Shown: piece by piece, positions 1 to 64,000 of the stretch
How positions within the stretch are numbered: the stretch's first letter is position 1
Layout of the letters: each line of letters opens with the position of its first letter
Source: Mesorhizobium sp. WSM4904
Lineage (GTDB): Bacteria; Pseudomonadota; Alphaproteobacteria; Rhizobiales; Rhizobiaceae
Direction of reading: 5' to 3'
Length of the DNA stretch: 64,000 bases
NCBI RefSeq assembly: GCF_029674545.1
Contig: NZ_CP121354.1
Location: 3,109,001 to 3,173,000, forward strand
Position numbers and translations under genes: made by a program
The notes under the pieces: model-generated
The model's input: only the letters and a program-made list of their open reading frames with translations
Database searches by the model: none
What the model was told of the DNA's origin: nothing

Positions 1-2
1 AC

Positions 3-587
3 GTGCGCAGCGGCCCTGGCGGCCAGGTGATCGGCACCGTGGCGGAAGGCGACACGGTGTCCGTCATCGGCCCGTGCGGCGCGATTAGCGGGGCGGCCGG
101 CATCACCAAGCGGAAGACGCAGCAAGGCGGCGGAGGTGGCGGCGCCGGTGGCTGGTGCCAGATCAGCGCGCCGGTGCACGGTTGCGTCTCTGCCCAGTTT
201 CTTGCGTTTGGCGGCGGTGACGTTGGCCAACCCGGCGGTGCGGCCGGGATCGTGAGGTCGAAGGGCAAGCACCAGGCATCGGCGTCTGCGACGGCGAGCT
301 TCGGCGGAAGCTGGAGCGCCATTGCCGACAACGTCGCCTACAGCCTCTCGCTGAAGCAGAAGGGCAACAGCGTCTCCGGCAACTACCAGGGCTCCGACGG
401 CAGCGCCGGAACGATAAGCGGCAAGATGAACGGCAATCTCCTGCGCTTCTCGTGGGTGCAGCGCGACGGCACCAAAGGGAGCGGCAAGTTCATGCTCGCC
501 GACGACGGCCGGTCGTTCGACGGCAGCTACAGCTTCGGCAGCAATCCCGATGCTGTCGAGGGAAGCTGGAGCGGGACCCGGCAATGA
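3..587 (+). CDS. Secreted SH3-like / beta-domain protein, 5' end cut by window edge
   Basis: The frame is already open at the window edge and begins inside an SH3-like segment (V-R-S-G-P-G-G-Q-V-I-G-T-V), where bacterial SH3_3 domains normally read N-V-R-x-G-P. Roughly residues 1-70 are the SH3-like part with two cysteines near its end. Residues 100-194 form a domain starting F-G-G-S-W-S-A and ending E-G-S-W-S-G-T-R-Q, which recurs at the C terminus of the next secreted genes. By analogy with those genes it should carry a signal peptide upstream of the window. Function is unknown; such modules usually bind cell-wall or surface ligands. The opening codon is an artefact of the edge, not a real start. 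Confidence 0.8.
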   Translation: MRSGPGGQVIGTVAEGDTVSVIGPCGAISGAAGITKRKTQQGGGGGGAGGWCQISAPVHGCVSAQFLAFGGGDVGQPGGAAGIVRSKGKHQASASATASFGGSWSAIADNVAYSLSLKQKGNSVSGNYQGSDGSAGTISGKMNGNLLRFSWVQRDGTKGSGKFMLADDGRSFDGSYSFGSNPDAVEGSWSGTRQ

Positions 588-648
588 TCGCGGGGATCTG
601 ATGTTTTCGTCGGACGCAGCTTCAACACGTACCCGCAGGAGTTGGGCC

Positions 649-2235
649 ATGTCTTTCGGGCGGATGGCGCGCCGCTTCTGCGGGCTTCTCACGATATTGA
701 TGCTGATGTCTCTTCCCCAGCCGGACCCGGCGCATGCCAGCGACTGCACCTCTTTCTCAGGCGTCTGCGTGGATGAGCGCCTGACGTTCAACGGAAACTC
801 CCGCATCCTCGAGATCACCCTGTGGCCAGATGGAAATACTGACGTCTTTAACGTAATCGTGCCCGGACAACCCCAGACGGAATGGAAAACGGGTTCAGTT
901 CTAAGGCTAGCGGTTCAGCCGGATGGCACGGTGACCTATTCGGCACAGGGTTGCTTCGGCGGCAAATATGGACTCTCGTCGAGTTGCGGGAATTGGCGCC
1001 AGGTCACGCGGCGATTCCCGCCGCTCGTTACTGCCAATACCGGCAGAAACAGGGGAGACTCGACCTTATCAACTGCCGAAACGGGTGTCGATCGACCGGG
1101 CCACGATTACGACCGGTTCGATTTGGAGGCCACAATCGCAGGCTTCGGATCCTGCAAGTCGGCGTGCGAGTCCGACGCGAACTGCAAGGCTTGGACTTAC
1201 GTCAAGGCGGGCATTCAAGGTCCGAAAGCAATATGCTGGCTGAAATCGGCTGTGCCACCGCCAACGCCGAACGGCTGTTGCGTCTCGGGTGCGAAGGCGC
1301 AGACAGCCTCGGCACCTCAGCCACCGCCGGAGAAGCCCATCAAGCACACCGGCAGGGGCAACGCGTGTGTCGCCTACGGCGATCGCATGTCAGCCATTGC
1401 CGGCGAGGCGCGCGGTCTTGGCTGCAAATTCGTCCAGATCGCCCCTTGGAACAATCCCCACGACTATTGGCTGCTGCGATGCGTGGCGCATTCCGGTGAC
1501 GGTGTCGCCGATTCCGAGGAGGCCAGGTTCAAGCAGCGATTGAATGACTGTAAGAGCGGCGGTGGAGATAGCGCCGCCGCGGCAGATGGGGGTGGTGACC
1601 GGGCCGACAACTCCTGCGGCGGTGGGACGGCGACGGTGGTGATCAACCAGCCGGGGCTGGACAAGCTCAACGTGCGCAATGGTCCCGACGGCCAGGTGAC
1701 CGGCACGGTTCCGGAAGGCCAGGCTGTGTCGGTGACCGGTCCGTGCGGCGGGACAGGCGGCGCTGCAGGTATCATCGCAAACAAGCCAAGCGGCGGCGAT
1801 GGCTGGTGCCGGATCAGCGCGCCGGTGTCCGGCTGCGTCTCAGCCCGGTTTCTGAAGTTCGGCGGCGGGGCAGCCGGCTTTGCCAAGAGCGCGGCTGGAT
1901 TCGCCAAGCCGAAAGAAAAGCAGGCATCGGCGTCTGCAGCGGCCGGCTTCGGCGGAAGCTGGAGCGCCAATGCCGACAACGTCGCCTACGACCTCTCGCT
2001 GCAGCAGAACGGCAACGGCGTCTCCGGCCGCTACCGGGGCGATGACGGCAGCGCCGGGCAGATCAACGGCAAGGTGAGCGGCAACGTGCTGCGCTTCTCC
2101 TGGGTCCAGAAGGACGGCACCCGAGGCAGCGGCAAGTTCACGCTCGCCGCTGACGGCCAGTCGTTCGCGGGCAGCTACAATTTCGGCAACAACCCCGACG
2201 CCGTGGAGGGCTCCTGGAATGGGACGCGGCAATAG
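649..2235 (+). CDS. Secreted PAN/Apple-like + SH3-like + C-terminal beta-domain protein
   Basis: I place the start at ATG 649, preceded by AGGAG at 637-641 with 7 nt spacing. It gives a clear signal peptide (basic M-A-R-R, hydrophobic core, cleavage near A-H-A-S). An in-frame ATG at 601 and the longer frame from 550 overlap the upstream gene and have weaker signals. After cleavage come a cysteine-containing N-terminal segment, a PAN/Apple-like region (G-H-D-Y-D-R-F-D plus C-K-x-A-C-E-S-D-x-N-C-K-A-W-T-Y), a proline linker, an SH3-like domain (L-N-V-R-N-G-P-D-G) and the shared C-terminal domain ending W-N-G-T-R-Q. The last ~600 bp are nearly identical to the gene at 2950-4389. It is probably a periplasmic or surface binding protein; no enzyme motif is visible. 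Confidence 0.85.
   Translation: MSFGRMARRFCGLLTILMLMSLPQPDPAHASDCTSFSGVCVDERLTFNGNSRILEITLWPDGNTDVFNVIVPGQPQTEWKTGSVLRLAVQPDGTVTYSAQGCFGGKYGLSSSCGNWRQVTRRFPPLVTANTGRNRGDSTLSTAETGVDRPGHDYDRFDLEATIAGFGSCKSACESDANCKAWTYVKAGIQGPKAICWLKSAVPPPTPNGCCVSGAKAQTASAPQPPPEKPIKHTGRGNACVAYGDRMSAIAGEARGLGCKFVQIAPWNNPHDYWLLRCVAHSGDGVADSEEARFKQRLNDCKSGGGDSAAAADGGGDRADNSCGGGTATVVINQPGLDKLNVRNGPDGQVTGTVPEGQAVSVTGPCGGTGGAAGIIANKPSGGDGWCRISAPVSGCVSARFLKFGGGAAGFAKSAAGFAKPKEKQASASAAAGFGGSWSANADNVAYDLSLQQNGNGVSGRYRGDDGSAGQINGKVSGNVLRFSWVQKDGTRGSGKFTLAADGQSFAGSYNFGNNPDAVEGSWNGTRQ
1627..2235 (+). repeat. Near-identical direct repeat, copy 1 (partner 3781-4389)
   Basis: This 609-bp block encodes the SH3-like and C-terminal domains of one secreted gene and matches 3781-4389 at a constant offset of 2,154 bp with no gaps. 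Differences are confined to both ends. Between about 1712 and 2167 I see no mismatch to the partner. The flanking 5' parts of the two genes are unrelated (PAN-like versus fibronectin-like), so this is a duplicated module, not a duplicated gene. Confidence 0.95.
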
Positions 2236-2247
2236 GCAAGGGAGCGC

Positions 2248-2844
2248 ATGATCGTGACGGTTAACACCATCAGTCGATTCCTGCCGCCATTGGCAATGTT
2301 TGGCGTTCTCCTGCTGCCGGACGAGACGCTCGCCGCCGCCCTCAAGCTCACATGTGGGCGCGCCGATGTCATGAACCCTAAGTGGAGTCTGCCGATGACG
2401 TTTGCGTACGCAGGCGGCGACGCCGGCCCGGTTACGGTCAGCGGGCCTTTCGGCGACTTTTCGATCGCTGTTAAGCGCTCCTCCACGTCAATCCAGGGTG
2501 AGGCCGGCGAGGCCCTCGACGGCACCGCCAATGTCCGCGTCAAGCTGCCAACTCTCGCCGATCTTGAAGCATGCATCGAGCAAATCCGCGATCCGGCGTC
2601 GAAGCCGGACGACAAGGACGCGTTCCTCAACGCGCGCGACGCGTGCCTGCAGAAGCTCGATCCGGCGCCGGGAGGCGCCGATGTCGTGGCGGGACTGAGG
2701 ATCGGGTTGCTCGCCGACGAGGGCGATTCGAGCGGCGAGGACGGCTTTGTGGATCTCAGGCTCAGATACGAGGGGGAAAGTCGGGCGCCGGACGGGGCGA
2801 TGACCGTCGAGCCTCTTCCAGCCCAATGCCTTTTGGAAAAGTGA
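2248..2844 (+). CDS. Secreted hypothetical protein, 198 aa
   Basis: The gene starts 12 nt after the preceding gene, with GGGAGCGC before ATG 2248, which suggests co-transcription. The N terminus is a signal peptide (hydrophobic P-P-L-A-M-F-G-V-L-L-L-P, cleavage after the L-A-A-A region). The mature protein is acidic, has three well-separated cysteines that could pair, and shows no domain I recognise. It lacks the SH3-like and C-terminal modules of its neighbours. Its place between two modular secreted genes suggests an exported partner, but that rests only on position. Confidence 0.75.
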   Translation: MIVTVNTISRFLPPLAMFGVLLLPDETLAAALKLTCGRADVMNPKWSLPMTFAYAGGDAGPVTVSGPFGDFSIAVKRSSTSIQGEAGEALDGTANVRVKLPTLADLEACIEQIRDPASKPDDKDAFLNARDACLQKLDPAPGGADVVAGLRIGLLADEGDSSGEDGFVDLRLRYEGESRAPDGAMTVEPLPAQCLLEK

Positions 2845-2949
2845 CGCCATCTGGGGAAGAGGCGAAGAGGGGAGCTTCGCCCCACGACACATGGCTGGAT
2901 TTCCGCTGCGGTTATCAACACAACAATTCAACCGATCTTGGAGTGCATC

Positions 2950-4389
2950 ATGCCTCTCATGTCAGTTCTGCGGACATCGGTCGTCGGTCTTGTGATCATG
3001 TCATGCGCAGTAATCGCCACCTCGGCGTCCGCTCGCGACCGTCCGGGAACGCCGACAGACCCGCAAATATATGGAGGGTTGGGGCTTGGCATTACCGTGA
3101 TATGGAAAAATACGGCGGGAACCGTTTTTACAATCGGCGGAGTGCGTCCCGAATTGGTCGGCTTCGAAGTTGAGATGACCAAAAATGGTAACAAGTATGC
3201 GCCACGGAGGTCGGCATTACCTCGGGAGGTTGGAGCCAATTGGAACGCTTACTCCTTCGATTACCACACGACGCCCAACCAGCTGCCGACCAGCCCAATC
3301 AACATGGTCGGCTTCAAGATCGAAGATGTAGAGCCAAATACCACATACTGTTTCAGAGTCAGGGCACGAAGGAAATCCGACCAGGTTGTTTCGGCGAATT
3401 GGTCGGGCACATCCTGTGTCACTACGGGGACACCGCCGCCGCCGCCGGAGAAGCCCATCAAGCATACCTGCCGGGCCGGGGATCAGGGAGCGTGCTCGAC
3501 TTCGTCTGGCGAAATCCCGTGGGGGACAGTTTGCGTTCGTTATGCGATGGCAGCCGTTAAGGCCGAGAAGGAAAACAGCAGTCGCGGCTGTGGTGGCACC
3601 GGCTCACGATGGACTTCGAGCGGGGAGGATCACGTCAAGTGGTGCATGAGTCACAAGGACGACATGCGGCTTCTGGACATGGAAGCCAAGGCGCGATCCG
3701 ATGTGCTGGCCGCTTGTGGCAGCGGCACCGGCAATGCAGGTGGCGGTGGTGACCAGACCGGCGGCTCCTGCGGCGGGGGGACAGCGACGGTGGTGATCAA
3801 CCAGCCGGGGCTGGACAAGCTCAACGTGCGCAATGGTCCCGATGGCCAGGTGACCGGCACGGTCCCGGAAGGCCAGGCTGTGTCGGTGACCGGTCCGTGC
3901 GGCGGGACAGGCGGCGCTGCAGGTATCATCGCAAACAAGCCAAGCGGCGGCGATGGCTGGTGCCGGATCAGCGCGCCGGTGTCCGGCTGCGTCTCAGCCC
4001 GGTTTCTGAAGTTCGGCGGCGGGGCAGCCGGCTTTGCCAAGAGCGCGGCTGGATTCGCCAAGCCGAAAGAAAAGCAGGCATCGGCGTCTGCAGCGGCCGG
4101 CTTCGGCGGAAGCTGGAGCGCCAATGCCGACAACGTCGCCTACGACCTCTCGCTGCAGCAGAACGGCAACGGCGTCTCCGGCCGCTACCGGGGCGATGAC
4201 GGCAGCGCCGGGCAGATCAACGGCAAGGTGAGCGGCAACGTGCTGCGCTTCTCCTGGGTCCAGAAGGACGGCACCCGAGGCAGCGGCAAGTTCACGCTCG
4301 CCGCTGACGGCCAGTCGTTCGCAGGCAGCTACAATTTTGGCAACAACCCCGACGCGGTCGAGGGCAACTGGAACGGAACGCGGCAGTAG
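2950..4389 (+). CDS. Secreted fibronectin-III-like + SH3-like + C-terminal beta-domain protein
   Basis: I choose ATG 2950 because GGAG at 2940-2943 precedes it with normal spacing and translation begins with a good signal peptide (M-P-L-M-S-V-L-R-T, hydrophobic core, A-S-A-R-D). The TTG at 2938 would only add four residues. The mature N-terminal ~110 residues look fibronectin-III-like (P-N-T-T-Y-C-F-R-V-R-A-R followed by S-A-N-W-S-G). A proline-rich P-P-P-P-P-E-K-P linker is shared with the gene at 649. A cysteine-rich middle, an SH3-like domain and the shared C-terminal domain follow. The 3' half is the second copy of the duplicated block. A role in surface or matrix binding is inferred from domain types only. 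Confidence 0.85.
   Translation: MPLMSVLRTSVVGLVIMSCAVIATSASARDRPGTPTDPQIYGGLGLGITVIWKNTAGTVFTIGGVRPELVGFEVEMTKNGNKYAPRRSALPREVGANWNAYSFDYHTTPNQLPTSPINMVGFKIEDVEPNTTYCFRVRARRKSDQVVSANWSGTSCVTTGTPPPPPEKPIKHTCRAGDQGACSTSSGEIPWGTVCVRYAMAAVKAEKENSSRGCGGTGSRWTSSGEDHVKWCMSHKDDMRLLDMEAKARSDVLAACGSGTGNAGGGGDQTGGSCGGGTATVVINQPGLDKLNVRNGPDGQVTGTVPEGQAVSVTGPCGGTGGAAGIIANKPSGGDGWCRISAPVSGCVSARFLKFGGGAAGFAKSAAGFAKPKEKQASASAAAGFGGSWSANADNVAYDLSLQQNGNGVSGRYRGDDGSAGQINGKVSGNVLRFSWVQKDGTRGSGKFTLAADGQSFAGSYNFGNNPDAVEGNWNGTRQ
3781..4389 (+). repeat. Near-identical direct repeat, copy 2 (partner 1627-2235)
   Basis: This is the second copy of the 609-bp module shared with 1627-2235. Codon-level differences appear only at the two edges, for example the last six residues read E-G-N-W-N-G rather than E-G-S-W-N-G. 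The long identical core spans about 3866-4321. Confidence 0.95.
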
Positions 4390-4414
4390 CCGCATTGCAA
4401 GCGAGGTCGAAATC

Positions 4415-4897
4415 ATGAGAACGCTTCAAGCAATCGCAGTGATGCTCTGCATCGGTCCGCTCGCGAGTTCACCCGCCCTGGCCAGCAGTTATGATGGGAG
4501 CCGCAATGACGACCAGGCGACAATTGCTGCTGCCTCGTTGCCGGGACTGGTACCGGCCGGATCGACGGCGGCGAGCGCCGTTCGGGCGATCGAGGTGGCG
4601 TGGGACTGCCCGCCAGGCTATGTTGCCGGCCGGTACTATCGTTCTTGCGTGCCGGATCGCCGATTGCCGAATCCGACGTTGACACCGAACGCGGAGCAAT
4701 TGCCCAGCGCAGTGCAACGCAGGACTTTCACGTGCTCTGAAGCCGGTCTGATGCCCGGCGGAGACGCCGGCGCTGTCAATGGAGAGAAGTGCCTGTCGTC
4801 CGGGGTTCCACTCCCGGACAGGCAGCGCGTTCGCACTTTCTTGCACCGACGATGGCTTCGGGGAAATGGCACCGGCATAAGCAGTGCCCGGCAATGA
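4415..4897 (+). CDS. Small secreted hypothetical protein with CPPGY motif, possibly frameshifted at the end
   Basis: ATG 4415 follows GCGAGG at 4401-4406 and gives a signal peptide (M-R-T-L-Q-A-I-A-V-M-L, cleavage near A-L-A-S-S). The mature part holds a C-P-P-G-Y motif and further cysteines, like small exported rhizobial proteins. The C-terminal ~35 residues are arginine-rich and read poorly. A +1 shift near 4815-4825 gives the more protein-like ending G-S-A-F-A-L-S-C-T-D-D-G-F-G-E-M-A-P-A with a stop at 4878-4880. That would mean a recent frameshift, or a base-call error, near the end. Function unknown. Confidence 0.6.
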   Translation: MRTLQAIAVMLCIGPLASSPALASSYDGSRNDDQATIAAASLPGLVPAGSTAASAVRAIEVAWDCPPGYVAGRYYRSCVPDRRLPNPTLTPNAEQLPSAVQRRTFTCSEAGLMPGGDAGAVNGEKCLSSGVPLPDRQRVRTFLHRRWLRGNGTGISSARQ

Positions 4898-5017
4898 CTG
4901 GCGCGAAAGCGTCGTCGGGGAGCGCCGGCCGCGTTCCTAAGTCGAGTTCCCTTTTCACAGCTAGCGCGCCGCGATCCCTTCGCGGCCTGGCGGAGTCTCT
5001 GGACGGAGAAATTCCAA

Positions 5018-5665
5018 ATGTCATCCCTGAAAGTCGCTCGGCCGCTCCCGGCAGTCCTGTTTGCTATCGCGCTCGTCACCGCCGGGGAGGCGGTCGCGGC
5101 CGAGGGGCCGTACAGCACCCCGGTGATACGAGCCGCCACCTTCGGCTGCACGTTCAGCAACGGCCAGTTGATCTGCGGCACCCTCGAGAAGCACAGGCGT
5201 ACCGACGGGCAGCAGGGTGGTAATGAGGGTGACGGAACCGAACGTGAGCCGCCCTGCCTTCCTGGAGGCGCCGCAGGATTGACCAAGTCCCGCAAGCCCT
5301 GCGACGCGCGGGCGGGTCTTGCTGCAAGAAGAAGAAAAAAGACGTCGACATCGGAAACGAGGGCGAGCGCTCATGCCCGCCCGGCTATGTGGTCCTGAAG
5401 GAGAAGAACAAATACGGCGCGTTCTGCGAACCGAAGGAAGGATTTCCCGCTCAGGCTGACCAAGGTGGCGCAGTCCCTGCGCCCGCCGCGCTTCAAAACG
5501 TTTGCTGCAAGCCAGGCGAAGGAGGCCCCCTACGTTTGTTCCAGCGACAGCACTCCACCTGAGGCGGAGGCATCGATTCGGTCTTCATTGCAGAAGCTAT
5601 TTCCAGAGGGCCACGTCACCTGCGCCCCCGAGAGAGCCCAAGGAGGTATCCCTCCAGGCTTCTAA
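5018..5665 (+). pseudogene. Secreted cysteine-rich protein gene broken by two compensating frameshifts
   Basis: ATG 5018 begins a signal peptide (M-S-S-L-K-V-A-R-P-L-P-A-V-L-F, cleavage near A-V-A-A-E-G). The first frame runs to a stop at 5396-5398. From about 5314 to 5562 another frame carries the convincing piece G-S-C-C-K-K-K-K-K-D-V-D and then C-P-P-G-Y-V-V-L-K-E-K-N-K-Y-G-A-F-C-E-P. After about 5510 the original frame resumes with Y-V-C-S-S-D-S-T-P-P-E-A-E and ends at 5665. Two indels that cancel each other explain this. The A-run at 5334-5340 (part of an AAG/AAA stretch) is one possible site. It is therefore a decaying gene or two sequencing errors. A shorter relative follows at 5737. 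Confidence 0.7.
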
Positions 5666-5736
5666 GGCTGTCGGACGCTCGGCAAGCAACTGGCCGCCGC
5701 GGTCTCGGCAACCCCTTGGTCGAACGGAGAATTCCA

Positions 5737-5876
5737 ATGTCACTCTCGAAAATCGCTCCGCCGCTTCTGCCTGTGCTGCTTGGTATCGCTGTCGTCGCCG
5801 CCCGCGGAAGCGGGTGCTTCGGAGGGGCCATTCAGCGCCCGGTGCTGCAAGCCGCTAGCGATCTTGCTGCTTTGTC
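5737..5876 (+). pseudogene. Truncated tandem remnant of the 5018 secreted gene
   Basis: The remnant starts with ATG 5737 after a G-G-A-G-A-A-T-T-C-C-A context matching that before ATG 5018. It reads M-S-L-S-K-I-A-P-P-L-L-P-V-L-L, aligned with the signal peptide of the 5018 gene. A frame change gives A-E-A-G-A-S-E-G-P-F-S-A, matching E-A-V-A-A-E-G-P-Y-S-T, and a return to the first frame gives P-V-L-Q-A-A-S, matching P-V-I-R-A-A-T. Nothing of the gene remains after about 5876, where the next gene begins. It is a dead tandem copy. Confidence 0.65.
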
Positions 5877-5897
5877 TCTTTGGGAAAGGGTAGGGTG

Positions 5898-6875
5898 ATG
5901 TGGGATTTCTCGGTCAGCAAATCCGTGGCGATCATGCTCAGGACATGGCCGTTCATCCTTTTCCGCATGGTCGTCTATTTCGCCATGACGCTCGCCTACA
6001 TCTCTGCGGCGGGCACAGGCGCTGGCATCGGCTGGGGCGTCGGCCACATCTTCGCCGACGGCGGGCCAGAAGGAACGGCCTTCTATGGCGGCATCATCGG
6101 TTTCGCGCTGGTTTCCATCGCGATCTACTGGATCCGCGAATACATCCTCTATGTGCTGAAGGCTGGCCACATCGCTGTCATGGTGCACCTGATGGACGGC
6201 CGCGACGTGCCGGGCGGCCAGGGACAGATCGCCTATGCGAAAGCGGTCGTCCGGCAGCGCTTCCCCGAGGCCAACTTCCTTTTCGTCGTCGACCAGTTGG
6301 TGAAGGGGGCGATCCGCGCCGTCACAGGTCTGCTCGGCGGCATCGCCGCCTTCCTGCCGGGGTTGGACGGGCTGGTGCGCTTCGCCAATACAGTAATCCG
6401 CATCTCGCTGACCTATGTCGACGAAATCATCCTTGGCTACAACATCCGCATCGACTCGTCCTCGCCCTTCGAGACCGCCCGCCAAGGCGTTGTGCTCTAC
6501 GCCCAGAACGGCACGAAGATGTTGAAAAACGCGGTGTGGCTGGCGCTGATCCTGTGGGGCGTCACCTTCGTCATCTTCCTGCTCATGCTGGCGCCCGCGG
6601 GTGCGGTCGTCTATCTCATGCCGGGCCAGTTCAGCGGCTGGAGCTTTGTGCTGGCCATCGTCCTCGCCTGGGCGCTCAAGGCGGCTTTTGTGGAGCCCTT
6701 CGCCATCGCCTCGCTGATGCAGGTCTATTTGAAGACGATCGAGGGCCAAGTGCCGAACCCGGAATGGGACCACAGGCTCTCCGAAGCGTCGCGCCAGTTC
6801 CGCGAGTTGAAGAACAAGGCGATGTCGTCTTTCGGCGAAAGGCCGGCAGGGGCAGCGCCGCAGCCGAGCATATGA
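5898..6875 (+). CDS. Integral membrane protein, unknown function
   Basis: ATG 5898 follows AAAGGGTAGGG with about 5 nt spacing; an upstream in-frame TTG lacks such a signal. The 325-residue product has several hydrophobic segments: about residues 15-40, 60-85, 135-155, 205-235 and 245-265. Polar charged stretches lie between them, with a soluble, charged C-terminal ~60 residues. Conserved-looking features include G-H-I-A-V-M-V-H-L-M-D-G and a Y-N-I-R-I-D segment. I do not recognise the family. It stands alone between decayed secreted genes and a recombinase relic. Confidence 0.75.
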   Translation: MWDFSVSKSVAIMLRTWPFILFRMVVYFAMTLAYISAAGTGAGIGWGVGHIFADGGPEGTAFYGGIIGFALVSIAIYWIREYILYVLKAGHIAVMVHLMDGRDVPGGQGQIAYAKAVVRQRFPEANFLFVVDQLVKGAIRAVTGLLGGIAAFLPGLDGLVRFANTVIRISLTYVDEIILGYNIRIDSSSPFETARQGVVLYAQNGTKMLKNAVWLALILWGVTFVIFLLMLAPAGAVVYLMPGQFSGWSFVLAIVLAWALKAAFVEPFAIASLMQVYLKTIEGQVPNPEWDHRLSEASRQFRELKNKAMSSFGERPAGAAPQPSI

Positions 6876-7335
6876 AAGGGGATCGACGTCTTGCTGGCAT
6901 CTGTCGGCGGCATCGCCTTCGGCCACGATCTTCTGTCGCAGGGCCCGCAAGGACAAAGATCGCGAGACGCTACCATCATGCGGATCATCGGCGGCGTTCT
7001 CTGCTAGCGCTCGGGTAATCTCAGTTGAGGTCATTGGCTGGGGCCTAGCCCGCTTCGCGTACTTGCCTTCGACAGGCAGGAGTAGACCGAGGTACTTCCT
7101 CGTCCCCATGCATTGATCGCAGCCGACCCCTCTTCATCCGAGGAAGAGAGTGCCCGTCGCAGGCGACTGACCGGCGAGACCACAAGGTCACCAGCAGCTC
7201 GAATACAATCGGATCTAGCCGGAACGGCTGCTTTCTGACGAATCCGTCCGAAAGCAGCCCGCCAAGTGCCGGCCCCTGAGCGGTAGTGTCCTGCGACGTT
7301 TCTTTCTCGGCCAATCAAGGCCGAGGAGAACTCAC
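6876..7335 (+). other. Intergenic, no gene recognised
   Basis: About 460 bp without a credible coding frame; open frames here are short and of shadow type. The last ~60 bp before 7336, ending AAGGCCGAGGAGAACTCAC, look like the leader and ribosome-binding site of the recombinase relic that follows. Confidence 0.5.
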
Positions 7336-7566
7336 ATGGGCCATTCTCAATTTGATGATGCTAGTCGCGAGCGCGCAGCTTGGAATGCCGGAAAGACGGT
7401 GGGAACCAAACGGCCGCTCACCCAGAAACAGATGTGGGCAATTCGCTTTCCTCGCCAAACTGGAGGCTCAAAAACACGTCGCCGTCTCCACAGACCGCAG
7501 CTGAGCACCGCGAGTGTGCGGCGCCCCACATGGGCGCCGCAGGTCTGTCTGAGAGTCAGCGAATAG
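7336..7566 (+). pseudogene. Tyrosine recombinase N-terminal relic
   Basis: From ATG 7336, with GAGGAG at 7323-7328, the first ~38 residues (M-G-H-S-Q-F-D-D-A-S-R-E-R-A-A-W-N-A-G-K and on to Q-M-W-A-I-R-F) are what I recall as the start of a common rhizobial tyrosine-type integrase. Intact members continue with a charged R-D-R-A-L-F-D-L-A-I-like region and a catalytic R/H-x-x-R/Y core. None of that is present: the frame turns into arginine-rich sequence and stops at 7566. It is a broken 5' fragment marking an old insertion or rearrangement. Confidence 0.65.
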
Positions 7567-7570
7567 CAAG

Positions 7571-8452
7571 TTAGACGAACCGACCGACAACCCAATCGAT
7601 GAACAGGCGGACGCGCGGGGAGAGCTGCCGACTGCGGGGGTAGAGGACAGAGACCTGCCCGCTGGAGAGGGGGTAGTCGTGCAGTACGCGCTCCAGCCGC
7701 CCGGATTCAAGGTATGGCTCAACGTGGAAGAGGGGCATTTGGGCCAAGCCGAGCCCAAGCAGGACGCCATCGAGGAAGCTCTCTGTGCCGGTGACGGTTA
7801 GGGGGGCGGGAAGTTCGATTGCGGTCGTACCGTCCCGGCGCTCGAACTCGAACGGGGCCAGCGTGCCGGTGGTGATGGATCGCAGGCCGACCATCTGGTG
7901 GCCGGCCAGTTCATCGAGTGAGCCAGGCCGCCCGAAACGGTCCAGATAGGCCGGCGAAGCGCAAGTGATGCGCGGCAGTTGCGCGATCGTTCGTGTGACC
8001 AGGTCGCTGTCGGGCGACGCGCCGTATCGCAGCACGCAATCGACGCCCTCGCGCACGACATCGACCCAGCGGTCGCTTTCGCTCATCGCGATCTCGATGC
8101 CGGGATAGCGGGCCATGAAGTCCGGGATGCCAGGCATGACGAAGTGGCGGGCAAGGGTGCCCTGTACCTCGACACGAAGCATGCCCCTGGGAACTGCGCC
8201 CCTGAACGCGCCCTCGGCGTCCTCGATGTCGTCGAGGATGGCGAGGCAACGCCGATAATAGGCTTCGCCGTCCAGCGTTGGTCGCACGGTCCTGGTCGTG
8301 CGCTGCAGGAGCCGGACACCTAGGCGTTCCTCAAGCTGACGGATCACCTGGGTGGCGGTCGACCGCGGGATGCTGAGGTCGTGCGCGGCATCCGTGAAGC
8401 TGCGGCGTTCAACCACGCGCGTGAACAAGCGCATTGCGCCCAGGCGGTCCAT
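7571..8452 (-). CDS. LysR-family transcriptional regulator
   Basis: I place the start at the ATG complementary to 8450-8452, giving M-D-R-L-G-A-M-R-L-F and 293 residues, the usual LysR length. The frame extends 24 residues upstream but those cover the divergent promoter. The winged helix occupies residues 1-60 (F-T-D-A-A-H-D-L-S-I-P-R-S-T-A-T-Q-V-I-R). An effector-binding domain of the CrgA/DmlR-like type follows from about 90. It is transcribed away from the oxidoreductase array at 8563, the classic arrangement for a LysR regulator of its neighbour. The inducer is not predictable from sequence. Confidence 0.9.
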   Translation of the reverse strand: MDRLGAMRLFTRVVERRSFTDAAHDLSIPRSTATQVIRQLEERLGVRLLQRTTRTVRPTLDGEAYYRRCLAILDDIEDAEGAFRGAVPRGMLRVEVQGTLARHFVMPGIPDFMARYPGIEIAMSESDRWVDVVREGVDCVLRYGASPDSDLVTRTIAQLPRITCASPAYLDRFGRPGSLDELAGHQMVGLRSITTGTLAPFEFERRDGTTAIELPAPLTVTGTESFLDGVLLGLGLAQMPLFHVEPYLESGRLERVLHDYPLSSGQVSVLYPRSRQLSPRVRLFIDWVVGRFV

Positions 8453-8562
8453 TGTTTGTTCTGTCAGAACAGTGTTGCTGTTTTGAGGTAGATTATCTCG
8501 TTCTCTCGGAATGGCAAATAGCACTCATCGCTCAACGACGAGCGTCCAAACGGAGAACTGAA
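8453..8562. promoter_or_regulatory. Divergent LysR/oxidoreductase promoter region with dyad
   Basis: This 110-bp gap between the divergent LysR gene and the first oxidoreductase contains the perfect dyad TTCTG-T-CAGAA at 8459-8469 and a weaker copy TTCTC-T-CGGAA at 8501-8511. The two are 42 bp apart, the kind of paired site expected for a LysR tetramer. CGGAGA at 8551-8556 is the ribosome-binding site for ATG 8563. Operator function is inferred from position and symmetry. Confidence 0.5.
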
Positions 8563-9303
8563 ATGAATACGGACAACACCAAAGTCGCGATCGTCACCGG
8601 CGCTTCGCGCGGGATCGGTGCGGCGATCGCGACGCGCCTCGCCAAGGATGGCTTCACCGTCGTGATCAACTATGCCGGCAGCGCCGGAGAGGCCGACGCC
8701 CTGATCGAGGCCATCGAGGCCAAGGGCGGACATGCGATCTCGGCGCAGGCCGATGTCAGCGATCCGACCGCGGTCGCCCGCATGTTCGACGCGGCCCAGG
8801 CGGCATTCGGCGGCATCGACGTGCTGGTGAACAACGCCGGCATCATGAAGCTGGCGACGGTCGCCGACAGTGACGACGCGCTCTTCGATCGGCAGGTCGC
8901 GATCAATCTGAAGGGGACCTTCAACACCCTGCGCGAGGCCGCAAAGCGCCTTCGCGAGGGCGGCCGGATCGTCAACCTGTCGTCCAGCGTCGTGGGTCTC
9001 CACCAGCCGACCTATGCGGCCTATGCCGCGACGAAGGCGGGCGTCGAGGCCATGACGCATGTGCTCTCGAAGGAGCTGCGCGGCCGCAACATCACGGTCA
9101 ACGCCATCGCCCCGGGGCCGACGGCCACGGCGCTGTTCCTCGACGGCAAGCCGCAGGCCGTCATCGATCAGCTCACCAAGCTCGCGCCGCTGGAGCGGCT
9201 GGGGCAGCCGGAAGACATCGCCGCGGCGGTCGCGTTCCTCGCCGGCCCGGACGGCGGCTGGATCAACGGCCAGGTGCTGCGCGCCAACGGCGGAATCATC
9301 TGA
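8563..9303 (+). CDS. Short-chain dehydrogenase/reductase (FabG-like)
   Basis: The product has 246 residues, the standard size for classical SDRs. The NAD(P)-binding motif T-G-A-S-R-G-I-G is at residues 12-19, N-N-A-G at 90-93, the catalytic serine near 141 and Y-x-x-x-K at Y154/K158. The arginine in T-G-x-x-R-G suggests NADP(H) preference. The C terminus ends G-G-W-I-N-G-Q-V-L-R-A-N-G-G, as in FabG-like 3-oxoacyl reductases and glucose-dehydrogenase-like SDRs. It is the first gene of a four-gene run divergent from a LysR regulator. The substrate is unknown. Confidence 0.9.
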   Translation: MNTDNTKVAIVTGASRGIGAAIATRLAKDGFTVVINYAGSAGEADALIEAIEAKGGHAISAQADVSDPTAVARMFDAAQAAFGGIDVLVNNAGIMKLATVADSDDALFDRQVAINLKGTFNTLREAAKRLREGGRIVNLSSSVVGLHQPTYAAYAATKAGVEAMTHVLSKELRGRNITVNAIAPGPTATALFLDGKPQAVIDQLTKLAPLERLGQPEDIAAAVAFLAGPDGGWINGQVLRANGGII

Positions 9304-9344
9304 TCCCGCGCTCAACTCAACCCCGACAAGGAAAGGAATTCGTC

Positions 9345-10235
9345 ATGACCAAGAAGATCGTTCTCATCACCGGCGCGTCGAGCGGCTTCGGCCGGCTGAC
9401 CGCCGAGTCGCTCGCCCGTGCCGGGTATACCGTCTACGCCTCGATGCGCGATGTTGCCGGCAAGAACGCTAAGAATGCCGCCGACATGGTCGCCATGCCG
9501 CACACCGACATTCGCCCGATCGAGCTCGACGTGCAGTCGGAGGACTCGGCCAACGCCGCCGTCGCGAAGATCATCGCCGAAAGCGGCCGGATCGACGTGC
9601 TGGTCCACAACGCCGGCCACATGATGTACGGCCCGGCCGAGAGCTTCACGCCCGATCAGTTCGCCCAGCAATACGACGTCAATGTGCTCGGCACTCAGCG
9701 CGTCAACCGCGCGGTCCTGCCGCACATGCGCAAGGCCAGGAGCGGCCTCCTGGTTTGGGTGTCGAGCTCGAGCGTCGCCGGCGGCACGCCGCCTTACCTC
9801 TCGCCCTATTTTGCGGCGAAGGCGGCCATGGACACGCTCGCCGTCCAGTATGCCCGCGAGCTGGCCCGCTTCGGCATCGAGACTTCGATCATCGTGCCGG
9901 GCGCCTTCACCAAAGGCACCAATCATTTCGCCAACGCCGGCAGCCCCGCCGACAAGGACCGTCTCGCCGAGTACGAGAATGACGGCCCCTACAAGGGGTT
10001 CGGCGAGCGGGTGCAGAAGGCCTTCGCCAATATCGTGCCCGACAACGCCGACGTGCAAGGCGTGGCCGATGCGATCGTCGACATCGTCGACACGCCGTTC
10101 GGCAAGCGCCCGTTCCGGGTCACCTATGACCCGACCCAGGATGGGGCCGATGTGAGCTTCGCGGTCATCGACCGTATCCGCGCCGAGATGCTGCATCGGG
10201 TCGGTCTGTCCGATCTGCTGCACCCCGCGGCCTGA
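9345..10235 (+). CDS. Short-chain dehydrogenase/reductase, 296 aa
   Basis: A classical-type SDR with T-G-A-S-S-G-F-G (residues 9-16), H-N-A-G at 88-91 in place of the usual N-N-A-G, serine near 140 and Y155/K159. It is longer than its upstream neighbour, with an extended C-terminal region that often shapes the substrate pocket. It starts 41 nt after the previous stop with AAGGAAAGGA upstream, so co-transcription is likely. Closest in style to SDR family oxidoreductases annotated as retinol or ketoacyl type; no substrate can be assigned. Confidence 0.88.
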   Translation: MTKKIVLITGASSGFGRLTAESLARAGYTVYASMRDVAGKNAKNAADMVAMPHTDIRPIELDVQSEDSANAAVAKIIAESGRIDVLVHNAGHMMYGPAESFTPDQFAQQYDVNVLGTQRVNRAVLPHMRKARSGLLVWVSSSSVAGGTPPYLSPYFAAKAAMDTLAVQYARELARFGIETSIIVPGAFTKGTNHFANAGSPADKDRLAEYENDGPYKGFGERVQKAFANIVPDNADVQGVADAIVDIVDTPFGKRPFRVTYDPTQDGADVSFAVIDRIRAEMLHRVGLSDLLHPAA

Positions 10236-10251
10236 GACGGGAGACAAGACG

Positions 10252-11115
10252 ATGTTTGTAGTGACTGGAATTACAGGCCAGGTCGGCGGTGCGGTGGCAG
10301 AGCAATTGCTCGCCACCGGCCAGCCGGTTCGAGCGGTCGTTCGTGACGCTCAGCGCGGAGCAGCCTGGGCGGAGCGCGGGTGCAATATCGCGATCGTGCC
10401 CAACGCGTCGGACGCCGCCGCGCTCGGAGCCGCCCTGGAGGGCGCCAAGGGCGTGTTCCTCATGAATCCGCCGAACTACGATCGCGAGCCGGGCTTTCCG
10501 GACACAAGCCGGGTCGCTGCGGCCTTTGCGGAGGCGCTGGAGAGAAGCCGGCCGGGTCGAGCGGTCTTTCTGTCGACCGTCGGCGCGCAGATCGAGCGTT
10601 TCAACCTGCTCAACGATGGCGGGATCGTCGAACAGGCCTTGCGCGGCGTCCCGGTTCCGGTGGCCTTCCTGCGACCGGCCTGGTTTCTCGAAAATGCGGC
10701 TTGGGACGTGCCGGACGCTCGTAAGGGGCGCATCCATAGCTTCCTTCAGCCCTTGGATCACGGCATCGACATGGTTGCGGTGCGCGACATCGGCGCCGTG
10801 GCGGCGGACCTGCTGGGCCAGACATGGCAGGGCGCTCGGACCGTCGAGCTGCGCGGTCCCGGCAAGGTCAGCGCGCAGGATATTGCGGACGCCTTCAGCC
10901 GAGCCCTCGGCACGGACGTCGCCATCGATGCTGTCCCGCGCGACACCTGGGAAGCGCGATTCCGGAACGAGGGGATGAAGCATTCCGAAGGGCGGATGGC
11001 GATGCTCGACGGGTTCAACAACGACTGGATCGTGTTCGAGGGCGGCTCCGCAGAGCAGCGCACCGGGATGACCTCGCTCGACGATGTGGTCCGCGCGCTC
11101 GTCGAGCGGCGCTGA
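10252..11115 (+). CDS. NmrA-like NAD(P)-binding protein
   Basis: The N terminus reads M-F-V-V-T-G-I-T-G-Q-V-G-G-A, the G-x-x-G-x-x-G nucleotide motif of atypical/extended SDRs of the NmrA group. There is no Y-x-x-x-K pair. Total length (287 aa) and the loop V-F-L-M-N-P-P fit NmrA/HSCARG-like proteins and QorB-like quinone reductases. Such proteins either sense NADP(H) state or reduce quinones. It lies 16 nt after the previous SDR in the same run. Confidence 0.85.
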   Translation: MFVVTGITGQVGGAVAEQLLATGQPVRAVVRDAQRGAAWAERGCNIAIVPNASDAAALGAALEGAKGVFLMNPPNYDREPGFPDTSRVAAAFAEALERSRPGRAVFLSTVGAQIERFNLLNDGGIVEQALRGVPVPVAFLRPAWFLENAAWDVPDARKGRIHSFLQPLDHGIDMVAVRDIGAVAADLLGQTWQGARTVELRGPGKVSAQDIADAFSRALGTDVAIDAVPRDTWEARFRNEGMKHSEGRMAMLDGFNNDWIVFEGGSAEQRTGMTSLDDVVRALVERR

Positions 11116-11132
11116 CGGAAAGGAGAAGTAAG

Positions 11133-11906
11133 ATGGCAAGAGTCTTCATCACCGGATCTTCAGAGGGCCTCGGCCTGATGGCGGGTCAGCTCCTTGTGGA
11201 GCAAGGCCATCAGGTGGTCCTTCACGCGCGCAATGCGCAACGCGCCGATGTCGCTCTCAGAGGGCTCCCCGGTGCGGAAGCGGTCCTCCAGGGCGACGTC
11301 GCGACAATCGCGGGCACGCGCGCGCTCGCTGAGAGCGCCAACAGGCTGGGCCGGTTCGACGCCGTGATCCACAATGTCGGGATCGGCTACCGGGAGCCGC
11401 GACGGGTCGAGACGGAGGATGGCCTGCCGCACGTCTTCGCGATCAACGTAATGGCGCCCTATCTCCTGACTGCGCTGATGGAGCGTCCATCCCGTCTCGT
11501 CTATCTGAGTTCCGGCATGCACCACCATGCCAGCGCCAATCTGGACGATATGCTTTGGACGCAGCGTCGTTGGGATGGGTCCACGGCCTATGCGGAGAGT
11601 AAGTTGCTCGACGTCCTACTCGCCTTCGCGGTCGCTCGCCGGTGGCCGGACGTGGTGTCGAATGCGCTCGAACCGGGCTGGGTGCCGACCCGAATGGGTG
11701 GGCCGGGCGCGCCGGACGACATGGACAAGGCGCATCGAACGCAAGCGTGGCTCGCCGTCAGCGACGATGCCGCTGCGCGCGCCACCGGTGAATATTTCTA
11801 TCATCAGCGCCACCGCGTCGCGAACCCCGAGGCCTCCGACGTCGCTCTTCAAGATCGCCTTCTGCGGAGATGCGGAGAGTTGTCGGGTGTCGATTTCCCG
11901 GCCTGA
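11133..11906 (+). CDS. Short-chain dehydrogenase/reductase
   Basis: ATG 11133 follows GGAAAGGAG with normal spacing; a longer frame from 10824 is an overlap artefact. Motifs are T-G-S-S-E-G-L-G (7-14), H-N-V-G (80-83, a variant of N-N-A-G) and Y153/K157 in Y-A-E-S-K. The pattern resembles the retinol-dehydrogenase/WW-domain-oxidoreductase-like group of SDRs. It closes the oxidoreductase run. Four consecutive Rossmann proteins imply a small catabolic or detoxifying pathway under the LysR gene, but the substrate is open. Confidence 0.85.
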   Translation: MARVFITGSSEGLGLMAGQLLVEQGHQVVLHARNAQRADVALRGLPGAEAVLQGDVATIAGTRALAESANRLGRFDAVIHNVGIGYREPRRVETEDGLPHVFAINVMAPYLLTALMERPSRLVYLSSGMHHHASANLDDMLWTQRRWDGSTAYAESKLLDVLLAFAVARRWPDVVSNALEPGWVPTRMGGPGAPDDMDKAHRTQAWLAVSDDAAARATGEYFYHQRHRVANPEASDVALQDRLLRRCGELSGVDFPA

Positions 11907-12725
11907 CGCGCGGGTTTCGCTGCGATCAGCTTGGGACAGCCCGACGGGTTGCGGTGGGTTGCTTCGGCGAGCCAATTAGCAAGCTTTTTGAAGGGAAGCT
12001 TGGATGCGGCGTCGTGTTCGACGGAGATTTCTCTCCGTCGTAGAGCCGACTAAGATGGACGCTGACGGTACTTTATCCGGCTCTCGTGCGTCATTCATCG
12101 ACAGGGAAAACACAGTTCTAATGTCGATAGTTGGCGATAGACCGCGATTGGTGGTTCGGACCAATTCCTGAGCAAAATCGGTAGCGTCGTTTTCTGACGG
12201 GCTCGAAGACGGTACTAATTGCGCTGAAAAATATTTTCATACGGAAAATCAGATGGTTAGCTTGGCCCCGAATAATCGAGTGGGAGTAGAGGAACGGCGA
12301 CAATAGCGTAATTTCGGCAGCGATTTTCGCTGCCGAGCGCGTTGCCTTCCTGTCCATATCTGGCTCCTAGTTCGGCTAACGATCTCCATCTCTGATCCGG
12401 CAGACGCGATCTGCGCCCACATCCCGGATCAAGTAAAGTGCTTTCGAATGGCGGGAGCACTATGGCGTAGAACGGGTGCGTAAAGGCGTGTCCGCTTTGC
12501 GCCTCAGTTTCAGCCATTCGAAGTAGCCAGTCGCCCCCCAAAACCGGACGTTTATAGCTTCATTGTCGCGTTTGGGGCTGAAGTCTTGTGGCTGCAGGCT
12601 TCCGGTCGATGAGCGCCGGCACCCAATTTGATTGGAATTGCGGACTGGGCGATAATGCCAATGCGCACCTGCATCGGGTGGAAATCGATGGGCAGTGACT
12701 ACCGCGTGCAGCAAAGGGTGGCCCG
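11907..12725. other. Intergenic, about 820 bp, no gene recognised
   Basis: No frame here has a convincing start, ribosome-binding site or protein-like composition. The section around 12180-12260 is less GC-rich than its surroundings, and the final part should hold the promoter of the regulator at 12726 (GCAAAGGGTGGCCCG just before its ATG). Confidence 0.5.
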
Positions 12726-14261
12726 ATGACGACGGCGACGGCCGATCAGGTCTTTCGGTTTGGCGGGTTCACGCTCGACCTTGCCATGGGTACGCTGCGC
12801 GGCGTCGGCGAGCCGCTGTTCCTGCGACCGAAAGCCTATGCGTTGCTTTCCCATCTCGCGCGCAACATGGGCCGTGTCGTGCCCAAATCAGAACTGATGG
12901 ACGTCGTCTGGCCGGGCGTCTACGTCACGGAGGATTCGCTGACCCAGTCGGTGCGCGAAATCCGCAAGGTTCTGGGCGACGACATGGTCCGCACCGTCTC
13001 CAAGCGCGGTTATATGCTGGCCGCGGAGGCCGAGGCGGCGCCCGAGATCAGCACCCAGCCGATCGTAGCCGTGGTGCGCTTCCGCAATGAGAGCGGCGAC
13101 CCGGCCGACGAGGCGATGGTCGACGGCTTCGCCGAGGACCTGATCAACGGCGTCGCGCGCTTCGGCACGGTCACGGTGCTGGCACGCAATTCCAGCTTCT
13201 CCTTCACATCGTTCGGCCGCGCCGAGTGGCCGCAGATCCGCGCCCGCATCGGCGCCGACTATCTCGTCGAAGGCTCGCTGCGCCGCCAGGGCGAGCATGT
13301 CGTGGTCGCCGTCAGCCTGGTCGACATCGCCACCGCCAGCCAGCTCTGGGGCGACCGTTTTCAGTCGCAGGGGGAAGGGCTGTTCGCGATAGAGCGCGAG
13401 ATCGTCGAGCAGATCGTCAGCCGGCTGGTCACGCGCGTCGCCAATGCCGGGCTGGAGCAGGCATCACGCAAGCCGGTCACCAGCCTTGCCGCCTATGAGC
13501 TTCTGCTGCGCGGCTTTGCCATGCTGCGCGATCCCGCCCAGACCGACCAGCGAGGCGCCGAAGCCCTGTTCGAGGCGGCGATCGCGAAGGATCCGAACTA
13601 CGGGCTGGCCTATACCTATCTCGCTCTCGTGCGGTCCTTGGACGGGGAATTCGGGCGCGCGAGCGACGCGGTTCTGGAAAGTGCGCGCGACCTTGCCGAC
13701 AAGGGCCTGGCGCTGTCGCCGGACCAGCCGACGGGACATCGCGTGCAGTCGCTGATCCGCCTCTATATGCGCGACCACGAGGCAGCCGAGCATCACATGC
13801 GCATCGCGCTGCAGCTGAATCCTTACGATGCCGATAGCATCGAGCAGATGGGCATGCTGCTCACCATGCGCGGGCGGCCGCTGGAGGCGCTGACCTGGCT
13901 GGCGCGCGGCATCCGCATCGATCCCTTGCACCCGCACTGGTACCAGTTCGACCGCGCGCTGGCGCTCTATATGATGGGGGAATACCGGCAGGCGGCCGAC
14001 GCGCTGGAATTGGCGACGCGGCCGGCCCCGTGGATCCGCACGCGGCTGGCGGCCTGCTATGCCCAGATGGGCGAGATGGAGAAGGCGAAGCGGCAGATCG
14101 CCCTCATCGAGGAGGGCGATCCGTTCTCGCCGCTCGATTATGCGTTGCGCGGCGTGCCGTTCGAGAACCGGGCCGATGCCGAGCATCTCGCCGAAGGCGT
14201 CAGGCTTGCCCTCGGCGAGACTATATCCGGGGCCGATCAATCGGCCACGACCACGATGTAG
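12726..14261 (+). CDS. CadC-like winged-helix regulator with TolB-like and TPR domains
   Basis: Residues 8-100 form an OmpR/PhoB-type winged helix (L-R-P-K-A-Y-A-L-L, V-P-K-S-E-L-M-D-V-V-W-P, the S-V-R-E-I-R-K-V-L-G recognition region). No receiver domain precedes it. Residues ~110-240 resemble the TolB-N-like region often found with this helix (V-A-V-V-R-F-x-N-E-S-G-D-P, D-Y-L-V-E-G-S-L-R-R-Q-G). From ~250 there are tetratricopeptide repeats (A-L-F-E-A-A-I-A-K-D-P-N-Y-G-L-A-Y). Proteins of this plan are common in rhizobia and are presumed cytoplasmic regulators. There is no membrane helix. The end overlaps the convergent gene at 14237 by 25 bp. The target is unknown. Confidence 0.88.
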   Translation: MTTATADQVFRFGGFTLDLAMGTLRGVGEPLFLRPKAYALLSHLARNMGRVVPKSELMDVVWPGVYVTEDSLTQSVREIRKVLGDDMVRTVSKRGYMLAAEAEAAPEISTQPIVAVVRFRNESGDPADEAMVDGFAEDLINGVARFGTVTVLARNSSFSFTSFGRAEWPQIRARIGADYLVEGSLRRQGEHVVVAVSLVDIATASQLWGDRFQSQGEGLFAIEREIVEQIVSRLVTRVANAGLEQASRKPVTSLAAYELLLRGFAMLRDPAQTDQRGAEALFEAAIAKDPNYGLAYTYLALVRSLDGEFGRASDAVLESARDLADKGLALSPDQPTGHRVQSLIRLYMRDHEAAEHHMRIALQLNPYDADSIEQMGMLLTMRGRPLEALTWLARGIRIDPLHPHWYQFDRALALYMMGEYRQAADALELATRPAPWIRTRLAACYAQMGEMEKAKRQIALIEEGDPFSPLDYALRGVPFENRADAEHLAEGVRLALGETISGADQSATTTM

Positions 14262-14563
14262 CGGCCCTGATAGGCACGATAGTAGGTGCCGCCGCAGCGC
14301 CAGACGTCGAAGCCGTTGACCTTCTTGCGGACGCAGCCGGCAGGCAGCGTGGCGACCCAGGCGGTGGTGTGCCGCAGCACGCGCCAGGTGGTCGTGCGGC
14401 GGGCGACGCCGGCGGCGCTGCGCGGCGTCCAAGGCGCGCCGATGCGGGCCTCAGCGGCGCTGACCAGCGACAGCGCCGGCACGGCGCTGCTGACGATCTC
14501 GACGGTGGTGAGTGCCAAGGCAAGCAGGGCTGCCGCGGAGCGGTATTTCTTCAAGGATTTCAT
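14237..14563 (-). CDS. Small secreted protein, 108 aa
   Basis: The start is the ATG complementary to 14561-14563, preceded on its strand by GGAAGTGT. The protein opens with M-K-S-L-K-K-Y-R-S and a hydrophobic core typical of a Sec signal peptide, with cleavage near A-E-A-R. The mature part is basic and ends in a compact C-V-R-K-K-V-N-G-F-D-V-W-R-C-G-G-T-Y-Y-R segment whose two cysteines probably pair, as in many short rhizobial exported proteins. Its last 25 bp overlap the end of the convergent regulator. Function unknown. Confidence 0.75.
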   Translation of the reverse strand: MKSLKKYRSAAALLALALTTVEIVSSAVPALSLVSAAEARIGAPWTPRSAAGVARRTTTWRVLRHTTAWVATLPAGCVRKKVNGFDVWRCGGTYYRAYQGRYIVVVAD

Positions 14564-14598
14564 GGACACTTCCGTTTCTCCAGATGTTGGGTTGAAGT

Positions 14599-15012
14599 CT
14601 AGTGGGAGGATGCAGCGGAAAGCCGGGCCGAACCCGCCAGTGCCGCCAGGTGAGCAACCACGAACAGAAAGTGCGCCGCGGTTGTGACGTAGCCGACGAC
14701 GAGCACGTCGGCGGCGATGAAGAACTGCCAGAACAGCAGATTTGCCGTTCCGAGCAGTACATGCACGGCAGCCAGCACGGCGTGCCAGTTGCGGGAGTAG
14801 GCGATGCGCCAGAGCGCCACGCCAACGATCAGCGCAAGCCCGTGCGCCTCGATGAAGCCGATGCCGGTGCCGGGCGCATCGCCGAGCAGGATCGCTTCCG
14901 GGCCGCGCCCGAAGAAGGAGCCGGCGATATCGGTGAAGAGCCCGCCCGCCGAGGCCAGCATCAGGAAGCCGGCGTTGAAGCGAACAAGCAGATTTCCGTA
15001 GAAGGGGGGCAT
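14599..15012 (-). CDS. Small four-helix membrane protein, 137 aa
   Basis: The product is almost entirely hydrophobic with about four predicted membrane segments (near residues 8-28, 52-70, 78-98 and 104-128). There are no catalytic motifs. On its strand it lies downstream of the RND pump gene, 72 nt after its stop, so it may be the tail of the efflux operon. Length and pattern recall DoxX-like or DUF-type inner-membrane proteins, but I cannot name the family. A GAAAC-rich leader (complement of 15013-15030) precedes the start. Confidence 0.7.
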   Translation of the reverse strand: MPPFYGNLLVRFNAGFLMLASAGGLFTDIAGSFFGRGPEAILLGDAPGTGIGFIEAHGLALIVGVALWRIAYSRNWHAVLAAVHVLLGTANLLFWQFFIAADVLVVGYVTTAAHFLFVVAHLAALAGSARLSAASSH

Positions 15013-15084
15013 AGCCGTTTCCTTTCAGGTTGGGGGTTGCCACGGCGGTGCTGCCGCCGTGACAACTCGGGTTGGGTAGTAGGC

Positions 15085-18000
15085 TCAGGCCGCTATTGCC
15101 TCCGGTTCGGCAGCGACTGTCGCCTGGTCGGCCGCAGCGATGGTCTCAGCCGGCGCCTTGATGCCGAACCAGGTGACGTAGAGCGTCGGCAGGAAGACCA
15201 GCGTCAGCACGGTGGCCACCATCAGCCCGCCCATCACGGCGTAAGCCATCGGTCCCCAGAACACCGTCGGTGCGATCGGGATCATGCCGAGGATGGCTGC
15301 CGCCGCCGTAAGCAGGATGGGCCGCAGCCGATGCGTGGTGGCGCTGATCACCGCGGCCCAAGGCTCTTCGCCGGAGGCAATGTGCTGGTCGATCTGCGCG
15401 ATCAGGATGACCGAGTTGCGGATCACCATGCCGATCAGCGACATCACGCCGAGGATCGCGACGAAGCCCATCGGTGCGCCGGAGATGAGCAGCGCGCCGG
15501 CGACGCCGATGATGGCTAGCGGAGCGGTGAGCAGCACCAGCACCAGGCGCTGGAAGCTCATCAGCTGGATCATCAGCACCGTCGCCATGATGAACAGCAT
15601 CAGCGGGAAGACCACGAAGATGCTGGCCTGCGCCTTGGCGCTGTCCTCGATCACGCCGCCCTGTTCGACGCTGTAGCGCGCCGGCAACTCCGCCTTGAAG
15701 GTGGCGATCGCCTTCTCCAGCCGCTTCGAGACGACGGTGGCGTTCTCGCCGGGCGCGACGTCGGCCTGGACGGTCACGGTCGGCAGCCGGCCGCGGCGCC
15801 AGATCAGCGGCGGCTCGGTCTGGTAGCTGAGCTTCGCCACCTGTTCGAGGGGCACACGCCGTCCACCCGAAGCGCTGATCGTCAGGCCGCGCAGCGTGTC
15901 GATGCTGGCGCGTTCCGAATCCACGGCGCGGGCGACGATGTCGACAAGGTAGGTGTCGTCGCGCATCTGCGTGATCGTCGAGCCCGACAGCACTGCGTTG
16001 ATCGTCTCCGAAAGCTGCTGCGAGGAGATGCCCAGCGCACGCGCCCGGTCCTGGTCGACCTCGACCTTGATGACCTTGGCCGGCTCGTTCCAGTCGTAGT
16101 TGATGTTGCGTACCGCTGCGTCGCTGCCGAGCACTTGCGCGAACTGCTGCGCGAGGCTCCGCGTCTTGTCCGGGTCCGGACCCGAGACGCGGAACTTCAG
16201 CGGCCAGCCGACCGGCGGGCCAAGCTCCAGCGGCGTGACGCGGGCCATGACATCGTCGAAGCCGGTCGAAAGCTCCTTCTCCAGGCGGTCGATGACCGCT
16301 TGGCGCACGGCGTGGCCCTTGGTGACCACCACCGCCTGGGCGAAGAAGTCGTTGGCGAGCTGTGCGTCGAGCGGCAAGTAGAAGCGCACCGCGCCCTGGC
16401 CGACATAGAAGCTCCAATGGTCGATGTCGGGATCGGAAGCGAGCAGCTTCTCGACGCGCTCCACCACGGCATCCGTCGCCTTGATCGAAGCGGTGCGCGG
16501 CAACGTGAGGTCGAGCATGACCTCAGGCCGGTCGGACTTCGGGAAGAACTCCTGGCCGACGAAGCCCATCGCCACGACCGAAAGCGCGAACAGCCCGGCG
16601 GTCGCCGACAGCACAAGCCATTTTGCCCGCATCGCCATTTCAAGCATCGCCTGAAAGCCGCGGGCGATGCGCGACGGCTGATGGCTGCCGCCATGGCCCT
16701 TGATGCGGTCGGGCAAAAGGAAGACGCCGGTGAGCGGGGTGAACAGCACCGCCACCACCCAGGAGACGACGAGCGCGATGGCGACCACCGCGAACAGCGA
16801 GAAGCAGTATTCGCCGGCGCCGCTCTTGGCGAAGCCGACCGGCACGAAGCCGGCGATCGTCACCACCGTGCCGGTCAGCATCGGGAAGGCGGTCGACGTA
16901 TAGGCATAGGTGGCGGCCGAGATCTTGTCGTAGCCTTCCTCCATGCGAGCAATCATCATCTCGACCGCGATCATGGCGTCGTCGACCAGGAGGCCGAGCG
17001 CGATGATCAGCGCGCCGAGCGAGATGCGCTGCAAGGAGATGCCGAAATACTCCATGGTGACGAAGGTGATCGCCAGAACCAGCGGGATGGCGACCGCCAC
17101 GACGACGCCGGGACGCCAGCCGAGGGCCAGGAGTGAGACGGCAAGCACGATGGCGATCGCTTCGCCGAGGCTCTTGGTGAACTCGCCGACGGATTCTTCG
17201 ACGACATGCGACTGGTCCGCGACCAGACCGAGCTCGACGCCGAGCGGCAGCTCGGCTTCCATCTCATGCTTCTTCTCCTTGACGTTCTCGCCCAGCGCCA
17301 GCGCGTCGCCGCCCGCCGTCATCGACACCGCGATGCCGACGGCAGGCTTGCCGTTGAAGCGGAACATCGGCTGCGGCGGGTCGGAATAGGCGCGCTTGAC
17401 GTCAGCGACGTCGCCCAGGCGGAAGTAATGGCCGTTGGCGTAGAAGTTGATCGCCTTCAGGCTCTCTTCCGAGGTGAAGGAACCCGAAACGCGAATGGCT
17501 ATGCGCTCCGGGCCTGCGTCGACGGTGCCGCTTGGCGTCAGCGCGTTCTGCGCCTGCAGCGCCTGCGTCAGCATGCCGACATCGAGGCCGAGGGCCGCGA
17601 CCTTCTGCGTGGAGAATTCGAGATAGATTTTCTCGTCCTGCTGGCCGATCAGGTCGACCTTGGCGACGTCCTTCACGGTGAGCAGGCCGGCGCGCAGGCT
17701 GCTGGCCATATCCTTCAGTTCGCGATGGCTGAGGCTGTCGGAGGTGAGCGCGTAGATCAGCGAATAGGTGTCGCCGAACTCGTCGTTGAAGAACGGACCC
17801 TGCACGCCGGATGGCAGTGTCGGCTTGATGTCGTTGAGCTTCTTGCGCACCTGGTACCAGAGCGGCTGCACCTGATCGTCGGCAACCGTGTCCTTCAGGT
17901 TGACGAAGACCACGGATTCGCCGGGCTTGGTGTAGCTCTTGACGTAGTCGAGGTCGGGCAGCTCCTCGAGCTTCTTCTCGATGCGGTCGGTGATCTGCTC

Positions 18001-18189
18001 GACCGTCTCGCTGGTGCTGGCGCCCGGCCACAGCGTCTTCACCACCATAGTCTTGATGGTGAAGGGCGGGTCCTCCTCGCGGCCGAGGCCGCGATAGGCA
18101 TAGAGGCCGGCAAGGGCGGCCGCGATCATCAGGTAGACGATGAAGCTGCGGTGGCGCAGCGCCCATTCGGAAAGATTGAAGCTGGTCAT
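15085..18189 (-). CDS. RND efflux pump inner-membrane subunit
   Basis: At 1,034 residues with twelve expected membrane helices and two large periplasmic loops, this is a complete AcrB-type RND transporter. The proton-relay motif G-L-L-V-D-D-A-M-I-A-V-E, with its aspartate pair at about 402-403, is intact. The N terminus (W-A-L-R-H-R-S-F-I-V-Y-L, then G-L-G-R-E-E-D-P-P-F-T-I-K) is typical of the branch with R-x-E-D-P-x-F. The periplasmic adaptor and an FAD monooxygenase are encoded upstream on the same strand. No outer-membrane TolC partner is encoded here, so a shared one must be used. Substrate not predictable. Confidence 0.95.
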   Translation of the reverse strand: MTSFNLSEWALRHRSFIVYLMIAAALAGLYAYRGLGREEDPPFTIKTMVVKTLWPGASTSETVEQITDRIEKKLEELPDLDYVKSYTKPGESVVFVNLKDTVADDQVQPLWYQVRKKLNDIKPTLPSGVQGPFFNDEFGDTYSLIYALTSDSLSHRELKDMASSLRAGLLTVKDVAKVDLIGQQDEKIYLEFSTQKVAALGLDVGMLTQALQAQNALTPSGTVDAGPERIAIRVSGSFTSEESLKAINFYANGHYFRLGDVADVKRAYSDPPQPMFRFNGKPAVGIAVSMTAGGDALALGENVKEKKHEMEAELPLGVELGLVADQSHVVEESVGEFTKSLGEAIAIVLAVSLLALGWRPGVVVAVAIPLVLAITFVTMEYFGISLQRISLGALIIALGLLVDDAMIAVEMMIARMEEGYDKISAATYAYTSTAFPMLTGTVVTIAGFVPVGFAKSGAGEYCFSLFAVVAIALVVSWVVAVLFTPLTGVFLLPDRIKGHGGSHQPSRIARGFQAMLEMAMRAKWLVLSATAGLFALSVVAMGFVGQEFFPKSDRPEVMLDLTLPRTASIKATDAVVERVEKLLASDPDIDHWSFYVGQGAVRFYLPLDAQLANDFFAQAVVVTKGHAVRQAVIDRLEKELSTGFDDVMARVTPLELGPPVGWPLKFRVSGPDPDKTRSLAQQFAQVLGSDAAVRNINYDWNEPAKVIKVEVDQDRARALGISSQQLSETINAVLSGSTITQMRDDTYLVDIVARAVDSERASIDTLRGLTISASGGRRVPLEQVAKLSYQTEPPLIWRRGRLPTVTVQADVAPGENATVVSKRLEKAIATFKAELPARYSVEQGGVIEDSAKAQASIFVVFPLMLFIMATVLMIQLMSFQRLVLVLLTAPLAIIGVAGALLISGAPMGFVAILGVMSLIGMVIRNSVILIAQIDQHIASGEEPWAAVISATTHRLRPILLTAAAAILGMIPIAPTVFWGPMAYAVMGGLMVATVLTLVFLPTLYVTWFGIKAPAETIAAADQATVAAEPEAIAA

Positions 18190-18305
18190 GACAAATCCCT
18201 CTCAGCGCGCGCGAAGGCGCGTTCCGCCGGCTTCCGCCGGCTGGCCAAAACAAATGACGGTTGGGTTCAACTCAGCGCCCGCTATTTGGCGGGCGCTGTC
18301 GTTGG

Positions 18306-19880
18306 TCAGGCCAGGCTGTGCATGGTGCCGGGCACGCGGTACGGCGCGCGCTCCGCCGTCCTCGGCCTGATGGCGAGACCGGCGAGATAGCGCTGGAAGC
18401 CGGCCGCCTCCTGTACAGGCGAGGCCAGCGCGACATGGCCGTCCGGTCTCACCAGATAGGCGGCGTCGCGCTCCAGGCCGGCTTTCCCCGCGCTCTCCGA
18501 CCAGCCGAAGGCATGAACCGGAATGCCGGTCGACGCCAACATCGCCCGGAACTCGGCGTTCACCTCGCCATAGACATGCACCTGCCAGTCGAGCGAGCGC
18601 AGCGGCTCGAAATTGTCGCTGCCTAGTGTCGGCACATAGGGCAGGCGGTCGCCCCCGCTCACCTTGCCGGCCGTGCCCGAACTGATCGGGCTGGCCCGGT
18701 ACTGGATCGCCGCCTGCGAGATGAGCCCGAAGAAGGCGCGCGAGCCGATCGAGGTGTGCAGTGCGATGTTCAGGATCTTCGGCATCGCATAGCGCCGGAA
18801 CAGGCCGATGAGCAGTGAGCGGCTGGTGATGAAACGAAAAGCCGTATCCGTGCTCTCGATCAACTTGTGAGCAAAGGCGATACGCTCCGGCTCGTAGCTG
18901 TCGAGCAAGCGGGCATCGGCCCGGCCTTGCACGACGGCGGCCAGCTTCCAGGCGAGGTTCACCGCGTCGCCCATGCCGGTGTTCATGCCCTGGCCGCCGG
19001 CCGGGCTGTGGATGTGACCGGCATCGCCGCAGAGGAAGACGCGGCCGACGCGAAAATTCTCGGCGACACGGTGGTGGACGCGGTAGGTCGAGAACCAATT
19101 GACCTCGTCCACGGTGACGCCGGTGTCGCGCTCGACATCGGCGCGGATCGCCTCGAAGCTGATGGTCTCGTCCGCCTCATGCGCCTTCGGCACGATGCCG
19201 ATCAGCCGGATCGAGCCCGACTGCCTCACCGGCATGACGATGGCGAAACCATAGATGCTGATCGTCGTGTCCATGCCATTGCGGGTGATCTCGCCCCGGC
19301 CTTTCACGTCGGCGACATAGAAGGATTGCTCATAGGCGCCGCCGGGAAAGCCGATGTTCAGCTCGTGTCGCACCGTGCTGTGGGCACCGTCGCAACCGGC
19401 GAGGTAATCGGCGACGACGGTTTCGGTCTTGCCCTGTTTGCTCAGTGTCGCAATGACGGCGTGGCCCTTGTCCTGGAAAGCGACTAGCTCGATGCCGCGC
19501 TCGACCTCGACGCCGGCGCGTTCCAGATGCGTGATCAGCACGCGTTCGTGGATGTCCTGGGGTAGCGCGAAGGCGAAGGAATAGGGGCTGATGCCGCGGC
19601 CGAAATCCGACAGCGGCAACCGCGCTGCGACTCCAGCCGGCGTGTGCACGGTGAGCTGCTCGATCTTCACGCCCGCGGCAAGCACGTCATCGACGATGCC
19701 GATCTGGCGGTGGAACTCCAACGTGCGCGCCTGGACGGCCAGCGCCCTGGAGGTTTCGCCGGGAGCGGCGGCCTTGTCGAAAATGCGCACCGGGACGCCG
19801 AGCTTGGTCAGCCAGAGCGCGAGCGTCAGCCCGGTCGGGCCGGCGCCGGCGATGAGGACCTTGGTGTTAGCAATGGTCAT
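18306..19880 (-). CDS. FAD-dependent aromatic monooxygenase (PHBH/UbiH-like)
   Basis: A class A flavoprotein hydroxylase of 524 residues. The dinucleotide motif G-A-G-P-T-G is at 12-17. The D-G motif reads G-C-D-G-A-H-S-T-V-R, and the FAD-ribityl motif reads G-D-A-G-H-I-H-S-P-A-G-G-Q-G-M-N. The C-terminal thioredoxin-like extension seen in phenol-hydroxylase and rifampicin- or tetracycline-oxidising relatives is present from about 390. Its start overlaps the adaptor gene's stop (ATGA at 19877-19880), so the two are translationally coupled. An enzyme between the two efflux subunits suggests modification plus export of one aromatic compound; that is inference. Confidence 0.9.
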   Translation of the reverse strand: MTIANTKVLIAGAGPTGLTLALWLTKLGVPVRIFDKAAAPGETSRALAVQARTLEFHRQIGIVDDVLAAGVKIEQLTVHTPAGVAARLPLSDFGRGISPYSFAFALPQDIHERVLITHLERAGVEVERGIELVAFQDKGHAVIATLSKQGKTETVVADYLAGCDGAHSTVRHELNIGFPGGAYEQSFYVADVKGRGEITRNGMDTTISIYGFAIVMPVRQSGSIRLIGIVPKAHEADETISFEAIRADVERDTGVTVDEVNWFSTYRVHHRVAENFRVGRVFLCGDAGHIHSPAGGQGMNTGMGDAVNLAWKLAAVVQGRADARLLDSYEPERIAFAHKLIESTDTAFRFITSRSLLIGLFRRYAMPKILNIALHTSIGSRAFFGLISQAAIQYRASPISSGTAGKVSGGDRLPYVPTLGSDNFEPLRSLDWQVHVYGEVNAEFRAMLASTGIPVHAFGWSESAGKAGLERDAAYLVRPDGHVALASPVQEAAGFQRYLAGLAIRPRTAERAPYRVPGTMHSLA

Positions 19881-21016
19881 TTTTCTTCTCCCTCAACGAT
19901 ACGGACTTTTTCGTGTTCCCGCAGCCGGTTTACGCCGGCGGTGACGACCCGGTCGCCCCTGGCGAGCCCGTCGCTGACGACGACGCGGTCGGTCTCGTAG
20001 CGGGCAACGGTGACGGGTTTGAGCTCGACGGCCGACGCGGCGCTGACGACCCAGACGGCCGGCTGGCCGTCCTTATCGAACAGCGCCCTGCCCGGCAGCA
20101 ACACCACCGGCGCGCTGGCGATCTCGGCCCGGCCGGCGACACTTGCGCCGAAGCGCATCTCGTCCGGCGCATTCTCGAGCGAGACCTTGACCTGGAAAGT
20201 GCGGGTGGCGGCATCGGCCATCGGCGCGATTTCGCGCACCGGGCCGATCGCGGTGACCGCCGGGTTGCTGAGCAGAGAGACCGTCACCCTCGGCGGATGC
20301 CGCGTATCGGGCGTGTTGGCAAAGGCGGCTTCCGCGATCGAGAACACCGCGTCGCGGCTCTTCGGGTCGGCGACGCGCGCCACCATTTGGCCGACATTGA
20401 CGGACTGGCCGGCTTCGGCGCCGGTGGCGGTAACTATGCCGTCGAACTCAGCCCGAAGCTCGGTGTAACCGAGTTGGTCCTTGGCCATGGCGAAGGCGAT
20501 GTTCGCCGATTTCAGCTTCGCTTCGGCCGAGCGCAAATTCTTCAGCGTCGCATCGTGGTTGGCGCGGGTGGTGAACCCCCTGGCGAGCAGGGCGCCGATG
20601 CGTGCCTCGGCAGCCCTGGCTTCGACCAGCACCGCCTCGGCCGCTGCAACGTCGGCGTCGGCGCTGGCAAGCTGGTTGCGATAATCCTGGTCGTCGATGC
20701 GGGCCAGGACCTCGCCCTTCTTCACCATCGCGCCGATCTCGCCGATGCGCTGGATGAGCTTGCCGGAAACGCGAAAGCCGAGATCGCTCTCCAGCCGCGG
20801 CTTGATCTCACCGATCGCGACGCGAATCTCGGCGTTGCTGGTCGGCGAGACCGCGACAGCCTTGACGAGCTTCGTCTCGGGAGTCGCCGGCGCCGCGTTC
20901 GATGCCTCGCTTCTCGCACCATGCCAGACTATGGCGGCGCCGCAGGCCAGGGCGGCGATCGAGCCGGCGACGAGGCGGCGCCTGAGCGGCTTGTTATCAA
21001 AGAGTGCGGCAATCAT
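19877..21016 (-). CDS. RND periplasmic adaptor (membrane-fusion protein)
   Basis: The product is 379 residues with one N-terminal membrane anchor (about residues 13-30). A split barrel-sandwich domain follows (R-I-G-E-I-G-A-M-V-K-K-G-E-V-L-A-R-I and later A-G-Q-S-V-N-V-G-Q-M-V-A-R-V). A helical hairpin rich in A-E-A-x-L lies between the halves, and a beta-barrel closes the protein. These are the standard parts of HlyD/AcrA-type adaptors that bridge the pump to an outer-membrane channel. It is the first gene of the operon adaptor, monooxygenase, pump. The promoter must lie in 21017-21240, where I see no regulator gene. Confidence 0.93.
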   Translation of the reverse strand: MIAALFDNKPLRRRLVAGSIAALACGAAIVWHGARSEASNAAPATPETKLVKAVAVSPTSNAEIRVAIGEIKPRLESDLGFRVSGKLIQRIGEIGAMVKKGEVLARIDDQDYRNQLASADADVAAAEAVLVEARAAEARIGALLARGFTTRANHDATLKNLRSAEAKLKSANIAFAMAKDQLGYTELRAEFDGIVTATGAEAGQSVNVGQMVARVADPKSRDAVFSIAEAAFANTPDTRHPPRVTVSLLSNPAVTAIGPVREIAPMADAATRTFQVKVSLENAPDEMRFGASVAGRAEIASAPVVLLPGRALFDKDGQPAVWVVSAASAVELKPVTVARYETDRVVVSDGLARGDRVVTAGVNRLREHEKVRIVEGEEK

Positions 21017-21269
21017 GTTGTCTCCATGCGCAAGGGTGCGGCCGCGCTTGGGAGGACGCGGCAGGCTGAAAATCGTGCCGGCTGCGGGAGAAAACGGTGT
21101 TTCGGCTCTCTCATGCGCCGGCCAGAACGTTTTGCGATTTCGGCGGCGCGAAATCCCGAACGGTTTCTGAAGATTTTCCGATGTTTTGCCGATGACGAGT
21201 TCGGAGCGCTATTGAGGTGAAGGCTGTCGGCTATTTAGCCAGATCATCCCTCAAGCCGACGTTCCTCTT

Positions 21270-21522
21270 TCGGCCCCAAAGCGGTCGCGCTAACGCCCTT
21301 GGTCAACATGTATTCATAGCCCTTTTGGAGGATAGGAAAGAGCCACCGACCGCATTGAAAACTACTCCTCTTCCTGATCCTTAGGTTCGCCCGACCATAC
21401 GAGATTATACGAAGGATATGGGTTGGCTAACCATCCTGTAAGCCATTGATTTTCTTTGGCAGTCTCACACCCTCAGCGCCTACCATTGTCGTTATTTATC
21501 AATGCTTTATGGGGCGGTTCGC
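21270..21522. repeat. Long direct repeat, left copy (island boundary candidate)
   Basis: About 253 bp match 61088-61339 in the same orientation at what I estimate to be 80-85% identity by eye. Conserved pieces include GGTCAACATGTATTC, CATTGAAAACTACTCCTCTT, GGTTCGCCCGACCATACGAG and GGCTAACCATCC. Near its right end both copies have CATTGATTTTCTTT followed by a segment that in the other copy reads GAATCCCACACCCTC, reminiscent of a tRNA-Ser T-arm 3' end and hence of an attachment core. No coding frame is convincing. Confidence 0.85.
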
Positions 21523-21726
21523 CACGAGGCTGCGCGTAACCAGACGCACGACTCGGTCCATCCCCTGGACCGCCAGTCGAACCTGCGATGCCTCGCGCGA
21601 ATAGAGTTCGGCATGATCGATGTCGTCGTGACCGAGCAAGTCCATGGGCAGCCTGGTCGAGGCCCCGGCTTCCGCCAGATAGACCTCAAGCGACAGCTCA
21701 AGACTGAGTCGACAGTGCGTTTGCAA
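21499..21726 (-). pseudogene. Tyrosine recombinase C-terminal relic
   Basis: The frame contains L-A-E-A-G-A-S-T-R-L-P-M-D-L-L-G-H-D-D-I and then E-L-Y-S-R-E-A-S-Q-V-R-L-A. This is the G-H-x-x-I and tyrosine (Y-S-R-E-A) end of a phage-type integrase core. The rest of the protein, including the first catalytic arginine, is missing: only about 75 residues are left and sctU begins immediately upstream on the same strand. Its stop lies inside the left long repeat. It is a scar of an integrase next to a possible attachment site. Confidence 0.65.
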
Positions 21727-21738
21727 GCGATCTCGGCC

Positions 21739-22779
21739 TCACGTGAGGCCGAGCCGGACGAGATGGCGAACGACCGGCGAAAACATCTGCTGGCCGATAT
21801 AGGATCCCATGTTCGTGTTCTCGAAGAGCACTTCGGCGAGGGCGCTGTCCTCGACCACCGGAATAGCGGCCTGCCGCGCTTGAGCAGCCATCTCGTTGGC
21901 AGCGCGGCCCTGACCTTTGCCGACGACCGTCGGCACCGGCGTTTCGCCCCTGATGTAACGCAACGCTACGGCCCGGTCACCGGATATGAAGACGATGACC
22001 GCATTTTTTACGCCCAGCTTCGCCGGCCGTATCACCGCTTCGCGCCGCTGCCGCTGCTGTTCATGGCGAATCAAGGGATCGCCTTCGAGGTCCTTGTGCT
22101 CGCGCTTGTATTCGGTTGTCGTCATGCGCATGTCGCGAAGAAACAGCCAGCGTTGAATAGGGACATCGATCACGCCGATGACGACAAAAGCCAGGCCGGC
22201 GGCGATTCCCAGAGGCGTCAGGACTGCCTTGATCACCGGCTCCAGACATGACGGACCGCAACCCGGCGCATCGAAAAGCGGCTGCAGCCATGTGGTCAGG
22301 ACCACGACGAACAGGCATGCCAGCAGCACCAGCTTCATGAGGCCCTTGGCAAACTCGATGACGTTGCGGAGCGACAGGATCTTCTGCAGGCCCCTGGCCG
22401 GATTTATGTGGTCGAACTGCGGTTTGAGCGGCTCGAACGAGAAGACCGGCCCGAACGTCCCAAGCATGCCGAAGGCCGCAGTGAGAACGACAACGATGCC
22501 GACCAGCGGCAGCGTGGCAAGCATCAGCAGCGAGAATGAATGCCGGACAGCGCGCAGGCTGACATCGCCAAACGAACCGCCAGGCACGGTTACGGTCTGC
22601 ACGAGTTCCGAAAGGTGCCTGAAGAGCATCGGCCAAGAAAAATAAAGATACGCGAGCGCTGCGAAGAAAGTGAAGCCCGAGATAAGGTCGCGGCTCTGGG
22701 GAACCTGGCCTTTGCGGCGGGCGTCGCGCAGCTTCTTGTCGGATGCCGGTAGTTTCTTTTCCTCAGCTTCTTCGGCCAT
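21739..22779 (-). CDS. sctU: T3SS export-gate switch protein SctU (RhcU), NPTH motif absent
   Basis: FlhB/YscU-family protein of 346 residues. The N terminus is M-A-E-E-A-E-E-K-K-L-P-A-S-D-K-K-L-R-D-A-R-R-K-G-Q-V with the family pattern K-x-R-D-A-R-x-K-G-Q-V. Four membrane segments lie between about 30 and 205, and a cytoplasmic domain starts near 210. Normal members cleave themselves at N-P-T-H; here the aligned place (residues 264-267) reads F-I-S-G, while the next conserved part (A-L-R-Y-x-x-G-E-T-P-V-P, V-G-K-G) is kept. So the protein looks functional but non-cleaving. In canonical rhizobial loci rhcU follows rhcT; here it is 28 kb away, beside a recombinase relic. Confidence 0.92.
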   Translation of the reverse strand: MAEEAEEKKLPASDKKLRDARRKGQVPQSRDLISGFTFFAALAYLYFSWPMLFRHLSELVQTVTVPGGSFGDVSLRAVRHSFSLLMLATLPLVGIVVVLTAAFGMLGTFGPVFSFEPLKPQFDHINPARGLQKILSLRNVIEFAKGLMKLVLLACLFVVVLTTWLQPLFDAPGCGPSCLEPVIKAVLTPLGIAAGLAFVVIGVIDVPIQRWLFLRDMRMTTTEYKREHKDLEGDPLIRHEQQRQRREAVIRPAKLGVKNAVIVFISGDRAVALRYIRGETPVPTVVGKGQGRAANEMAAQARQAAIPVVEDSALAEVLFENTNMGSYIGQQMFSPVVRHLVRLGLT

Positions 22780-22864
22780 GTTGCAATCTTACCGCACTGT
22801 TGTGGTTCCAGTCTGCCTATGGGCTGTGTAAGGTGGCGCCGGGCTTGAATACGGAGAGGTGGAT

Positions 22865-23668
22865 ATGCGGTTGCATGTCGTATTCTTGCCTGTGGCCATC
22901 GCGCTGGCGCTGTCCGCTTGCCAGACGGCCAAAACCGGCTCGATCAACGCGAAAGCCCAAGGCCCGTCCTCGCAGTCGGATCGGCTGATCAAGCTTGCCG
23001 ACGATATCGACGCGCGCGGGGAAAGTGATACCGCGATCGCGCTCTACCAGCGTGCGGCAACGATGCCGGACGCCAAGGCGGGCGCGTTCGTCAAGGCGGG
23101 CGATGCCTATATGCGGGCCGGATACCCGGCTGACGCGGCCAAGGCCTATCAGGCCGCGCTCGCGAAAGCTCCCAATGACGGGAAGGCGATGCTCGGCCTT
23201 GGCTCGGCTATGATAGAGGCGGGCGACATCGACGCCGGCATGCGCGCGCTCACCCAGGCAGCGCCTCTGGTCAACACCAGTGGCGCCTATAACCGTTTGG
23301 GCGTGGCGCAGACATTCGCCGGCCAGATCACCGAAGCGCAGGCGACTTTCGCCCAGGCGTTGAAACTTGCGCCCGGCGACCTCGACGTCCAGACCAACAT
23401 GGCGTTGGCGGCGGCCCTTGAAGACAATTCCGCGGCGGCATTGCCTTTGGTGCAGAAGATTGCGGCTGCACCCAATGCGCAATTGCACCAGAAGCGCAAT
23501 GTCGTGATGGTCTATGGACTTCTTGGCCAGCCCGATCAGGTCAAGGCCTCGCCGCCTATCGGTCTGACGACCAAGGAGGTGGCCACCTTGCTGGCGCGCG
23601 CCAGAACCATCCGGTCGAAGGGCAGCACGCAGGCCAAGGCCAAAGCGCTCGGCTCCATCCTGGGCTAG
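22865..23668 (+). CDS. TadD-like TPR lipoprotein
   Basis: I choose ATG 22865 because GGAGAGG (22853-22859) is at proper distance from it but abuts the GTG at 22859. The product opens with a lipoprotein signal (L-P-V-A-I-A-L-A-L-S-A-C, lipobox L-S-A-C). The rest is tetratricopeptide repeats (A-I-A-L-Y-Q-R-A-A, A-A-K-A-Y-Q-A-A-L-A-K-A-P-N-D-G-K-A, A-Q-A-T-F-A-Q-A-L-K-L-A-P-G-D-L). This matches TadD, the TPR pilotin-like lipoprotein of Tad pilus systems that helps secretin assembly. It is divergent from sctU with a 79-85-bp shared promoter gap, and a Tad-type secretin lies close by. A T3SS pilotin role is inferred. Confidence 0.8.
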   Translation: MRLHVVFLPVAIALALSACQTAKTGSINAKAQGPSSQSDRLIKLADDIDARGESDTAIALYQRAATMPDAKAGAFVKAGDAYMRAGYPADAAKAYQAALAKAPNDGKAMLGLGSAMIEAGDIDAGMRALTQAAPLVNTSGAYNRLGVAQTFAGQITEAQATFAQALKLAPGDLDVQTNMALAAALEDNSAAALPLVQKIAAAPNAQLHQKRNVVMVYGLLGQPDQVKASPPIGLTTKEVATLLARARTIRSKGSTQAKAKALGSILG

Positions 23669-23770
23669 AGCAATTCCAGAAAAAGCGCGAAGCGGTTTTC
23701 CGTCCGGAACTGCATTAAAACAACGAGATAAAGCAGTTCGCCGATTCCGTGAAACTGCGAACTGTTCTAG
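23665..23770. repeat. Small palindromic intergenic repeat (rhizobial type)
   Basis: This 106-bp element starts CTAGAGCAATTCCAG, ends GAACTGTTCTAG and holds an inner inverted repeat CAGTTCGC...GCGAACTG (about 23732-23765). Elements beginning GAGCAATTCCAG and with GCGAAGCGGTTTTCCGTCCGGAA are, from memory, scattered in many copies in Mesorhizobium genomes. The TAG stop of the TadD-like gene lies in its first CTAG, so the element has inserted at, or supplied, the end of that gene. Confidence 0.7.
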
Positions 23771-23798
23771 CGCGTGGCAGCGCAGAACCAAGACCGAT

Positions 23799-23820
23799 CT
23801 CGCGTCAAGCTTGACGCGAG
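23799..23820. terminator. Perfect 22-bp palindrome between convergent genes
   Basis: The half-site CTCGCGTCAAG is followed directly by its reverse complement, with no loop. It lies 130 bp after the TadD-like gene and 34 bp before the end of the convergent CpaD-like gene, a place suited to a two-way transcription stop. No T-run follows, so a factor-dependent stop or a protein-binding site is equally possible. Confidence 0.45.
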
Positions 23821-23853
23821 GAGCGGCGCTGCGGGCGCGGAGTTGGCATAGGC

Positions 23854-24303
23854 TCACTCGACTGGCTGCGTCGTTTGCGTCGTCGCCGGCGCTGTATTGG
23901 CTCCGCCAATCGGAGCCTCCTCGCCATCGAGGTAACGACGGGCCGCGCGCGCCGTCGGCGACGCCGGCGCCGCCCCCATGCGCTGGCCTTCGACAAGGTC
24001 GCGTTGGCTTTCTGCCATGCGCTGAAGATTGTAGGCATTGGAGCAGCCGGACGGCAGGTGGGAGCCGACACCGGAGACGATCGTCAAATCGGTCCTAGCG
24101 GCTGGATTGTCATCATCAGCCGGTTCGGCCAGGCATGCGTTGGGAGCAAGGACCGAGCCGCTGACGCCTTTCTCGGAGCCGCCGGTGTCGGTCGAGACAT
24201 AGCTGTAGCCGGGTGAATAATCCTGCCGATGTTGCGGACTGTTCATGCAGCCTGCCAAAAACAGCGCGGGAACAACGAAGCAGAAAGCGATGCGCAATGT
24301 CAT
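23854..24303 (-). CDS. CpaD-like pilus/secretin-associated lipoprotein (short form)
   Basis: The 149-residue product begins M-T-L-R-I-A-F-C-F-V-V-P-A-L-F-L-A-G-C, a lipoprotein signal. The diagnostic part is L-P-S-G-C-S-N-A-Y-N-L-Q-R-M-A-E-S-Q-R-D-L-V-E-G, matching the C-G/S-N-A-x-N-L-x-x-M-x-x-x-P-R-D-L motif of CpaD, the outer-membrane lipoprotein of alphaproteobacterial Tad pili. Typical CpaD is clearly longer, so the N-terminal region is reduced. It starts 12 nt after the Tad-type secretin gene on the same strand, as expected for a partner of that secretin. Confidence 0.82.
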   Translation of the reverse strand: MTLRIAFCFVVPALFLAGCMNSPQHRQDYSPGYSYVSTDTGGSEKGVSGSVLAPNACLAEPADDDNPAARTDLTIVSGVGSHLPSGCSNAYNLQRMAESQRDLVEGQRMGAAPASPTARAARRYLDGEEAPIGGANTAPATTQTTQPVE

Positions 24304-24315
24304 GGTCGTTTCCCG

Positions 24316-25671
24316 CTATTTGATGATCAGACCGGTCGCCGACGCGTCGTTGGCGTGCTTGCGACTGAGACGCTTGGCAGCCGGACGGTCGAGCGGCGTG
24401 GCGAGGCTGTCGCGCACCGGCGCCACCAGATAGGGAGTGATCAGGATGACCAATTCGGTCTCTTCATGCTGGAACCGCTGCGATTGAAAAAGGGGTCCAA
24501 GCACGGGCACGTCGCCGAGAACCGGAAATTTTTCCAGGTTGCGAGAGGTCCGCTGCTGGAAAAGGCCAGCGATCGCAAAGGTCTGACCGCTTGCCACCTC
24601 CACCGTAGTGTCCGCTCTTCGCACCACGAAGCTCGGCATGGCAAAGCCGTTGGCGCTTACGGAGCCGGAATCCGACAAAGAGCTGACCTCCGGCTGGACG
24701 TGCAGCGCGATGCGATTGCGGCCGATGAGCGTCGGGGTGAAACCGAGCGATACGCCGAAGGGTTTGTACTGGATGGTTGTGACGTCGGATCCCTGCGCGA
24801 TAGGCACGGGAATCTCCCCACCAGCCAGAAAGTTCGCCGTCTGTCCGGTAACGGCAGTCAGGTTCGGCTCGGCCAGTATCTTGACCACGCCGTTGCGTTG
24901 CAGGGCCTCGATGAGGACGTCGAAATTGAGGCCGTGCGCCTGGTTGAGGCTCAGACCAAAATTCCCATCGCCGCCCGAGGGCACGCCATTGTCCTGGAAC
25001 ATGTTGAATTCGAAGCCACCGCTCTTGTACCCGACGGACCAGTCGACACCATACGACTGCAACTCCGTGCGCGAGACTTCGGCGAAGCGGACCCGGATGT
25101 TGACCTGCTGCGAGCCCTGCACGGTCATGTTGTTCAGTGGCGGCTGTTCCGGCGGCGAGAACGTTCTTGCGACGTTGTCCAGATCTTTCGCCTCGTCGAC
25201 GCCTCGGGCTTCGCCCGTGATGGCGATGCGGGTTCCGAAAATGTGCAGATTTGTTGCCGAATTCGGTTGCATTGCATGCTTGGCCTCGGCGGCGGGCGTG
25301 ATATCGGGCGTGACGCGGAATTGAGCGGTTGCCTCGATCCGCTCGTCGGCCGTGATCGCAATAAGGTTGGTCAGGCCGGGTTTGAGGCCAAAGACATAGA
25401 CCAAACTTGGCGACACGATCTGGAGGTCCGCGATCGTGGTGTCCGCGACCAGGACGGATTCGACCGGCTCATTGAACCGCAGCAAGCGTCCTTGCCCGAC
25501 CGGCAGATCGAGGCTTGGCTTGCTCGGCAGGGGCGAAGCATTCTGCGCCGCCGCGCCGCCGATCGTGAACAACAAAGCCAGCAAAACACCAACCGTCGCG
25601 ATAGCGAGCCAGCGCATATCCGTCCGCCCGGCGGCGGATCGAACGCCTGCTGCGGTATCGTGGATTGTCAT
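24316..25671 (-). CDS. Tad-pilus-type secretin (CpaC/RcpA-like) in the T3SS operon
   Basis: AGGAGAGG sits before the ATG at 25671. A long signal peptide follows (hydrophobic W-L-A-I-A-T-V-G-V-L-L-A-L-L). Residues ~53-125 are the pilus-secretin N-domain (L-D-L-P-V-G-Q-G-R-L-L-R-F, V-F-G-L-K-P-G-L-T-N-L). Residues ~190-425 are the secretin channel domain with I-L-A-E-P-N-L-T-A-V-T-G-Q-T-A-N-F-L-A-G-G-E-I-P-V-P and a C-terminal E-L-V-I-L-I-T-P-Y-L-V-A-P-V. This is the CpaC/RcpA type, not the T3SS YscC/RhcC2 type. It is encoded 48 bp downstream of sctV. With RhcC1 and the Tad-like lipoproteins it probably forms the outer-membrane pore of the T3SS. Confidence 0.9.
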   Translation of the reverse strand: MTIHDTAAGVRSAAGRTDMRWLAIATVGVLLALLFTIGGAAAQNASPLPSKPSLDLPVGQGRLLRFNEPVESVLVADTTIADLQIVSPSLVYVFGLKPGLTNLIAITADERIEATAQFRVTPDITPAAEAKHAMQPNSATNLHIFGTRIAITGEARGVDEAKDLDNVARTFSPPEQPPLNNMTVQGSQQVNIRVRFAEVSRTELQSYGVDWSVGYKSGGFEFNMFQDNGVPSGGDGNFGLSLNQAHGLNFDVLIEALQRNGVVKILAEPNLTAVTGQTANFLAGGEIPVPIAQGSDVTTIQYKPFGVSLGFTPTLIGRNRIALHVQPEVSSLSDSGSVSANGFAMPSFVVRRADTTVEVASGQTFAIAGLFQQRTSRNLEKFPVLGDVPVLGPLFQSQRFQHEETELVILITPYLVAPVRDSLATPLDRPAAKRLSRKHANDASATGLIIK

Positions 25672-25719
25672 CCCGTTCCTCTCCTGATTCCCCAGATATC
25701 CCCGTTCGCCATGCCTTCG

Positions 25720-27882
25720 TCATGAGACTGTCTCCTGCGCGACTTTCGCCTGAGCCGACGGCAGCGCCTGGGCGCGCGCGCCGGCTCTTCCGCCACGGCC
25801 GGTGATCGTCGCCAGCGGCTGGACGTTGAATTCCTGCGCAAGTTCCTGGAAGGACAGGACCGGAAGCTCGATCGCATTGTGCGCGAGCAGGCTGCGCATG
25901 TGACGGCGCACGTCCATCGCGGCAAGCACGACCGGCGAGGCGTCGGTGGAGTTGTGCGACAGGGCCCGCTCGATTTCGCTCACCAAGGCCTGCGCATCGT
26001 CGTCCGAGAGGTTCAGGAATGTGCCTGACGATGTGCTTTGCACCGCGTTCCGCAGGATATCCTCGGCTGAACGCTGCAGCACATAGGCCGCGATGATGTT
26101 GTTGCGGTCGGCGGAACGGAAGCTGATCTGGCGCTTCAGGGATGTGCGGACATACTCCGTTAACAGGACGACGTCCTGTTCTCGTTGGCCCCATTCGATC
26201 AGCGCTTCAAGGATCAGGCGCAGATTGCGGATCGGCACGTTTTCGCCGACGAGCCGGCGAAGCACTTCCGCAATTTTCTGCAGCGGCACGATCTCCTGCG
26301 CCTGCCGGACAAGATCCGCATAGTCCGGCTCCATGTCCGACAGGAGCCTGCGCGTCTCCTGAATCCCGACGAAATGTCCTGCATAAAGCCGAAGTGCATT
26401 TCCGGTCCATCTGGCCGCCGTTTCGACGGGTGTGGAGAAAATGAAACCGGCCTCTTTCAGCGTCGAAATGTGGCTGTCATCGACCCACACGAATTTGCGC
26501 TGACCGGCGATCGATGCGGCTTTTTCGTAAGTCAGCTCAAGTAGATCCAGATGCGTTGCATCGGCTTCGACGAGAACACGGCCGGCGGGAATTTCGGCAT
26601 CCAGTATGGGCGCGCCTTCCAGGTCGATGCGGATGCTTCGCGGGGAGAGCATCTCGTCGGCCTGCATGCCGATGGCCGGAACGTCGACACCGAGATCGCC
26701 GAAGACTTCGCGGCGCACGCCGTCGGCGAACACGGCGAATTCGGACTCGGGAATCGTCTCCGCGAGTTCAGCCCCGAAGCGTACGACGATGCGGTAGGAA
26801 GCAGGCAGCGTTCCGCTGGAGATTGCCGATAGCGAAGCGGAACCACTGCGTTGTTCCTGCACCGCGATCTGGCTGACGTCCTGAGGCTCGGAGTCCTGAG
26901 CGCTGCGGCGATTGATTGCATAGGCGCCCGCGCCGAAGCAGGCGCCAAGGACCAGGAATACGATGGACGGAAAACCCGGCACCATGGCAAGGCCAACCAT
27001 GATCACTGCTGCGAGGGCAAGCGCACGCGAGTCCCGCAGAAGCTGGCTGGTGATCTGCCGGCCAAGGTCGCCTGTTCCGTCGGCACTGCCGACGCGCGTC
27101 ACCATCGTGCCGGCGGCGATCGCGACGAGCAGCGCCGGTATCTGCGCGACCAACCCGTCACCCACGGTGAGCAGCGAATAGGTCGCGGCCGCGTCTCCCA
27201 ACGACATGTCGTGCTGCAGCGTGCCGACGGCGAAACCGCCGACCAGATTGACCAGAATGATGACGATACCGGCGATGACGTCGCCCTTAACGAATTTCAT
27301 GGCGCCGTCCATCGCGCCGAACAGCTGACTCTCGCGCTCCAGCTGCTGGCGCAGGCGGCGTGCCTCAGCCTGATCGATATCGCCGTTGCGCAACTCGGCG
27401 TCAATGCTCATCTGCTTGCCCGGAAGCGCATCGAGCGTGAAGCGCGCGGCTACCTCGGCGACGCGTTCGGCGCCCCGCGCAACCACGATGAACTGCGCGA
27501 CGGTGATGATCAGGAAGATAACTAGGCCGACCGCGATGCTGCCGCCGACGACAAAGGTGCCGAAGGCGGTAATGATCTCCCCGGCGTCGGCCTGCAGCAG
27601 GATCAGTCGCGTGGTCGTGATCGTGATCGCCAGCCGGAACAAGGTGGCTATGAGGATGACAGACGGCAGCGATGAGAATTGCAGCGGATGAGAAACATAA
27701 AACGACGCCAGCAGGATAAGCACGCTGATGGCGATGTTCGCGGTGATGAGAAAGTCGACGAGAAACGTCGGCAATGGGATGAGCATCATCACTACGGCGA
27801 CGAGCATCAGGACGGCGATGACCAGGTCGCTGCGGCGTGACAGTCTGGCAAGGAATTGCAGAAGTCGCTCCGACGCGGTCAT
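25720..27882 (-). CDS. sctV: T3SS export-gate protein SctV (RhcV)
   Basis: A full-length FlhA/InvA-family protein (720 residues). Eight membrane segments lie in the first ~330 residues. The conserved loop V-V-A-R-G-A-E-R-V-A-E-V-A-A-R-F-T-L-D-A-L-P-G-K-Q-M is at about 135-160, and a large cytoplasmic domain forms the nonameric ring that receives chaperone-substrate complexes. The ATG shares its first base with the TGA of the upstream chaperone-like gene (TGATG), so translation is coupled. It is the core gene of the left T3SS operon. Confidence 0.96.
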   Translation of the reverse strand: MTASERLLQFLARLSRRSDLVIAVLMLVAVVMMLIPLPTFLVDFLITANIAISVLILLASFYVSHPLQFSSLPSVILIATLFRLAITITTTRLILLQADAGEIITAFGTFVVGGSIAVGLVIFLIITVAQFIVVARGAERVAEVAARFTLDALPGKQMSIDAELRNGDIDQAEARRLRQQLERESQLFGAMDGAMKFVKGDVIAGIVIILVNLVGGFAVGTLQHDMSLGDAAATYSLLTVGDGLVAQIPALLVAIAAGTMVTRVGSADGTGDLGRQITSQLLRDSRALALAAVIMVGLAMVPGFPSIVFLVLGACFGAGAYAINRRSAQDSEPQDVSQIAVQEQRSGSASLSAISSGTLPASYRIVVRFGAELAETIPESEFAVFADGVRREVFGDLGVDVPAIGMQADEMLSPRSIRIDLEGAPILDAEIPAGRVLVEADATHLDLLELTYEKAASIAGQRKFVWVDDSHISTLKEAGFIFSTPVETAARWTGNALRLYAGHFVGIQETRRLLSDMEPDYADLVRQAQEIVPLQKIAEVLRRLVGENVPIRNLRLILEALIEWGQREQDVVLLTEYVRTSLKRQISFRSADRNNIIAAYVLQRSAEDILRNAVQSTSSGTFLNLSDDDAQALVSEIERALSHNSTDASPVVLAAMDVRRHMRSLLAHNAIELPVLSFQELAQEFNVQPLATITGRGGRAGARAQALPSAQAKVAQETVS

Positions 27883-28211
27883 CAGGCAGCCCGATGCGAC
27901 AGGAAACTGAGCAACGCGCTGTGCGCCTCGGTTTTGCGCCCGGCCACGAGCAGGGCGCGACTCTTCAGCAATGCAAGCACCGGGTGGTCCATTCCTTCCA
28001 AGGTTTCCAGCCTGGCAATCGTCGCAAGCGCCTTTTCGGCCTCGCCATCCAATATGAGCAGATGCGCCAGCGTCCTGAGAACGCTGGCATTTCCCGGCGA
28101 AAGCTGCGCGGCGATAAGCAGGTACGCAGCCCCCCGCTTGGCCTGCCCGTGGCAGCCGTAGAGATAGCCCAGGACATGCAGCAGATGGACGGTGTCACGC
28201 GGGTCGGTCAG
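27882..28211 (-). CDS. SctG/SctY-like TPR chaperone with apparent CTG start
   Basis: This frame has no ATG, GTG or TTG start but codes a clean 109-residue helical protein. It reads L-T-D-P-R-D-T-V-H-L-L-H-V-L-G-Y-L-Y-G, A-A-Y-L-L-I-A-A-Q-L-S-P-G-N, V-L-R-T-L-A-H-L-L-I-L-D-G-E-A-E-K-A-L and ends S-F-L-S-H-R-A-A. That is about three tetratricopeptide repeats, as in the small YscG/PscG/HrpB1-like chaperones of T3SSs. The CTG (complement of 28209-28211) overlaps the previous stop as CTGA and is preceded by AGGAAGGAG at 7 nt. The stop overlaps the sctV start. It probably protects the needle or rod subunit; the partner is inferred. Confidence 0.75.
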   Translation of the reverse strand: MTDPRDTVHLLHVLGYLYGCHGQAKRGAAYLLIAAQLSPGNASVLRTLAHLLILDGEAEKALATIARLETLEGMDHPVLALLKSRALLVAGRKTEAHSALLSFLSHRAA

Positions 28212-28648
28212 ATTTCGACTCCTTCCTGCATGCGGCCAAGCAGGTCACGATGACGTTCGATTTCATCCTCGATCAGCGTTCTGGCGAGCGTCTTGAGTTG
28301 CTCGCCGCCCTCAAGGTCGGGAACCAGGTTCGCTATGAAATGCTGTAGAATAGGTACCGAGCGGCGCAGGATGGCCGGCTCCGGAATGATGGGCATGACG
28401 AAATTGGTGAGTATATCATCCAGCGATTCTCCGGCCGCATGTCGAGAAGCTTGGAATTCCGCCGTTTCAGACCCTCCCGCGGCAGCGGCCGATTTCGTCC
28501 CCTGAGCACCCTTGGCGGTTTTATCGACGCCATTCATGCGTCGCCGGCTGATCGTTTGCCCGCGCCCGCCTTCGGCCTGATGCACGTCGCGGCCGGCGGT
28601 TTCCACCCTCGCCGAATCGAGGCGCGGCCCTTCTAGTCGGCGGTTCAC
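28208..28648 (-). CDS. T3SS-operon protein of unknown function
   Basis: The start is GTG (complement of 28646-28648), overlapping the sctD stop as GTGA; an internal ATG at 28537 is the alternative. The first ~70 residues are basic, glycine- and alanine-rich and probably disordered. The last ~75 (from E-S-L-D-D-I-L-T-N-F-V-M-P) are helical and end R-D-L-L-G-R-M-Q-E-G-V-E-I. I do not recognise it. Position between sctD and the TPR chaperone and its two overlaps fit a needle, rod or regulator component that has diverged beyond recognition. Confidence 0.6.
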   Translation of the reverse strand: MNRRLEGPRLDSARVETAGRDVHQAEGGRGQTISRRRMNGVDKTAKGAQGTKSAAAAGGSETAEFQASRHAAGESLDDILTNFVMPIIPEPAILRRSVPILQHFIANLVPDLEGGEQLKTLARTLIEDEIERHRDLLGRMQEGVEI

Positions 28649-29646
28649 GGATATTTCAGCGCGACTGTGGCGCCGCCCTTGGTCAGCAGAAGTTCCGTCT
28701 CGCCGATATGCTTGATGGTCCAGCCGTCATCGGTGAATGCGCCTTCGTGATAGCGCGCGCCGTCGGCTGCGATGACATAAGGCCGGTCGCCATACCAGAT
28801 CGCCTGCAGCGTCAGGCGCGGCGCCTGCTGTGTGTTGCCGGTCATGACATTGGATACGAGGGGAACATGACCGCCGAAGGTCTGGTCGAACCAGGATTGC
28901 GTCTCTGTCCATACGCCTCTCTTGTCATCCGGGATCACGCCCGAAACCACAAGGCGCCCGGGCGATCGCTGGACGGTCAAGGTGTTTATGCCGGACTGAT
29001 CGAGACGCTGTTTGAGCTGGCTTTCCGCATCAGCGACAGTTTGAATTTGCGCCGGCGATGAATCGTCCAGCACTTCCTGGCCGCGCTCCCCGGCGAAAGC
29101 CATTCTGACCGGCTGATCGTCTTGAGAAGATGCCTGTGGGCCAATGTCGGACTTGGCGAGCGAGAATCCGTTGGCGCCGACGGAAACGGCGAAAACGGCA
29201 AAGAGAACGCCCCCCGCGACCAGCATGGAGCGGTTGCCGATCGACCACCGGCTCGACGGGTGTCCCGGACTGACCAGCCGGATACGGGCGTCGCCGATGC
29301 CGATGACTAACGGCAACCTGCAGCGGCTGCCATGTCCTTGACGTATGATTTCGCCTGTGGCGAGCGCAACATCGCCGCCGACGGCTTCGACTTCAAACTG
29401 GTTGCCGTTGCGCCGCAGCCTGGCGTGTATCGGAGCGATGCCCGCATCCCTGAGGACGATGTCTGACTCGGTGCTGGAGCCGATCGTATAAAGCGCTTCA
29501 ATCAGACGGAGCTCGGCGCCGGCATGAAAACCCTGCGTCACGCTGAGCGCGATGGGCTGTGCGGGTGACGACGACTGGGTGATAATCGATCGCAGCTGGC
29601 GCGCCGGCGCAGCGTCCAAATATCTGCCGATAGGGCTAGCGGTCAT
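28645..29646 (-). CDS. sctD: T3SS inner-membrane ring protein SctD (YscD/PscD-like)
   Basis: The 333-residue product has the family layout. An N-terminal cytoplasmic FHA-like fold is at ~33-126 (L-Y-T-I-G-S-S-T-E-S-D-I-V-L-R-D-A-G-I-A-P-I-H-A-R). One membrane helix follows at ~139-160 (M-L-V-A-G-G-V-L-F-A-V-F-A-V), then a periplasmic region with ring-building motifs from ~215 (V-A-D-A-E-S-Q-L-K-Q-R-L-D, G-R-L-V-V-S-G-V-I-P). It is shorter than YscD/PscD, which have more periplasmic repeats. It would pair with SctJ to form the membrane ring. Confidence 0.85.
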   Translation of the reverse strand: MTASPIGRYLDAAPARQLRSIITQSSSPAQPIALSVTQGFHAGAELRLIEALYTIGSSTESDIVLRDAGIAPIHARLRRNGNQFEVEAVGGDVALATGEIIRQGHGSRCRLPLVIGIGDARIRLVSPGHPSSRWSIGNRSMLVAGGVLFAVFAVSVGANGFSLAKSDIGPQASSQDDQPVRMAFAGERGQEVLDDSSPAQIQTVADAESQLKQRLDQSGINTLTVQRSPGRLVVSGVIPDDKRGVWTETQSWFDQTFGGHVPLVSNVMTGNTQQAPRLTLQAIWYGDRPYVIAADGARYHEGAFTDDGWTIKHIGETELLLTKGGATVALKYP

Positions 29647-29759
29647 GCCACCTCATCTCCCGCCGATGACGATTTCGAATGCAGCCGGACAAATGGGCTT
29701 CAGTCATGCAAGTGCGCCGCCGCTTGCTGTCGGCGGCGCATAGGTTGAGCATCCTCGCG

Positions 29760-29945
29760 TCAGGCCTTCTCAGCCGATTCGCCGAGCGTCTTGGCGGTGC
29801 TCATCAGCATGTCATGCTGGGATTTCGCGATATCTTTTGTGATCTCCAGGTTAAACATGCGTTCCTGTTGTTTGATCATCTTGTCCAGGTTTTGTTCCGG
29901 TGACCCTGCAGAACCGGACGTAATGGGAGGGGTGGCAGCCATCAT
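29760..29945 (-). CDS. Small helical protein, candidate needle or rod subunit
   Basis: I start at the tandem ATG complementary to 29940-29945, because AAGGAG lies just upstream; the longer frame has no signal. The 61 residues are M-M-A-A-T-P-P followed by two predicted helices (E-Q-N-L-D-K-M-I-K-Q-Q-E-R-M-F-N and I-A-K-S-Q-H-D-M-L-M-S-T-A-K-T-L). Size, helix content and first position in the sctD-sctV operon match T3SS needle or needle-associated proteins (SctF, SctE). There is no sequence proof. No other SctF candidate is seen in the window. Confidence 0.55.
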   Translation of the reverse strand: MMAATPPITSGSAGSPEQNLDKMIKQQERMFNLEITKDIAKSQHDMLMSTAKTLGESAEKA

Positions 29946-30132
29946 TGTCTCCTTGAGGGGCTGTTCAAGTTGCAAGCCCGGGCTCGTGCATGCGGTCCAG
30001 GACCTGCCGAAGCAATCTAGGACAGGATGATCGAAAATGAAAGTCCACTTGGAATATTTGAGGCTTGTTTGTTCCAACTGTTGCGTTTCAGGCGCTCACG
30101 GAGTAGCCTGACCGACGGGGTTTGATGGGGTA

Positions 30133-31014
30133 ATGGGAATGGAAAAAGGTCCGTTGGCGGAGCTGTTGGTCGAACGGTTTGAGAATATGCCGCCGCAACT
30201 GCGGGTGGCGGCGCGTTTCGTCCTGGATCACCCCAAGGATGTGGCGCTGATGTCGATGCGCGAGCAGGCGCAGCAGGCCGGCGTTTCGCACAGCACGATG
30301 ATGCGATTGGCACGTTGGCTTGGCCTTGAAGGCTACGAGGACATGCGCAGCCTTTATGCGCGCGCGCTGCGCGAGACGACAGCCGGAGAACCGGCCCGGC
30401 AGGGTGGCGAACGGGATGGCGATTCGGGATATTCGACAGCCGGGGTCGTTGCCGACTCTCTCGCTGCGCAGATCTCAAGTCTTGGCGAGTACGGCAACGC
30501 CATGCAATTCATCGCTGCCGCCAACCTCGTTGCGGGATCGCGCAATCTTTTCGGCCTAGGCTTGCGCTCGGCTTATCCGGTCGCGAGCCATTTCGTTGAC
30601 ATCATGTCGTTTGCGGCTGGCGGCGACCGCAATGTGATGCTGGTCGGCGAGATGGCCGGACAAGGCCTGCAAGCCCTTCAGCATGCGGGACGCGGCGACG
30701 TGCTGCTTGCCGTCGGCATGTCGCCTTACGAGCGCACAACGATAGAGGTGGCGCGCCAGGCGGCCCGGCAGGGCGTCGGCGTGGTGGCGATCACCGACAG
30801 CAGCGTCTCGCCGCTGACCCGGATCGCGCGGGAAGCGATCATCGTCACCTCGAATTCGCAATCGTTCTTCCGAAGCATGGCGCCGGCATTCGCTGCCGTC
30901 GAAATCCTGGCGGCGCTGACGGCAGTGCGGTCTGGGGCGAATGCGGCGGAACGCGTTAAACAGTCGGAAGAGCAACTTGCTGCTTTCGGCATTTATTGGA
31001 AGCTCCCTCGATAA
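30133..31014 (+). CDS. RpiR/MurR-family regulator (HTH + SIS domain)
   Basis: The 293-residue protein has an N-terminal RpiR-type helix-turn-helix (residues ~5-80, with A-A-R-F-V-L-D-H-P and M-R-E-Q-A-Q-Q-A-G-V-S-H-S-T-M-M-R-L-A-R). A SIS sugar-phosphate isomerase fold follows at ~130-265 (L-F-G-L-G-L-R-S-A-Y-P, V-G-V-V-A-I-T-D-S-S-V-S-P-L). SIS domains usually sense a phosphosugar. It lies divergent from the left T3SS operon with a 187-bp gap and 78 bp ahead of the giant gene, so it may couple a sugar signal to T3SS expression. No binding site is identified. Confidence 0.88.
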   Translation: MGMEKGPLAELLVERFENMPPQLRVAARFVLDHPKDVALMSMREQAQQAGVSHSTMMRLARWLGLEGYEDMRSLYARALRETTAGEPARQGGERDGDSGYSTAGVVADSLAAQISSLGEYGNAMQFIAAANLVAGSRNLFGLGLRSAYPVASHFVDIMSFAAGGDRNVMLVGEMAGQGLQALQHAGRGDVLLAVGMSPYERTTIEVARQAARQGVGVVAITDSSVSPLTRIAREAIIVTSNSQSFFRSMAPAFAAVEILAALTAVRSGANAAERVKQSEEQLAAFGIYWKLPR

Positions 31015-31092
31015 CGACAAGAAAGGTTGAAATCGGGACGGGCGTGACGGCGGCGGGCCGCCGGCAGCAAGTGATTTCCGGAGGTCGTCTAG

Positions 31093-34000
31093 ATGGTTCG
31101 CCCGATAACGCTCGCCAAGCCGCCCCTCCAGACACAGAAGGTCAATGCCAACGCGGATGCCGCCCAGGTAGCACGGCTGGAGGTGCAGGCGGCAGCGCTG
31201 CGGGACCAGATCAGGCTCGCCAACAGAATGGGCGAGCGCGATTGGGCGGCACAGGCTCGCCAGGAACTGGCGCAGGTAAACACGCAATTGAGTTCCCTTC
31301 AGCCGAGCCCGGCAACAGCTCCGGCGGCGCCGGGCGTCAATGTCGCGAACGCGAGCAATGGCACATCCGGCAATGGCACGACGGTAACCCCGGCACTCTA
31401 TGTGAACACCAATCCGGCAACTCCGGCTGTGACGCTGGTGGATCTCAATGGGAGTCCGGCCAAGGACAATCCCGCAGCAGCGAATACCGCCCGCGATATC
31501 GTCAACGACGTTACCGGAGGCAAAAGCATCGAGCAGATCGCGTCTGATCGCCACCTGACGCGCGAGCAGGTTATCGCCGCGCTCAGGTCCGGTGGGATGA
31601 TCGTGTCAGACAGCAGTGCGCCAAACGGCGACACGCAGACGACGAAAATCACGGATGCCAGCGGCCGGACCGTCACACAGTTTTATGACTACCAGCACGA
31701 CAGCTACTATGCGACAGTCCAGGAACAACCCGGCGGCGCGACGACGACCTCACCGATCCGGGATGGGCTCGGACGCAAGGAAACCACCAGCTACAATTCA
31801 GACACTGGCGCCATAACGACGCGCTACGAGGACGATCTCGGGACCGGAACCGTCACCGAACGGACGTCATTGCCCGACGGCGCATCGGTGGAAACGGTGA
31901 CGCCGGGCGCTGGTCCTTCCCTGCCAATGACCACCGTCACCGGCCCGGACGGCCGCAAAACCATACTGGCGCCCTCCCAGGATCCAGGTGGGTCCACCAC
32001 GCAGGACATCAACCACGATCTTGCCGACGGAAAAAGCATCGACCAAATCGCTAAGGAAAATGGCCTCACCAACGAGCAGGTGATCGGCGAACTGCAAGCC
32101 GCCGGCTACAAGGTTACGACCAACAACAGCAGCGACGCGCAGTCGGTCGAGCTCGCCGATCCGCGCACTGGCGGCAAGACCGTCTATTCTTACGATTATC
32201 AGCACGATGTACGCACCGTCACGACCACCGCGGACGGCAAGAAAACGTCGCTGTCCGTCGATGGCAACGGAACCGAAACCAAGACGGTCACCGACAAGGA
32301 CGGTCGGGTGACCACGACCACCACCAAGAAGATCAATGGCGGCAAGCCTGTCGTGTACGAGGTCCAGCCGGACGACAACCTGACCCAGATCGCGCGGCAA
32401 TATGGCGTCACGCTGGCTGACCTCAGGCGCACGAATCCGGAACTTTTCAGCTCGTCGCGCGACCCGAACACAATCCATACAGGCGAAAAAATTACCATCG
32501 ACAACGGCACCCGCACGACGGTCGAGGTCACATTCAACGGCTATACGCTGACCACCAAGCCCGATGGCAGCATGACGCTGCACAACAACACCACCGGCGC
32601 CGACCTGAAGATCGAGGCTGGAAGCACGCAAGAGGCCCTGGCCAGGACGCTGCTGGCGGTGAACCCCAACAGCAGCGACCCCAAGGAGGCGAAGGAAGGC
32701 GAGGTCGTGAAGACCTTCGTCGAAGGGATCTTGGCAGGAGAGGCCTTGCCCGGTCTCATCGACGCCGCGGAAAAGGCCGGACAGGACAAACAGGCCCTGA
32801 TCGACAAATACCACCTGGGTATGCCCGCCAAGCCTAAGCTTGACGGGCAGAACAGGGTTGTCGATCCTTTCGGCGATCCGCCGCAGGGCAACGCGCCCTC
32901 CGGGGGAAAGTGGATGCCGATGAAGATCGACGGCGTCTGGACCTGGGTCGACCCACAGGTCGCTCAGGCCATCATCGACGAGAACATCGCGCTGTCACGC
33001 GTCACCGAGATGCGGGCTCTGGCAGTCCAGGGACAGGAACAGCTCAATGTCGATATGCTCGATCCCGCCTACAAGGATGCCGTCGGTGGTGCGCAGACCA
33101 TCCTGAACAAGGCGTTGGCGCCTCACGGGCTGCAATGGAACGCCCAGAAGCCGAAAGGCACGCTTGCCGATGCACGCGAGCGGGTGACCAAGGCCAACAC
33201 CTTGCTGAAGAACGCGCAGGATGCCCGCGGCGAATATGAGAACGCCGGGCGCGTCCTCAAGGACGCCATCGCCGGGCAGGGTCCGCTGACGCCTCTTGGA
33301 GATCCGAATGCGCCGTCAGTCAGCGCGCGGGGCACTCCCGACCTTCATCCGCAACGCGATCAAAGCGTCGCCGACCACTCCGCTGTCGACAAGCTGTTTT
33401 CCGAGGTCGGCCTGCATCTGAGCAAGGGTGATAAGCTCACAATCGATTTCCTGGTCGGTCAGGCTGACCTCAACGGTGTTCCCAAGGACTCGAAGGAATA
33501 CAAGGAACTCACGACCCTGCAGACGACGGCAGGCAGTCAGCTCGAACTGGCGCAGGCCTATCAGGACTATTTCGACGCCCATGCCAATGCCACGCAGGTC
33601 AGCGCGCGGCAGACGGACCTCGAGCAGAAGCTGTCCAACGAGTATCTTGGCGAACAGAAGTTCAACTTTGACGAGAAGTACAATCGCATTAGCGGCGATT
33701 ACCTTGGGCACTACAAGAACTCGACGCTCGAGATCCGTGACGGCCAGCTCTGGGTCATCAACCATTTCGACGAGGGAACCACCGAACAGCAGCTGACCTA
33801 CAGCCTGAGCGACAAGAACGTCAGGGACGAATATCGCGATCGTCAACTCAACAAGGACTGGCAGGCGCTTCTGGCCGGCTATGGTTCCAACGCGAAAGTC
33901 TGCACGGCAAATGGTCTGCAATCGGTAAGGTCCAGCGAGGAGCAGGCGGCAAAGAGCTTGAACGACGTCCTGGATCGCCAGCTCGGCAACAGCCTCGCCG

Positions 34001-37000
34001 ATCTGAACGCCAAGCTGCCGATGCTGCAGACCAATTTCGACAATGCGCTGACACATCACAAGCCGGGATCGGTTGACGCTCCCGAAGGCACACTGCCCAA
34101 CGGCGCGCAGCCGGTCGAGATCAAAGTCGGCGGACAGACGATCAAGGTGGCGCCGGACGTCGCCCAGAACTATGAGCAGAATGGGATCGACGCCCTGACC
34201 CAGGGCGGGAAGGCAATCTGGATCGACCTTGATACGGAAGATGACGATAAAAGTGGTCGCTGGGTCGATCCCGGACTGGCGGTCGCCAAGCTCAGGCTGG
34301 AGGCGACAAAACTTCAGATAAGTCAGATCGGGGATCTGCGCAGACAGTTGCAGGGCTTCAACGACTATCACGAGCTTCGGCTCAGTGAGCCGTCTCTGCT
34401 GGCCGATGACAACACCAGTGTCGACAAGACCTATCTGGACGAGCACGAGCAGCTGACGCTCGACGCCATGTATCAGCCGAGATTCCAGCAACTGCTCAAG
34501 AAAGGCTACGACAACGAATTTCGCGAGCAGCGCGGCACGGATCTCGATGAAATGGTGGCCCGGAAGCTCGGCCTGGACAGTTCGACCGATGACGGCCGCG
34601 ACGCGATAGAGAATGTGACTGACGAGATCCGCGATATCGGCGGCGACAATCCGTATGTGCGCAGCGTGCCGATCTTCTATGTCGACGACCAGGTCGGAAC
34701 GCAGCAGGTCACGCTGTTTGCGGTGCGCGACGGGGATGGCAACACCCGCTATGTCGACGCGACCGGCAAGAAGTTCGACGACCTCGGCGATTTCCAGGAC
34801 AACAACAGCCAGTTCGGCGAGAACGGCAAGCTCGTCGTTCCCAAGGACCTCGAGATGAAGGCGGGACCCGACGGCAAGATCGCGCTCGACGTGGTCAAGG
34901 CCCGCAATGTCTCCGTCTGGGACAAGGTCGTCGATCCGCTGGTTGGCATCGGCACCGGCATTGCCACCATCCTGTCGTTCACGCCGGCCGCGCCGGTCGC
35001 GGCGCCGCTGGCCTATACCGGCGCGGCCTATCTCGGGACCAGAGCGGTCATAAACGAGGTCAACCACCTGGACCATGGTGGCGAGTGGTACGACACCGAG
35101 TCGTTGACCAACATCGCCAGCGCAGCAACCACCGTTCTGCCCATGGCTTCCAGCGGCCTACGCACGATCGGCATGGCGGCGAAGAGTGAGTCATTCCTGG
35201 CAGGCGTTGCTGCCAGTCCCCGCGCCTTCGCTGGCAGCATCGGCGCAACACGATCGAACTGGGCGTTGGCATCTGAAACCCGCACATACATGCAATCGAC
35301 TGCCAGACTGAACAAGGCGGCCTGGGGGATGGATGTCGGCTCGGTGGTTGTCGGCTCGCCGTTACTGGCAACATCGGCCTACGATCTCGCCGCCAACCGA
35401 GACCAGATGAACGGTCTCCAGCTTGCCAACGCGCTTACGGGCCTTGGCACCGGCATCACCGGCACGGGGCTCGGCATCCATGGTCTGCGCACGATGCGGC
35501 CAGGAACGGGCACACAGGACCCCAACGCTCCCGGCGCTGATGCAAATCCGCCCGGCAGCGACGGACCGTTCCAGCAACCGCCCGGCGGCAAACGACCGTC
35601 GCAACTGGCGCTGGAACCCGGCCCTTCGGGACGTCCGATGAATGTCTACGAAATCGGCGCCGACGGGGTTTACCGGCCAACGGGAGAGCAGGTCTTCCAC
35701 GACCCCAGCCTCCCGGTGATCCCGGGAGAAGTGATCAAAACCGATGACGTCGGCGGCAACGGCGCGACGGCGGCGCCGGTCCGCGATCCTGAAGGCTCGA
35801 CCGCCTCAGGCATACCGCACCCCGCTGACGGCGACCCCATCGTCGTGCCGGGCGAGCCGACAGTAAAGGAAGGGCCGGTACGTCTTGTCTGGGATCCGCA
35901 GACACGCAGCTTCACCGGCATGCCGGATCGCGACACGAGTGGCTACGTCTACACCAGCGGCAAGGACCCGAAGACGCCATCGGCTTATCTCGACGGCCTG
36001 AGCGCCGAGCAGCTGATGAGCCGTTATGAACAGGAGAAAGGCTATTATTCGAGCCGCGAGATGGCCGAGCGCTATGGCCCGGATGGCGTTCAAATCCCGC
36101 GCACGCCCCTCCGCGAGACCTTGCCCGACTTCCGCGTCGGCGTCACCGTCCGGGTCAGGCTGAACACGGGCCAGGCGTTCGGGATCGGCTCGCCGACAGT
36201 TGCGGCCGTTGGCTTCGGCGTCGGCACCAAAACCGACTTCGGCATGATCGGATGGTCGATCCTCGACAGCGTCGGCCAACGCAGCCTGACGCCGTTCAAG
36301 GATGCCCTCGGCACCCAGGGCGTGGTGTCTTTCCGGGCACGGGAATACAGGAACATAACCAGCCTTCAGGCTGGTGTCTGGCCGGTATCCAATCAGACGG
36401 CCTTCCCGGTTCGCAGCAGCGACTTGTCCGCAGCGGCGAGCAAGGCGATATTCCACGATGCCAGCGGCTACGAGGCCAAGCCGGTCGATGCCGCCATCGT
36501 GGGGATGACACCCGACGGCAAAGGCACCGTGATCGAGATGATCTACACGCCCTCGCTGAGTGGCAAGGAGGTCAGCCTCGCGCCGGGCCAGCACGATTTC
36601 TTTGGCGTGCCGGCGGAAAACAGCTCCGGCCATGTCGTGCTGCAAGGCACGCTTCCTTTCGATCGCGTCATGACCGAGACCAAGGCCGGAATACGCCTGC
36701 CGATCGTGGCCAATCATGTCGCGGCAGTCGATCAGATGCCGCGCATCGGTTTCGAGAAGCGTCCTGAACTGCCTGTGACCGACACGCTGCGGCCGGGCGA
36801 CGTCGTGTCGGCACAGGCGTTCGACCAGATCCAGTCGGCTCTTGGCGCGACAAAGCTGAAGGTCCAGTTCGCCGTCAACGACCCGGCCAAGGGATCCGAA
36901 CTAATCACGGCGATCGGGCAGGGCGATGGCATCCGGTCGATTCGCGACCTCGTCAAGTCCGGTCAGATCGATCCATCGAACACGGTTTCCCTTGTCGATG

Positions 37001-40000
37001 AGCCGACACAGAGCGGACTGCGGCTTTCAGCCATACCGGGCAAGTCGCCTACGGCGGATATTGTCTTGCTGACGGGCGAGAAGGCTCGCGTCGTCAACCC
37101 CGAGGCGATGCTCGTCGACGTCATCTTCAACGACAGCAACAGGCTGCCGGGCGCGCTGGGTTTCAATCCGGACCGGATGGTCACGTCCGCGACCTACAAG
37201 GTGAAATCGACAGTGCAGTCTTGGATTCCGGCGCGTTTTCGCCCCGAGGGATCGCCACAGTCCCGCTACATGCCGAGCGCCGGCAACATCTATCGGAAAC
37301 TGTACGGCTCGGACGGCACGCCCGCCACGCGTTACACGCTTTCAATGTCGACGCCGCCTCTGCCTGCAGGAGCGGTGGCTTACAGTGCCGAAGTGAGGTT
37401 CCAGTACAAGTCGAAGGCGGCCAAGACCGCTCCTTCGATCGCCAAGGGCGAAGACGCGACACTGACCTTCGATCGGGCCAATGGGCAGAGCGAAACGCTG
37501 ACGGTCCCGGCTTGGCTTGCTCACGCCGTGCAGCCGTCGGGCGATGGTGCCGCGAAAGGCGTTCCGAAGGGAGGCAGGGCCTCCCTGGAGAAGTTCCTCG
37601 GCGAGTTGGAGAAGACGGCCAGGCCCGACCAACGCGCCGCGATAGAGCAGTTCCGGACCGAATTCGGCCCGTCGATCGTCGACGGCGGGTTCATACGCCA
37701 GGACGTTGCCGACGGCGTGCTGACGTTCCTGTCCTCGCAGGTAGGAAGCCGCCGAAGCGGCCCGATCCAGATAAGGGACGAGAACGGGCAATCCGTGACG
37801 GCCACTCGTTACGGACCGCTGCCAAAAAGCGCAGAGAACGTCTATGTGCCGCCGGCGGACGGGCCGCAAGCGCGTGGCGACGAACCGGAGTTGATGCACA
37901 AGTCGCATATTTTGTTCCGGGATCCGGATACAGGCGAAGCATACGTCCTGCCATGGACGCGCGGTGCCTCGGAGGACCATGTGCCGGGCGGCCAAGCGAC
38001 GCCAACGGGAGAGGCGGCGCCGGCGCACGCACCCAGGAAAGCAATCGAGGCGGCTCCGCCGACAACCTATTCGCTGCAACAGATCCGCAACATGCGGCAG
38101 CCGGAAAAGTGGAAGGCAGGCGAGACCTATACGCGCGAACTCAACAGGTCGCTTGGAGAAGCCCATTTTCCGGTCGAGGCCAACCCGGACGGTCCCCATC
38201 CTGTTACCGGCCAGGGTGGGCGTTACGTGGATGCGCCAGTCTTCAAGAGCCAGGACGTGATCGAGGCGATCGAGGTCAAGACCTATCATCGCTGGACGAC
38301 CATCAATGGCGTCGCCCAGATGCGCGAAGTTCCGCTTACGCCGAAGCTGCAGGAGCAGATCAACAAGGATGTGGCGCTGCGGAACGAGAACTCAGGCTAT
38401 CAACCGCGCTGGGTTTTCCTCGATGCGCCGCCTTCGGCCGAGTTGCAAGGGGCGCTCGACGATGCCGGGATTGTCGGTAACATCTTCGGACACAACAAAC
38501 CTGCCGCAACAACACCGCCGCCCCAACCCGCGGCGGTCAGAAGCGGTTCCGGCCGTGCCATTCAGCTCGAAGACGAGAGTGGCGAGGTGATTACGGCGGC
38601 AGTGCTGGGTACCGGGCCGAGGAGCCCGGAGCAGGTCCATGTTCCGCCCTCAGACAGCACGCACGTATGGGGCGATGCCCCGGAGATGGCGGACAAGACG
38701 CACATACTGGTGTACGACCCCGATACGGGCGAGGCCGTGGTGCTGCCCTGGATACGTGGAGCTTCCGACGGTCACGTGCCGGGAAGCCTGGGCCGTCCGG
38801 AAGAGAACAATCAACAGGCCAATGCCGCCGCGCAGCCTTTGCGCGGCAAGGGACAGTCGGCGTCGAACAGTCGGCCGCTCACCCGGGACGGCGTCAGGGC
38901 TACCCCGCTTGATCAGGTGCCGGATCTCGTCATGGGTGATTTCCAGCCGACCCAGGTTCCATGGCTGAAGCGCGAGCAGGTCGCCGAGCTGACCGAACAG
39001 CAGTTCGGCGACATGGATAAGGCCGGCTTGCTGCCCTATCTGACCAAGAGCCAACTGCGCGGCATCCCCAAGGCAAAGACAGGCTTTGTCAATATAGCGA
39101 GCCTCGGCGAGAAGCAGATTCCATGGCTGACAGAGGGCCAAATCCGGAATGCAACGGACCAGCAGTTCCAGGATCTCGGTAAAGCCAGTCTGACGTCGCA
39201 CCTGACGAAACCACAGCTGCAGGCGATCAAGGGGGACAAGGTCCAGTTCGTCGACATGTCGACGTTGGGCGCGCGCCAGGTTCCGTGGTTCAGGCCCGGT
39301 CAGGTCGCCAAGTTCACGTCACCGCAGTTCAAGGACTTGGCGAAGGCCGGTTTGCTTAAGCATGTCACCGAGCGGCAGGTTCGGGCGATCCCCGAACCCA
39401 TGGTCGGCTCCGTGGACGTCGCAAAGCTCGATCCCAGGCAGGTGCCGTGGCTGACCGAAAAGCAGATCCCGGTGCTGACCCGCGATCAATGGGGCGCCTT
39501 CACCATTCACCACACCGAGGCTTTCATCCAGCCGCAGATCGAAGCGGCGACACCAAATCAGTTCGGGGAGACGAGCCCTGGCCAGTTCCGCAAGTTCACG
39601 CCCGAGCAGTTCGAGTGGATGAGCGGGGACCAGAAGAACGCTCTCTCCGTGCTGCAGCTGACGACCTTCCGGGCGACCCATAAAAAGGCGATGATGCCGG
39701 ACCAGGCCGCCAGCGTCGATCTGGCGCTGAGCCATGCCAGGATGCGCGAGAACGCTCAGGCACTCGCCACCTTTGGCGGCATGTCGACCACCTCTTACGT
39801 GCTGTGGAGCTCGCTGCCTCCGACCTGGACCGCTACTGCCGGAGCGGTGGCATTCGGCGTGCGGGGCTTCGTTTTCGGCGCGCAGGCTGTCTTCCCCAAC
39901 GCGACCGCAAACCATAAGCCGTTCGGGCGGTTCCTCAATGCGCTCGGCGGGGCCACATTCATTGCCGCGGCGCCAGGGGCGGCGACTGGGATGGTCCAGG

Positions 40001-40965
40001 GGAAGGGTATTGTCGTCAACAGCACGTTCTCACTCGGCAATGTCGTCTATGGCACGAAGTCGATGCTGCAGTCGTTCACCGGCAGGCCGGTGATCCGAAA
40101 CCTGGCCGAGTATCTGGCGGGTCCTGGCTATGTGCTCGGCTGCGCCGTCTACACACTGCACTCCTGGCCCGCGCCGATCGCCACGGTCGCCGGCACCATG
40201 TTCACGTTCGGCTGCGCGGAGTTCTGGGCGTCGGCGATAAGAACGGACCGGACGAATCGCCGTTCGGTGCCGCGAACCGACGCCGATATCGCGGCGGCTG
40301 CAAAGTCCGACAAACGATGGGCCACAGTGGATCGATGGACGCTGGGCATCACCTTCGGCATCGGAATGCTTCTCTTCTCTCTGGACTCCATGCTCGCGCA
40401 GCCCTGGGACCCGAAAACGACCGCTCCGCCCAATCCGAAGAAACCGGATGGCGATACGTCGTCCCCGCAGCCCGACAATCACTCGGATGTTCCAGGCAAG
40501 CCGAAGACCCCGCCCGAAGACTTCCCGCAACTCGTCGTGTCGGCGGATGACGGCCTGAATTTGCGGAGCCAGCCCGAGGACGATTCTGCCGTGGTGACGG
40601 TCCTGCAACCCGGCACGTTCGTCGAGCAGACCGCGAAGCCCTCGACCGATCCGTCAGGAGAGGCCTGGATACCCGTCGAAGGGTTCGGACCGGACGGCAA
40701 AAAACATAGCGGCTGGGTCTCCGGCGACTATGTCGAGGTTCATCCCGCGGGCAGCAGCAATTCGGAGGGCCGCACGAATCCAACCCTGGAGAAAGACGGC
40801 TATCGGTGGGTCGAAGTCAGGGACGGCGACAGCATTCGCCTCATCGCCAACGCGCATTCGGCCGACGTGGCGGATACGGTGGTGCTTAACATGGATCATA
40901 TTCTGAGCCCGGATATGATTTTCTCCGGCGACCGCATCTACCTGCCGATTGCGTCGGTCGGCTGA
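31093..40965 (+). CDS. Giant 3,290-aa LysM/SH3 multidomain protein, candidate T3SS substrate
   Basis: ATG 31093 follows GGAGG. No Sec signal is present. Two copies of a D-I-x-x-D-x-x-x-G-K-S-I-x-Q-I-A element are at ~135 and ~305, with threonine-rich RHS-like strands around them. A LysM is at ~418-468. Long helical regions follow to ~1270. A hydrophobic segment is at ~1277-1320. A duplicated module ends H-V-P-G (~2230-2310 and again ~2500-2570), and a nuclease-like stretch with D2380 and E2394-V-K2396 lies between them. Three 54-residue repeats span 2621-2782. Several membrane segments lie at ~2890-3103, then an SH3-like and a C-terminal LysM-like unit. Position inside the T3SS locus suggests a secreted or surface component, possibly toxin-like. 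Homology to a named effector is not claimed. Confidence 0.85.
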   Translation: MVRPITLAKPPLQTQKVNANADAAQVARLEVQAAALRDQIRLANRMGERDWAAQARQELAQVNTQLSSLQPSPATAPAAPGVNVANASNGTSGNGTTVTPALYVNTNPATPAVTLVDLNGSPAKDNPAAANTARDIVNDVTGGKSIEQIASDRHLTREQVIAALRSGGMIVSDSSAPNGDTQTTKITDASGRTVTQFYDYQHDSYYATVQEQPGGATTTSPIRDGLGRKETTSYNSDTGAITTRYEDDLGTGTVTERTSLPDGASVETVTPGAGPSLPMTTVTGPDGRKTILAPSQDPGGSTTQDINHDLADGKSIDQIAKENGLTNEQVIGELQAAGYKVTTNNSSDAQSVELADPRTGGKTVYSYDYQHDVRTVTTTADGKKTSLSVDGNGTETKTVTDKDGRVTTTTTKKINGGKPVVYEVQPDDNLTQIARQYGVTLADLRRTNPELFSSSRDPNTIHTGEKITIDNGTRTTVEVTFNGYTLTTKPDGSMTLHNNTTGADLKIEAGSTQEALARTLLAVNPNSSDPKEAKEGEVVKTFVEGILAGEALPGLIDAAEKAGQDKQALIDKYHLGMPAKPKLDGQNRVVDPFGDPPQGNAPSGGKWMPMKIDGVWTWVDPQVAQAIIDENIALSRVTEMRALAVQGQEQLNVDMLDPAYKDAVGGAQTILNKALAPHGLQWNAQKPKGTLADARERVTKANTLLKNAQDARGEYENAGRVLKDAIAGQGPLTPLGDPNAPSVSARGTPDLHPQRDQSVADHSAVDKLFSEVGLHLSKGDKLTIDFLVGQADLNGVPKDSKEYKELTTLQTTAGSQLELAQAYQDYFDAHANATQVSARQTDLEQKLSNEYLGEQKFNFDEKYNRISGDYLGHYKNSTLEIRDGQLWVINHFDEGTTEQQLTYSLSDKNVRDEYRDRQLNKDWQALLAGYGSNAKVCTANGLQSVRSSEEQAAKSLNDVLDRQLGNSLADLNAKLPMLQTNFDNALTHHKPGSVDAPEGTLPNGAQPVEIKVGGQTIKVAPDVAQNYEQNGIDALTQGGKAIWIDLDTEDDDKSGRWVDPGLAVAKLRLEATKLQISQIGDLRRQLQGFNDYHELRLSEPSLLADDNTSVDKTYLDEHEQLTLDAMYQPRFQQLLKKGYDNEFREQRGTDLDEMVARKLGLDSSTDDGRDAIENVTDEIRDIGGDNPYVRSVPIFYVDDQVGTQQVTLFAVRDGDGNTRYVDATGKKFDDLGDFQDNNSQFGENGKLVVPKDLEMKAGPDGKIALDVVKARNVSVWDKVVDPLVGIGTGIATILSFTPAAPVAAPLAYTGAAYLGTRAVINEVNHLDHGGEWYDTESLTNIASAATTVLPMASSGLRTIGMAAKSESFLAGVAASPRAFAGSIGATRSNWALASETRTYMQSTARLNKAAWGMDVGSVVVGSPLLATSAYDLAANRDQMNGLQLANALTGLGTGITGTGLGIHGLRTMRPGTGTQDPNAPGADANPPGSDGPFQQPPGGKRPSQLALEPGPSGRPMNVYEIGADGVYRPTGEQVFHDPSLPVIPGEVIKTDDVGGNGATAAPVRDPEGSTASGIPHPADGDPIVVPGEPTVKEGPVRLVWDPQTRSFTGMPDRDTSGYVYTSGKDPKTPSAYLDGLSAEQLMSRYEQEKGYYSSREMAERYGPDGVQIPRTPLRETLPDFRVGVTVRVRLNTGQAFGIGSPTVAAVGFGVGTKTDFGMIGWSILDSVGQRSLTPFKDALGTQGVVSFRAREYRNITSLQAGVWPVSNQTAFPVRSSDLSAAASKAIFHDASGYEAKPVDAAIVGMTPDGKGTVIEMIYTPSLSGKEVSLAPGQHDFFGVPAENSSGHVVLQGTLPFDRVMTETKAGIRLPIVANHVAAVDQMPRIGFEKRPELPVTDTLRPGDVVSAQAFDQIQSALGATKLKVQFAVNDPAKGSELITAIGQGDGIRSIRDLVKSGQIDPSNTVSLVDEPTQSGLRLSAIPGKSPTADIVLLTGEKARVVNPEAMLVDVIFNDSNRLPGALGFNPDRMVTSATYKVKSTVQSWIPARFRPEGSPQSRYMPSAGNIYRKLYGSDGTPATRYTLSMSTPPLPAGAVAYSAEVRFQYKSKAAKTAPSIAKGEDATLTFDRANGQSETLTVPAWLAHAVQPSGDGAAKGVPKGGRASLEKFLGELEKTARPDQRAAIEQFRTEFGPSIVDGGFIRQDVADGVLTFLSSQVGSRRSGPIQIRDENGQSVTATRYGPLPKSAENVYVPPADGPQARGDEPELMHKSHILFRDPDTGEAYVLPWTRGASEDHVPGGQATPTGEAAPAHAPRKAIEAAPPTTYSLQQIRNMRQPEKWKAGETYTRELNRSLGEAHFPVEANPDGPHPVTGQGGRYVDAPVFKSQDVIEAIEVKTYHRWTTINGVAQMREVPLTPKLQEQINKDVALRNENSGYQPRWVFLDAPPSAELQGALDDAGIVGNIFGHNKPAATTPPPQPAAVRSGSGRAIQLEDESGEVITAAVLGTGPRSPEQVHVPPSDSTHVWGDAPEMADKTHILVYDPDTGEAVVLPWIRGASDGHVPGSLGRPEENNQQANAAAQPLRGKGQSASNSRPLTRDGVRATPLDQVPDLVMGDFQPTQVPWLKREQVAELTEQQFGDMDKAGLLPYLTKSQLRGIPKAKTGFVNIASLGEKQIPWLTEGQIRNATDQQFQDLGKASLTSHLTKPQLQAIKGDKVQFVDMSTLGARQVPWFRPGQVAKFTSPQFKDLAKAGLLKHVTERQVRAIPEPMVGSVDVAKLDPRQVPWLTEKQIPVLTRDQWGAFTIHHTEAFIQPQIEAATPNQFGETSPGQFRKFTPEQFEWMSGDQKNALSVLQLTTFRATHKKAMMPDQAASVDLALSHARMRENAQALATFGGMSTTSYVLWSSLPPTWTATAGAVAFGVRGFVFGAQAVFPNATANHKPFGRFLNALGGATFIAAAPGAATGMVQGKGIVVNSTFSLGNVVYGTKSMLQSFTGRPVIRNLAEYLAGPGYVLGCAVYTLHSWPAPIATVAGTMFTFGCAEFWASAIRTDRTNRRSVPRTDADIAAAAKSDKRWATVDRWTLGITFGIGMLLFSLDSMLAQPWDPKTTAPPNPKKPDGDTSSPQPDNHSDVPGKPKTPPEDFPQLVVSADDGLNLRSQPEDDSAVVTVLQPGTFVEQTAKPSTDPSGEAWIPVEGFGPDGKKHSGWVSGDYVEVHPAGSSNSEGRTNPTLEKDGYRWVEVRDGDSIRLIANAHSADVADTVVLNMDHILSPDMIFSGDRIYLPIASVG
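38953..39438 (+). repeat. Three tandem 162-bp (54-aa) coding repeats in the giant gene
   Basis: Each unit starts Q-V/I-P-W-L/F, has Q-F-x-D-L/M in the middle and ends with L-T-K-x-Q-L or V-T-E-R-Q-V followed by a short F-V-D-like strand. Units have equal length with no gaps (residues 2621-2674, 2675-2728, 2729-2782). A partial fourth unit (Q-V-P-W-L-T-E-K-Q-I) follows. They differ at many positions, so they are old rather than slippage products. Confidence 0.9.
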
Positions 40966-41915
40966 GACGCTACGGGCTCAACTCCGAGTTCGTCGGGAGG
41001 CTGCGCCTTGCCGATTCTCGCGGCATATGCATGTGCAATGCAGCCGGCCAGCTTTGCAGCCCGCTCCGCTACAGGGTTGGATGGTTCAGAGGAATATGAA
41101 GCGGTGAACCGCAGGTCGGAGGGATGCCATTCGCAGTCGACGATGCGTAGCGCGCCGCTGGCAGTATGATCCTGGACGACTTCCCTGGGAAGGGAGGCGA
41201 TGCCGATGCTGTTCAGCGTCATCGTGATGGAGGCGGCCAGCGAATTGGCCGGAAAGATACGCGGCGCCGCTTCAAGTTCGCCGCTCAGCTTGCGGTAAAG
41301 TTCGCTGTAGGGTCTCGTCGGGCGCGCATAGCTGATGATCGGGAATTGCATCAGGTCGTTCAGCGTCAGCTTTCCGCAGTTGGGCAATTTCAAGGACGGC
41401 GAGCAAACCCATACGAGCGGAAAGGAAGGCAGTTCAATATTCTCGATGCTGTATTCCTGAATGGGGCCCATAAGCACTGCAAGATCAAGCCGGTGGGACA
41501 TGAGCTCGTTGCGAAGGGTCGTCGTCGTGTCGACGACGATATCGGTATCGACCAACGGATAGTTTGCCTGCAATTCCTTGAGGAAATCGGGAAGCCAGGT
41601 GTGCACGATGGTCTCGGCAACCCCGAGCCTGAGCACACCCGCTGTCTCTGAAAGGGAGTTTGCCGTCAATTGCAGCCGTTCGGCGACACGCAGGACACGC
41701 TGCGCCGGCGGCAGCAGGCGCTGGCCCTCGGCGGTGAGTCTTACGGTGCCGCTCTGCCTCTCGAACAGCTTCGCGCCGAGCGCTTCCTCCAGACCGGCAA
41801 TTCGGGTCGATACCGCCGGCTGTGTTGTGTTCAAGCGTTCCGCAGCCTTCCGGAAGCTTCCGAAAGTCGCGACCAGGAGAAAGGTTTCGAGCTGTTTGAT
41901 GTTGAAAGGGATCAC
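40938..41915 (-). CDS. LysR-family regulator at the T3SS locus
   Basis: A 325-residue LysR protein. The winged helix is in residues 1-65 (L-E-T-F-L-L-V-A-T-F-G-S-F-R-K-A-A-E-R-L-N-T-T-Q-P-A-V-S-T-R-I) and the substrate domain starts at ~90. It starts 3 nt after the stop of the L,D-transpeptidase gene on the same strand, so the two are probably one transcript, divergent from rhcC1. Its 3' end overlaps the end of the giant gene by 28 bp. Position makes it a candidate T3SS regulator; I see no TtsI gene or clear tts box. Confidence 0.9.
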   Translation of the reverse strand: MIPFNIKQLETFLLVATFGSFRKAAERLNTTQPAVSTRIAGLEEALGAKLFERQSGTVRLTAEGQRLLPPAQRVLRVAERLQLTANSLSETAGVLRLGVAETIVHTWLPDFLKELQANYPLVDTDIVVDTTTTLRNELMSHRLDLAVLMGPIQEYSIENIELPSFPLVWVCSPSLKLPNCGKLTLNDLMQFPIISYARPTRPYSELYRKLSGELEAAPRIFPANSLAASITMTLNSIGIASLPREVVQDHTASGALRIVDCEWHPSDLRFTASYSSEPSNPVAERAAKLAGCIAHAYAARIGKAQPPDELGVEPVASQPTDAIGR

Positions 41916-41918
41916 GTT

Positions 41919-42659
41919 TCAATGCCGGACAATAATCTGGGCGCCGATCTTCACTCGGTCATATAGGTCGATAACGTCTTCATTTGTCATGCGGATGCAA
42001 CCGGAGGAGTTGGCTTGGCCGACGGTCCATGGCTGATTGGTGCCATGAACGCGATAAAGCGTGTTGCCGATATAGAGCGCACGTGCGCCCAATGGGTTGT
42101 TCGGCCCTCCCGCGACACGCGCCGGCAATAAGCGGCCTTTCGATGCCTCCCTTAACCGCATTTCGGCCGGCGGCCGCCAATCCGGCCAGTCCTTCTTGCT
42201 CGAAATCGTGTCGCGACCGGACCATTCCAGCCCCTCCCTGCCGACACCGACCGCATATCGCAGCGCCTTGCCATTTCCCAATATGTAGTAGAGGCGCCGC
42301 TCCCTGGTGTTGATCACGATTGATCCCTTCGGTTGCGTCTCACCGAAATCGACGATCTCTCTTGGGATTGCCGACCATGCCGGCCTCATTTCGCCATCCG
42401 CGGTCTGGTCGGGAGCGGATGGCGAGACCAGCACATTTCGGGCTTGATCGTAGCTCCAGCTTCGCGGGTCGTAGCCGCTGTTCGATTGACCTTGCGCCGG
42501 CGCCATCGCGGCAGTCAACACGGCAGCAACCAGAACCGCTTCACCCAAGCCCTTGCCAAGGCGCGACCGGACCAGAGCCCAGCGCCAAGGAACGCCGGCC
42601 GGAGCATTCAAGCTCAAGAGCAGGTTATTGTGTGCCGCCACCGGGGCTGATCCCTTCAA
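41919..42659 (-). CDS. L,D-transpeptidase (YkuD), exported
   Basis: The C-terminal YkuD domain (~115-246) carries H-G-T-N-Q-P-W and S-S-G-C-I-R-M, the catalytic histidine and cysteine motif of L,D-transpeptidases that cross-link peptidoglycan through 3-3 bonds or attach proteins. An N-terminal hydrophobic stretch (A-V-L-V-A-A-V-L-T-A-A-M-A) acts as a signal peptide. The start is a TTG (complement of 42657-42659) with a weak site, so the exact start is uncertain. Located between the giant gene and rhcC1, it could modify the wall where the T3SS crosses it, but similar enzymes are common in rhizobia. Confidence 0.9.
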   Translation of the reverse strand: MKGSAPVAAHNNLLLSLNAPAGVPWRWALVRSRLGKGLGEAVLVAAVLTAAMAPAQGQSNSGYDPRSWSYDQARNVLVSPSAPDQTADGEMRPAWSAIPREIVDFGETQPKGSIVINTRERRLYYILGNGKALRYAVGVGREGLEWSGRDTISSKKDWPDWRPPAEMRLREASKGRLLPARVAGGPNNPLGARALYIGNTLYRVHGTNQPWTVGQANSSGCIRMTNEDVIDLYDRVKIGAQIIVRH

Positions 42660-42876
42660 ATTCCAGCAACAAGCCGGCGACCGCGAGCCCTCGCTGCTCC
42701 GATTCCAGGCCGCACCATATCGCTTTGCTCGCTGATCGCAACATTTGGAACCAAATACACAAGTTCAATCCAATTGGACTTCCATTTTGACGACGCGCGC
42801 GATAGGGTGAATTTGGCGGGTAAACCATGAGACGGGCGACGCGGGGCCTTCGCTCCTCGTCCCTGCGATAGGACCA

Positions 42877-43533
42877 ATGTTGACTGGACGCGGTACCTGC
42901 CATGTCGATCGGTTGTCGCAAGCCAGCGCTGCCATCATGGCCGGCGGGCTGGCGGCGATCATGACGTTCGGTCTTGCTGTTTCGCGGGCCGATGCCGCCG
43001 AGCCGCGCTGGCCGCAGGGTCCCTACAAATACATCACCATCGATCAGTCGGTGACGGATGCGCTTGTCGAACTCGGCCGCAACATGCGGGTGCCGATGCG
43101 TATCAGCAAGCTCGTCAAGGGACGTTTGAGCGCCGGCATGCCGGTTGGAACGGCGCGCGAATTTCTGGAAGAGATTTGCAATCGATACGGTCTGGTCTGG
43201 CATTTCGACGGCATCGTCATGAATGTCGCCACTGAAGCAGAGGTCCAGACCGAACTGATTCCGCTTGATGCCAACAGGGCCGCCGGCGCGGAAGACCGGC
43301 TTTCGCGACTGGGCGTCATCGATCCGAAGTTTCCAGTCAAGGTTTCCATGCAGGACGACGTCGTCTCGGTATCGGGGCCGCCATCCTATATCGAACTCGT
43401 CAGGAAGACACTCGGAGTTCCCGCCGCGCAAGGCGGCAAACAGGAGCCCGGCAAGGTCGCTTCGGTCCGCGTTTTTCGCGGAAGGCAGGCGGAGGCGCAG
43501 AATGTCCCCTCCGGAAAACCGACCAAGGAATAG
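42877..43533 (+). CDS. rhcC1: T3SS secretin N-terminal subunit RhcC1
   Basis: The 218-residue exported protein has a signal peptide (hydrophobic A-A-I-M-A-G-G-L-A-A-I-M-T-F-G-L, cleavage near A-D-A-A-E-P). N0/N1-type secretin domains follow (I-T-I-D-Q-S-V-T-D-A-L-V-E-L-G-R-N-M-R-V-P, then A-R-E-F-L-E-E-I-C-N-R-Y-G-L-V-W-H-F-D-G and V-S-V-S-G-P-P-S-Y-I-E-L-V). No channel domain is present. That is the rhizobial split-secretin arrangement, in which RhcC2 supplies the pore. No RhcC2 is found here; the Tad-type secretin at 24316 is the only pore protein. It is the first gene of the right T3SS operon. Confidence 0.88.
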   Translation: MLTGRGTCHVDRLSQASAAIMAGGLAAIMTFGLAVSRADAAEPRWPQGPYKYITIDQSVTDALVELGRNMRVPMRISKLVKGRLSAGMPVGTAREFLEEICNRYGLVWHFDGIVMNVATEAEVQTELIPLDANRAAGAEDRLSRLGVIDPKFPVKVSMQDDVVSVSGPPSYIELVRKTLGVPAAQGGKQEPGKVASVRVFRGRQAEAQNVPSGKPTKE

Positions 43534-43545
43534 GAGGGCAGCTTC

Positions 43546-44166
43546 ATGCAGATCGCGCCGATTGGAGCCCTGGAGGCCTCGCTGGCAAGCTTGACCACCA
43601 GCATAGGCTCGCAACAGCAGATCACCGCCGGCGCGGCGGCGCAGCCGGGCAACCAGATGGTGGGTGCCAAGCAGGAAAAGCACGAAGCGGCGAAGCCCAA
43701 CGCATCTGAGCGCGGCGATGTCGCCACAGGCGCGGGCCGACAGGTGGCGCAGGCGTCGTCGGGAGCCAATCCGGCGATGGCGGGCCAATCTTCCGGATCG
43801 GAGCGGGCAGAGCCGATCATCGAGCGCAAACTCTTCGACTATCTGGCCGAGGTGGAAAAGACCGGAGGGGGGGCAGCCGCGGATTCCTCGGCCCTGTTCG
43901 GTTCTGCTGTCCAGTCGCTGGAAGGAACAATGCAGCAGGTCCAAAGGGCTCTCGGCAAGGCGAACACACCAGCGCAGACCGAAACGGCCACCACCCAGGA
44001 TGCCGCTCCGTCAGGCAAGGAAGCCGAGAATGCGCCGGCAAAGAATGCCCAGCAACTGCTCGAGCGATCCATTTCCGTGATGTGGGCAGCAGCCAATCTG
44101 GAAATCGTGACCAGCAGCGTGAAGGCCGTGACGTCGTCCACCAGCACGCTGATCAAGCAACAGTAG
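43546..44166 (+). CDS. NolB/SctI-like inner-rod candidate
   Basis: The 206-residue protein has a low-complexity, alanine/glutamine-rich first half and a C-terminal helical end (A-Q-Q-L-L-E-R-S-I-S-V-M-W-A-A-A-N-L-E-I-V-T-S-S-V-K). The family of T3SS rod proteins ends with a similar amphipathic helix. In rhizobia nolB lies exactly here, between rhcC1 and rhcJ. Overall sequence is too divergent to confirm homology by eye, so the call rests on position and the C terminus. No signal peptide. Confidence 0.7.
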   Translation: MQIAPIGALEASLASLTTSIGSQQQITAGAAAQPGNQMVGAKQEKHEAAKPNASERGDVATGAGRQVAQASSGANPAMAGQSSGSERAEPIIERKLFDYLAEVEKTGGGAAADSSALFGSAVQSLEGTMQQVQRALGKANTPAQTETATTQDAAPSGKEAENAPAKNAQQLLERSISVMWAAANLEIVTSSVKAVTSSTSTLIKQQ

Positions 44167-44176
44167 GCGTTGCGGA

Positions 44177-45013
44177 GTGTTCGTGCGCGAATTGGTCCTG
44201 CCTCGGCGGTCAGCGCTGTTCAATCGATGCGTCGCCGGGTGTCGCGTTGCGCTTGTCGTCGCGGGCATGCTTATGCTCCAGGCCTGCTCGGTGGAGCTCT
44301 ATTCCAACCTCGATCAGCGGCAGGCCAACGAGATCGTGGCCACGCTGATGCGTCATGGAATTCCGGCTCAGCGGGAGGCCGGCAAGGACGGCAAGATGAC
44401 GGTTTCCGTACAGAAGGGCCGTTTTGCCGAAGCCATGGCTATCCTCGACGAAAGCGGTTTGCCCAAACAGGAATTCCAGACGCTTGGCGAGGTGTTCAAG
44501 AGGGGAGGGCTCGTGTCCTCGCCGGTGGAAGAGCGCGCAACGATGATCTATGGCCTGAGCCAGGAGCTGTCGCAGACAATCTCCGACATCGACGGCGTGC
44601 TTTCCGCGCGGGTTCATCTCGTTCTGCCCGAGAATGATCCACTGAGGCAGCAATTGGTGCCGTCGTCCGCGTCGGTTTTCATCAGGCATCGCGCATCCGT
44701 GCCGATGAACGAGCTGGTCCCGCAGGTCAAGATGCTGGTGTCCAAGGGTATCGCCGGACTGACCTACGACAACGTCTCCGTCACGCTCATTCCGGTCGCC
44801 GCGACAGCCCCGGAGCAGGCATCCGAGCCAGGGTTCACAACTTTCCTTGGGCTCAGGCTGCATCCGGACAGCGTGGCGGCCGCGATGTGGCTGTTCTACG
44901 GCATGGCGGCGGCGATACTCGCGCTGGCTGCCCGGCTGGCCTACCTGCAGTGGTATCGGCGGCCCGATGTCTACGCCCTCGACGCTTCCGCAATGCCCGC
45001 GAGGAAGGCATGA
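44177..45013 (+). CDS. sctJ: T3SS inner-ring lipoprotein SctJ (RhcJ/NolT)
   Basis: The product has a lipoprotein signal (M-L-M-L-Q-A-C-S-V-E-L-Y). The YscJ/PrgK ring-building domains follow (L-Y-S-N-L-D-Q-R-Q-A-N-E-I-V-A-T-L-M-R-H-G-I and V-S-V-Q-K-G-R-F-A-E-A-M-A-I-L). A central R-V-H-L-V-L-P-E strand and a C-terminal membrane helix (A-A-M-W-L-F-Y-G-M-A-A-A-I-L-A-L) are present. The start is GTG 44177 or GTG 44183; the second has GGAG at better spacing. Its stop overlaps the next ATG as ATGA at 45010-45013. Confidence 0.95.
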   Translation: MFVRELVLPRRSALFNRCVAGCRVALVVAGMLMLQACSVELYSNLDQRQANEIVATLMRHGIPAQREAGKDGKMTVSVQKGRFAEAMAILDESGLPKQEFQTLGEVFKRGGLVSSPVEERATMIYGLSQELSQTISDIDGVLSARVHLVLPENDPLRQQLVPSSASVFIRHRASVPMNELVPQVKMLVSKGIAGLTYDNVSVTLIPVAATAPEQASEPGFTTFLGLRLHPDSVAAAMWLFYGMAAAILALAARLAYLQWYRRPDVYALDASAMPARKA

Positions 45014-45627
45014 CCGGGACCGGTTCAGGGCAAGCCGCCAGCCCGGAATGGCAGGCATTTATCTCCGGCCTCGCATCCTATGCGGATGCGGCCCGACTCG
45101 CGGAATGCTTTGACGGTGCGATCAGCGAAGCTGCATGCCAGCGCATGCTGCAGTCGCAACGCCTGCATGAGCGGTTGTCGAAGCTTCTGCTCGAGCATTA
45201 CCGACTCTCTCGCGCGGTCGATGAACCCTCGGATGACGTGGATCGGGCGATTGCCTTGTTGTCGGGCGAGGAGCTGGAGGACCTCGCCCTTCGCTCGGGC
45301 GCAATCTACTGGGCCGGCAATCTTGCCGCCGTCATTGACGGGCGCGAAGCCGATGCCTTGCAGGCGGCGCTTGGCGCGGATCTCTGCACCTTTGCGGTCG
45401 CCAACCGCGATCTGGCCGGTCCAGCACGGGCGTTGCAATCGCTTGAGGATATCCGCGTTCGTGTCTATGCCGACGGTCTGAGCTGCCTTGGCGGATGGTG
45501 CCAGGCAATGCCCGGCGAGACAGGTGCGCGCGTCCGCATCAAGCTCGTGCCGAACGAATTCGTCGACCGGACCGCCAAGCCGTTCATCGAGGTCGGCCCG
45601 GCAATTGTGCGCCGAGCGATGGGTTAG
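45010..45627 (+). CDS. sctK: T3SS sorting-platform protein SctK (NolU)
   Basis: ATG 45010 overlaps the sctJ stop; a longer upstream frame overlaps sctJ and is rejected. The 205-residue helical protein has no membrane helix or signal peptide. Its order between sctJ and sctL and its length match NolU/SctK, the cytoplasmic adaptor that joins the SctQ pods to the membrane ring. Sequence conservation in this family is weak. The short W-A-G-N-L and L-P-N-E-F-V segments are the only parts that look conserved. Confidence 0.82.
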   Translation: MTGTGSGQAASPEWQAFISGLASYADAARLAECFDGAISEAACQRMLQSQRLHERLSKLLLEHYRLSRAVDEPSDDVDRAIALLSGEELEDLALRSGAIYWAGNLAAVIDGREADALQAALGADLCTFAVANRDLAGPARALQSLEDIRVRVYADGLSCLGGWCQAMPGETGARVRIKLVPNEFVDRTAKPFIEVGPAIVRRAMG

Positions 45628-45631
45628 CGTA

Positions 45632-46267
45632 ATGGCCGAAGCGGACACTGCGACAGCGGACACTGCGACCGTTGAAACACCAAGGCGCCCCCATGCCCGC
45701 ATCCTGCGCGCCGCCGAGGCGCGCGCCTGGCAGGATGGCTATGCATTTCTCGATGCGGCGAGGCGTGATGCCCAGCAAATGCGCGAAGCCGCCCGGCGCG
45801 CCTACGCAGCCGAATACGCGCAGGGTTATGAGGACGGCAAGGCGCAAGGCGACGCGGATGCCAGCCGGCTGATCAGCGAAACCGCAGTCAAGGTGGATCG
45901 CTATCTCGGTGGACTGGAAGCCGAAGTCACCGGGCTTGCCCTCGAAGTCGTCAGGCGAATTCTGGGGGAATTCGACGTCGGCACACTTGTAGCCAAGGCC
46001 GCCAGACAGGCCGTGACCGAAATTCGCCGCGCCAGATATCTGAAAATCCGCGTCCATCCCGCTTCCGTGGACAGAGTTCGCGAGGAGCTCGACGCGGTCT
46101 TGCGCAAGAACGATCTGGGCATGATGGTTGAGATCGATGCGGATGATACGCTGGCGCCGGCGGCTTGCATCCTTTCGACCGATATCGCCGTCATTGATGC
46201 CAGCATTGACGCGCAGCTCGATGCCATCGCCGCTGCAATCCGGTCAAAGGCCGGGGCGCCGGCATGA
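45632..46267 (+). CDS. sctL: T3SS stator protein SctL (NolV)
   Basis: ATG 45632 follows the nolU-like gene by 4 nt. The 211-residue product is of the FliH/YscL type. A long charged helix is at ~20-105 (A-R-R-D-A-Q-Q-M-R-E-A-A-R-R-A-Y-A-A-E-Y-A-Q-G-Y-E-D-G). A compact domain follows (L-K-I-R-V-H-P-A-S-V-D-R-V-R-E-E-L). It should dimerise, hold the SctN ATPase and link it to SctQ. Its stop overlaps the sctN start as ATGA. Confidence 0.9.
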   Translation: MAEADTATADTATVETPRRPHARILRAAEARAWQDGYAFLDAARRDAQQMREAARRAYAAEYAQGYEDGKAQGDADASRLISETAVKVDRYLGGLEAEVTGLALEVVRRILGEFDVGTLVAKAARQAVTEIRRARYLKIRVHPASVDRVREELDAVLRKNDLGMMVEIDADDTLAPAACILSTDIAVIDASIDAQLDAIAAAIRSKAGAPA

Positions 46268-47622
46268 CGGGTTCGGCAATCGATATCGAAAGCCGTCTGG
46301 CTTCCATCATTCCGAATCTCCGTTCCGGCCTTCGTGACGATTCAAGCCGCCCCCGCAAAGGACGTGTGCGGCGGGTGACCGGAATGGTCATTCATGCGAC
46401 TGTCGAGGAAGCCAGGATCGGCGAGATATGCGAGCTGGTCGACCCCAGAACCGGCAGGACGACCAAGGCTGAAGTCGTGGGCCTCATGGATGAGATGGCG
46501 GTCCTCGTTCCACTGGGCGATCTGGCCGGTCTTTCGAGCTTGACCGAGGTCATTGCGACCGGCAAGGATCAGCTGGTGCCCGTCGGACCCGGCCTTCTGG
46601 GCCGGGTGATCAGCGCGTTCGGTGAGCCTTTGGATGGCAAGCCGCTTTCACCGGACGGCATTGCAGGCAGCTACCCGGTCAATGCCTATCCGCCATCCCC
46701 GCTGGAACGCAGTCTGATTTCCGAGCCGATCCAGCTCGGAATCCGCGCACTCGATGGACTGCTCACCTGTGCGCGCGGGCAGCGCGTCGGTGTTTTCGGC
46801 GAGCCAGGGGTCGGCAAGTCTATCCTGCTTTCCGATATCGTCAGCGGCACCGACGCCGACGTTGCCGTGGTCGCTCTGGTCGGCGAGCGCGGTCGCGAGG
46901 TGCGCGAATTCCTCGAACGCCAGCTTGGATCGGAAGGGCGCGAGCGGGCAATCGTCGTCGTCGCTACTTCGGACCGGCCCGCCATCGAGCGCGTCAAGGC
47001 CGCCTATGTAGCGACAAGCATAGCCGAATTTTTCCGGGACCAGGGCAAGCATGTGCTGCTTGCGATGGACAACATAACGCGGTTTGCACGTGCGCAGCGC
47101 GAGATCGGCCTGGCCTCAGGCGAGCCGCCGACGCGGCGCGGTTTTCCGTCTTCGCTGTTTGCGGTCCTGCCGCGCCTGCTCGAGCGCGCCGGGCCCGGTC
47201 GCGTCGGATCCATCACCAGCCTCTACAGCGTTCTCCTGGAAGGCGACGGCACGCTGGATCCGGTCGCCGAGGAAATCCAGGCGCTGCTCGACGGCCATGT
47301 CTTCCTGTCGAGCGAGCTTGCGCAACGCAACCATTTTCCTGCCATCGATGTCCTGCGCAGCCGAAGCCGCCTGATGGATGCCGTCGTGCCGTCCACGCAT
47401 CGTGCCGACGCCGGCCGCTTGCGCGAACTGCTCGCCCGCCATGCCGACATCGAACTGCTGCTGCGCGTCGGCGAGTACGAAAAGGGCAGCGATGCCGCTG
47501 CGGACGAGGCGGTAGCGAAGATCGATGCCATCAACGCCTTCCTGCGTCAGCCGTCCGCCATGCACGAGAGCATCGAGAAGACTCGCCAACTGATGCGGGA
47601 GATCGTCAATGAACGAGCGTGA
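46264..47622 (+). CDS. sctN: T3SS ATPase SctN (RhcN)
   Basis: A 452-residue F1-beta-like ATPase. Walker A is G-E-P-G-V-G-K-S-I-L-L at ~179-189, the D-N-I-T-R-F-A-R catalytic segment is near 265, and G-E-P-P-T-R-R-G-F-P with P-R-L-L-E-R-A-G follows. Intact family motifs such as G-E-R-G-R-E-V-R-E-F are present. It hexamerises at the base of the export gate and unfolds chaperone-bound substrates. The coding end overlaps sctO by 14 bp, so co-translation is likely. Confidence 0.97.
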   Translation: MTGSAIDIESRLASIIPNLRSGLRDDSSRPRKGRVRRVTGMVIHATVEEARIGEICELVDPRTGRTTKAEVVGLMDEMAVLVPLGDLAGLSSLTEVIATGKDQLVPVGPGLLGRVISAFGEPLDGKPLSPDGIAGSYPVNAYPPSPLERSLISEPIQLGIRALDGLLTCARGQRVGVFGEPGVGKSILLSDIVSGTDADVAVVALVGERGREVREFLERQLGSEGRERAIVVVATSDRPAIERVKAAYVATSIAEFFRDQGKHVLLAMDNITRFARAQREIGLASGEPPTRRGFPSSLFAVLPRLLERAGPGRVGSITSLYSVLLEGDGTLDPVAEEIQALLDGHVFLSSELAQRNHFPAIDVLRSRSRLMDAVVPSTHRADAGRLRELLARHADIELLLRVGEYEKGSDAAADEAVAKIDAINAFLRQPSAMHESIEKTRQLMREIVNERA

Positions 47623-48097
47623 CATGATCGCTCGACTGCGCGACCTCAGACGCCGCCGCGAGGAGCGCGCAGAGGAAGAAGTGATCAGAAGGCGCGCCGC
47701 CGCCAACCAGGCCGCAAGGGACGTTCAGAATGCCGCCGACGCCGTTACGGAACATCTCCAGCGCACGGCTGACACTGAATATGCGGCCTTCGGTGCACTG
47801 GTTGGACAGCCAGTGAATGCTGCCAGCCTTCATCGGCTTCAGGGACGGTTCGAGGTCGCCGCCAGGAAGACAGGGCAGTTGCGGGAAGGCGAGAAGATGG
47901 CTGGCGTCGCCGAGCAACGACGGAAAGTCGAGTTGTCGGAAGCCCGCAATGACCACCGCGCGAGCATGAAGGCTGTGACCAAGCTGGACAGGCTGTCGGA
48001 GCAGCTGGCCAGACGCAACGCCCGTCGTCGCCAGGCCTTTGCCGAACTCGCAGAGGAAGAGGAGCGCGGGCAACCGCGCCTGTCCACAGAACGCTAG
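47609..48097 (+). CDS. sctO: T3SS central-stalk protein SctO (YscO/FliJ-like)
   Basis: A 162-residue, highly charged protein predicted to be one long coiled coil (R-L-R-D-L-R-R-R-R-E-E-R-A-E-E-E-V-I-R-R-R-A-A-A-N and onward). Size, charge and position between sctN and sctQ fit FliJ/YscO, which inserts into the ATPase ring and connects to SctV. In rhizobia this place is occupied by y4yJ. Sequence similarity alone would be weak. Confidence 0.85.
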   Translation: MNERDMIARLRDLRRRREERAEEEVIRRRAAANQAARDVQNAADAVTEHLQRTADTEYAAFGALVGQPVNAASLHRLQGRFEVAARKTGQLREGEKMAGVAEQRRKVELSEARNDHRASMKAVTKLDRLSEQLARRNARRRQAFAELAEEEERGQPRLSTER

Positions 48098-48105
48098 CCC
48101 AATCC

Positions 48106-49227
48106 GTGATCGTGAATATGGATGTGATGCCACAAGCCTTCGCGTCGGCGAAAAGGAAAGCGCGGGTGAAACCGGCGAAACGTGCGGCGACACGGTCGGG
48201 CGTCGTCGGACCGCTGCCGCTGGAACCCGTCGCGCCGGGGGACGTCGACGCGTTGAGCATCTTCTACCGCCGGCGCGCCCCTGCGGACATCACGATTGCA
48301 GGAAAGGCCATGGCGGTTAGGACCGTTTGGCCGGCGCAGCAGCCAGATGACGAGTTGGTATGCACCATCGAGTTCACGATCGGAGACACGATTGGCAGCT
48401 TGCGCTTGCCATTTGCTGTTGTCGAACGGGGTTTCGCCGGTGCTGTCGACCTGATCGACATGGAACGACTGACGCCCGGTCATGCCGCCCTGCTGTTGGA
48501 GGCTGCGTTCGAAGACGACCTCGAATGGATTGAGGGCAAGCTGGGCGAGGGGATCGCGATCACCTCGGTCGCGCGAGGAAATGCCATCTCGGGCGAAACT
48601 CCATTCGCTTTTGTCCTGACCGGCAAGGATGAAACGATAGGCTGCGTCTTGACCGCGAATGATGCCTCTCTGGCGGTGCGGATCGGTCGCGTTCTCGACG
48701 AGCTCGGCAAGATCAGCGCGCCGATCCCGGCCGAATTCCCGCTGCCGGTCTGCCTTCGGCGCGGCCCGCTCGCGATCACCCTTGGCGAGCTTCAAAGTCT
48801 GCAGGCCGACGATGTGGTGCTTTTCAGCGATGCGACTGAGGAGCGCATGGCGACGCTGGTCATCGCCGAGCGCCTTTTTGCGCCGGTGGCCCTGACCGCC
48901 GCTGGCCCGCAATTGCTCGCCGCGCCGACTGCAATCGCTGGATCGAATTGGGAGTGGACCATGAACCAGAAAACGTCGCCGCCTGACACCTTGGAAGAGT
49001 CGACTTTGGATGAATTGTCGGTTGCCCTGGCCTTCGAGATCGGCCGCACGGCAATGCCTCTCGGAGAAGTGAGGCAGCTTGCGCCCGGCGCCATCGTTTC
49101 GCTCGCCGATGTAGCCGAGGCGACTGTCGACATCCTGGCCAACGGCAGGCGTGTCGGTCGCGGCGAGATCGTGCGGATCGGAGAAAGCCTGGGCGTGCGG
49201 ATCGTGCGCATGTTCGAAAATGCTTGA
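48106..49227 (+). CDS. sctQ: T3SS C-ring protein SctQ (RhcQ)
   Basis: The 373-residue product ends with a SPOA domain (L-S-V-A-L-A-F-E-I-G-R-T-A-M-P-L-G-E-V-R-Q-L and A-N-G-R-R-V-G-R-G-E-I-V-R-I-G). A second, weaker SPOA-like region (L-P-L-P-V-C-L-R-R-G-P-L-A-I-T-L) lies in the middle. This layout is that of YscQ/HrcQ. The start is GTG 48106 or ATG 48118; neither has a strong ribosome-binding site. An internal start near 48961 (ATG before N-Q-K-T-S-P-P) could produce a short SctQ-C product, as known for YscQ and SpaO. The last 8 bp overlap sctR. Confidence 0.93.
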   Translation: MIVNMDVMPQAFASAKRKARVKPAKRAATRSGVVGPLPLEPVAPGDVDALSIFYRRRAPADITIAGKAMAVRTVWPAQQPDDELVCTIEFTIGDTIGSLRLPFAVVERGFAGAVDLIDMERLTPGHAALLLEAAFEDDLEWIEGKLGEGIAITSVARGNAISGETPFAFVLTGKDETIGCVLTANDASLAVRIGRVLDELGKISAPIPAEFPLPVCLRRGPLAITLGELQSLQADDVVLFSDATEERMATLVIAERLFAPVALTAAGPQLLAAPTAIAGSNWEWTMNQKTSPPDTLEESTLDELSVALAFEIGRTAMPLGEVRQLAPGAIVSLADVAEATVDILANGRRVGRGEIVRIGESLGVRIVRMFENA

Positions 49228-49873
49228 TAACTCGCCCAATCTGCTCGGAATTCTGATCGCCGTCGGTGTGGTCGGGTTGCTGCCGCTGGCGGTCGTCACG
49301 ATGACGGGCTTCCTGAAGATTTCGGTCGTGCTGTTTCTCATCCGCAACGCGCTTGGCGTTCAGCAGATGCCGCCCAATCTGGTGCTCTATGGCATAGCGC
49401 TCGTACTGACGGTCTATGTCACCACGCCATTGCTGAGCGAAATGTCGAGCCGGCTTCAGGAAGGGCAGGTGCAGTTCCAGACGACGGATGACCTTGCCAG
49501 GGCAGCACAGCTGGTCAGGGAGCCGTTGCAGCGCCACCTCATGAAATTCACCCAGCCGCAGGAGCGGCAGTTCTTTCTCGATGGGACGAACCGTCTGTGG
49601 CCGCAACAGGCGCGGCAGAATCTCAGGGACGACGATCTGTCGATTCTTGTTCCTGCCTTTGTCGCATCCGAGCTCACCCGTGCCTTCGAAATCGGCTTCC
49701 TGCTTTATCTGCCTTTCCTCATCATCGATATCGTCGTTGCGAACGTGCTGATGACGCTCGGCATGATCATGGTTTCGCCGGTCCTTATTTCGATCCCGCT
49801 GAAACTGTTCCTTTTCGTCGCCATAGACGGCTGGTCTCGGCTGATGCATGGCCTCATCCTGAGCTATGGCTGA
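49220..49873 (+). CDS. sctR: T3SS export-gate protein SctR (RhcR)
   Basis: ATG 49220 overlaps sctQ by 8 bp. The 217-residue FliP/YscR-type protein has four membrane helices. Family hallmarks are K-I-S-V-V-L-F-L-I-R-N-A-L-G-V-Q-Q-M-P-P-N and F-V-A-S-E-L-T-R-A-F-E-I-G-F-L-L-Y-L-P-F, plus I-S-I-P-L-K-L-F-L-F near the end. Five copies normally form the export pore with SctS and SctT. Confidence 0.97.
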   Translation: MLDNSPNLLGILIAVGVVGLLPLAVVTMTGFLKISVVLFLIRNALGVQQMPPNLVLYGIALVLTVYVTTPLLSEMSSRLQEGQVQFQTTDDLARAAQLVREPLQRHLMKFTQPQERQFFLDGTNRLWPQQARQNLRDDDLSILVPAFVASELTRAFEIGFLLYLPFLIIDIVVANVLMTLGMIMVSPVLISIPLKLFLFVAIDGWSRLMHGLILSYG

Positions 49874-49891
49874 CGCCGCTGGAGGCTTTGC

Positions 49892-50161
49892 ATGAGTAAT
49901 GATTTCATCCTTGCGAAGGTCCAAGGCGCGCTTTTGACGGTATTGCTGGCGTCCAGCCCGGCGATCATCGCGGCGCTGGCGGTCGGCATTCTCGTCGGCC
50001 TTGCCCAGGCGCTGACGCAGATTCAGGACCAGTCGCTGCCGCAGACCATCAAGCTGGTCGTGATCCTGCTGGTCATCATGGTCTTCGGTCCGCTGCTTGG
50101 CCAGCAGATCGCACGGCAGGCCTCGACGGCGCTCGACGAGTTCCCCGTCGTCACGCGTTGA
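49892..50161 (+). CDS. sctS: T3SS export-gate protein SctS (RhcS)
   Basis: An 89-residue protein with two membrane helices and the conserved turn Q-A-L-T-Q-I-Q-D-Q-S-L-P-Q-T-I-K between them, as in FliQ/YscS. GGAGG before ATG 49892 is its ribosome-binding site. It sits 18 nt after sctR. Confidence 0.97.
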   Translation: MSNDFILAKVQGALLTVLLASSPAIIAALAVGILVGLAQALTQIQDQSLPQTIKLVVILLVIMVFGPLLGQQIARQASTALDEFPVVTR

Positions 50162-50170
50162 GGCACGCGG

Positions 50171-50986
50171 ATGCCGGTAGAACCACTCTTCACCTCGGTC
50201 AAGGAACTTCAGTTCTATCTCCTGGCAGGCGCTTTCGCGCTCGCACGTATGACCGGGTTCATGCTCCTGATGCCACTCTTTTCGCGCGTGCCGCTGTCAG
50301 GGCTCCTGCGCAGTGGCGTGGCGCTGGCGCTGGCGGTTCCGGTCTTCCCGATGATCGTGAACAAGCTCATGAGCCCCGATGTCCCGACGACGATGATCGT
50401 GCTGTACATGCTCAAGGAGGTCGTGGTCGGGGTGACACTCGGGCTGGCCATGGGCATACCGTTCTGGGCGGCGGAAGCGGCGGGCGATATCCTGGATCTG
50501 CAGCGCGGCTCCTCAATGGGTGCGTTGATCGACCCGATGATGACCCATGAGACGGGGGCCACCGGCACCTTACTCGCCATTATCATGGTCACGCTCTATC
50601 TTGCAGCCGGCGGCCTGCAGCTTTCCTTGACCGGCCTCTACGACAGCTACGGCCTTTGGCCGATCGACCGCCTTCTGCCGGTGTTCAGCAAGGACGCGGC
50701 CGGGATATTCCTCGGTCTGCTGAACCGCATCCTGGTGATGGCGCTGACCCTCGTTTTCCCGCTCATCATCAGCATGCTCTTGTCCGACATCGTGTTGGCC
50801 TTCCTGGCGCGCGCCTCGCCGCACCTCAATGTTTTTGCGCTTTCGCTGGTCGTCAAGACGCTCGTCTTCAGCCTCGTTTTTGTCCTCTACGCGGCGTTCC
50901 TGCTCTCCTACATGAACCTCGACCTTGGTTTCCTACGAGAGGCAGGCCACCAGATAGAAGCGATCGGCTGCCTAAGCTGTCAGTGA
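50171..50986 (+). CDS. sctT: T3SS export-gate protein SctT (RhcT)
   Basis: The 271-residue FliR/YscT-like protein has multiple membrane segments. Typical motifs are R-M-T-G-F-M-L-L-M-P-L-F, E-V-V-V-G-V-T-L-G-L-A and A-A-E-A-A-G-D-I-L-D-L-Q-R-G-S-S-M. It is the last gene of the right T3SS operon. The usual next gene, rhcU, is absent here and lies at 21739 on the other strand. Confidence 0.96.
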   Translation: MPVEPLFTSVKELQFYLLAGAFALARMTGFMLLMPLFSRVPLSGLLRSGVALALAVPVFPMIVNKLMSPDVPTTMIVLYMLKEVVVGVTLGLAMGIPFWAAEAAGDILDLQRGSSMGALIDPMMTHETGATGTLLAIIMVTLYLAAGGLQLSLTGLYDSYGLWPIDRLLPVFSKDAAGIFLGLLNRILVMALTLVFPLIISMLLSDIVLAFLARASPHLNVFALSLVVKTLVFSLVFVLYAAFLLSYMNLDLGFLREAGHQIEAIGCLSCQ

Positions 50987-51154
50987 GAGTCAGTATGTCT
51001 ATGCTAAAATTCTAATGTTGTAGTCTTCGCCGACTAACCAATAAATACAATTTATCGAAGAGAAAAGATTTTTGCAATTTGACAACCGGACGGATCGCCG
51101 ATGATCTTTCGCATCTTTCGATGCGTCTGTGAAACGTGCATATTTCCGGAAGCC
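50987..51154. other. AT-rich intergenic segment after sctT
   Basis: This ~170-bp stretch, especially 51000-51085, is clearly poorer in GC than the surrounding DNA (for example CTAAAATTCTAATG, AATAAATACAATTTATC). It marks the end of the T3SS operon at the place where rhcU is expected and may be an old junction or a promoter for the next gene. Confidence 0.55.
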
Positions 51155-51979
51155 ATGCCTCGCCAGACAACTTCATTGTTCTATGACAATTTGCGACTGG
51201 TCGATGCGGATAAGCTGCGCAGTCTGGTTAGGACGGGTGCCTATGAGGGACATACCGGAGGGCTTGCGAGCGGCAAGCTCCAGGCCAATGTTGTGATTGT
51301 GCCCCGTCGCTTTGCTGTCGATTTCCATCAGTTTTGCGTCCGCAATCCCAAAGCCTGTCCGCTGGTGGGAGTGAGCCGCGCCGGCAGCCCATTGCTGCCA
51401 GCGCTGGGTGATGTCGATATCCGCACCGATGCTCCCCAGTACAATGTCTACTACTTCGGGGAAGTGATCCGTCAGAAGACGGATATTATCGACCTGTGGC
51501 GGGATGACTTTGCCGCCTTCGCGCTCGGCAGCGCGCTTACCATAGAAGCGGCCCTCATGGAAAAGGGCGTCAAGCTCCGCAGCAACGGCCCCGGCAAAGC
51601 GCTTCCCAAGTTTCGGACCAAAATCAAGACGCGCGGCGCAGGACCGTTTGGCGGCGAGATGGTTGTCTCCATGCGTCCCATAAGAAGGTGCGATGTCGAC
51701 AAGGTTCGCGCCCTCACTGCACGCTTCCCGCTCGCCCATGGTTCTCCTATCCATGTGGGCGAACCATCGATTATCGGAGTGAGAGATCTGACCGCTCCCG
51801 ACTGGGGTGATGCGGTCGAAATCATGGAAGGAGAAGTCCCGGTGTTCTGGGCCAGCAGCCTGACCGCGCAAGATGCGCTTGCTCGCGCCGAACTCGCGAT
51901 CTCGATCACGGTATCGCCAGGGCATATGTTGATCACCGACGTCGACGCAAAAGCGGATGCGAGCACTTTCGGGGTTTGA
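51155..51979 (+). CDS. DUF1445 (YcsI-like) putative hydro-lyase / D-glutamate cyclase family
   Basis: ATG 51155 gives the family-like start (D-A-D-K-L-R-S-L-V-R-T-G-A-Y-E-G-H-T-G-G-L-A-S-G-K-L-Q-A-N). Further family blocks are P-R-R-F-A-V-D-F-H-Q-F-C-V-R-N-P-K-A-C-P-L, D-L-W-R-D-D-F-A-A-F-A-L-G, V-V-S-M-R-P-I and the C-terminal S-P-G-H-M-L-I-T-D. These match the YcsI/DUF1445 proteins annotated as hydro-lyases and linked to D-glutamate cyclase of vertebrates. Length (274 residues) is normal. The physiological substrate in bacteria is uncertain. Confidence 0.88.
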   Translation: MPRQTTSLFYDNLRLVDADKLRSLVRTGAYEGHTGGLASGKLQANVVIVPRRFAVDFHQFCVRNPKACPLVGVSRAGSPLLPALGDVDIRTDAPQYNVYYFGEVIRQKTDIIDLWRDDFAAFALGSALTIEAALMEKGVKLRSNGPGKALPKFRTKIKTRGAGPFGGEMVVSMRPIRRCDVDKVRALTARFPLAHGSPIHVGEPSIIGVRDLTAPDWGDAVEIMEGEVPVFWASSLTAQDALARAELAISITVSPGHMLITDVDAKADASTFGV

Positions 51980-52107
51980 TAGCAGGGTTCCGGCTGCGGC
52001 ATCGGGCCCCAATTCGGTATTCCGCTCTTCGAGATTGTCGATCCTCGGAACGCCCGATTGTTAGTGGCGTTGCACCTCAAATAAGTTCCCTAGCTGGAGG
52101 ATGCGAT

Positions 52108-52356
52108 ATGGAAGGGTTCAAGCCCGAAGACAGCTTTCGGGGCGACGTTGCAAGGCGTTACGACGATGAGCTGCGCGGCGATGAGGACGACGAGACGGTT
52201 CTGTTCCTGCCCGAGATCGCGGCCGGACGGGATTGCCTGGAGTTCGCGATCGGCTCGGGGCGAATTGCCTTGCCACTGGTCGCCGCCGGCCTGCGCGTCG
52301 ATGGGATCGAGCTTTCGTCCAACATGATCGAAGGGGAACTGAAATCTGAGCGATGA
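52108..52356 (+). pseudogene. Truncated SAM-dependent methyltransferase
   Basis: ATG 52108, with GGAGG at 52096-52100, starts a typical class I methyltransferase N terminus: V-A-R-R-Y-D-D-E-L, then the SAM motif L-E-F-A-I-G-S-G-R-I-A-L-P-L and D-G-I-E-L-S-S-N-M-I. It ends after 82 residues, where complete members are around 240. The stop lies inside the strong stem-loop at 52350-52390, so a deletion or insertion removed the 3' part. Confidence 0.8.
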
Positions 52357-52390
52357 CGGCCTCGCGTGAGTCGCGCGAGGCCGTCATCGC
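52350..52390. terminator. Perfect 17-bp stem-loop at end of truncated methyltransferase
   Basis: GCGATGACGGCCTCGCG (52350-52366) pairs perfectly with 52374-52390 around a 7-nt loop. No run of T follows, so a classical intrinsic stop is unlikely on the + strand. It may be a factor-assisted terminator, or the joined end of a lost element. Confidence 0.6.
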
Positions 52391-52593
52391 TTCGGCGAAC
52401 TGTCGTCGTCCAGCGTCCAGCGACTGCGGCTCCGCCCGGAGCGCGGCTCCTCTCTGAGCGCTGCCTCCAGTGCGGTACGGTGGAGGGCGATTGCTATCTA
52501 CAGCCGGGCCAATTGTGTTGCGGTCGAAAGCCCGCCTCGGCTTGACCGCCGTGCAACTCGCCCGACGGTCGGTATTCATTGCCGATTGGCGCT

Positions 52594-53262
52594 TCAGCGT
52601 ACCACATAGACGATGCGGCGCGTCGATGGCTCAACCAGCACCGGTCGATTGTTCACATAGACATATCTGTACCGGTAGTTCGGGATCTTCTGTAGGGCTA
52701 CCGTGTCAGGCAGTGTCGCGCCGGTGACAACCTTGCCTTGAAGGTAAACAGGCTTGACCCGATGCGCGCTGATGTAAGTGCGCACCTGTTCGGGCGGATT
52801 GATCACGGTGCCGGCTGCACCGCCGCCGACGATCCCCGCCGCGCCGCCCACAGCAGCGCCTACCGGTCCTCCGATGATGGCGCCGGCGATCGCGCCGGTA
52901 GCGCCGCCGGCGACGGCTCCGGCATTAGCCTGATCGCGAGGAGGTTTCACGACCGCGATGCCGGAATTGGCCGGCCGCTCGGTTAAGACGACCCGATTGC
53001 CGCCGAATTCTGCGGTGACGTAGTCGGAATAGACCCAGCCTTGACCACCCGCCTCGGCGATGGTGCACCATTTCGAGCTTTGCAGGCAGCCGTTCAGCGT
53101 GGCCGTCTGGCCCGCCCGCAACACGCCAATGACCGGATACTGCGAGCCCGGGCCGGCACGAACGTTAAGGTTTGTAGTGGCGGATACGGGAGTGTCCGCA
53201 AAAGCTGCGCCAGACAAGGCGACAAGCGCGCCTGTCACTGCAGGTAACAAAAGCCTTCTCAT
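52594..53262 (-). CDS. Exported SH3-domain protein with glycine-rich middle and DUF1236-like end
   Basis: Signal peptide M-R-R-L-L-L-P-A-V-T-G-A-L-V-A-L, cleaved near A-F-A-D. An SH3_3 domain (~27-85: T-T-N-L-N-V-R-A-G-P-G-S-Q-Y, G-W-V-Y-S-D-Y-V) follows. A hydrophobic glycine-zipper-like stretch is at ~115-150 (G-A-I-A-G-A-I-I-G-G-P-V-G-A-A-V-G-G). The DUF1236-type end contains P-V-Y-L-Q-G-K-V-V-x-G-A-x-L-P-D. Such proteins are frequent in rhizobia and are thought to be envelope proteins; function unproven. Confidence 0.88.
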   Translation of the reverse strand: MRRLLLPAVTGALVALSGAAFADTPVSATTNLNVRAGPGSQYPVIGVLRAGQTATLNGCLQSSKWCTIAEAGGQGWVYSDYVTAEFGGNRVVLTERPANSGIAVVKPPRDQANAGAVAGGATGAIAGAIIGGPVGAAVGGAAGIVGGGAAGTVINPPEQVRTYISAHRVKPVYLQGKVVTGATLPDTVALQKIPNYRYRYVYVNNRPVLVEPSTRRIVYVVR

Positions 53263-53332
53263 CGTTCTGTCTCCGTTTCATGGTTCCCTCAGAGCCAAAA
53301 ACGAGAAAGAACCGTGTGCGTTCCGACTAGCG

Positions 53333-53395
53333 GAATCGCTGAACGGATAGATTCCAAATGTTATCATTGGGTTCGCTCTGCCGCTCCCGCCGGCG
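53333..53395 (+). repeat. Degraded third copy of the 5003-5060 / 5720-5790 gene start
   Basis: GATTCCAAATGTTATCATT and CGCTCTGCCGCTCCCGCCGGC follow the same order as AATTCCAAATGTCATCCCTG and CGCTCGGCCGCTCCCGGCAG around ATG 5018. A further match is at 5737. Here only the leader and the first ~15 codons are recognisable, and no frame continues. Confidence 0.55.
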
Positions 53396-53534
53396 TCATA
53401 TGATCGGGGTGCCATCATCGGAGTGGCCTTGCCGCACGTCCCCGCGCGGTCGGCCGTAGAGCCGTTTACACTGATCGCTGGAACAGCCCTCGTCGCGAGG
53501 GCAAGCCGGGCATCTCTTGAAATGACGGCGTTAC

Positions 53535-53552
53535 TGACGCTATATAGCGTCA
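53535..53552. promoter_or_regulatory. 18-bp palindromic operator of the Xre/RES pair
   Basis: TGACGCTATATAGCGTCA is a perfect palindrome 30 bp before the antitoxin ATG. Its centre contains TATATA, a possible -10 element, so a bound antitoxin dimer would block the promoter. Autoregulation by palindrome binding is usual for toxin-antitoxin pairs. Confidence 0.75.
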
Positions 53553-53582
53553 TAGTTTCTGGCAGTGCACGGAGGTGCTGCG

Positions 53583-53933
53583 ATGGGTCTGGCACAATAT
53601 GCGGATGACGGATTGTTCGCACCCAAGAAGATTGCGGAGGCTTTCCGCACCACGAGCGAGGAGATCGCACGTACCGCTGGTCTGGGCAAAGACGCGGTCC
53701 AGCGCCGGGAACGGGTGCGCTCAGACAAGACGCAGCGCCGCCTGCGCGAAATGGTGGAAATCGTGAACAAGGTCGAGCCGCGATTTGGCTCCGCGCTCAT
53801 GGCCTATGCTTGGTATCGGTCCGAGCCGCTGCCGGGATTTTCGGGGCAGACGGCAATGCAGCTCGTTCGGGAGGGTCGAGCCAATGAGGTCCTCGACTTC
53901 ATCGACGCGGTCGATGCGGGGATTTACGCCTGA
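53583..53933 (+). CDS. Xre/MbcA/ParS-family antitoxin
   Basis: ATG 53583 is preceded by GGAGG with 8 nt spacing; an upstream GTG is rejected. The 116-residue product has an N-terminal helix-turn-helix-like part (A-E-A-F-R-T-T-S-E-E-I-A-R-T-A-G-L-G-K-D-A-V-Q-R) and a C-terminal DUF2384 (MbcA/ParS toxin-binding) domain (W-Y-R-S-E-P-L-P-G-F-S-G-Q-T-A-M-Q-L-V-R-E-G-R-A-N-E-V). It should bind and silence the RES toxin encoded immediately downstream and repress its own operon at 53535-53552. Confidence 0.92.
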   Translation: MGLAQYADDGLFAPKKIAEAFRTTSEEIARTAGLGKDAVQRRERVRSDKTQRRLREMVEIVNKVEPRFGSALMAYAWYRSEPLPGFSGQTAMQLVREGRANEVLDFIDAVDAGIYA

Positions 53934-54439
53934 CGATCGCCGCCATCACCTATTCGGGCCGGCTCTACCGCGCCCTCAATCCGGTGTATGCCCGCGAGCC
54001 TATGTCGGGACGCGGTGCCGAGCTTTATGGAGGGCGTTTCAACCCCAAGGGGATGCCGGCGCTCTACGCGTCGACCTCGGTCCTGACGGCTTTGCGCGAA
54101 GCCAACCAGGCGGGCGATCTGCAGCCGACGACGCTGGTCGCTTATCGTGTCGAGATCGAGGCCGTCTTTGATGCGGGCGACGCCACTGCACTTGCAGCAA
54201 TGGGTCTCGATGCGACGGCCCTCGCCGACCCGACATGGCGCGATCAGATGAGAGACCATGGCGAGGCGCATACGCAGCGATTTGCCCGTGAGCTGGTCGC
54301 GCAAGGCTATAATGGCCTGCTCGTGCCGAGCTTCGCCAAGGGCGCCGCAATCGGCGACTCGAATCTCGTTCTGTGGCGATGGGGTGACGCTGCCCCATCC
54401 AGGCTCGAGCTGATCGACGACGAGCACCGGCTCGGCTGA
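53930..54439 (+). CDS. RES-family toxin with apparent CTG start
   Basis: The RES fold begins with L-T-I-A-A-I-T-Y-S-G-R-L-Y-R-A-L-N-P and continues A-E-L-Y-G-G-R-F-N-P-K-G-M-P-A-L-Y, E-A-N-Q-A-G-D-L and Y-N-G-L-L-V-P-S-F. The family degrades NAD+ by phosphorolysis or hydrolysis. The N-terminal R-L-Y-R arginine is catalytic in the family, so the start must lie upstream of the GTG at 53978. The only in-frame choice is CTG 53930, which overlaps the antitoxin stop as CTGA; relatives start at an equivalent place. Without it the toxin would lack its arginine. Confidence 0.88.
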   Translation: MTIAAITYSGRLYRALNPVYAREPMSGRGAELYGGRFNPKGMPALYASTSVLTALREANQAGDLQPTTLVAYRVEIEAVFDAGDATALAAMGLDATALADPTWRDQMRDHGEAHTQRFARELVAQGYNGLLVPSFAKGAAIGDSNLVLWRWGDAAPSRLELIDDEHRLG

Positions 54440-54479
54440 CCTAGACTAGCCGGCCGCTGCCCGCGTTGCCGCGGCGCCG

Positions 54480-54670
54480 CCGCGACATTTGGAGACGGCG
54501 TGCGATGCCCTCCCGGCAAGCCACCCTTTTCCAGCTAGGTGCTCAATATCCGTTCTGAAAGCGCCTTCTTCAGGTCTCCAGCAAGCCATCCTTGGCAAAC
54601 AGATGCTGCGGATCGCGACCCGCAAGCAAACGGTCCAGCAGCTCCTTCTCGATTGCCACATCATGGCCTC
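54480..54670 (-). pseudogene. IS256-family transposase N-terminal relic
   Basis: On the reverse strand the sequence reads I-E-K-E-L-L-D-R-L-L-A-G-R-D-P-Q-H-L-F-A-K-D-G-L-L, a stop, and, one frame over, D-L-K-K-A-L-S-E-R-I-L-S. Together they match the start of mutator/IS256 transposases (L-L-A-G-x-D-P-x-x-x-F-x-K-D-G-L-L-x-x-L-K-K-A-L-A-E-R). The D-D-E core is missing and no terminal repeats are seen. It is a dead fragment. Confidence 0.65.
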
Positions 54671-55330
54671 ATGCACCCTATCTCGCCTCGCTCCACGCCT
54701 TGGCTTCAGGCCCTTCAAAGAGATGCAGAACTGCTTTCGCAATTATATTCTTGATCAACAGGCTCAGCGTAAGCCGAGCTGAAGGAGCGATTGCATCGAT
54801 CGTCAGAAGGTGAGGCCGCGTTTTCAGCGATCTTAGGTCGGCTTCTTGCCCGCATATCCCTCCTGCTCAAATCCAGTGTACGGTTCTACAATTCGTATTC
54901 GACTGGGGTTCTTGGAAGCTTTTCGAACTTTCTGGGTAGCGCCTCAGCCCGAATTGCGGGTGCTTATGGACAAAGCAGGATACTAGATCGGTTTTTGGAC
55001 GGTTTGTAAGGCACCGACTAATGGTGTGCGCGCTGTTCAGATAGCGCGCGTCAGCACGCATCTCCCAATAATGAACGGCAGCTTTGCGCCTTCAGATCAA
55101 GCTTTGAAGTCCAAATTCTCGGACGCTCGAAGCAGTCATTCATTCGCAACACGGCACACGCGTGCCCAGCCCTGCAGCTACGGAACCTCGGGCTAAATAT
55201 GAAACTAAAAGATATCGTGCCCTGTCGGCCGGCGTCCCCACCGAAGAAATCACTCGGACCATGTGGGTCAATCATGAAGCCTCGTGGCATTGGTTACTCA
55301 ACGTGGGTGCGGACGACAGCCAACTCTGAG
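54671..55330. other. Intergenic, about 660 bp, no gene recognised
   Basis: Only short, shadow-like frames are present. Composition is slightly lower in GC than in neighbouring genes. I cannot identify terminal repeats of the transposase relic or any RNA gene here. Confidence 0.5.
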
Positions 55331-56983
55331 TCAACGCATTCTCTCCATCGTAATTTTTCCTGAACACCCGCTGCCAGCTCCGGTCCCCTTAAATTTGCCG
55401 GTTCCGTTGTCACCCCTTATGACGCCCGTCAGGATGTTCCCGCCTGTCTTTCCCTTATAAACAAATGTGTGTTTGATATTGACGGCACCACTACTGGAAA
55501 TACTTCCCGTAAATCCGGAGCTGGACGATACGTTGCCGTCATTTATGAAGACGGTTGTCGAGAGTTCTCGCCAATCGCCGCAGTCCGTTGTTGCACGTCT
55601 GATTAATGTCCATGTGCCATTAAACGCGCTTAGACCGCTCGCCTGAGGCACACAATGATCGTCCTGCACCCTCATCCCGTTGTCGCAAGTAAGCGGGCAG
55701 ACACGGCCTCGGACCGCCCTTAGCCTTTCCAGAATTTCTGCCGTCGGTTCCAGCGATGCCAGTCTGACGCCTTGGCGATCCGCGTAGGCCTGCAGCGCTT
55801 TGCGGCTGCCGGCCCCCCAGTCTCCGTCAGCCCAGCCCCAAAGGCACCCTATGCGCAAGAGTTCTCTTTGGGTGGCGCGCACAAGTTCGCTTGGGTCTGT
55901 GGCAGGAGCGGATGACTGGACGAGCGGGTCGCGATGTTCAAGGCTTGCGACTTCCGTCCCCTTGGCATCGTCGGTTGCGTTGGTGGCGCGTCCCGCCTCC
56001 GGCAGGTGCGCCACCTGCCGTTCCGTTTCCATGCGCTTGTCGATCGCGTCGATCTTCAACCTCGCAAGGGCGGCAAAAACGCCGCCCGGAAATTGCAGCA
56101 AATACGCCTCGAAGAAGCTCTTGTCGGTCGCGTCCTTGATAGTCGCCCAATAAGCAAGCTCGACGGCGTTGTCGGGCGACGCAGACTGTGAAGTGGGGGC
56201 AGATACCGCTTTCGGTTCTGTGGGGAGAGGCTTCAACACGACTTCGCCGGTCAGCGACGAGTTCTCCCACGGCACTTGCTTGCCATCCGTGGCCGCCAGA
56301 ACATCGCGGCGCACGTCGATGAGTTCGCGCATGATGTCCTCGCCCGGTGTGCCGAGGTGAGCGACCAGTGCGCTCGTGAATGGAGAATTCCGCCCTGCTC
56401 CGTCCATGGCGACATTGCCCGGTTGCGTCGCGAAAGCTATGAGCGAGCCGACTCCGCTGCCAAGTCTGGCCAGACCCCGGCTTACGGAACCTGAGCGGGT
56501 CCCCATCGAGCGGGAAAGCTTCTCGGCGAACGGATTGTCCCGGCAGGCATCCAGGAAGATGAGGTTTACCTTGGAACTGCGCTCCATCGCTGAAAGTACG
56601 AGGTCCATGGGAAGTGCCTCGAAGTCGAGGTCATTGTAGCTGGATAGCTGGGCGTCGACCGGCACCATGTAGTTGTTGCCGTTCACCTGCAGGCCGTGCC
56701 CGGCATAGAAGAACAACGCTATGTCAGCGCCGTCGAGCTTTTCCAGGAACTGGCGCACCGTACGACGCATGTCCGAGAGGTCGAGGTCCTGGCCACTGAC
56801 AACCTCGAAGCCAAGGCTTTGAAGCTTGGCATTCATGTCGGACGAATCGTTCTTCGGATTGGCGAGTTGTGCGGCGTGCTGGTAGGCCGAATTGCCAATG
56901 ACCAATGCCACCCGCTTCTCGGCGGCTGCCTGTCCTGAAACAGCAATAAACAATAAAACCAAGAGAATGATCGCGCTGCGCAT
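55331..56983 (-). CDS. Exported caspase-like (peptidase C14) protein
   Basis: Signal peptide M-R-S-A-I-I-L-L-V-L-L-F-I-A, cleaved near A-A-A-E. The caspase/metacaspase domain spans ~22-250: R-V-A-L-V-I-G-N-S-A-Y, catalytic H96 in F-F-Y-A-G-H-G and C147 in F-L-D-A-C-R-D-N-P, both intact. After a linker, ~370-430 resembles a peptidoglycan-binding-like unit (L-W-G-W-A-D-G-D-W-G-A-G-S-R-K-A-L-Q-A-Y). The last ~95 residues are a beta-rich domain (F-N-G-T-W-T-L to K-I-T-M-E-R-M-R). It is divergent from the cyclase at 57149. A periplasmic protease is indicated; targets are unknown. Confidence 0.92.
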   Translation of the reverse strand: MRSAIILLVLLFIAVSGQAAAEKRVALVIGNSAYQHAAQLANPKNDSSDMNAKLQSLGFEVVSGQDLDLSDMRRTVRQFLEKLDGADIALFFYAGHGLQVNGNNYMVPVDAQLSSYNDLDFEALPMDLVLSAMERSSKVNLIFLDACRDNPFAEKLSRSMGTRSGSVSRGLARLGSGVGSLIAFATQPGNVAMDGAGRNSPFTSALVAHLGTPGEDIMRELIDVRRDVLAATDGKQVPWENSSLTGEVVLKPLPTEPKAVSAPTSQSASPDNAVELAYWATIKDATDKSFFEAYLLQFPGGVFAALARLKIDAIDKRMETERQVAHLPEAGRATNATDDAKGTEVASLEHRDPLVQSSAPATDPSELVRATQRELLRIGCLWGWADGDWGAGSRKALQAYADRQGVRLASLEPTAEILERLRAVRGRVCPLTCDNGMRVQDDHCVPQASGLSAFNGTWTLIRRATTDCGDWRELSTTVFINDGNVSSSSGFTGSISSSGAVNIKHTFVYKGKTGGNILTGVIRGDNGTGKFKGTGAGSGCSGKITMERMR

Positions 56984-57148
56984 GGCAGAAACGGCTCCCC
57001 AAGAAACTGTAGCAGAGGCTAATGCAACCGAAAAGAGCTAGGCCCCTGGCAGCGGACGAGTGGCCTGCCTTGGCAGATAGCGCTCAGGTGCTGGTCCGTG
57101 CATTCCCATGCGAGCGGGTGACAGTTTGCTTGGTAAAGGTGAACGGCT

Positions 57149-59140
57149 ATGCTCGCAGCGAGTAGCGCTTCCTCTGGCTTAGGGGGCTATTTCGGGGTGC
57201 GAATACTTAGAGGGATCGTCAACCTCCCGCGAGATGGCATCGCCGCCTCGCTCGCCTATCTGGTTATGCTGGGCATCTCGACTGCTCTCGTGTCACCGCC
57301 GTTGGAGAATGTTCTGCGCGATGTGATGATGGTCTCTATCTCGCCATTCACGCGCGCTCCTCCCAACATCGTCGTGGTCGCAATAACAGAACAAACCCTG
57401 GAGAAATTTCCATACCGGTCACCGCTGGACCGCGGGTTCCTAGCCGAGATCGTGGCCCGGATCGAGCAGGCTCACCCTCTTGTCATCGGTATCGACCTTT
57501 TGTTCGACCAGCCAACGGAGCCGCAAAAGGATGCTCGGCTGGAGAACGTTATCGAAACCGCCGCTGTGCCTGTGGTGATCGGCTCGGCGTCGCGCGCTGA
57601 TGGCCTCACCCCGAGGCAGTTCGACTATCTCAACGCGTTCGCTCCATCTGCAAGGCGGGGCCTTGCCGCGTTGTCGCACGACAATCTCGATGGCGTGATC
57701 CGCGGGGCTTTTCCCGGTCGACAATCGAAAGAGGGCTGGACGCCGAGCTTTGCCGCCGCGATTGCAGCATCCACTGGCGTCAGTCGCGGCCGCAGGACGG
57801 AAGAAATGGTCTATTACCGCACGATCAACGGCTTGCCCTTCAACTTTCCAACCTATCCGGCGCAAGCCGTTGCGCTGGCACCGTTAAGTTGGTTCGAGGG
57901 GAAATATGTTCTTATCGGCCTGGACGCGCAGCAGATAGACCATCATCCAACACCATTCGCATTGTTGGGCGGCGCGCAAACCGGTGTTCTCCCTGGCGTC
58001 GTCATCCACGCCCACGCTTTGGCCGGGCTCCTGACTGGGGACAGAATAATGATCCCCACGTCTGGAGTGGGCTACGCGCCAATGCTTCTTGCCGGGCTGT
58101 TCTGCTTGTGGCTCGTTTCGCGGCCGATCCCGGTGGTCTTCAAACCCGTCGCGGTCGCCGGTGCGGTGCTGCTGGTGTGGATCGGCGAGGCGTGGGCCTT
58201 CGCGAGGTTCGCAATCCTCGTCCCGATGGTCGCCCCAGCATTGCTCGTGCTCGGTCTGTCGGCGTTCGCTGGCTTCCTGGCTTGGAGACGGGACGCGAAC
58301 GCTCGCCTCTTCATTCAGAGCGCGTTCTCCAAATACGTCAGCCCGGCCGTCGTTGCTGAGATCGTCAAGGAGCCCGACGCTCTCCATCTCGGTGGCGAGA
58401 GGCGCGAGATCACCTGCGTATTCACGGATATCGAGGGATTTGCATCACTCAGCGAAAAACTCGCGCCAGAGGTGCTCGCGGAGATGCTGAACGAATATCT
58501 GGACGGACTCTGCGAGCTGTTCGTCATGCACGGAGCGACCATCGACAAGGTCATCGGGGATGCGGTGGTCGGCTTCTTCGGAGCTCCGGCAGAGCAAGAT
58601 GACCAGGCGGACCGGGCGGTGTCCTTCGCGCTGGCTGTGCAGGATCTGACGCAGCGGCTTCGAGAAGGAGGACGAGGCCATTCATTCGGCGCCACCCGCA
58701 TAGGTATTCATGGCGGGCCAGCAATCGTCGGCAACTTCGGGGGAAATCGGTTCTTCAATTACACCGCCATCGGAGACACGGTAAACACCGCGGCCCGACT
58801 GGAAGGTGCAAACAAGTACATTGGCACCAAAAACTGCATAAGCTCGGAAGTTGCGAAAAAAGCAACGCGCTTCTTGCTGCGCCCTGCAGGAGTTCTGCAC
58901 CTTAAGGGCAAGATCCAGGGCATCGAGGCCTTCGAGGCAATGAGCCGTACGTCAGAAAATACGATACTTTGCGAAGAATATGCCAAGGCGTACGCCCTGC
59001 TTGCCACCGACGACAAGCTCGCGACAGTGGCATTTGAGAAATTGGTCGCAAACTACCCGCAAGACGCTCTGATCGCTTTTCACCATGGCCGTCTTGCAAG
59101 CGGACATTTCCGGGCAGACATTCATCTTGCCGAAAAATAG
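57149..59140 (+). CDS. CHASE2-sensor class III nucleotide cyclase
   Basis: A 663-residue membrane protein. One helix near 33-50 precedes an extracytoplasmic CHASE2 domain (~55-300, with I-V-V-V-A-I-T-E-Q-T-L and H-P-L-V-I-G-I-D-L-L-F-D). Three helices at ~310-375 are followed by a class III catalytic domain (~410-600). The metal-binding aspartates are D427 (F-T-D-I-E-G-F) and D471 (I-G-D-A-V-V-G-F-F). The D-T-V-N-T-A-A-R-L-E motif with its asparagine and arginine is intact. It probably makes cAMP in response to an outside signal. A TPR-like tail of about 60 residues ends the protein. Confidence 0.93.
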   Translation: MLAASSASSGLGGYFGVRILRGIVNLPRDGIAASLAYLVMLGISTALVSPPLENVLRDVMMVSISPFTRAPPNIVVVAITEQTLEKFPYRSPLDRGFLAEIVARIEQAHPLVIGIDLLFDQPTEPQKDARLENVIETAAVPVVIGSASRADGLTPRQFDYLNAFAPSARRGLAALSHDNLDGVIRGAFPGRQSKEGWTPSFAAAIAASTGVSRGRRTEEMVYYRTINGLPFNFPTYPAQAVALAPLSWFEGKYVLIGLDAQQIDHHPTPFALLGGAQTGVLPGVVIHAHALAGLLTGDRIMIPTSGVGYAPMLLAGLFCLWLVSRPIPVVFKPVAVAGAVLLVWIGEAWAFARFAILVPMVAPALLVLGLSAFAGFLAWRRDANARLFIQSAFSKYVSPAVVAEIVKEPDALHLGGERREITCVFTDIEGFASLSEKLAPEVLAEMLNEYLDGLCELFVMHGATIDKVIGDAVVGFFGAPAEQDDQADRAVSFALAVQDLTQRLREGGRGHSFGATRIGIHGGPAIVGNFGGNRFFNYTAIGDTVNTAARLEGANKYIGTKNCISSEVAKKATRFLLRPAGVLHLKGKIQGIEAFEAMSRTSENTILCEEYAKAYALLATDDKLATVAFEKLVANYPQDALIAFHHGRLASGHFRADIHLAEK

Positions 59141-59145
59141 GGGCC

Positions 59146-59928
59146 ATGATGAGCTTCATGCGTCCGATCTCGCAAATCACCTCTCTGACCCTTGCCGTAG
59201 CCCTTGTCGTGACGGCGCAATTCGCGGTGGCCGGCAGCCAATATGTGGTCCTGTCGACTGAGCCGGTTGTGGATGAACTGCCGCCCGGCAAGGTTTTCGC
59301 GCCAAGCGACGTTATCAATGTGCCCGCCGGTACGGTCGTCACGTTGCTGGGCGAGGACGGCAGCGTGAATCCCATTTCAGGGCCTGCTGCCTTCGTGGTC
59401 ACTGAGGATGCCTTGACGTCCAAAAGTTCGCAGGCGACCGGCGACGGACAGGCTTCAAATCTTGCGCTGATAGCGAGCCTGTTGACCAATGAGCGCCAGA
59501 GAAGCGAGTCTATCGGAAGCGCACGCACCACCGCCGACCAATCCAGACCAAGTGGACTTGACGATCCCTGGGCGATCTCCATCGAAGAATCCGCTCCCGG
59601 CTGCATCCGCAATGGTGAGGTGGTTCTTGCGCGCCGCGGGATCGGCAACAGAGCAGTGTTCTCGGTTCGCTTCGGTGGTGGACAGGCTTTGACCGGCTTG
59701 ATCTGGAACGCCGGCAAGCCCACTTACTCTCTTCCGGACCCTATTCCCGCCGGTGTAAAATCTTTTGTCGTCGAGACCAACAAGACATCGGCTTTGATCG
59801 AAATAAAGGTGTTTCCGGAAAACGCCGTTCTCGAGAATCCGCTGGAAGTTCTTGGATGGATGGTGAGCAGCGGTTGCAAACGCCAAGCGCTGGCCTTTGT
59901 GCATCAGCTTGTGACGGAACAGCGGTAG
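59146..59928 (+). CDS. Exported protein paired with the CHASE2 cyclase
   Basis: Starts 5 nt after the cyclase stop. A signal peptide (S-L-T-L-A-V-A-L-V-V-T-A-Q-F-A-V-A-G) precedes a FecR-like beta strand section (I-N-V-P-A-G-T-V-V-T-L-L-G-E-D-G-S, N-P-I-S-G-P-A-A-F). A second beta-rich domain carries two cysteines (G-C-I-R-N-G and S-S-G-C-K-R). No catalytic motif is seen. Its tight link suggests it modulates or senses for the cyclase in the periplasm. Confidence 0.75.
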   Translation: MMSFMRPISQITSLTLAVALVVTAQFAVAGSQYVVLSTEPVVDELPPGKVFAPSDVINVPAGTVVTLLGEDGSVNPISGPAAFVVTEDALTSKSSQATGDGQASNLALIASLLTNERQRSESIGSARTTADQSRPSGLDDPWAISIEESAPGCIRNGEVVLARRGIGNRAVFSVRFGGGQALTGLIWNAGKPTYSLPDPIPAGVKSFVVETNKTSALIEIKVFPENAVLENPLEVLGWMVSSGCKRQALAFVHQLVTEQR

Positions 59929-60118
59929 CTTGCCGGCCAGGAGCCGTGCCGGGAACGACTTGCTGGCCGGCCTGACCACTGGTGCAAGCGTGCCCTGAGC
60001 CTAACCGGTCGGCTCTGTGTTTCCCGTAAAGTTTGTTCCTCTATCTATGATGGCCAGCGCTTGATTGCCTGGCCGGCACCTCGCTGATAGCCTCGCCTGT
60101 CAGAATTGGGAGGGGAGC

Positions 60119-60928
60119 ATGAAACGGTGCATTCTCCTGTTTGTGACGTTGGCAGTGGCGCTCTTTGCAGGTTCCACGCTGGCCGACAGGTTTCCCGCCG
60201 GTTTCAACAACAATGGCCTCAACGGCCCATTGAGGCCGGTGACGAAGGGCGGCATCACTACTTTCCAGATATTCGACCGGAAATGCAGCAGTGTGGACTA
60301 CGGTGACGGCCGTGGCGAGAACGACTGCCACAACGGCAACGTACGCTCCACGCTAATAGGCCCTGACGGCAAAACGGGCGAGAGCATGGAGTATCGCTTC
60401 GATCTATGGATCGATCCATCGTTCACCTACCCCGGCTTCTACAACGACCATGCTATAGGCTTCCTGCCGGGCGCATTGGACAGCCGCCTTCGTATCGCCA
60501 GTTGGGAGGGGCCGTTCATTCACAACTTTCTTTACATGCTGAAAGTAGACGCAACCAAAGGCGTTACCTTCCTCGGCAAAGAATGCCAAGCGCCGGCGCG
60601 CTTCGGTTCCTGGGTGGCCTTTTCCATGAAGATCCGATGGGCAGCCGACAGGACGGGCTGGATCAGGGTCACCTGCGACGACGAGCTAATCTATTCCGCC
60701 GACAGCGTCGCTACCAATCAGGCACCGCATTGCTACATCACCAATCAGTGCGAGCCCGGTGTTGCGAAGAATCCGAAGCGGTTTACCTTTTGTCTCGGTC
60801 CGGTGATGGCGGGCTTCGGTCCCGAATGGGAAAAGTACGGACTCGCGTCACAGTTCACTGCGATCCAGCCTGAGGGTATCACTATCAAGATGCGCAACCT
60901 TTCGGCAAAGAAAGGAGCCAAGCCGTAA
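60119..60928 (+). CDS. Secreted polysaccharide-lyase-like protein
   Basis: ATG 60119 follows GGGAGGGGAG. Signal peptide M-K-R-C-I-L-L-F-V-T-L-A-V-A-L-F, cleaved near A-D-R. The mature protein (about 250 residues) is beta-rich, with R-S-T-L-I-G, M-E-Y-R-F-D-L-W-I-D, F-G-S-W-V-A-F-S-M-K-I-R-W and six or so cysteines, in the style of heparin-lyase-like, concanavalin-type jelly rolls. I cannot identify its catalytic residues with certainty, so carbohydrate binding is as likely as cleavage. Confidence 0.65.
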   Translation: MKRCILLFVTLAVALFAGSTLADRFPAGFNNNGLNGPLRPVTKGGITTFQIFDRKCSSVDYGDGRGENDCHNGNVRSTLIGPDGKTGESMEYRFDLWIDPSFTYPGFYNDHAIGFLPGALDSRLRIASWEGPFIHNFLYMLKVDATKGVTFLGKECQAPARFGSWVAFSMKIRWAADRTGWIRVTCDDELIYSADSVATNQAPHCYITNQCEPGVAKNPKRFTFCLGPVMAGFGPEWEKYGLASQFTAIQPEGITIKMRNLSAKKGAKP

Positions 60929-61087
60929 ACCAGTTTGTGTGCCCGGTGATTTGGAATGAGCGCCCTGCCGCCCCCTCCTTCAGTGTCGCGCAGATCGCTG
61001 CGCGAACCCGCAATTGGCCCGCTGCCCAATTACCTTAGGCCATCATTCGCTTCTTGGTAGGCTATCCCGAAAGCTGACAGTCCAGTT

Positions 61088-61339
61088 CCGGCCCAAACGG
61101 TCGTGCTAACGCCTTGGTCAACATGTATTCACGGCCCTTTTGGAGGTTAGGAAAGAGTCACCGACTGCATTGAAAACTACTCCTCTTCCTGATCTCTAGG
61201 TTCGCCCGACCATACGAGAGAATACGAGGGATATGGATTGGCTAACCATCCGCTAAACCATTGATTTTCTTTTTGAATCCCACACCCTCGGCGACTAACA
61301 AAATCGTTACAGATCAATATCTTACAACGCCGTTCGCCA
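61088..61339. repeat. Long direct repeat, right copy (island boundary candidate)
   Basis: This ~252-bp segment matches 21270-21522 in direct orientation. It contains TTTGAATCCCACACCCTCGGCGACTA, of which GAATCCCACACCCTC recalls the 3' part of a tRNA-Ser. Shared blocks are long enough to exclude chance. The flanks on both sides differ from the left copy. The DNA around it (60929-61087 and 61340-61553) holds no gene I can support. Confidence 0.85.
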
Positions 61340-61553
61340 AAGTTGATTCAAGAAGCTGGTCCAGCCGCTCGCCGACCAATGGCAGCTTTGCGCTCCATCC
61401 CGGTCGTTAAGCTCAGCTTCTGCATCATCCTGAAGCGGACCTTTCAGACCCGAACGGAGTCAATGGCCCGTTCTGGTCCAACGCAGACGCCGAGTAAGGG
61501 GTAAAGTCGTACGCGCTATCCTACCGAAGCGAATGCCAAGCCTGCACATTCTA

Positions 61554-62549
61554 TCACCGGATCTGGAACCCGTGCGCGAGTGGATCGCGGTCGTCCACGA
61601 ATATGGAGTTGTGACCGATGATCCGGGCCCAGCCTCCGACGCTCGGCCTGATGCCCTTGAAGGGGCCGATGTAGACCTCTGCTTCGACACGACCCTCGAA
61701 GACGGTGCCGATCAGGCTTTCCTGGCGAAAGGCATCGCCGACCTTCAGGCGGCCCTTGCCATGAAGCTGCGCCATACGAGCCGATGTCCCCGTGCCGCCC
61801 GGCGAACGGTCGATCGCCTTGTCGCCGTAAAACACCGCGCCACGGCCATCGGCATCGCCTGAAGGTTTGTCGCACCAGATGGCGTGGTGCACTCCGCGTA
61901 TCCGCTCGTCCTCGGGATGGACCGGATCGCAGACGGGCGCCAGCGCGTCGCGGAGACGCCGGCTGAGGTCAACGATGTCGCTGGCCGACATGCCGTTCAG
62001 ACCTGGCCAGTTCTCCTGCGGCTCGACGACCGCGTAGAAATTGCCGCCATAGGCGATATCGACGACGAGCCGGCCGAGGCCGGGAATGTCGACGCCGACA
62101 TCGGCCGTATGCAAGTAGCTGGCGACATTGAACATGCGCACGCTTTCGACGAATTCGCCGGGCTTCTTGTACTCGATGTCGACTTTTCCCGCCGGGGTCT
62201 CGATCGATAGCCTGCCTGGTATGCGCGGCGTGACGAGCCCTTCCTCGAGCGCCGCGGTCACCAGGCCGATCGTGCCGGCACCGCACATCGGCAGGCAGCC
62301 GCTGACTTCGATGAAGATAACGGCGAAATCGCAATCCTCGCGATAGGCAGGATAGATGATGGCGCCCGACATGATGTCGTGCCCGCGCGGCTCGAACATC
62401 AAGGCCTGCCTGATCCAGTCATGGTTGCGCACGAACAGTTCGCGTCGTTCGGCGATCGGGACATGCGGCAGCAACGGACCGCCCCCGGCAACGAGCCGAA
62501 CCGGATTGCCGCAAGTATGGGCGTCGATGCAAAAGAAGCTGCGGCGCAT
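61554..62549 (-). CDS. Proline-racemase-family enzyme with Cys/Gly active site
   Basis: The 331-residue protein has the full proline racemase / hydroxyproline 2-epimerase fold (F-F-C-I-D-A-H-T-C-G-N-P-V-R, R-G-H-D-I-M-S-G, G-N-F-Y-A-V-V). The first catalytic cysteine is C89 in M-C-G-A-G-T-I-G, where the usual histidine after M-C-G is alanine. The second normally reads S-P-C-G-T-G-T-S-A in epimerases; here it is S-P-G-G-T-G-T-S-A with G251. A racemase with two bases is therefore unlikely; a one-cysteine dehydratase or epimerase variant is more plausible. ProW-like permeases upstream on the same strand suggest import of a proline or hydroxyproline derivative. Confidence 0.88.
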   Translation of the reverse strand: MRRSFFCIDAHTCGNPVRLVAGGGPLLPHVPIAERRELFVRNHDWIRQALMFEPRGHDIMSGAIIYPAYREDCDFAVIFIEVSGCLPMCGAGTIGLVTAALEEGLVTPRIPGRLSIETPAGKVDIEYKKPGEFVESVRMFNVASYLHTADVGVDIPGLGRLVVDIAYGGNFYAVVEPQENWPGLNGMSASDIVDLSRRLRDALAPVCDPVHPEDERIRGVHHAIWCDKPSGDADGRGAVFYGDKAIDRSPGGTGTSARMAQLHGKGRLKVGDAFRQESLIGTVFEGRVEAEVYIGPFKGIRPSVGGWARIIGHNSIFVDDRDPLAHGFQIR

Positions 62550-62560
62550 GATCTCTCCCT

Positions 62561-63421
62561 TCAGGCAGACTTTGCTGCGCCGGGTGCGCGGCTGCGCTGC
62601 AGCGCGCCCCGCGACAGCCGGTCGAGGAAGATGGCGATCGCGACGATCGAGAGCCCGGCTCTGAGGCCGAGCCCCATCTCCATGCGGGTCAGCCCGCGGG
62701 TCACCTCCGCGCCGAGTCCTCCCGCGCCGACGAGGCCCGCCAGAACGACCATCGCCAATGACAAGAGAATGCACTGATTGAGGCCGACCAGCAGCGTCGG
62801 CGTCGCCGAAGGAATCTCGATCTTGAATAGGATAGAGCGTGGCGAGGCACCCGTAGCGCGCCCGAGCTCCAGAAGGTCCTTCGGTACCTGGTTGAAGGCG
62901 AGCGTCGTCAGGCGCAGCATCGGCGGAATGCCGTAGACGATCGTGGCAATGATCGCCGGGACGCGGCCAAGGCTGAAGATCATGACGGCGGGGATGAGAT
63001 AGACCCATGGCGGCACCGTCTGCATGATGTCGAGCACAGGCCGGATGGCGGCCTCGAACTTTTTGTAGCGCGAGGCCAGGATGCCGAGCGGAAAGGCGAC
63101 CGCCACAGAGATGATCACCGCCACCGTCACCAGCGCCAATGTCTGCATCGACGCGGCCCAGAAGCCGGCGACCAGGCAGAAGAGGAGTGCGATGGCCGTC
63201 ACGATGGCGACCCGGATGCCGACGAGAAAGAAGGCAAGCGCGACGGCCACGACGATCGTCAAATAGGCAGGTGGATAGAGCAGTGCGGCTTCGATGGCGC
63301 TGAGCACTGCCTCGATGAATTTGGCCACGGCGTCGAAAATCGGATGAAAGTTGGTGTTCAGCCAATCCACGGCGGGCGCGAGATAAGCCCCTGGCGAAAA
63401 GCTGGGAAGACTGAAATTCAT
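62561..63421 (-). CDS. ProW-like ABC transporter permease
   Basis: The ATG (complement of 63419-63421) overlaps the stop of the upstream permease gene as ATGA; a longer frame is rejected. The 286-residue product has about six membrane segments, with the ABC permease cytoplasmic loop E-L-G-R-A-T-G-A-S-P-R-S-I-L-F-K-I-E-I-P and the ProW-type V-V-L-A-G-L-V-G-A-G-G-L-G. It should transport betaine- or proline-type osmolytes or nutrients, along with the second permease and a distant ATPase and binding protein. Confidence 0.92.
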   Translation of the reverse strand: MNFSLPSFSPGAYLAPAVDWLNTNFHPIFDAVAKFIEAVLSAIEAALLYPPAYLTIVVAVALAFFLVGIRVAIVTAIALLFCLVAGFWAASMQTLALVTVAVIISVAVAFPLGILASRYKKFEAAIRPVLDIMQTVPPWVYLIPAVMIFSLGRVPAIIATIVYGIPPMLRLTTLAFNQVPKDLLELGRATGASPRSILFKIEIPSATPTLLVGLNQCILLSLAMVVLAGLVGAGGLGAEVTRGLTRMEMGLGLRAGLSIVAIAIFLDRLSRGALQRSRAPGAAKSA

Positions 63422-63999
63422 CTTGTGCCTCCCTTGGCGCGGCGAGCCGCGCTCTGCGTGAGCCTGTCGAGCACCATGGTCAGGATGACGATGGCGATGG
63501 CAGCGTTGATCGAGGTGGCAATGTCGAGCGTGCGCACGGCCGAATAGATCGTCTCTCCGAGACCGCCCGAGCCGACGATGCCGGCGATGACGACCATGCC
63601 GAACGCCATCATCAGGCTCTGGTTGATCCCGGCCATCACGCTGGGGACAGCGAAGGGAAGCCTGATCTTGACGAACATCTGCCACGGGGTCAGGCCTGTT
63701 GCGTGCCCCAGTTCGACGAATTCGCGCGGCGTCATCCGGATGCCCAGCGCGGTCAGCCGGATGGCCGGCGGCATGGCGACGATGAAGGTGGCGACCAGCG
63801 CGGTCGCGGGGCCGTAGCCCAGCAGCGCGATCGCCGGGAGAAGGTAGATGTAGGGCGGCAGCGTCTGGATCAGGTCGAGTATCGGCTCCAGGAAGCGGTC
63901 GAACGCCCTGACGAAGCCCGCCACGATGCCGATGGGAATGCCGAACAGCAGCGCCAGTATGGTGGCGGTGATCACCAAGGCCAAGGTGCTCATCGTCTC
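63418..63999 (-). CDS. ProW-like ABC transporter permease, 5' end cut by window edge
   Basis: The second permease, with E-L-G-H-A-T-G-L-T-P-W-Q-M-F-V-K-I-R-L-P and A-G-I-V-G-S-G-G-L-G. The methionine near 63993 may be internal: the frame is open to the edge of the window, so the true start probably lies beyond 64000. Heteromeric permease pairs of this kind occur in glycine/proline-betaine importers. Its stop is coupled to the next gene. Confidence 0.88.
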   Translation of the reverse strand, partial: ETMSTLALVITATILALLFGIPIGIVAGFVRAFDRFLEPILDLIQTLPPYIYLLPAIALLGYGPATALVATFIVAMPPAIRLTALGIRMTPREFVELGHATGLTPWQMFVKIRLPFAVPSVMAGINQSLMMAFGMVVIAGIVGSGGLGETIYSAVRTLDIATSINAAIAIVILTMVLDRLTQSAARRAKGGTR

Positions 64000-64000
64000 G

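Follow-up and report, generated by a model that had tools for sequence, protein, structure and literature searches.

The question raised by this locus of Mesorhizobium sp. WSM4904 is how a type III secretion system (T3SS) comes to carry a secretin of the Tad pilus type, and what would place such a pore in the outer membrane. An earlier note had answered that the T3SS replaced its RhcC2 pore with a Tad module and took over its lipoproteins as well. Within the window, the whole stretch of 64,000 nucleotides that was analysed, Pfam and TIGR matches together with hhalign confirmed that sctD, sctV, a Tad/CpaC-type secretin gene and the gene of a CpaD-like lipoprotein lie in one run, adjoined by a TPR lipoprotein gene (Table 1), as the note had described. 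The TPR lipoprotein gene and sctU sit at the CpaD-like end of this run, the former on the strand opposite to both neighbours. Two small ORFs lie between sctD and sctV, as is also the case in the Rhc-II loci L038 and L041.

Table 1. Features of the T3SS locus, with positions in the window.
Feature	Position	Strand	Basis
SctU (RhcU)	21739..22779	-	PF01312 261.9 bits
TPR lipoprotein, TadD/Y4yS type, candidate pilotin	22859..23668	+	TPR repeats; lipobox LSAC
CpaD-like lipoprotein, short form, 149 aa	23854..24303	-	Pilus_CpaD 18.0 bits; family profile match to Tad CpaD
RhcC2, Tad/CpaC-type secretin, 451 aa, C-terminus GLIIK	24316..25671	-	PF13629 61.8 bits; PF00263 148.7 bits
SctV (RhcV)	25720..27882	-	TIGR01399 827.9 bits, cut-off 692.25; SctV tree
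Second open frame between SctD and SctV	27885-28244		frame reading
Small ORF between SctD and SctV, no family	28208..28648	-	no Pfam or NCBIfam match
SctD (Y4yQ type, FHA domain)	28645..29646	-	PF23893 Y4YQ_C 81.3 bits; YscD domains PF21934, PF16697
RhcC1, remnant of older T3SS secretin	42877..43533	+	T3S_SPI-1_N0 22.9 bits, cut-off 27; matches to other RhcC1
SctJ	44177..45013	+	PF01514 100.1 bits
SctK/NolU-like	44887..45627	+	PF06578 24.7 bits, cut-off 22
SctL	45488..46267	+	PF06635; TIGR02499 above cut-off
SctN ATPase	46264..47622	+	PF00006, PF18269
SctO-like	47609..48097	+	PF07321 28.6 bits, cut-off 28.8
SctQ	48106..49227	+	PF01052
SctR	49151..49873	+	PF00813
SctS, assigned by position and size only	49892..50161	+	ORF list
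SctT	50171..50986	+	PF01311

A Pfam scan of 30 window frames beyond the first 21 kb, some of them probably spurious, gave no match to a prepilin, CpaE, TadB/C or a Tad ATPase; of the five PF00437 ATPases in the genome, none falls in the window. No Tad pilus locus adjoins the run, and the earlier note had likewise held that the secretin does not serve a local Tad pilus. Three Tad loci were found in the genome, and in every one a secretin is accompanied by matches to CpaB, CpaE, CpaF, TadB and TadC; none of these three is the tad locus with a missing secretin that the earlier note had named as contrary evidence. Genome-wide secretin search placed one secretin within the window, and the other RhcC2 of the genome (C1:1516934) is part of a separate Rhc-I T3SS.

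The window secretin possesses the pilus N-domain PF13629 and the secretin domain PF00263, both above cut-off, and its best match among solved structures is RcpA of a Tad system (181.9 bits). It scores up to 326 bits against Tad secretins, compared to about 249-275 bits against Rhc-I RhcC2, and 79 in the classical SctC model TIGR02516, of which the cut-off is 238. Phylogenetic analysis placed it in the Tad lineage, which was set apart from a four-row outgroup with a support of 100 in a 75-row tree, and from a six-row outgroup including one SctC with 98/98. In the 75-row tree the window secretin grouped with the RhcC2 proteins of Rhc-II (18 rows, SH-aLRT 98), a group that takes in the T3SS-II RhcC2 of NGR234, Ensifer, S. 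meliloti and Phyllobacterium, in addition to loci of other classes. Once the Paracoccus pair L040/L124 was left out, a 13-row Rhc-II RhcC2 group was recovered with 100/100 in each of the 44-, 55- and 67-row trees, among which L100 shifted its position; the tree with the six-row outgroup left the Rhc-II rows unresolved as one clade. Sequence comparison thus identifies the window secretin as RhcC2 itself, of the Rhc-II type, on a Mesorhizobium chromosome. It is ~51% identical to the Sinorhizobium form and belongs to a separate sub-branch of Rhc-II RhcC2, for which a set of 19 sequences was assembled (the window, 17 Mesorhizobium records and one Rhizobiales isolate).

The trees differ in make-up as follows. 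Between the 75-row and the 44-row tree, 31 rows were left out: the outgroups and the Paracoccus pair, rows on long branches or nearly identical to others, and Tad rows from far branches or other classes. The 31 include the three Tad secretins of this genome. The 55-row tree comprises the 44 rows and 11 new ones; for the 67-row tree, 21 of 22 new loci were added (L168 repeats L121) and nine rows dropped. L022 and L095 denote a single record, which entered the 75-, 44-, 55- and 67-row analyses as L095 only. The Tad label of L148 is without a neighbour match, that of L142 has just CpaB and a weak match to CpaD behind it, and those of L139 and L161 lack CpaB.

The SctV tree united Rhc-I and Rhc-II in one clade (99/98, one R. 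etli row included) and placed the window with Rhc-II, including NGR234 T3SS-II (92/94, with long branches flagged by the program). Its two sub-branches are those of RhcC2, one holding the window group (99/97) and the other the Sinorhizobium, Phyllobacterium and non-alphaproteobacterial loci (98/98). SctV of the Paracoccus pair falls outside the Rhc clade. The RhcC2 tree largely tracks the SctV tree, and since both share the main splits inside Rhc-II, the pore is as old as the group, with no recent swap. By homology, the secretin of the window T3SS is split into RhcC1 and RhcC2; RhcC1 matched its namesakes in other Rhc loci at 44-192 bits and the classical SctC of L062 at 57 bits.

These results decide the claim of replacement. 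A T3SS that had given up its first RhcC2 and acquired an entire Tad outer-membrane module for itself would be in keeping with the higher scores against Tad secretins and with the position of the window secretin outside the Rhc-I clade in five secretin trees. However, the window secretin groups with Rhc-II RhcC2, the outcome that the earlier note itself had named as contrary to its reading, and this narrow takeover is thereby refuted; we regard it as very unlikely. The secretin shares its origin with the other Rhc-II RhcC2 examined, including that of NGR234 T3SS-II, and largely follows SctV, which together rule out a full replacement of RhcC2 in this T3SS; it is also the one secretin that the genome-wide search placed in the window, the other RhcC2 of the genome belonging to a separate system. 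What stands of the Tad-module claim is the Tad kinship of the pore and of both lipoproteins. The Tad origin of RhcC2 has been in print since 2012 (PMC3459982), and together with the TadD-like Y4yS and the CpaD-like lipoprotein it was published between 2012 and 2015 (PMC3459982, PMC4311626, PMC4500985). The Tad pore in the window T3SS is a further case of this rhizobial pattern, which is long established in the Rhc family rather than an oddity of one strain.

The CpaD-like lipoprotein consists of a lipobox and the CpaD C-terminal domain, with two conserved Cys after the lipobox Cys. Its own match to Pilus_CpaD (E 0.0025) is below the Pfam gathering score of 31.1; at the level of family profiles, hhalign aligned the Rhc-II CpaD-like family with Tad CpaD at an E of 1e-15 over 72 columns, which confirms the predicted CpaD kinship of the C-terminal domain. 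Compared to Tad CpaD, the window protein lacks the central part, and it is short whereas the CpaD-like protein of Rhc-I is near full length. A CpaD-like protein is encoded adjacent to RhcC2 in 28 of 30 loci that are Rhc-II or allied, have RhcC2 intact and show both of its neighbours; no CpaD-like match was obtained for L040 of Paracoccus or for L124, a near-copy of it.

A TPR lipoprotein gene lies beside rhcC2 in 28 of the same 30 loci, and both lipoproteins in 26. Rhc-II clusters are described in print as lacking y4yS; contrary to this, our sequence analysis indicates that they do carry a TadD-like TPR lipoprotein beside rhcC2. The window protein has a TadD-type repeat, in which N180 is invariant in a 15-row alignment of Rhc-II TPR proteins and appears to correspond to an Asn that is conserved in the groove of TadD proteins (D139 in PAO1), a position set by alignment with Tad-locus TPR proteins, the PAO1 sequence not included. 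The predicted structure (pLDDT 86.5) matched PilW and PilF among many TPR proteins, neither standing out from unrelated ones, and TadD is not among the solved-structure sequence or fold matches listed. TPR folds are common. In M. loti, RhcC2 reaches its normal level only when the TadD-like Y4yS is present (PMC4311626).

In PAO1, RcpA occupies the groove of TadD with residues 412-416, and its last four residues are required for binding and assembly (PMC10499894). A short C-terminal tail of the form G-[FLYH]-x(2-3) was found in 28 of 28 T3SS RhcC2 proteins, in 53 of 70 Tad secretins and in 2 of 21 control secretins of other kinds (the SctC of L062 and 20 untyped matches to TIGR02516), compared to 48 of 1092 artificially shortened ends of the T3SS rows. 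The T3SS rows are not independent, as the near-identical pairs L032/L106 and L040/L124 are among the 28. The tail is absent from the sole SctC tested (L062); a TIGR02516 search for true SctC in 120 genomes gave no match over the cut-off. In the window group the tail reads GLI[IV]K in all 19 sequences, and part of the preceding linker is variable. These features suggest that the Rhc-II branch also keeps the docking tail of the Tad pore, together with a putative matching helper. Loci without the TPR gene would be expected to lose the tail; L039 and L100, where that gene is not near rhcC2, keep it, so either another protein serves there or the tail has another role. The last residue is Lys/Arg in the window sub-branch, as well as in L040, L124, L104 and the Tad secretin L035, whereas it is acidic in PAO1 RcpA and most other rows. 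A charge swap between the basic RhcC2 end and the acidic Glu120 of the window TPR protein was considered and not concluded, because the TadD R79 column could not be placed, Tad TPR proteins have no conserved Arg at that place and basic ends occur outside the sub-branch.

Altogether, we propose the following working of the Rhc-II module, which as a whole we hold to be probable. RhcC2, descended from the Tad (CpaC/RcpA) pore, would form the outer-membrane ring of the T3SS. Its GLIIK peptide would dock into the groove of the adjacent TadD-like TPR lipoprotein, which may act as the pilotin that carries or stabilises RhcC2 at the outer membrane, in parallel to TadD for RcpA and to the proposed role of Y4yS for RhcC2 in Rhc-I. 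The CpaD-like protein, reduced to a lipid anchor and the C-terminal domain, would be an inherited accessory of the same pore, and RhcC1 probably bridges RhcC2 to SctD, as already proposed in PMC3459982. The joint loss of rhcC2 (but for its first ~30 codons), cpaD-like and the TPR gene in two records speaks for such a module. The TPR lipoprotein beside rhcC2, acting via a five-residue tail apparently retained from the Tad pore, is thus our candidate answer to a question open in print, that of the pilotin of Rhc-II pores; our literature search, thin on subscription journals, found no publication that ascribes to Rhc-II either a docking tail or a pilotin of TadD type.

Such a working module is presumably expressed and functional. 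A decaying or silent T3SS, with a module of no present function, seems improbable to us. It would be consistent with L024, where rhcC2 is split into two ORFs, with L025 and L026, where rhcC2 (all but the first ~30 codons), cpaD-like and the TPR gene are lost together, and with an NGR234 T3SS-II mutant that had no significant effect on nodulation of several hosts (PMC3973906). However, every T3SS gene recognised in the window is an open frame, the RhcC2 tail is near invariant in the 19 sequences compared to the variable stretch of linker before it, and in M. alhagi salt induces an alpha-Rhc II T3SS, in which mutation of rhcQ gives phenotypes (PMC5826200).

The window system is closely related to NGR234 T3SS-II (pNGR234b, Sinorhizobium fredii, Rhc subgroup II), with which it shares RhcC1 and the Tad-type RhcC2. 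The order sctV - rhcC2 - CpaD-like - TPR - sctU is the same in the NGR234b, Ensifer, Phyllobacterium and S. meliloti loci, but in the window the TPR gene is inverted and the last residue of RhcC2 is basic. Two near relatives are known from publications: the second T3SS of P. syringae (PMC3574062) and T3SS1 of Mesorhizobium alhagi, which its authors assign to alpha-Rhc II on the basis of an RhcU tree (PMC5826200). The Rhc-I T3SSs (NGR234a, M. loti MAFF303099, Bradyrhizobium; RhcC2, y4xK, Y4yS) likewise have a Tad-type secretin followed by a CpaD-like protein, a TadD-like TPR protein and a split RhcC1/RhcC2; however, their TPR gene follows rhcV instead of lying by rhcC2/rhcU, and their secretin occupies another part of the Tad tree. 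SctO is given as absent from Rhc-I in PMC3973906; its presence and a lack of ttsI and tts boxes serve as marks of Rhc subgroup II. The Tad (Flp) complex CpaC/RcpA-CpaD-TadD resembles the window module in the pilus N-domain plus secretin domain, the C-terminal tail, the CpaD C-terminal domain and the TadD-type TPR lipoprotein, whereas the window module lacks CpaB, CpaE, CpaF, TadB/C and pilin and is surrounded by T3SS genes. The classical SctC (YscC/HrcC/MxiD) has the same T3SS role and is homologous to RhcC1, but differs in lineage from RhcC2.

Whether the Tad pore entered the Rhc systems once or twice is left open by four of five AU tests. Rhc-I and Rhc-II may have drawn on different Tad loci, each for a secretin and CpaD (plus TadD), or one lineage may have swapped an earlier Tad-type secretin for a second; we entertain this as a real possibility, short of an even chance. 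In each of the six trees their secretins occupy separate places among those of Tad systems, and the T3SS rows were united in 0 of 200 bootstrap trees in each of the six-row-outgroup, 44-, 55- and 67-row trees. Rhc-I grouped with Azospirillum/Burkholderia-type Tad secretins with 97/94 in the 55-row tree and 98/82, including L068, in the 67-row tree, and more weakly elsewhere (92/84 with the six-row outgroup, 81 with 75 rows, 94/93 with 44 rows). Moreover, each T3SS CpaD family aligned better with Tad CpaD (E 1e-15 and 1.2e-24) than the two did with each other (1.5e-6), although one origin followed by shortening fits these differences too. Against two events, a single T3SS clade, chosen for testing after the trees were seen, gave AU p values of 0.267, 0.19, 0.026, 0.128 and 0.281 (the last for secretin plus CpaD), only one of which rejects it, and one capture needs fewer events because RhcC1 is common to both groups and SctV unites them. 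That the pore and both lipoproteins were captured twice, with the C-terminal pilotin-docking peptide retained each time, is a slightly more tentative proposal still, on which we found no publication in the same search. If it were true, the Tad pore and pilotin would be a portable cassette that T3SSs can plug into an RhcC1 adaptor and that can be lost in one piece, as happened in L025 and L026; if two captures were proven, recruitment of T3SS secretins would be a repeatable event with RhcC1 as the common adaptor.

The T3SS genes of the window (C1:3109001-3173000), which lies on the single 6.65-Mb contig of the genome, are split into two blocks, one on each strand (see table). The minus-strand block has SctD, SctV, a Tad-type secretin and a lipoprotein in one run with a TPR lipoprotein adjacent, an arrangement that bears out the observation in the earlier note. 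Among the solved matches listed, the best relative of this secretin is RcpA of a Tad system (181.9 bits), and MxiD, the sole classical T3SS secretin among them, ranks last (23.2 bits). We identify the window secretin as Rhc-family RhcC2; the nearest named relatives at this locus, with 98% RhcC2 identity, are from Mesorhizobium. The Tad ancestry proposed in the earlier note is right, though the Tad descent of the RhcC2 pore is already in print for the Rhc family; the gene that follows rhcC2 in NGR234a likewise carries a CpaD-family annotation.

Secretion-related features of the window
Feature	Position	Strand	Remark
SctU	21739-22779		
TPR lipoprotein	22859-23668	+	between CpaD-like gene and SctU
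CpaD-like lipoprotein	23854-24303	-	149 aa
RhcC2 secretin	24316-25671	-	pilus N-domain and secretin domain
SctV	25720-27882	-	
Two small frames	between SctD and SctV	-	
SctD	28645-29646	-	
Large open frame	31093-40965	+	3290 aa; LysM, SH3_3, weak DUF4781 match below cut-off
L,D-transpeptidase (YkuD)	41919-42659	-	far from sctU
Second T3SS block	from 42877	+	RhcC1, ORF of no assigned family, SctJ, K, L, N, O, Q, R, S, T

A secretin tree of 75 rows (28 T3SS-borne, 43 Tad-borne and 4 others, labelled by neighbour markers) places the window RhcC2 within an 18-row T3SS clade with an SH-aLRT of 98. This clade comprises NGR234 T3SS-II, Ensifer, S. meliloti, Phyllobacterium and a plasmid of a farm-soil Klebsiella aerogenes, in addition to two genomes belonging to other classes, a Paracoccus locus and a near-copy of that locus. 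As the secretin is an RhcC2 that groups with NGR234 T3SS-II, the suggestion in the earlier note that the window T3SS had itself exchanged its RhcC2 pore for a Tad module is unsupported. What our analysis adds is a TadD-type pilotin candidate for Rhc-II, a conserved putative docking tail, a short form of CpaD and an unsettled case for two captures.

Two Rhc-II sub-branches are common to the SctV and secretin trees. In the SctV tree, one consists of the window group with loci L095, L096, L099 and L100, and the other of Sinorhizobium/Phyllobacterium with loci of other classes. L100 shifts its position from one secretin tree to another. The Paracoccus pair falls outside the Rhc SctV clade, so that in this pair pore and core may have different histories. 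In the rest of Rhc-II, the secretin has moved with the core. In the Paracoccus pair (L040, a Paracoccus sanguinis plasmid, and L124), the Tad-type secretin adjoins Rhc-II RhcC2 on a long branch, and this T3SS possibly represents a further pore exchange. Rhc-II-like T3SSs with a Tad-type RhcC2 also occur beyond Alphaproteobacteria, in L039 (the Klebsiella aerogenes plasmid), L065 (a Halomonas plasmid), L115 and L116, the latter two belonging to other classes; one of the four sits on a plasmid typed as conjugative. A literature search on Rhc-II-like T3SSs outside Alphaproteobacteria turned up nothing on the subject. A 2014 review has rhizobial Rhc-II known from Sinorhizobia only (PMC3973906), yet Mesorhizobium is also known to carry an alpha-Rhc II T3SS, the salt-induced T3SS1 of M. 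alhagi (PMC5826200).

The CpaD-like family of Rhc-II possesses a lipobox, two more conserved Cys, a GCAN..NL..M motif and a DL..GR stretch. In hhalign comparisons, it matches only the C-terminal part of Tad CpaD (E 1e-15 over 72 columns) and, more weakly, Rhc-I y4xK (E 1.5e-6), whereas y4xK matches Tad CpaD over 190 columns (E 1.2e-24); the Rhc-II protein is thus a short CpaD. Its gene lies beside rhcC2 in 28 of 30 Rhc-II or allied loci, and the TPR lipoprotein gene likewise in 28 of 30. The loci counted, from 37 listed, are those with an intact RhcC2 and both neighbours visible; L009, L019, L024, L025, L026, L065 and L095 were excluded, being duplicates or loci that are cut, broken or deleted. 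Relative to its operon, the TPR gene has the inverted orientation in L096-L098, L115, L116 and the Mesorhizobium loci save L022, where it is uninverted, as in L099 and the Sinorhizobium loci. A 2015 commentary describes subgroup II clusters as being without y4yS (PMC4500985).

The model of the TPR lipoprotein is a confident TPR superhelix (pLDDT 86.5), which PilW and PilF match well, but not above unrelated TPR proteins. A repeat ending in a conserved Asn is common to this protein (N180), the TPR proteins of Tad loci and Y4yS, and a conserved Asn is described at the corresponding place in other TadDs (PMC10499894). The same source describes the last residues of P. aeruginosa RcpA as sitting in a groove of TadD and as required for secretin assembly. 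In the window group, RhcC2 ends in GLIIK (17/19) or GLIVK (2/19), preceded by a variable stretch. The C-terminal pattern G-[FLYH]-x(2-3) is present in all 28 T3SS RhcC2, 53 of 70 Tad secretins and 2 of 21 other secretins, and at 48 of 1092 artificially shortened ends. We infer that RhcC2 kept the Tad docking peptide, with the TPR lipoprotein as its receptor; two points speak against this, namely that two loci carry the tail with no TPR gene nearby and that the last residue is basic in the sub-branch of the window.

The WSM4904 genome encodes a second T3SS, of Rhc-I type (C1:1487581-1518094; L032, L074 and L129), with SctV at C1:1487581, RhcC2 at C1:1516934 and its own y4xK-like CpaD lipoprotein. 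Rhc-I RhcC2, including this copy, forms a separate clade beside Tad secretins encoded on plasmids from Azospirillum and Burkholderia. Rhc-I and Rhc-II secretins stand apart in all six secretin trees, in one of which the Rhc-II rows are mutually unresolved, and the T3SS secretins are united in none of 200 bootstrap trees in each of four analyses. A single T3SS clade gave AU p values of 0.267, 0.19, 0.026 and 0.128, and 0.281 with CpaD columns; all five tests are given, sampling varied between them and the grouping was chosen after the trees were seen. Two Tad captures, one in Rhc-I and one in Rhc-II, are thus favoured by the trees, yet not demonstrated.

Natural loss of the pore genes was found in two M. 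amorphae chromosomal loci, where rhcC2 beyond its first ~30 codons, the cpaD-like gene and the TPR gene are all deleted between intact sctV and sctU (L025 9953-10169, L026 9952-10121), with SctD, SctV and SctU still open frames. The same strain carries a plasmid-borne Rhc-I RhcC2, 70.7% identical to that of NGR234a; its chromosomal system may be either dead or reliant on this plasmid-encoded pore. In two other loci, rhcC2 is split into two open frames (L024 9944-11358, L065 6848-8142). In L038 and L067, too, DUF4781-annotated proteins have T3SS genes nearby, so the 3290-aa protein of the window may serve this kind of system as a substrate or helper. Relatives of the YkuD L,D-transpeptidase adjoin sctU in the Rhc-II loci L036, L038, L041 and L070, and the enzyme is possibly a cell-wall partner of the window T3SS.
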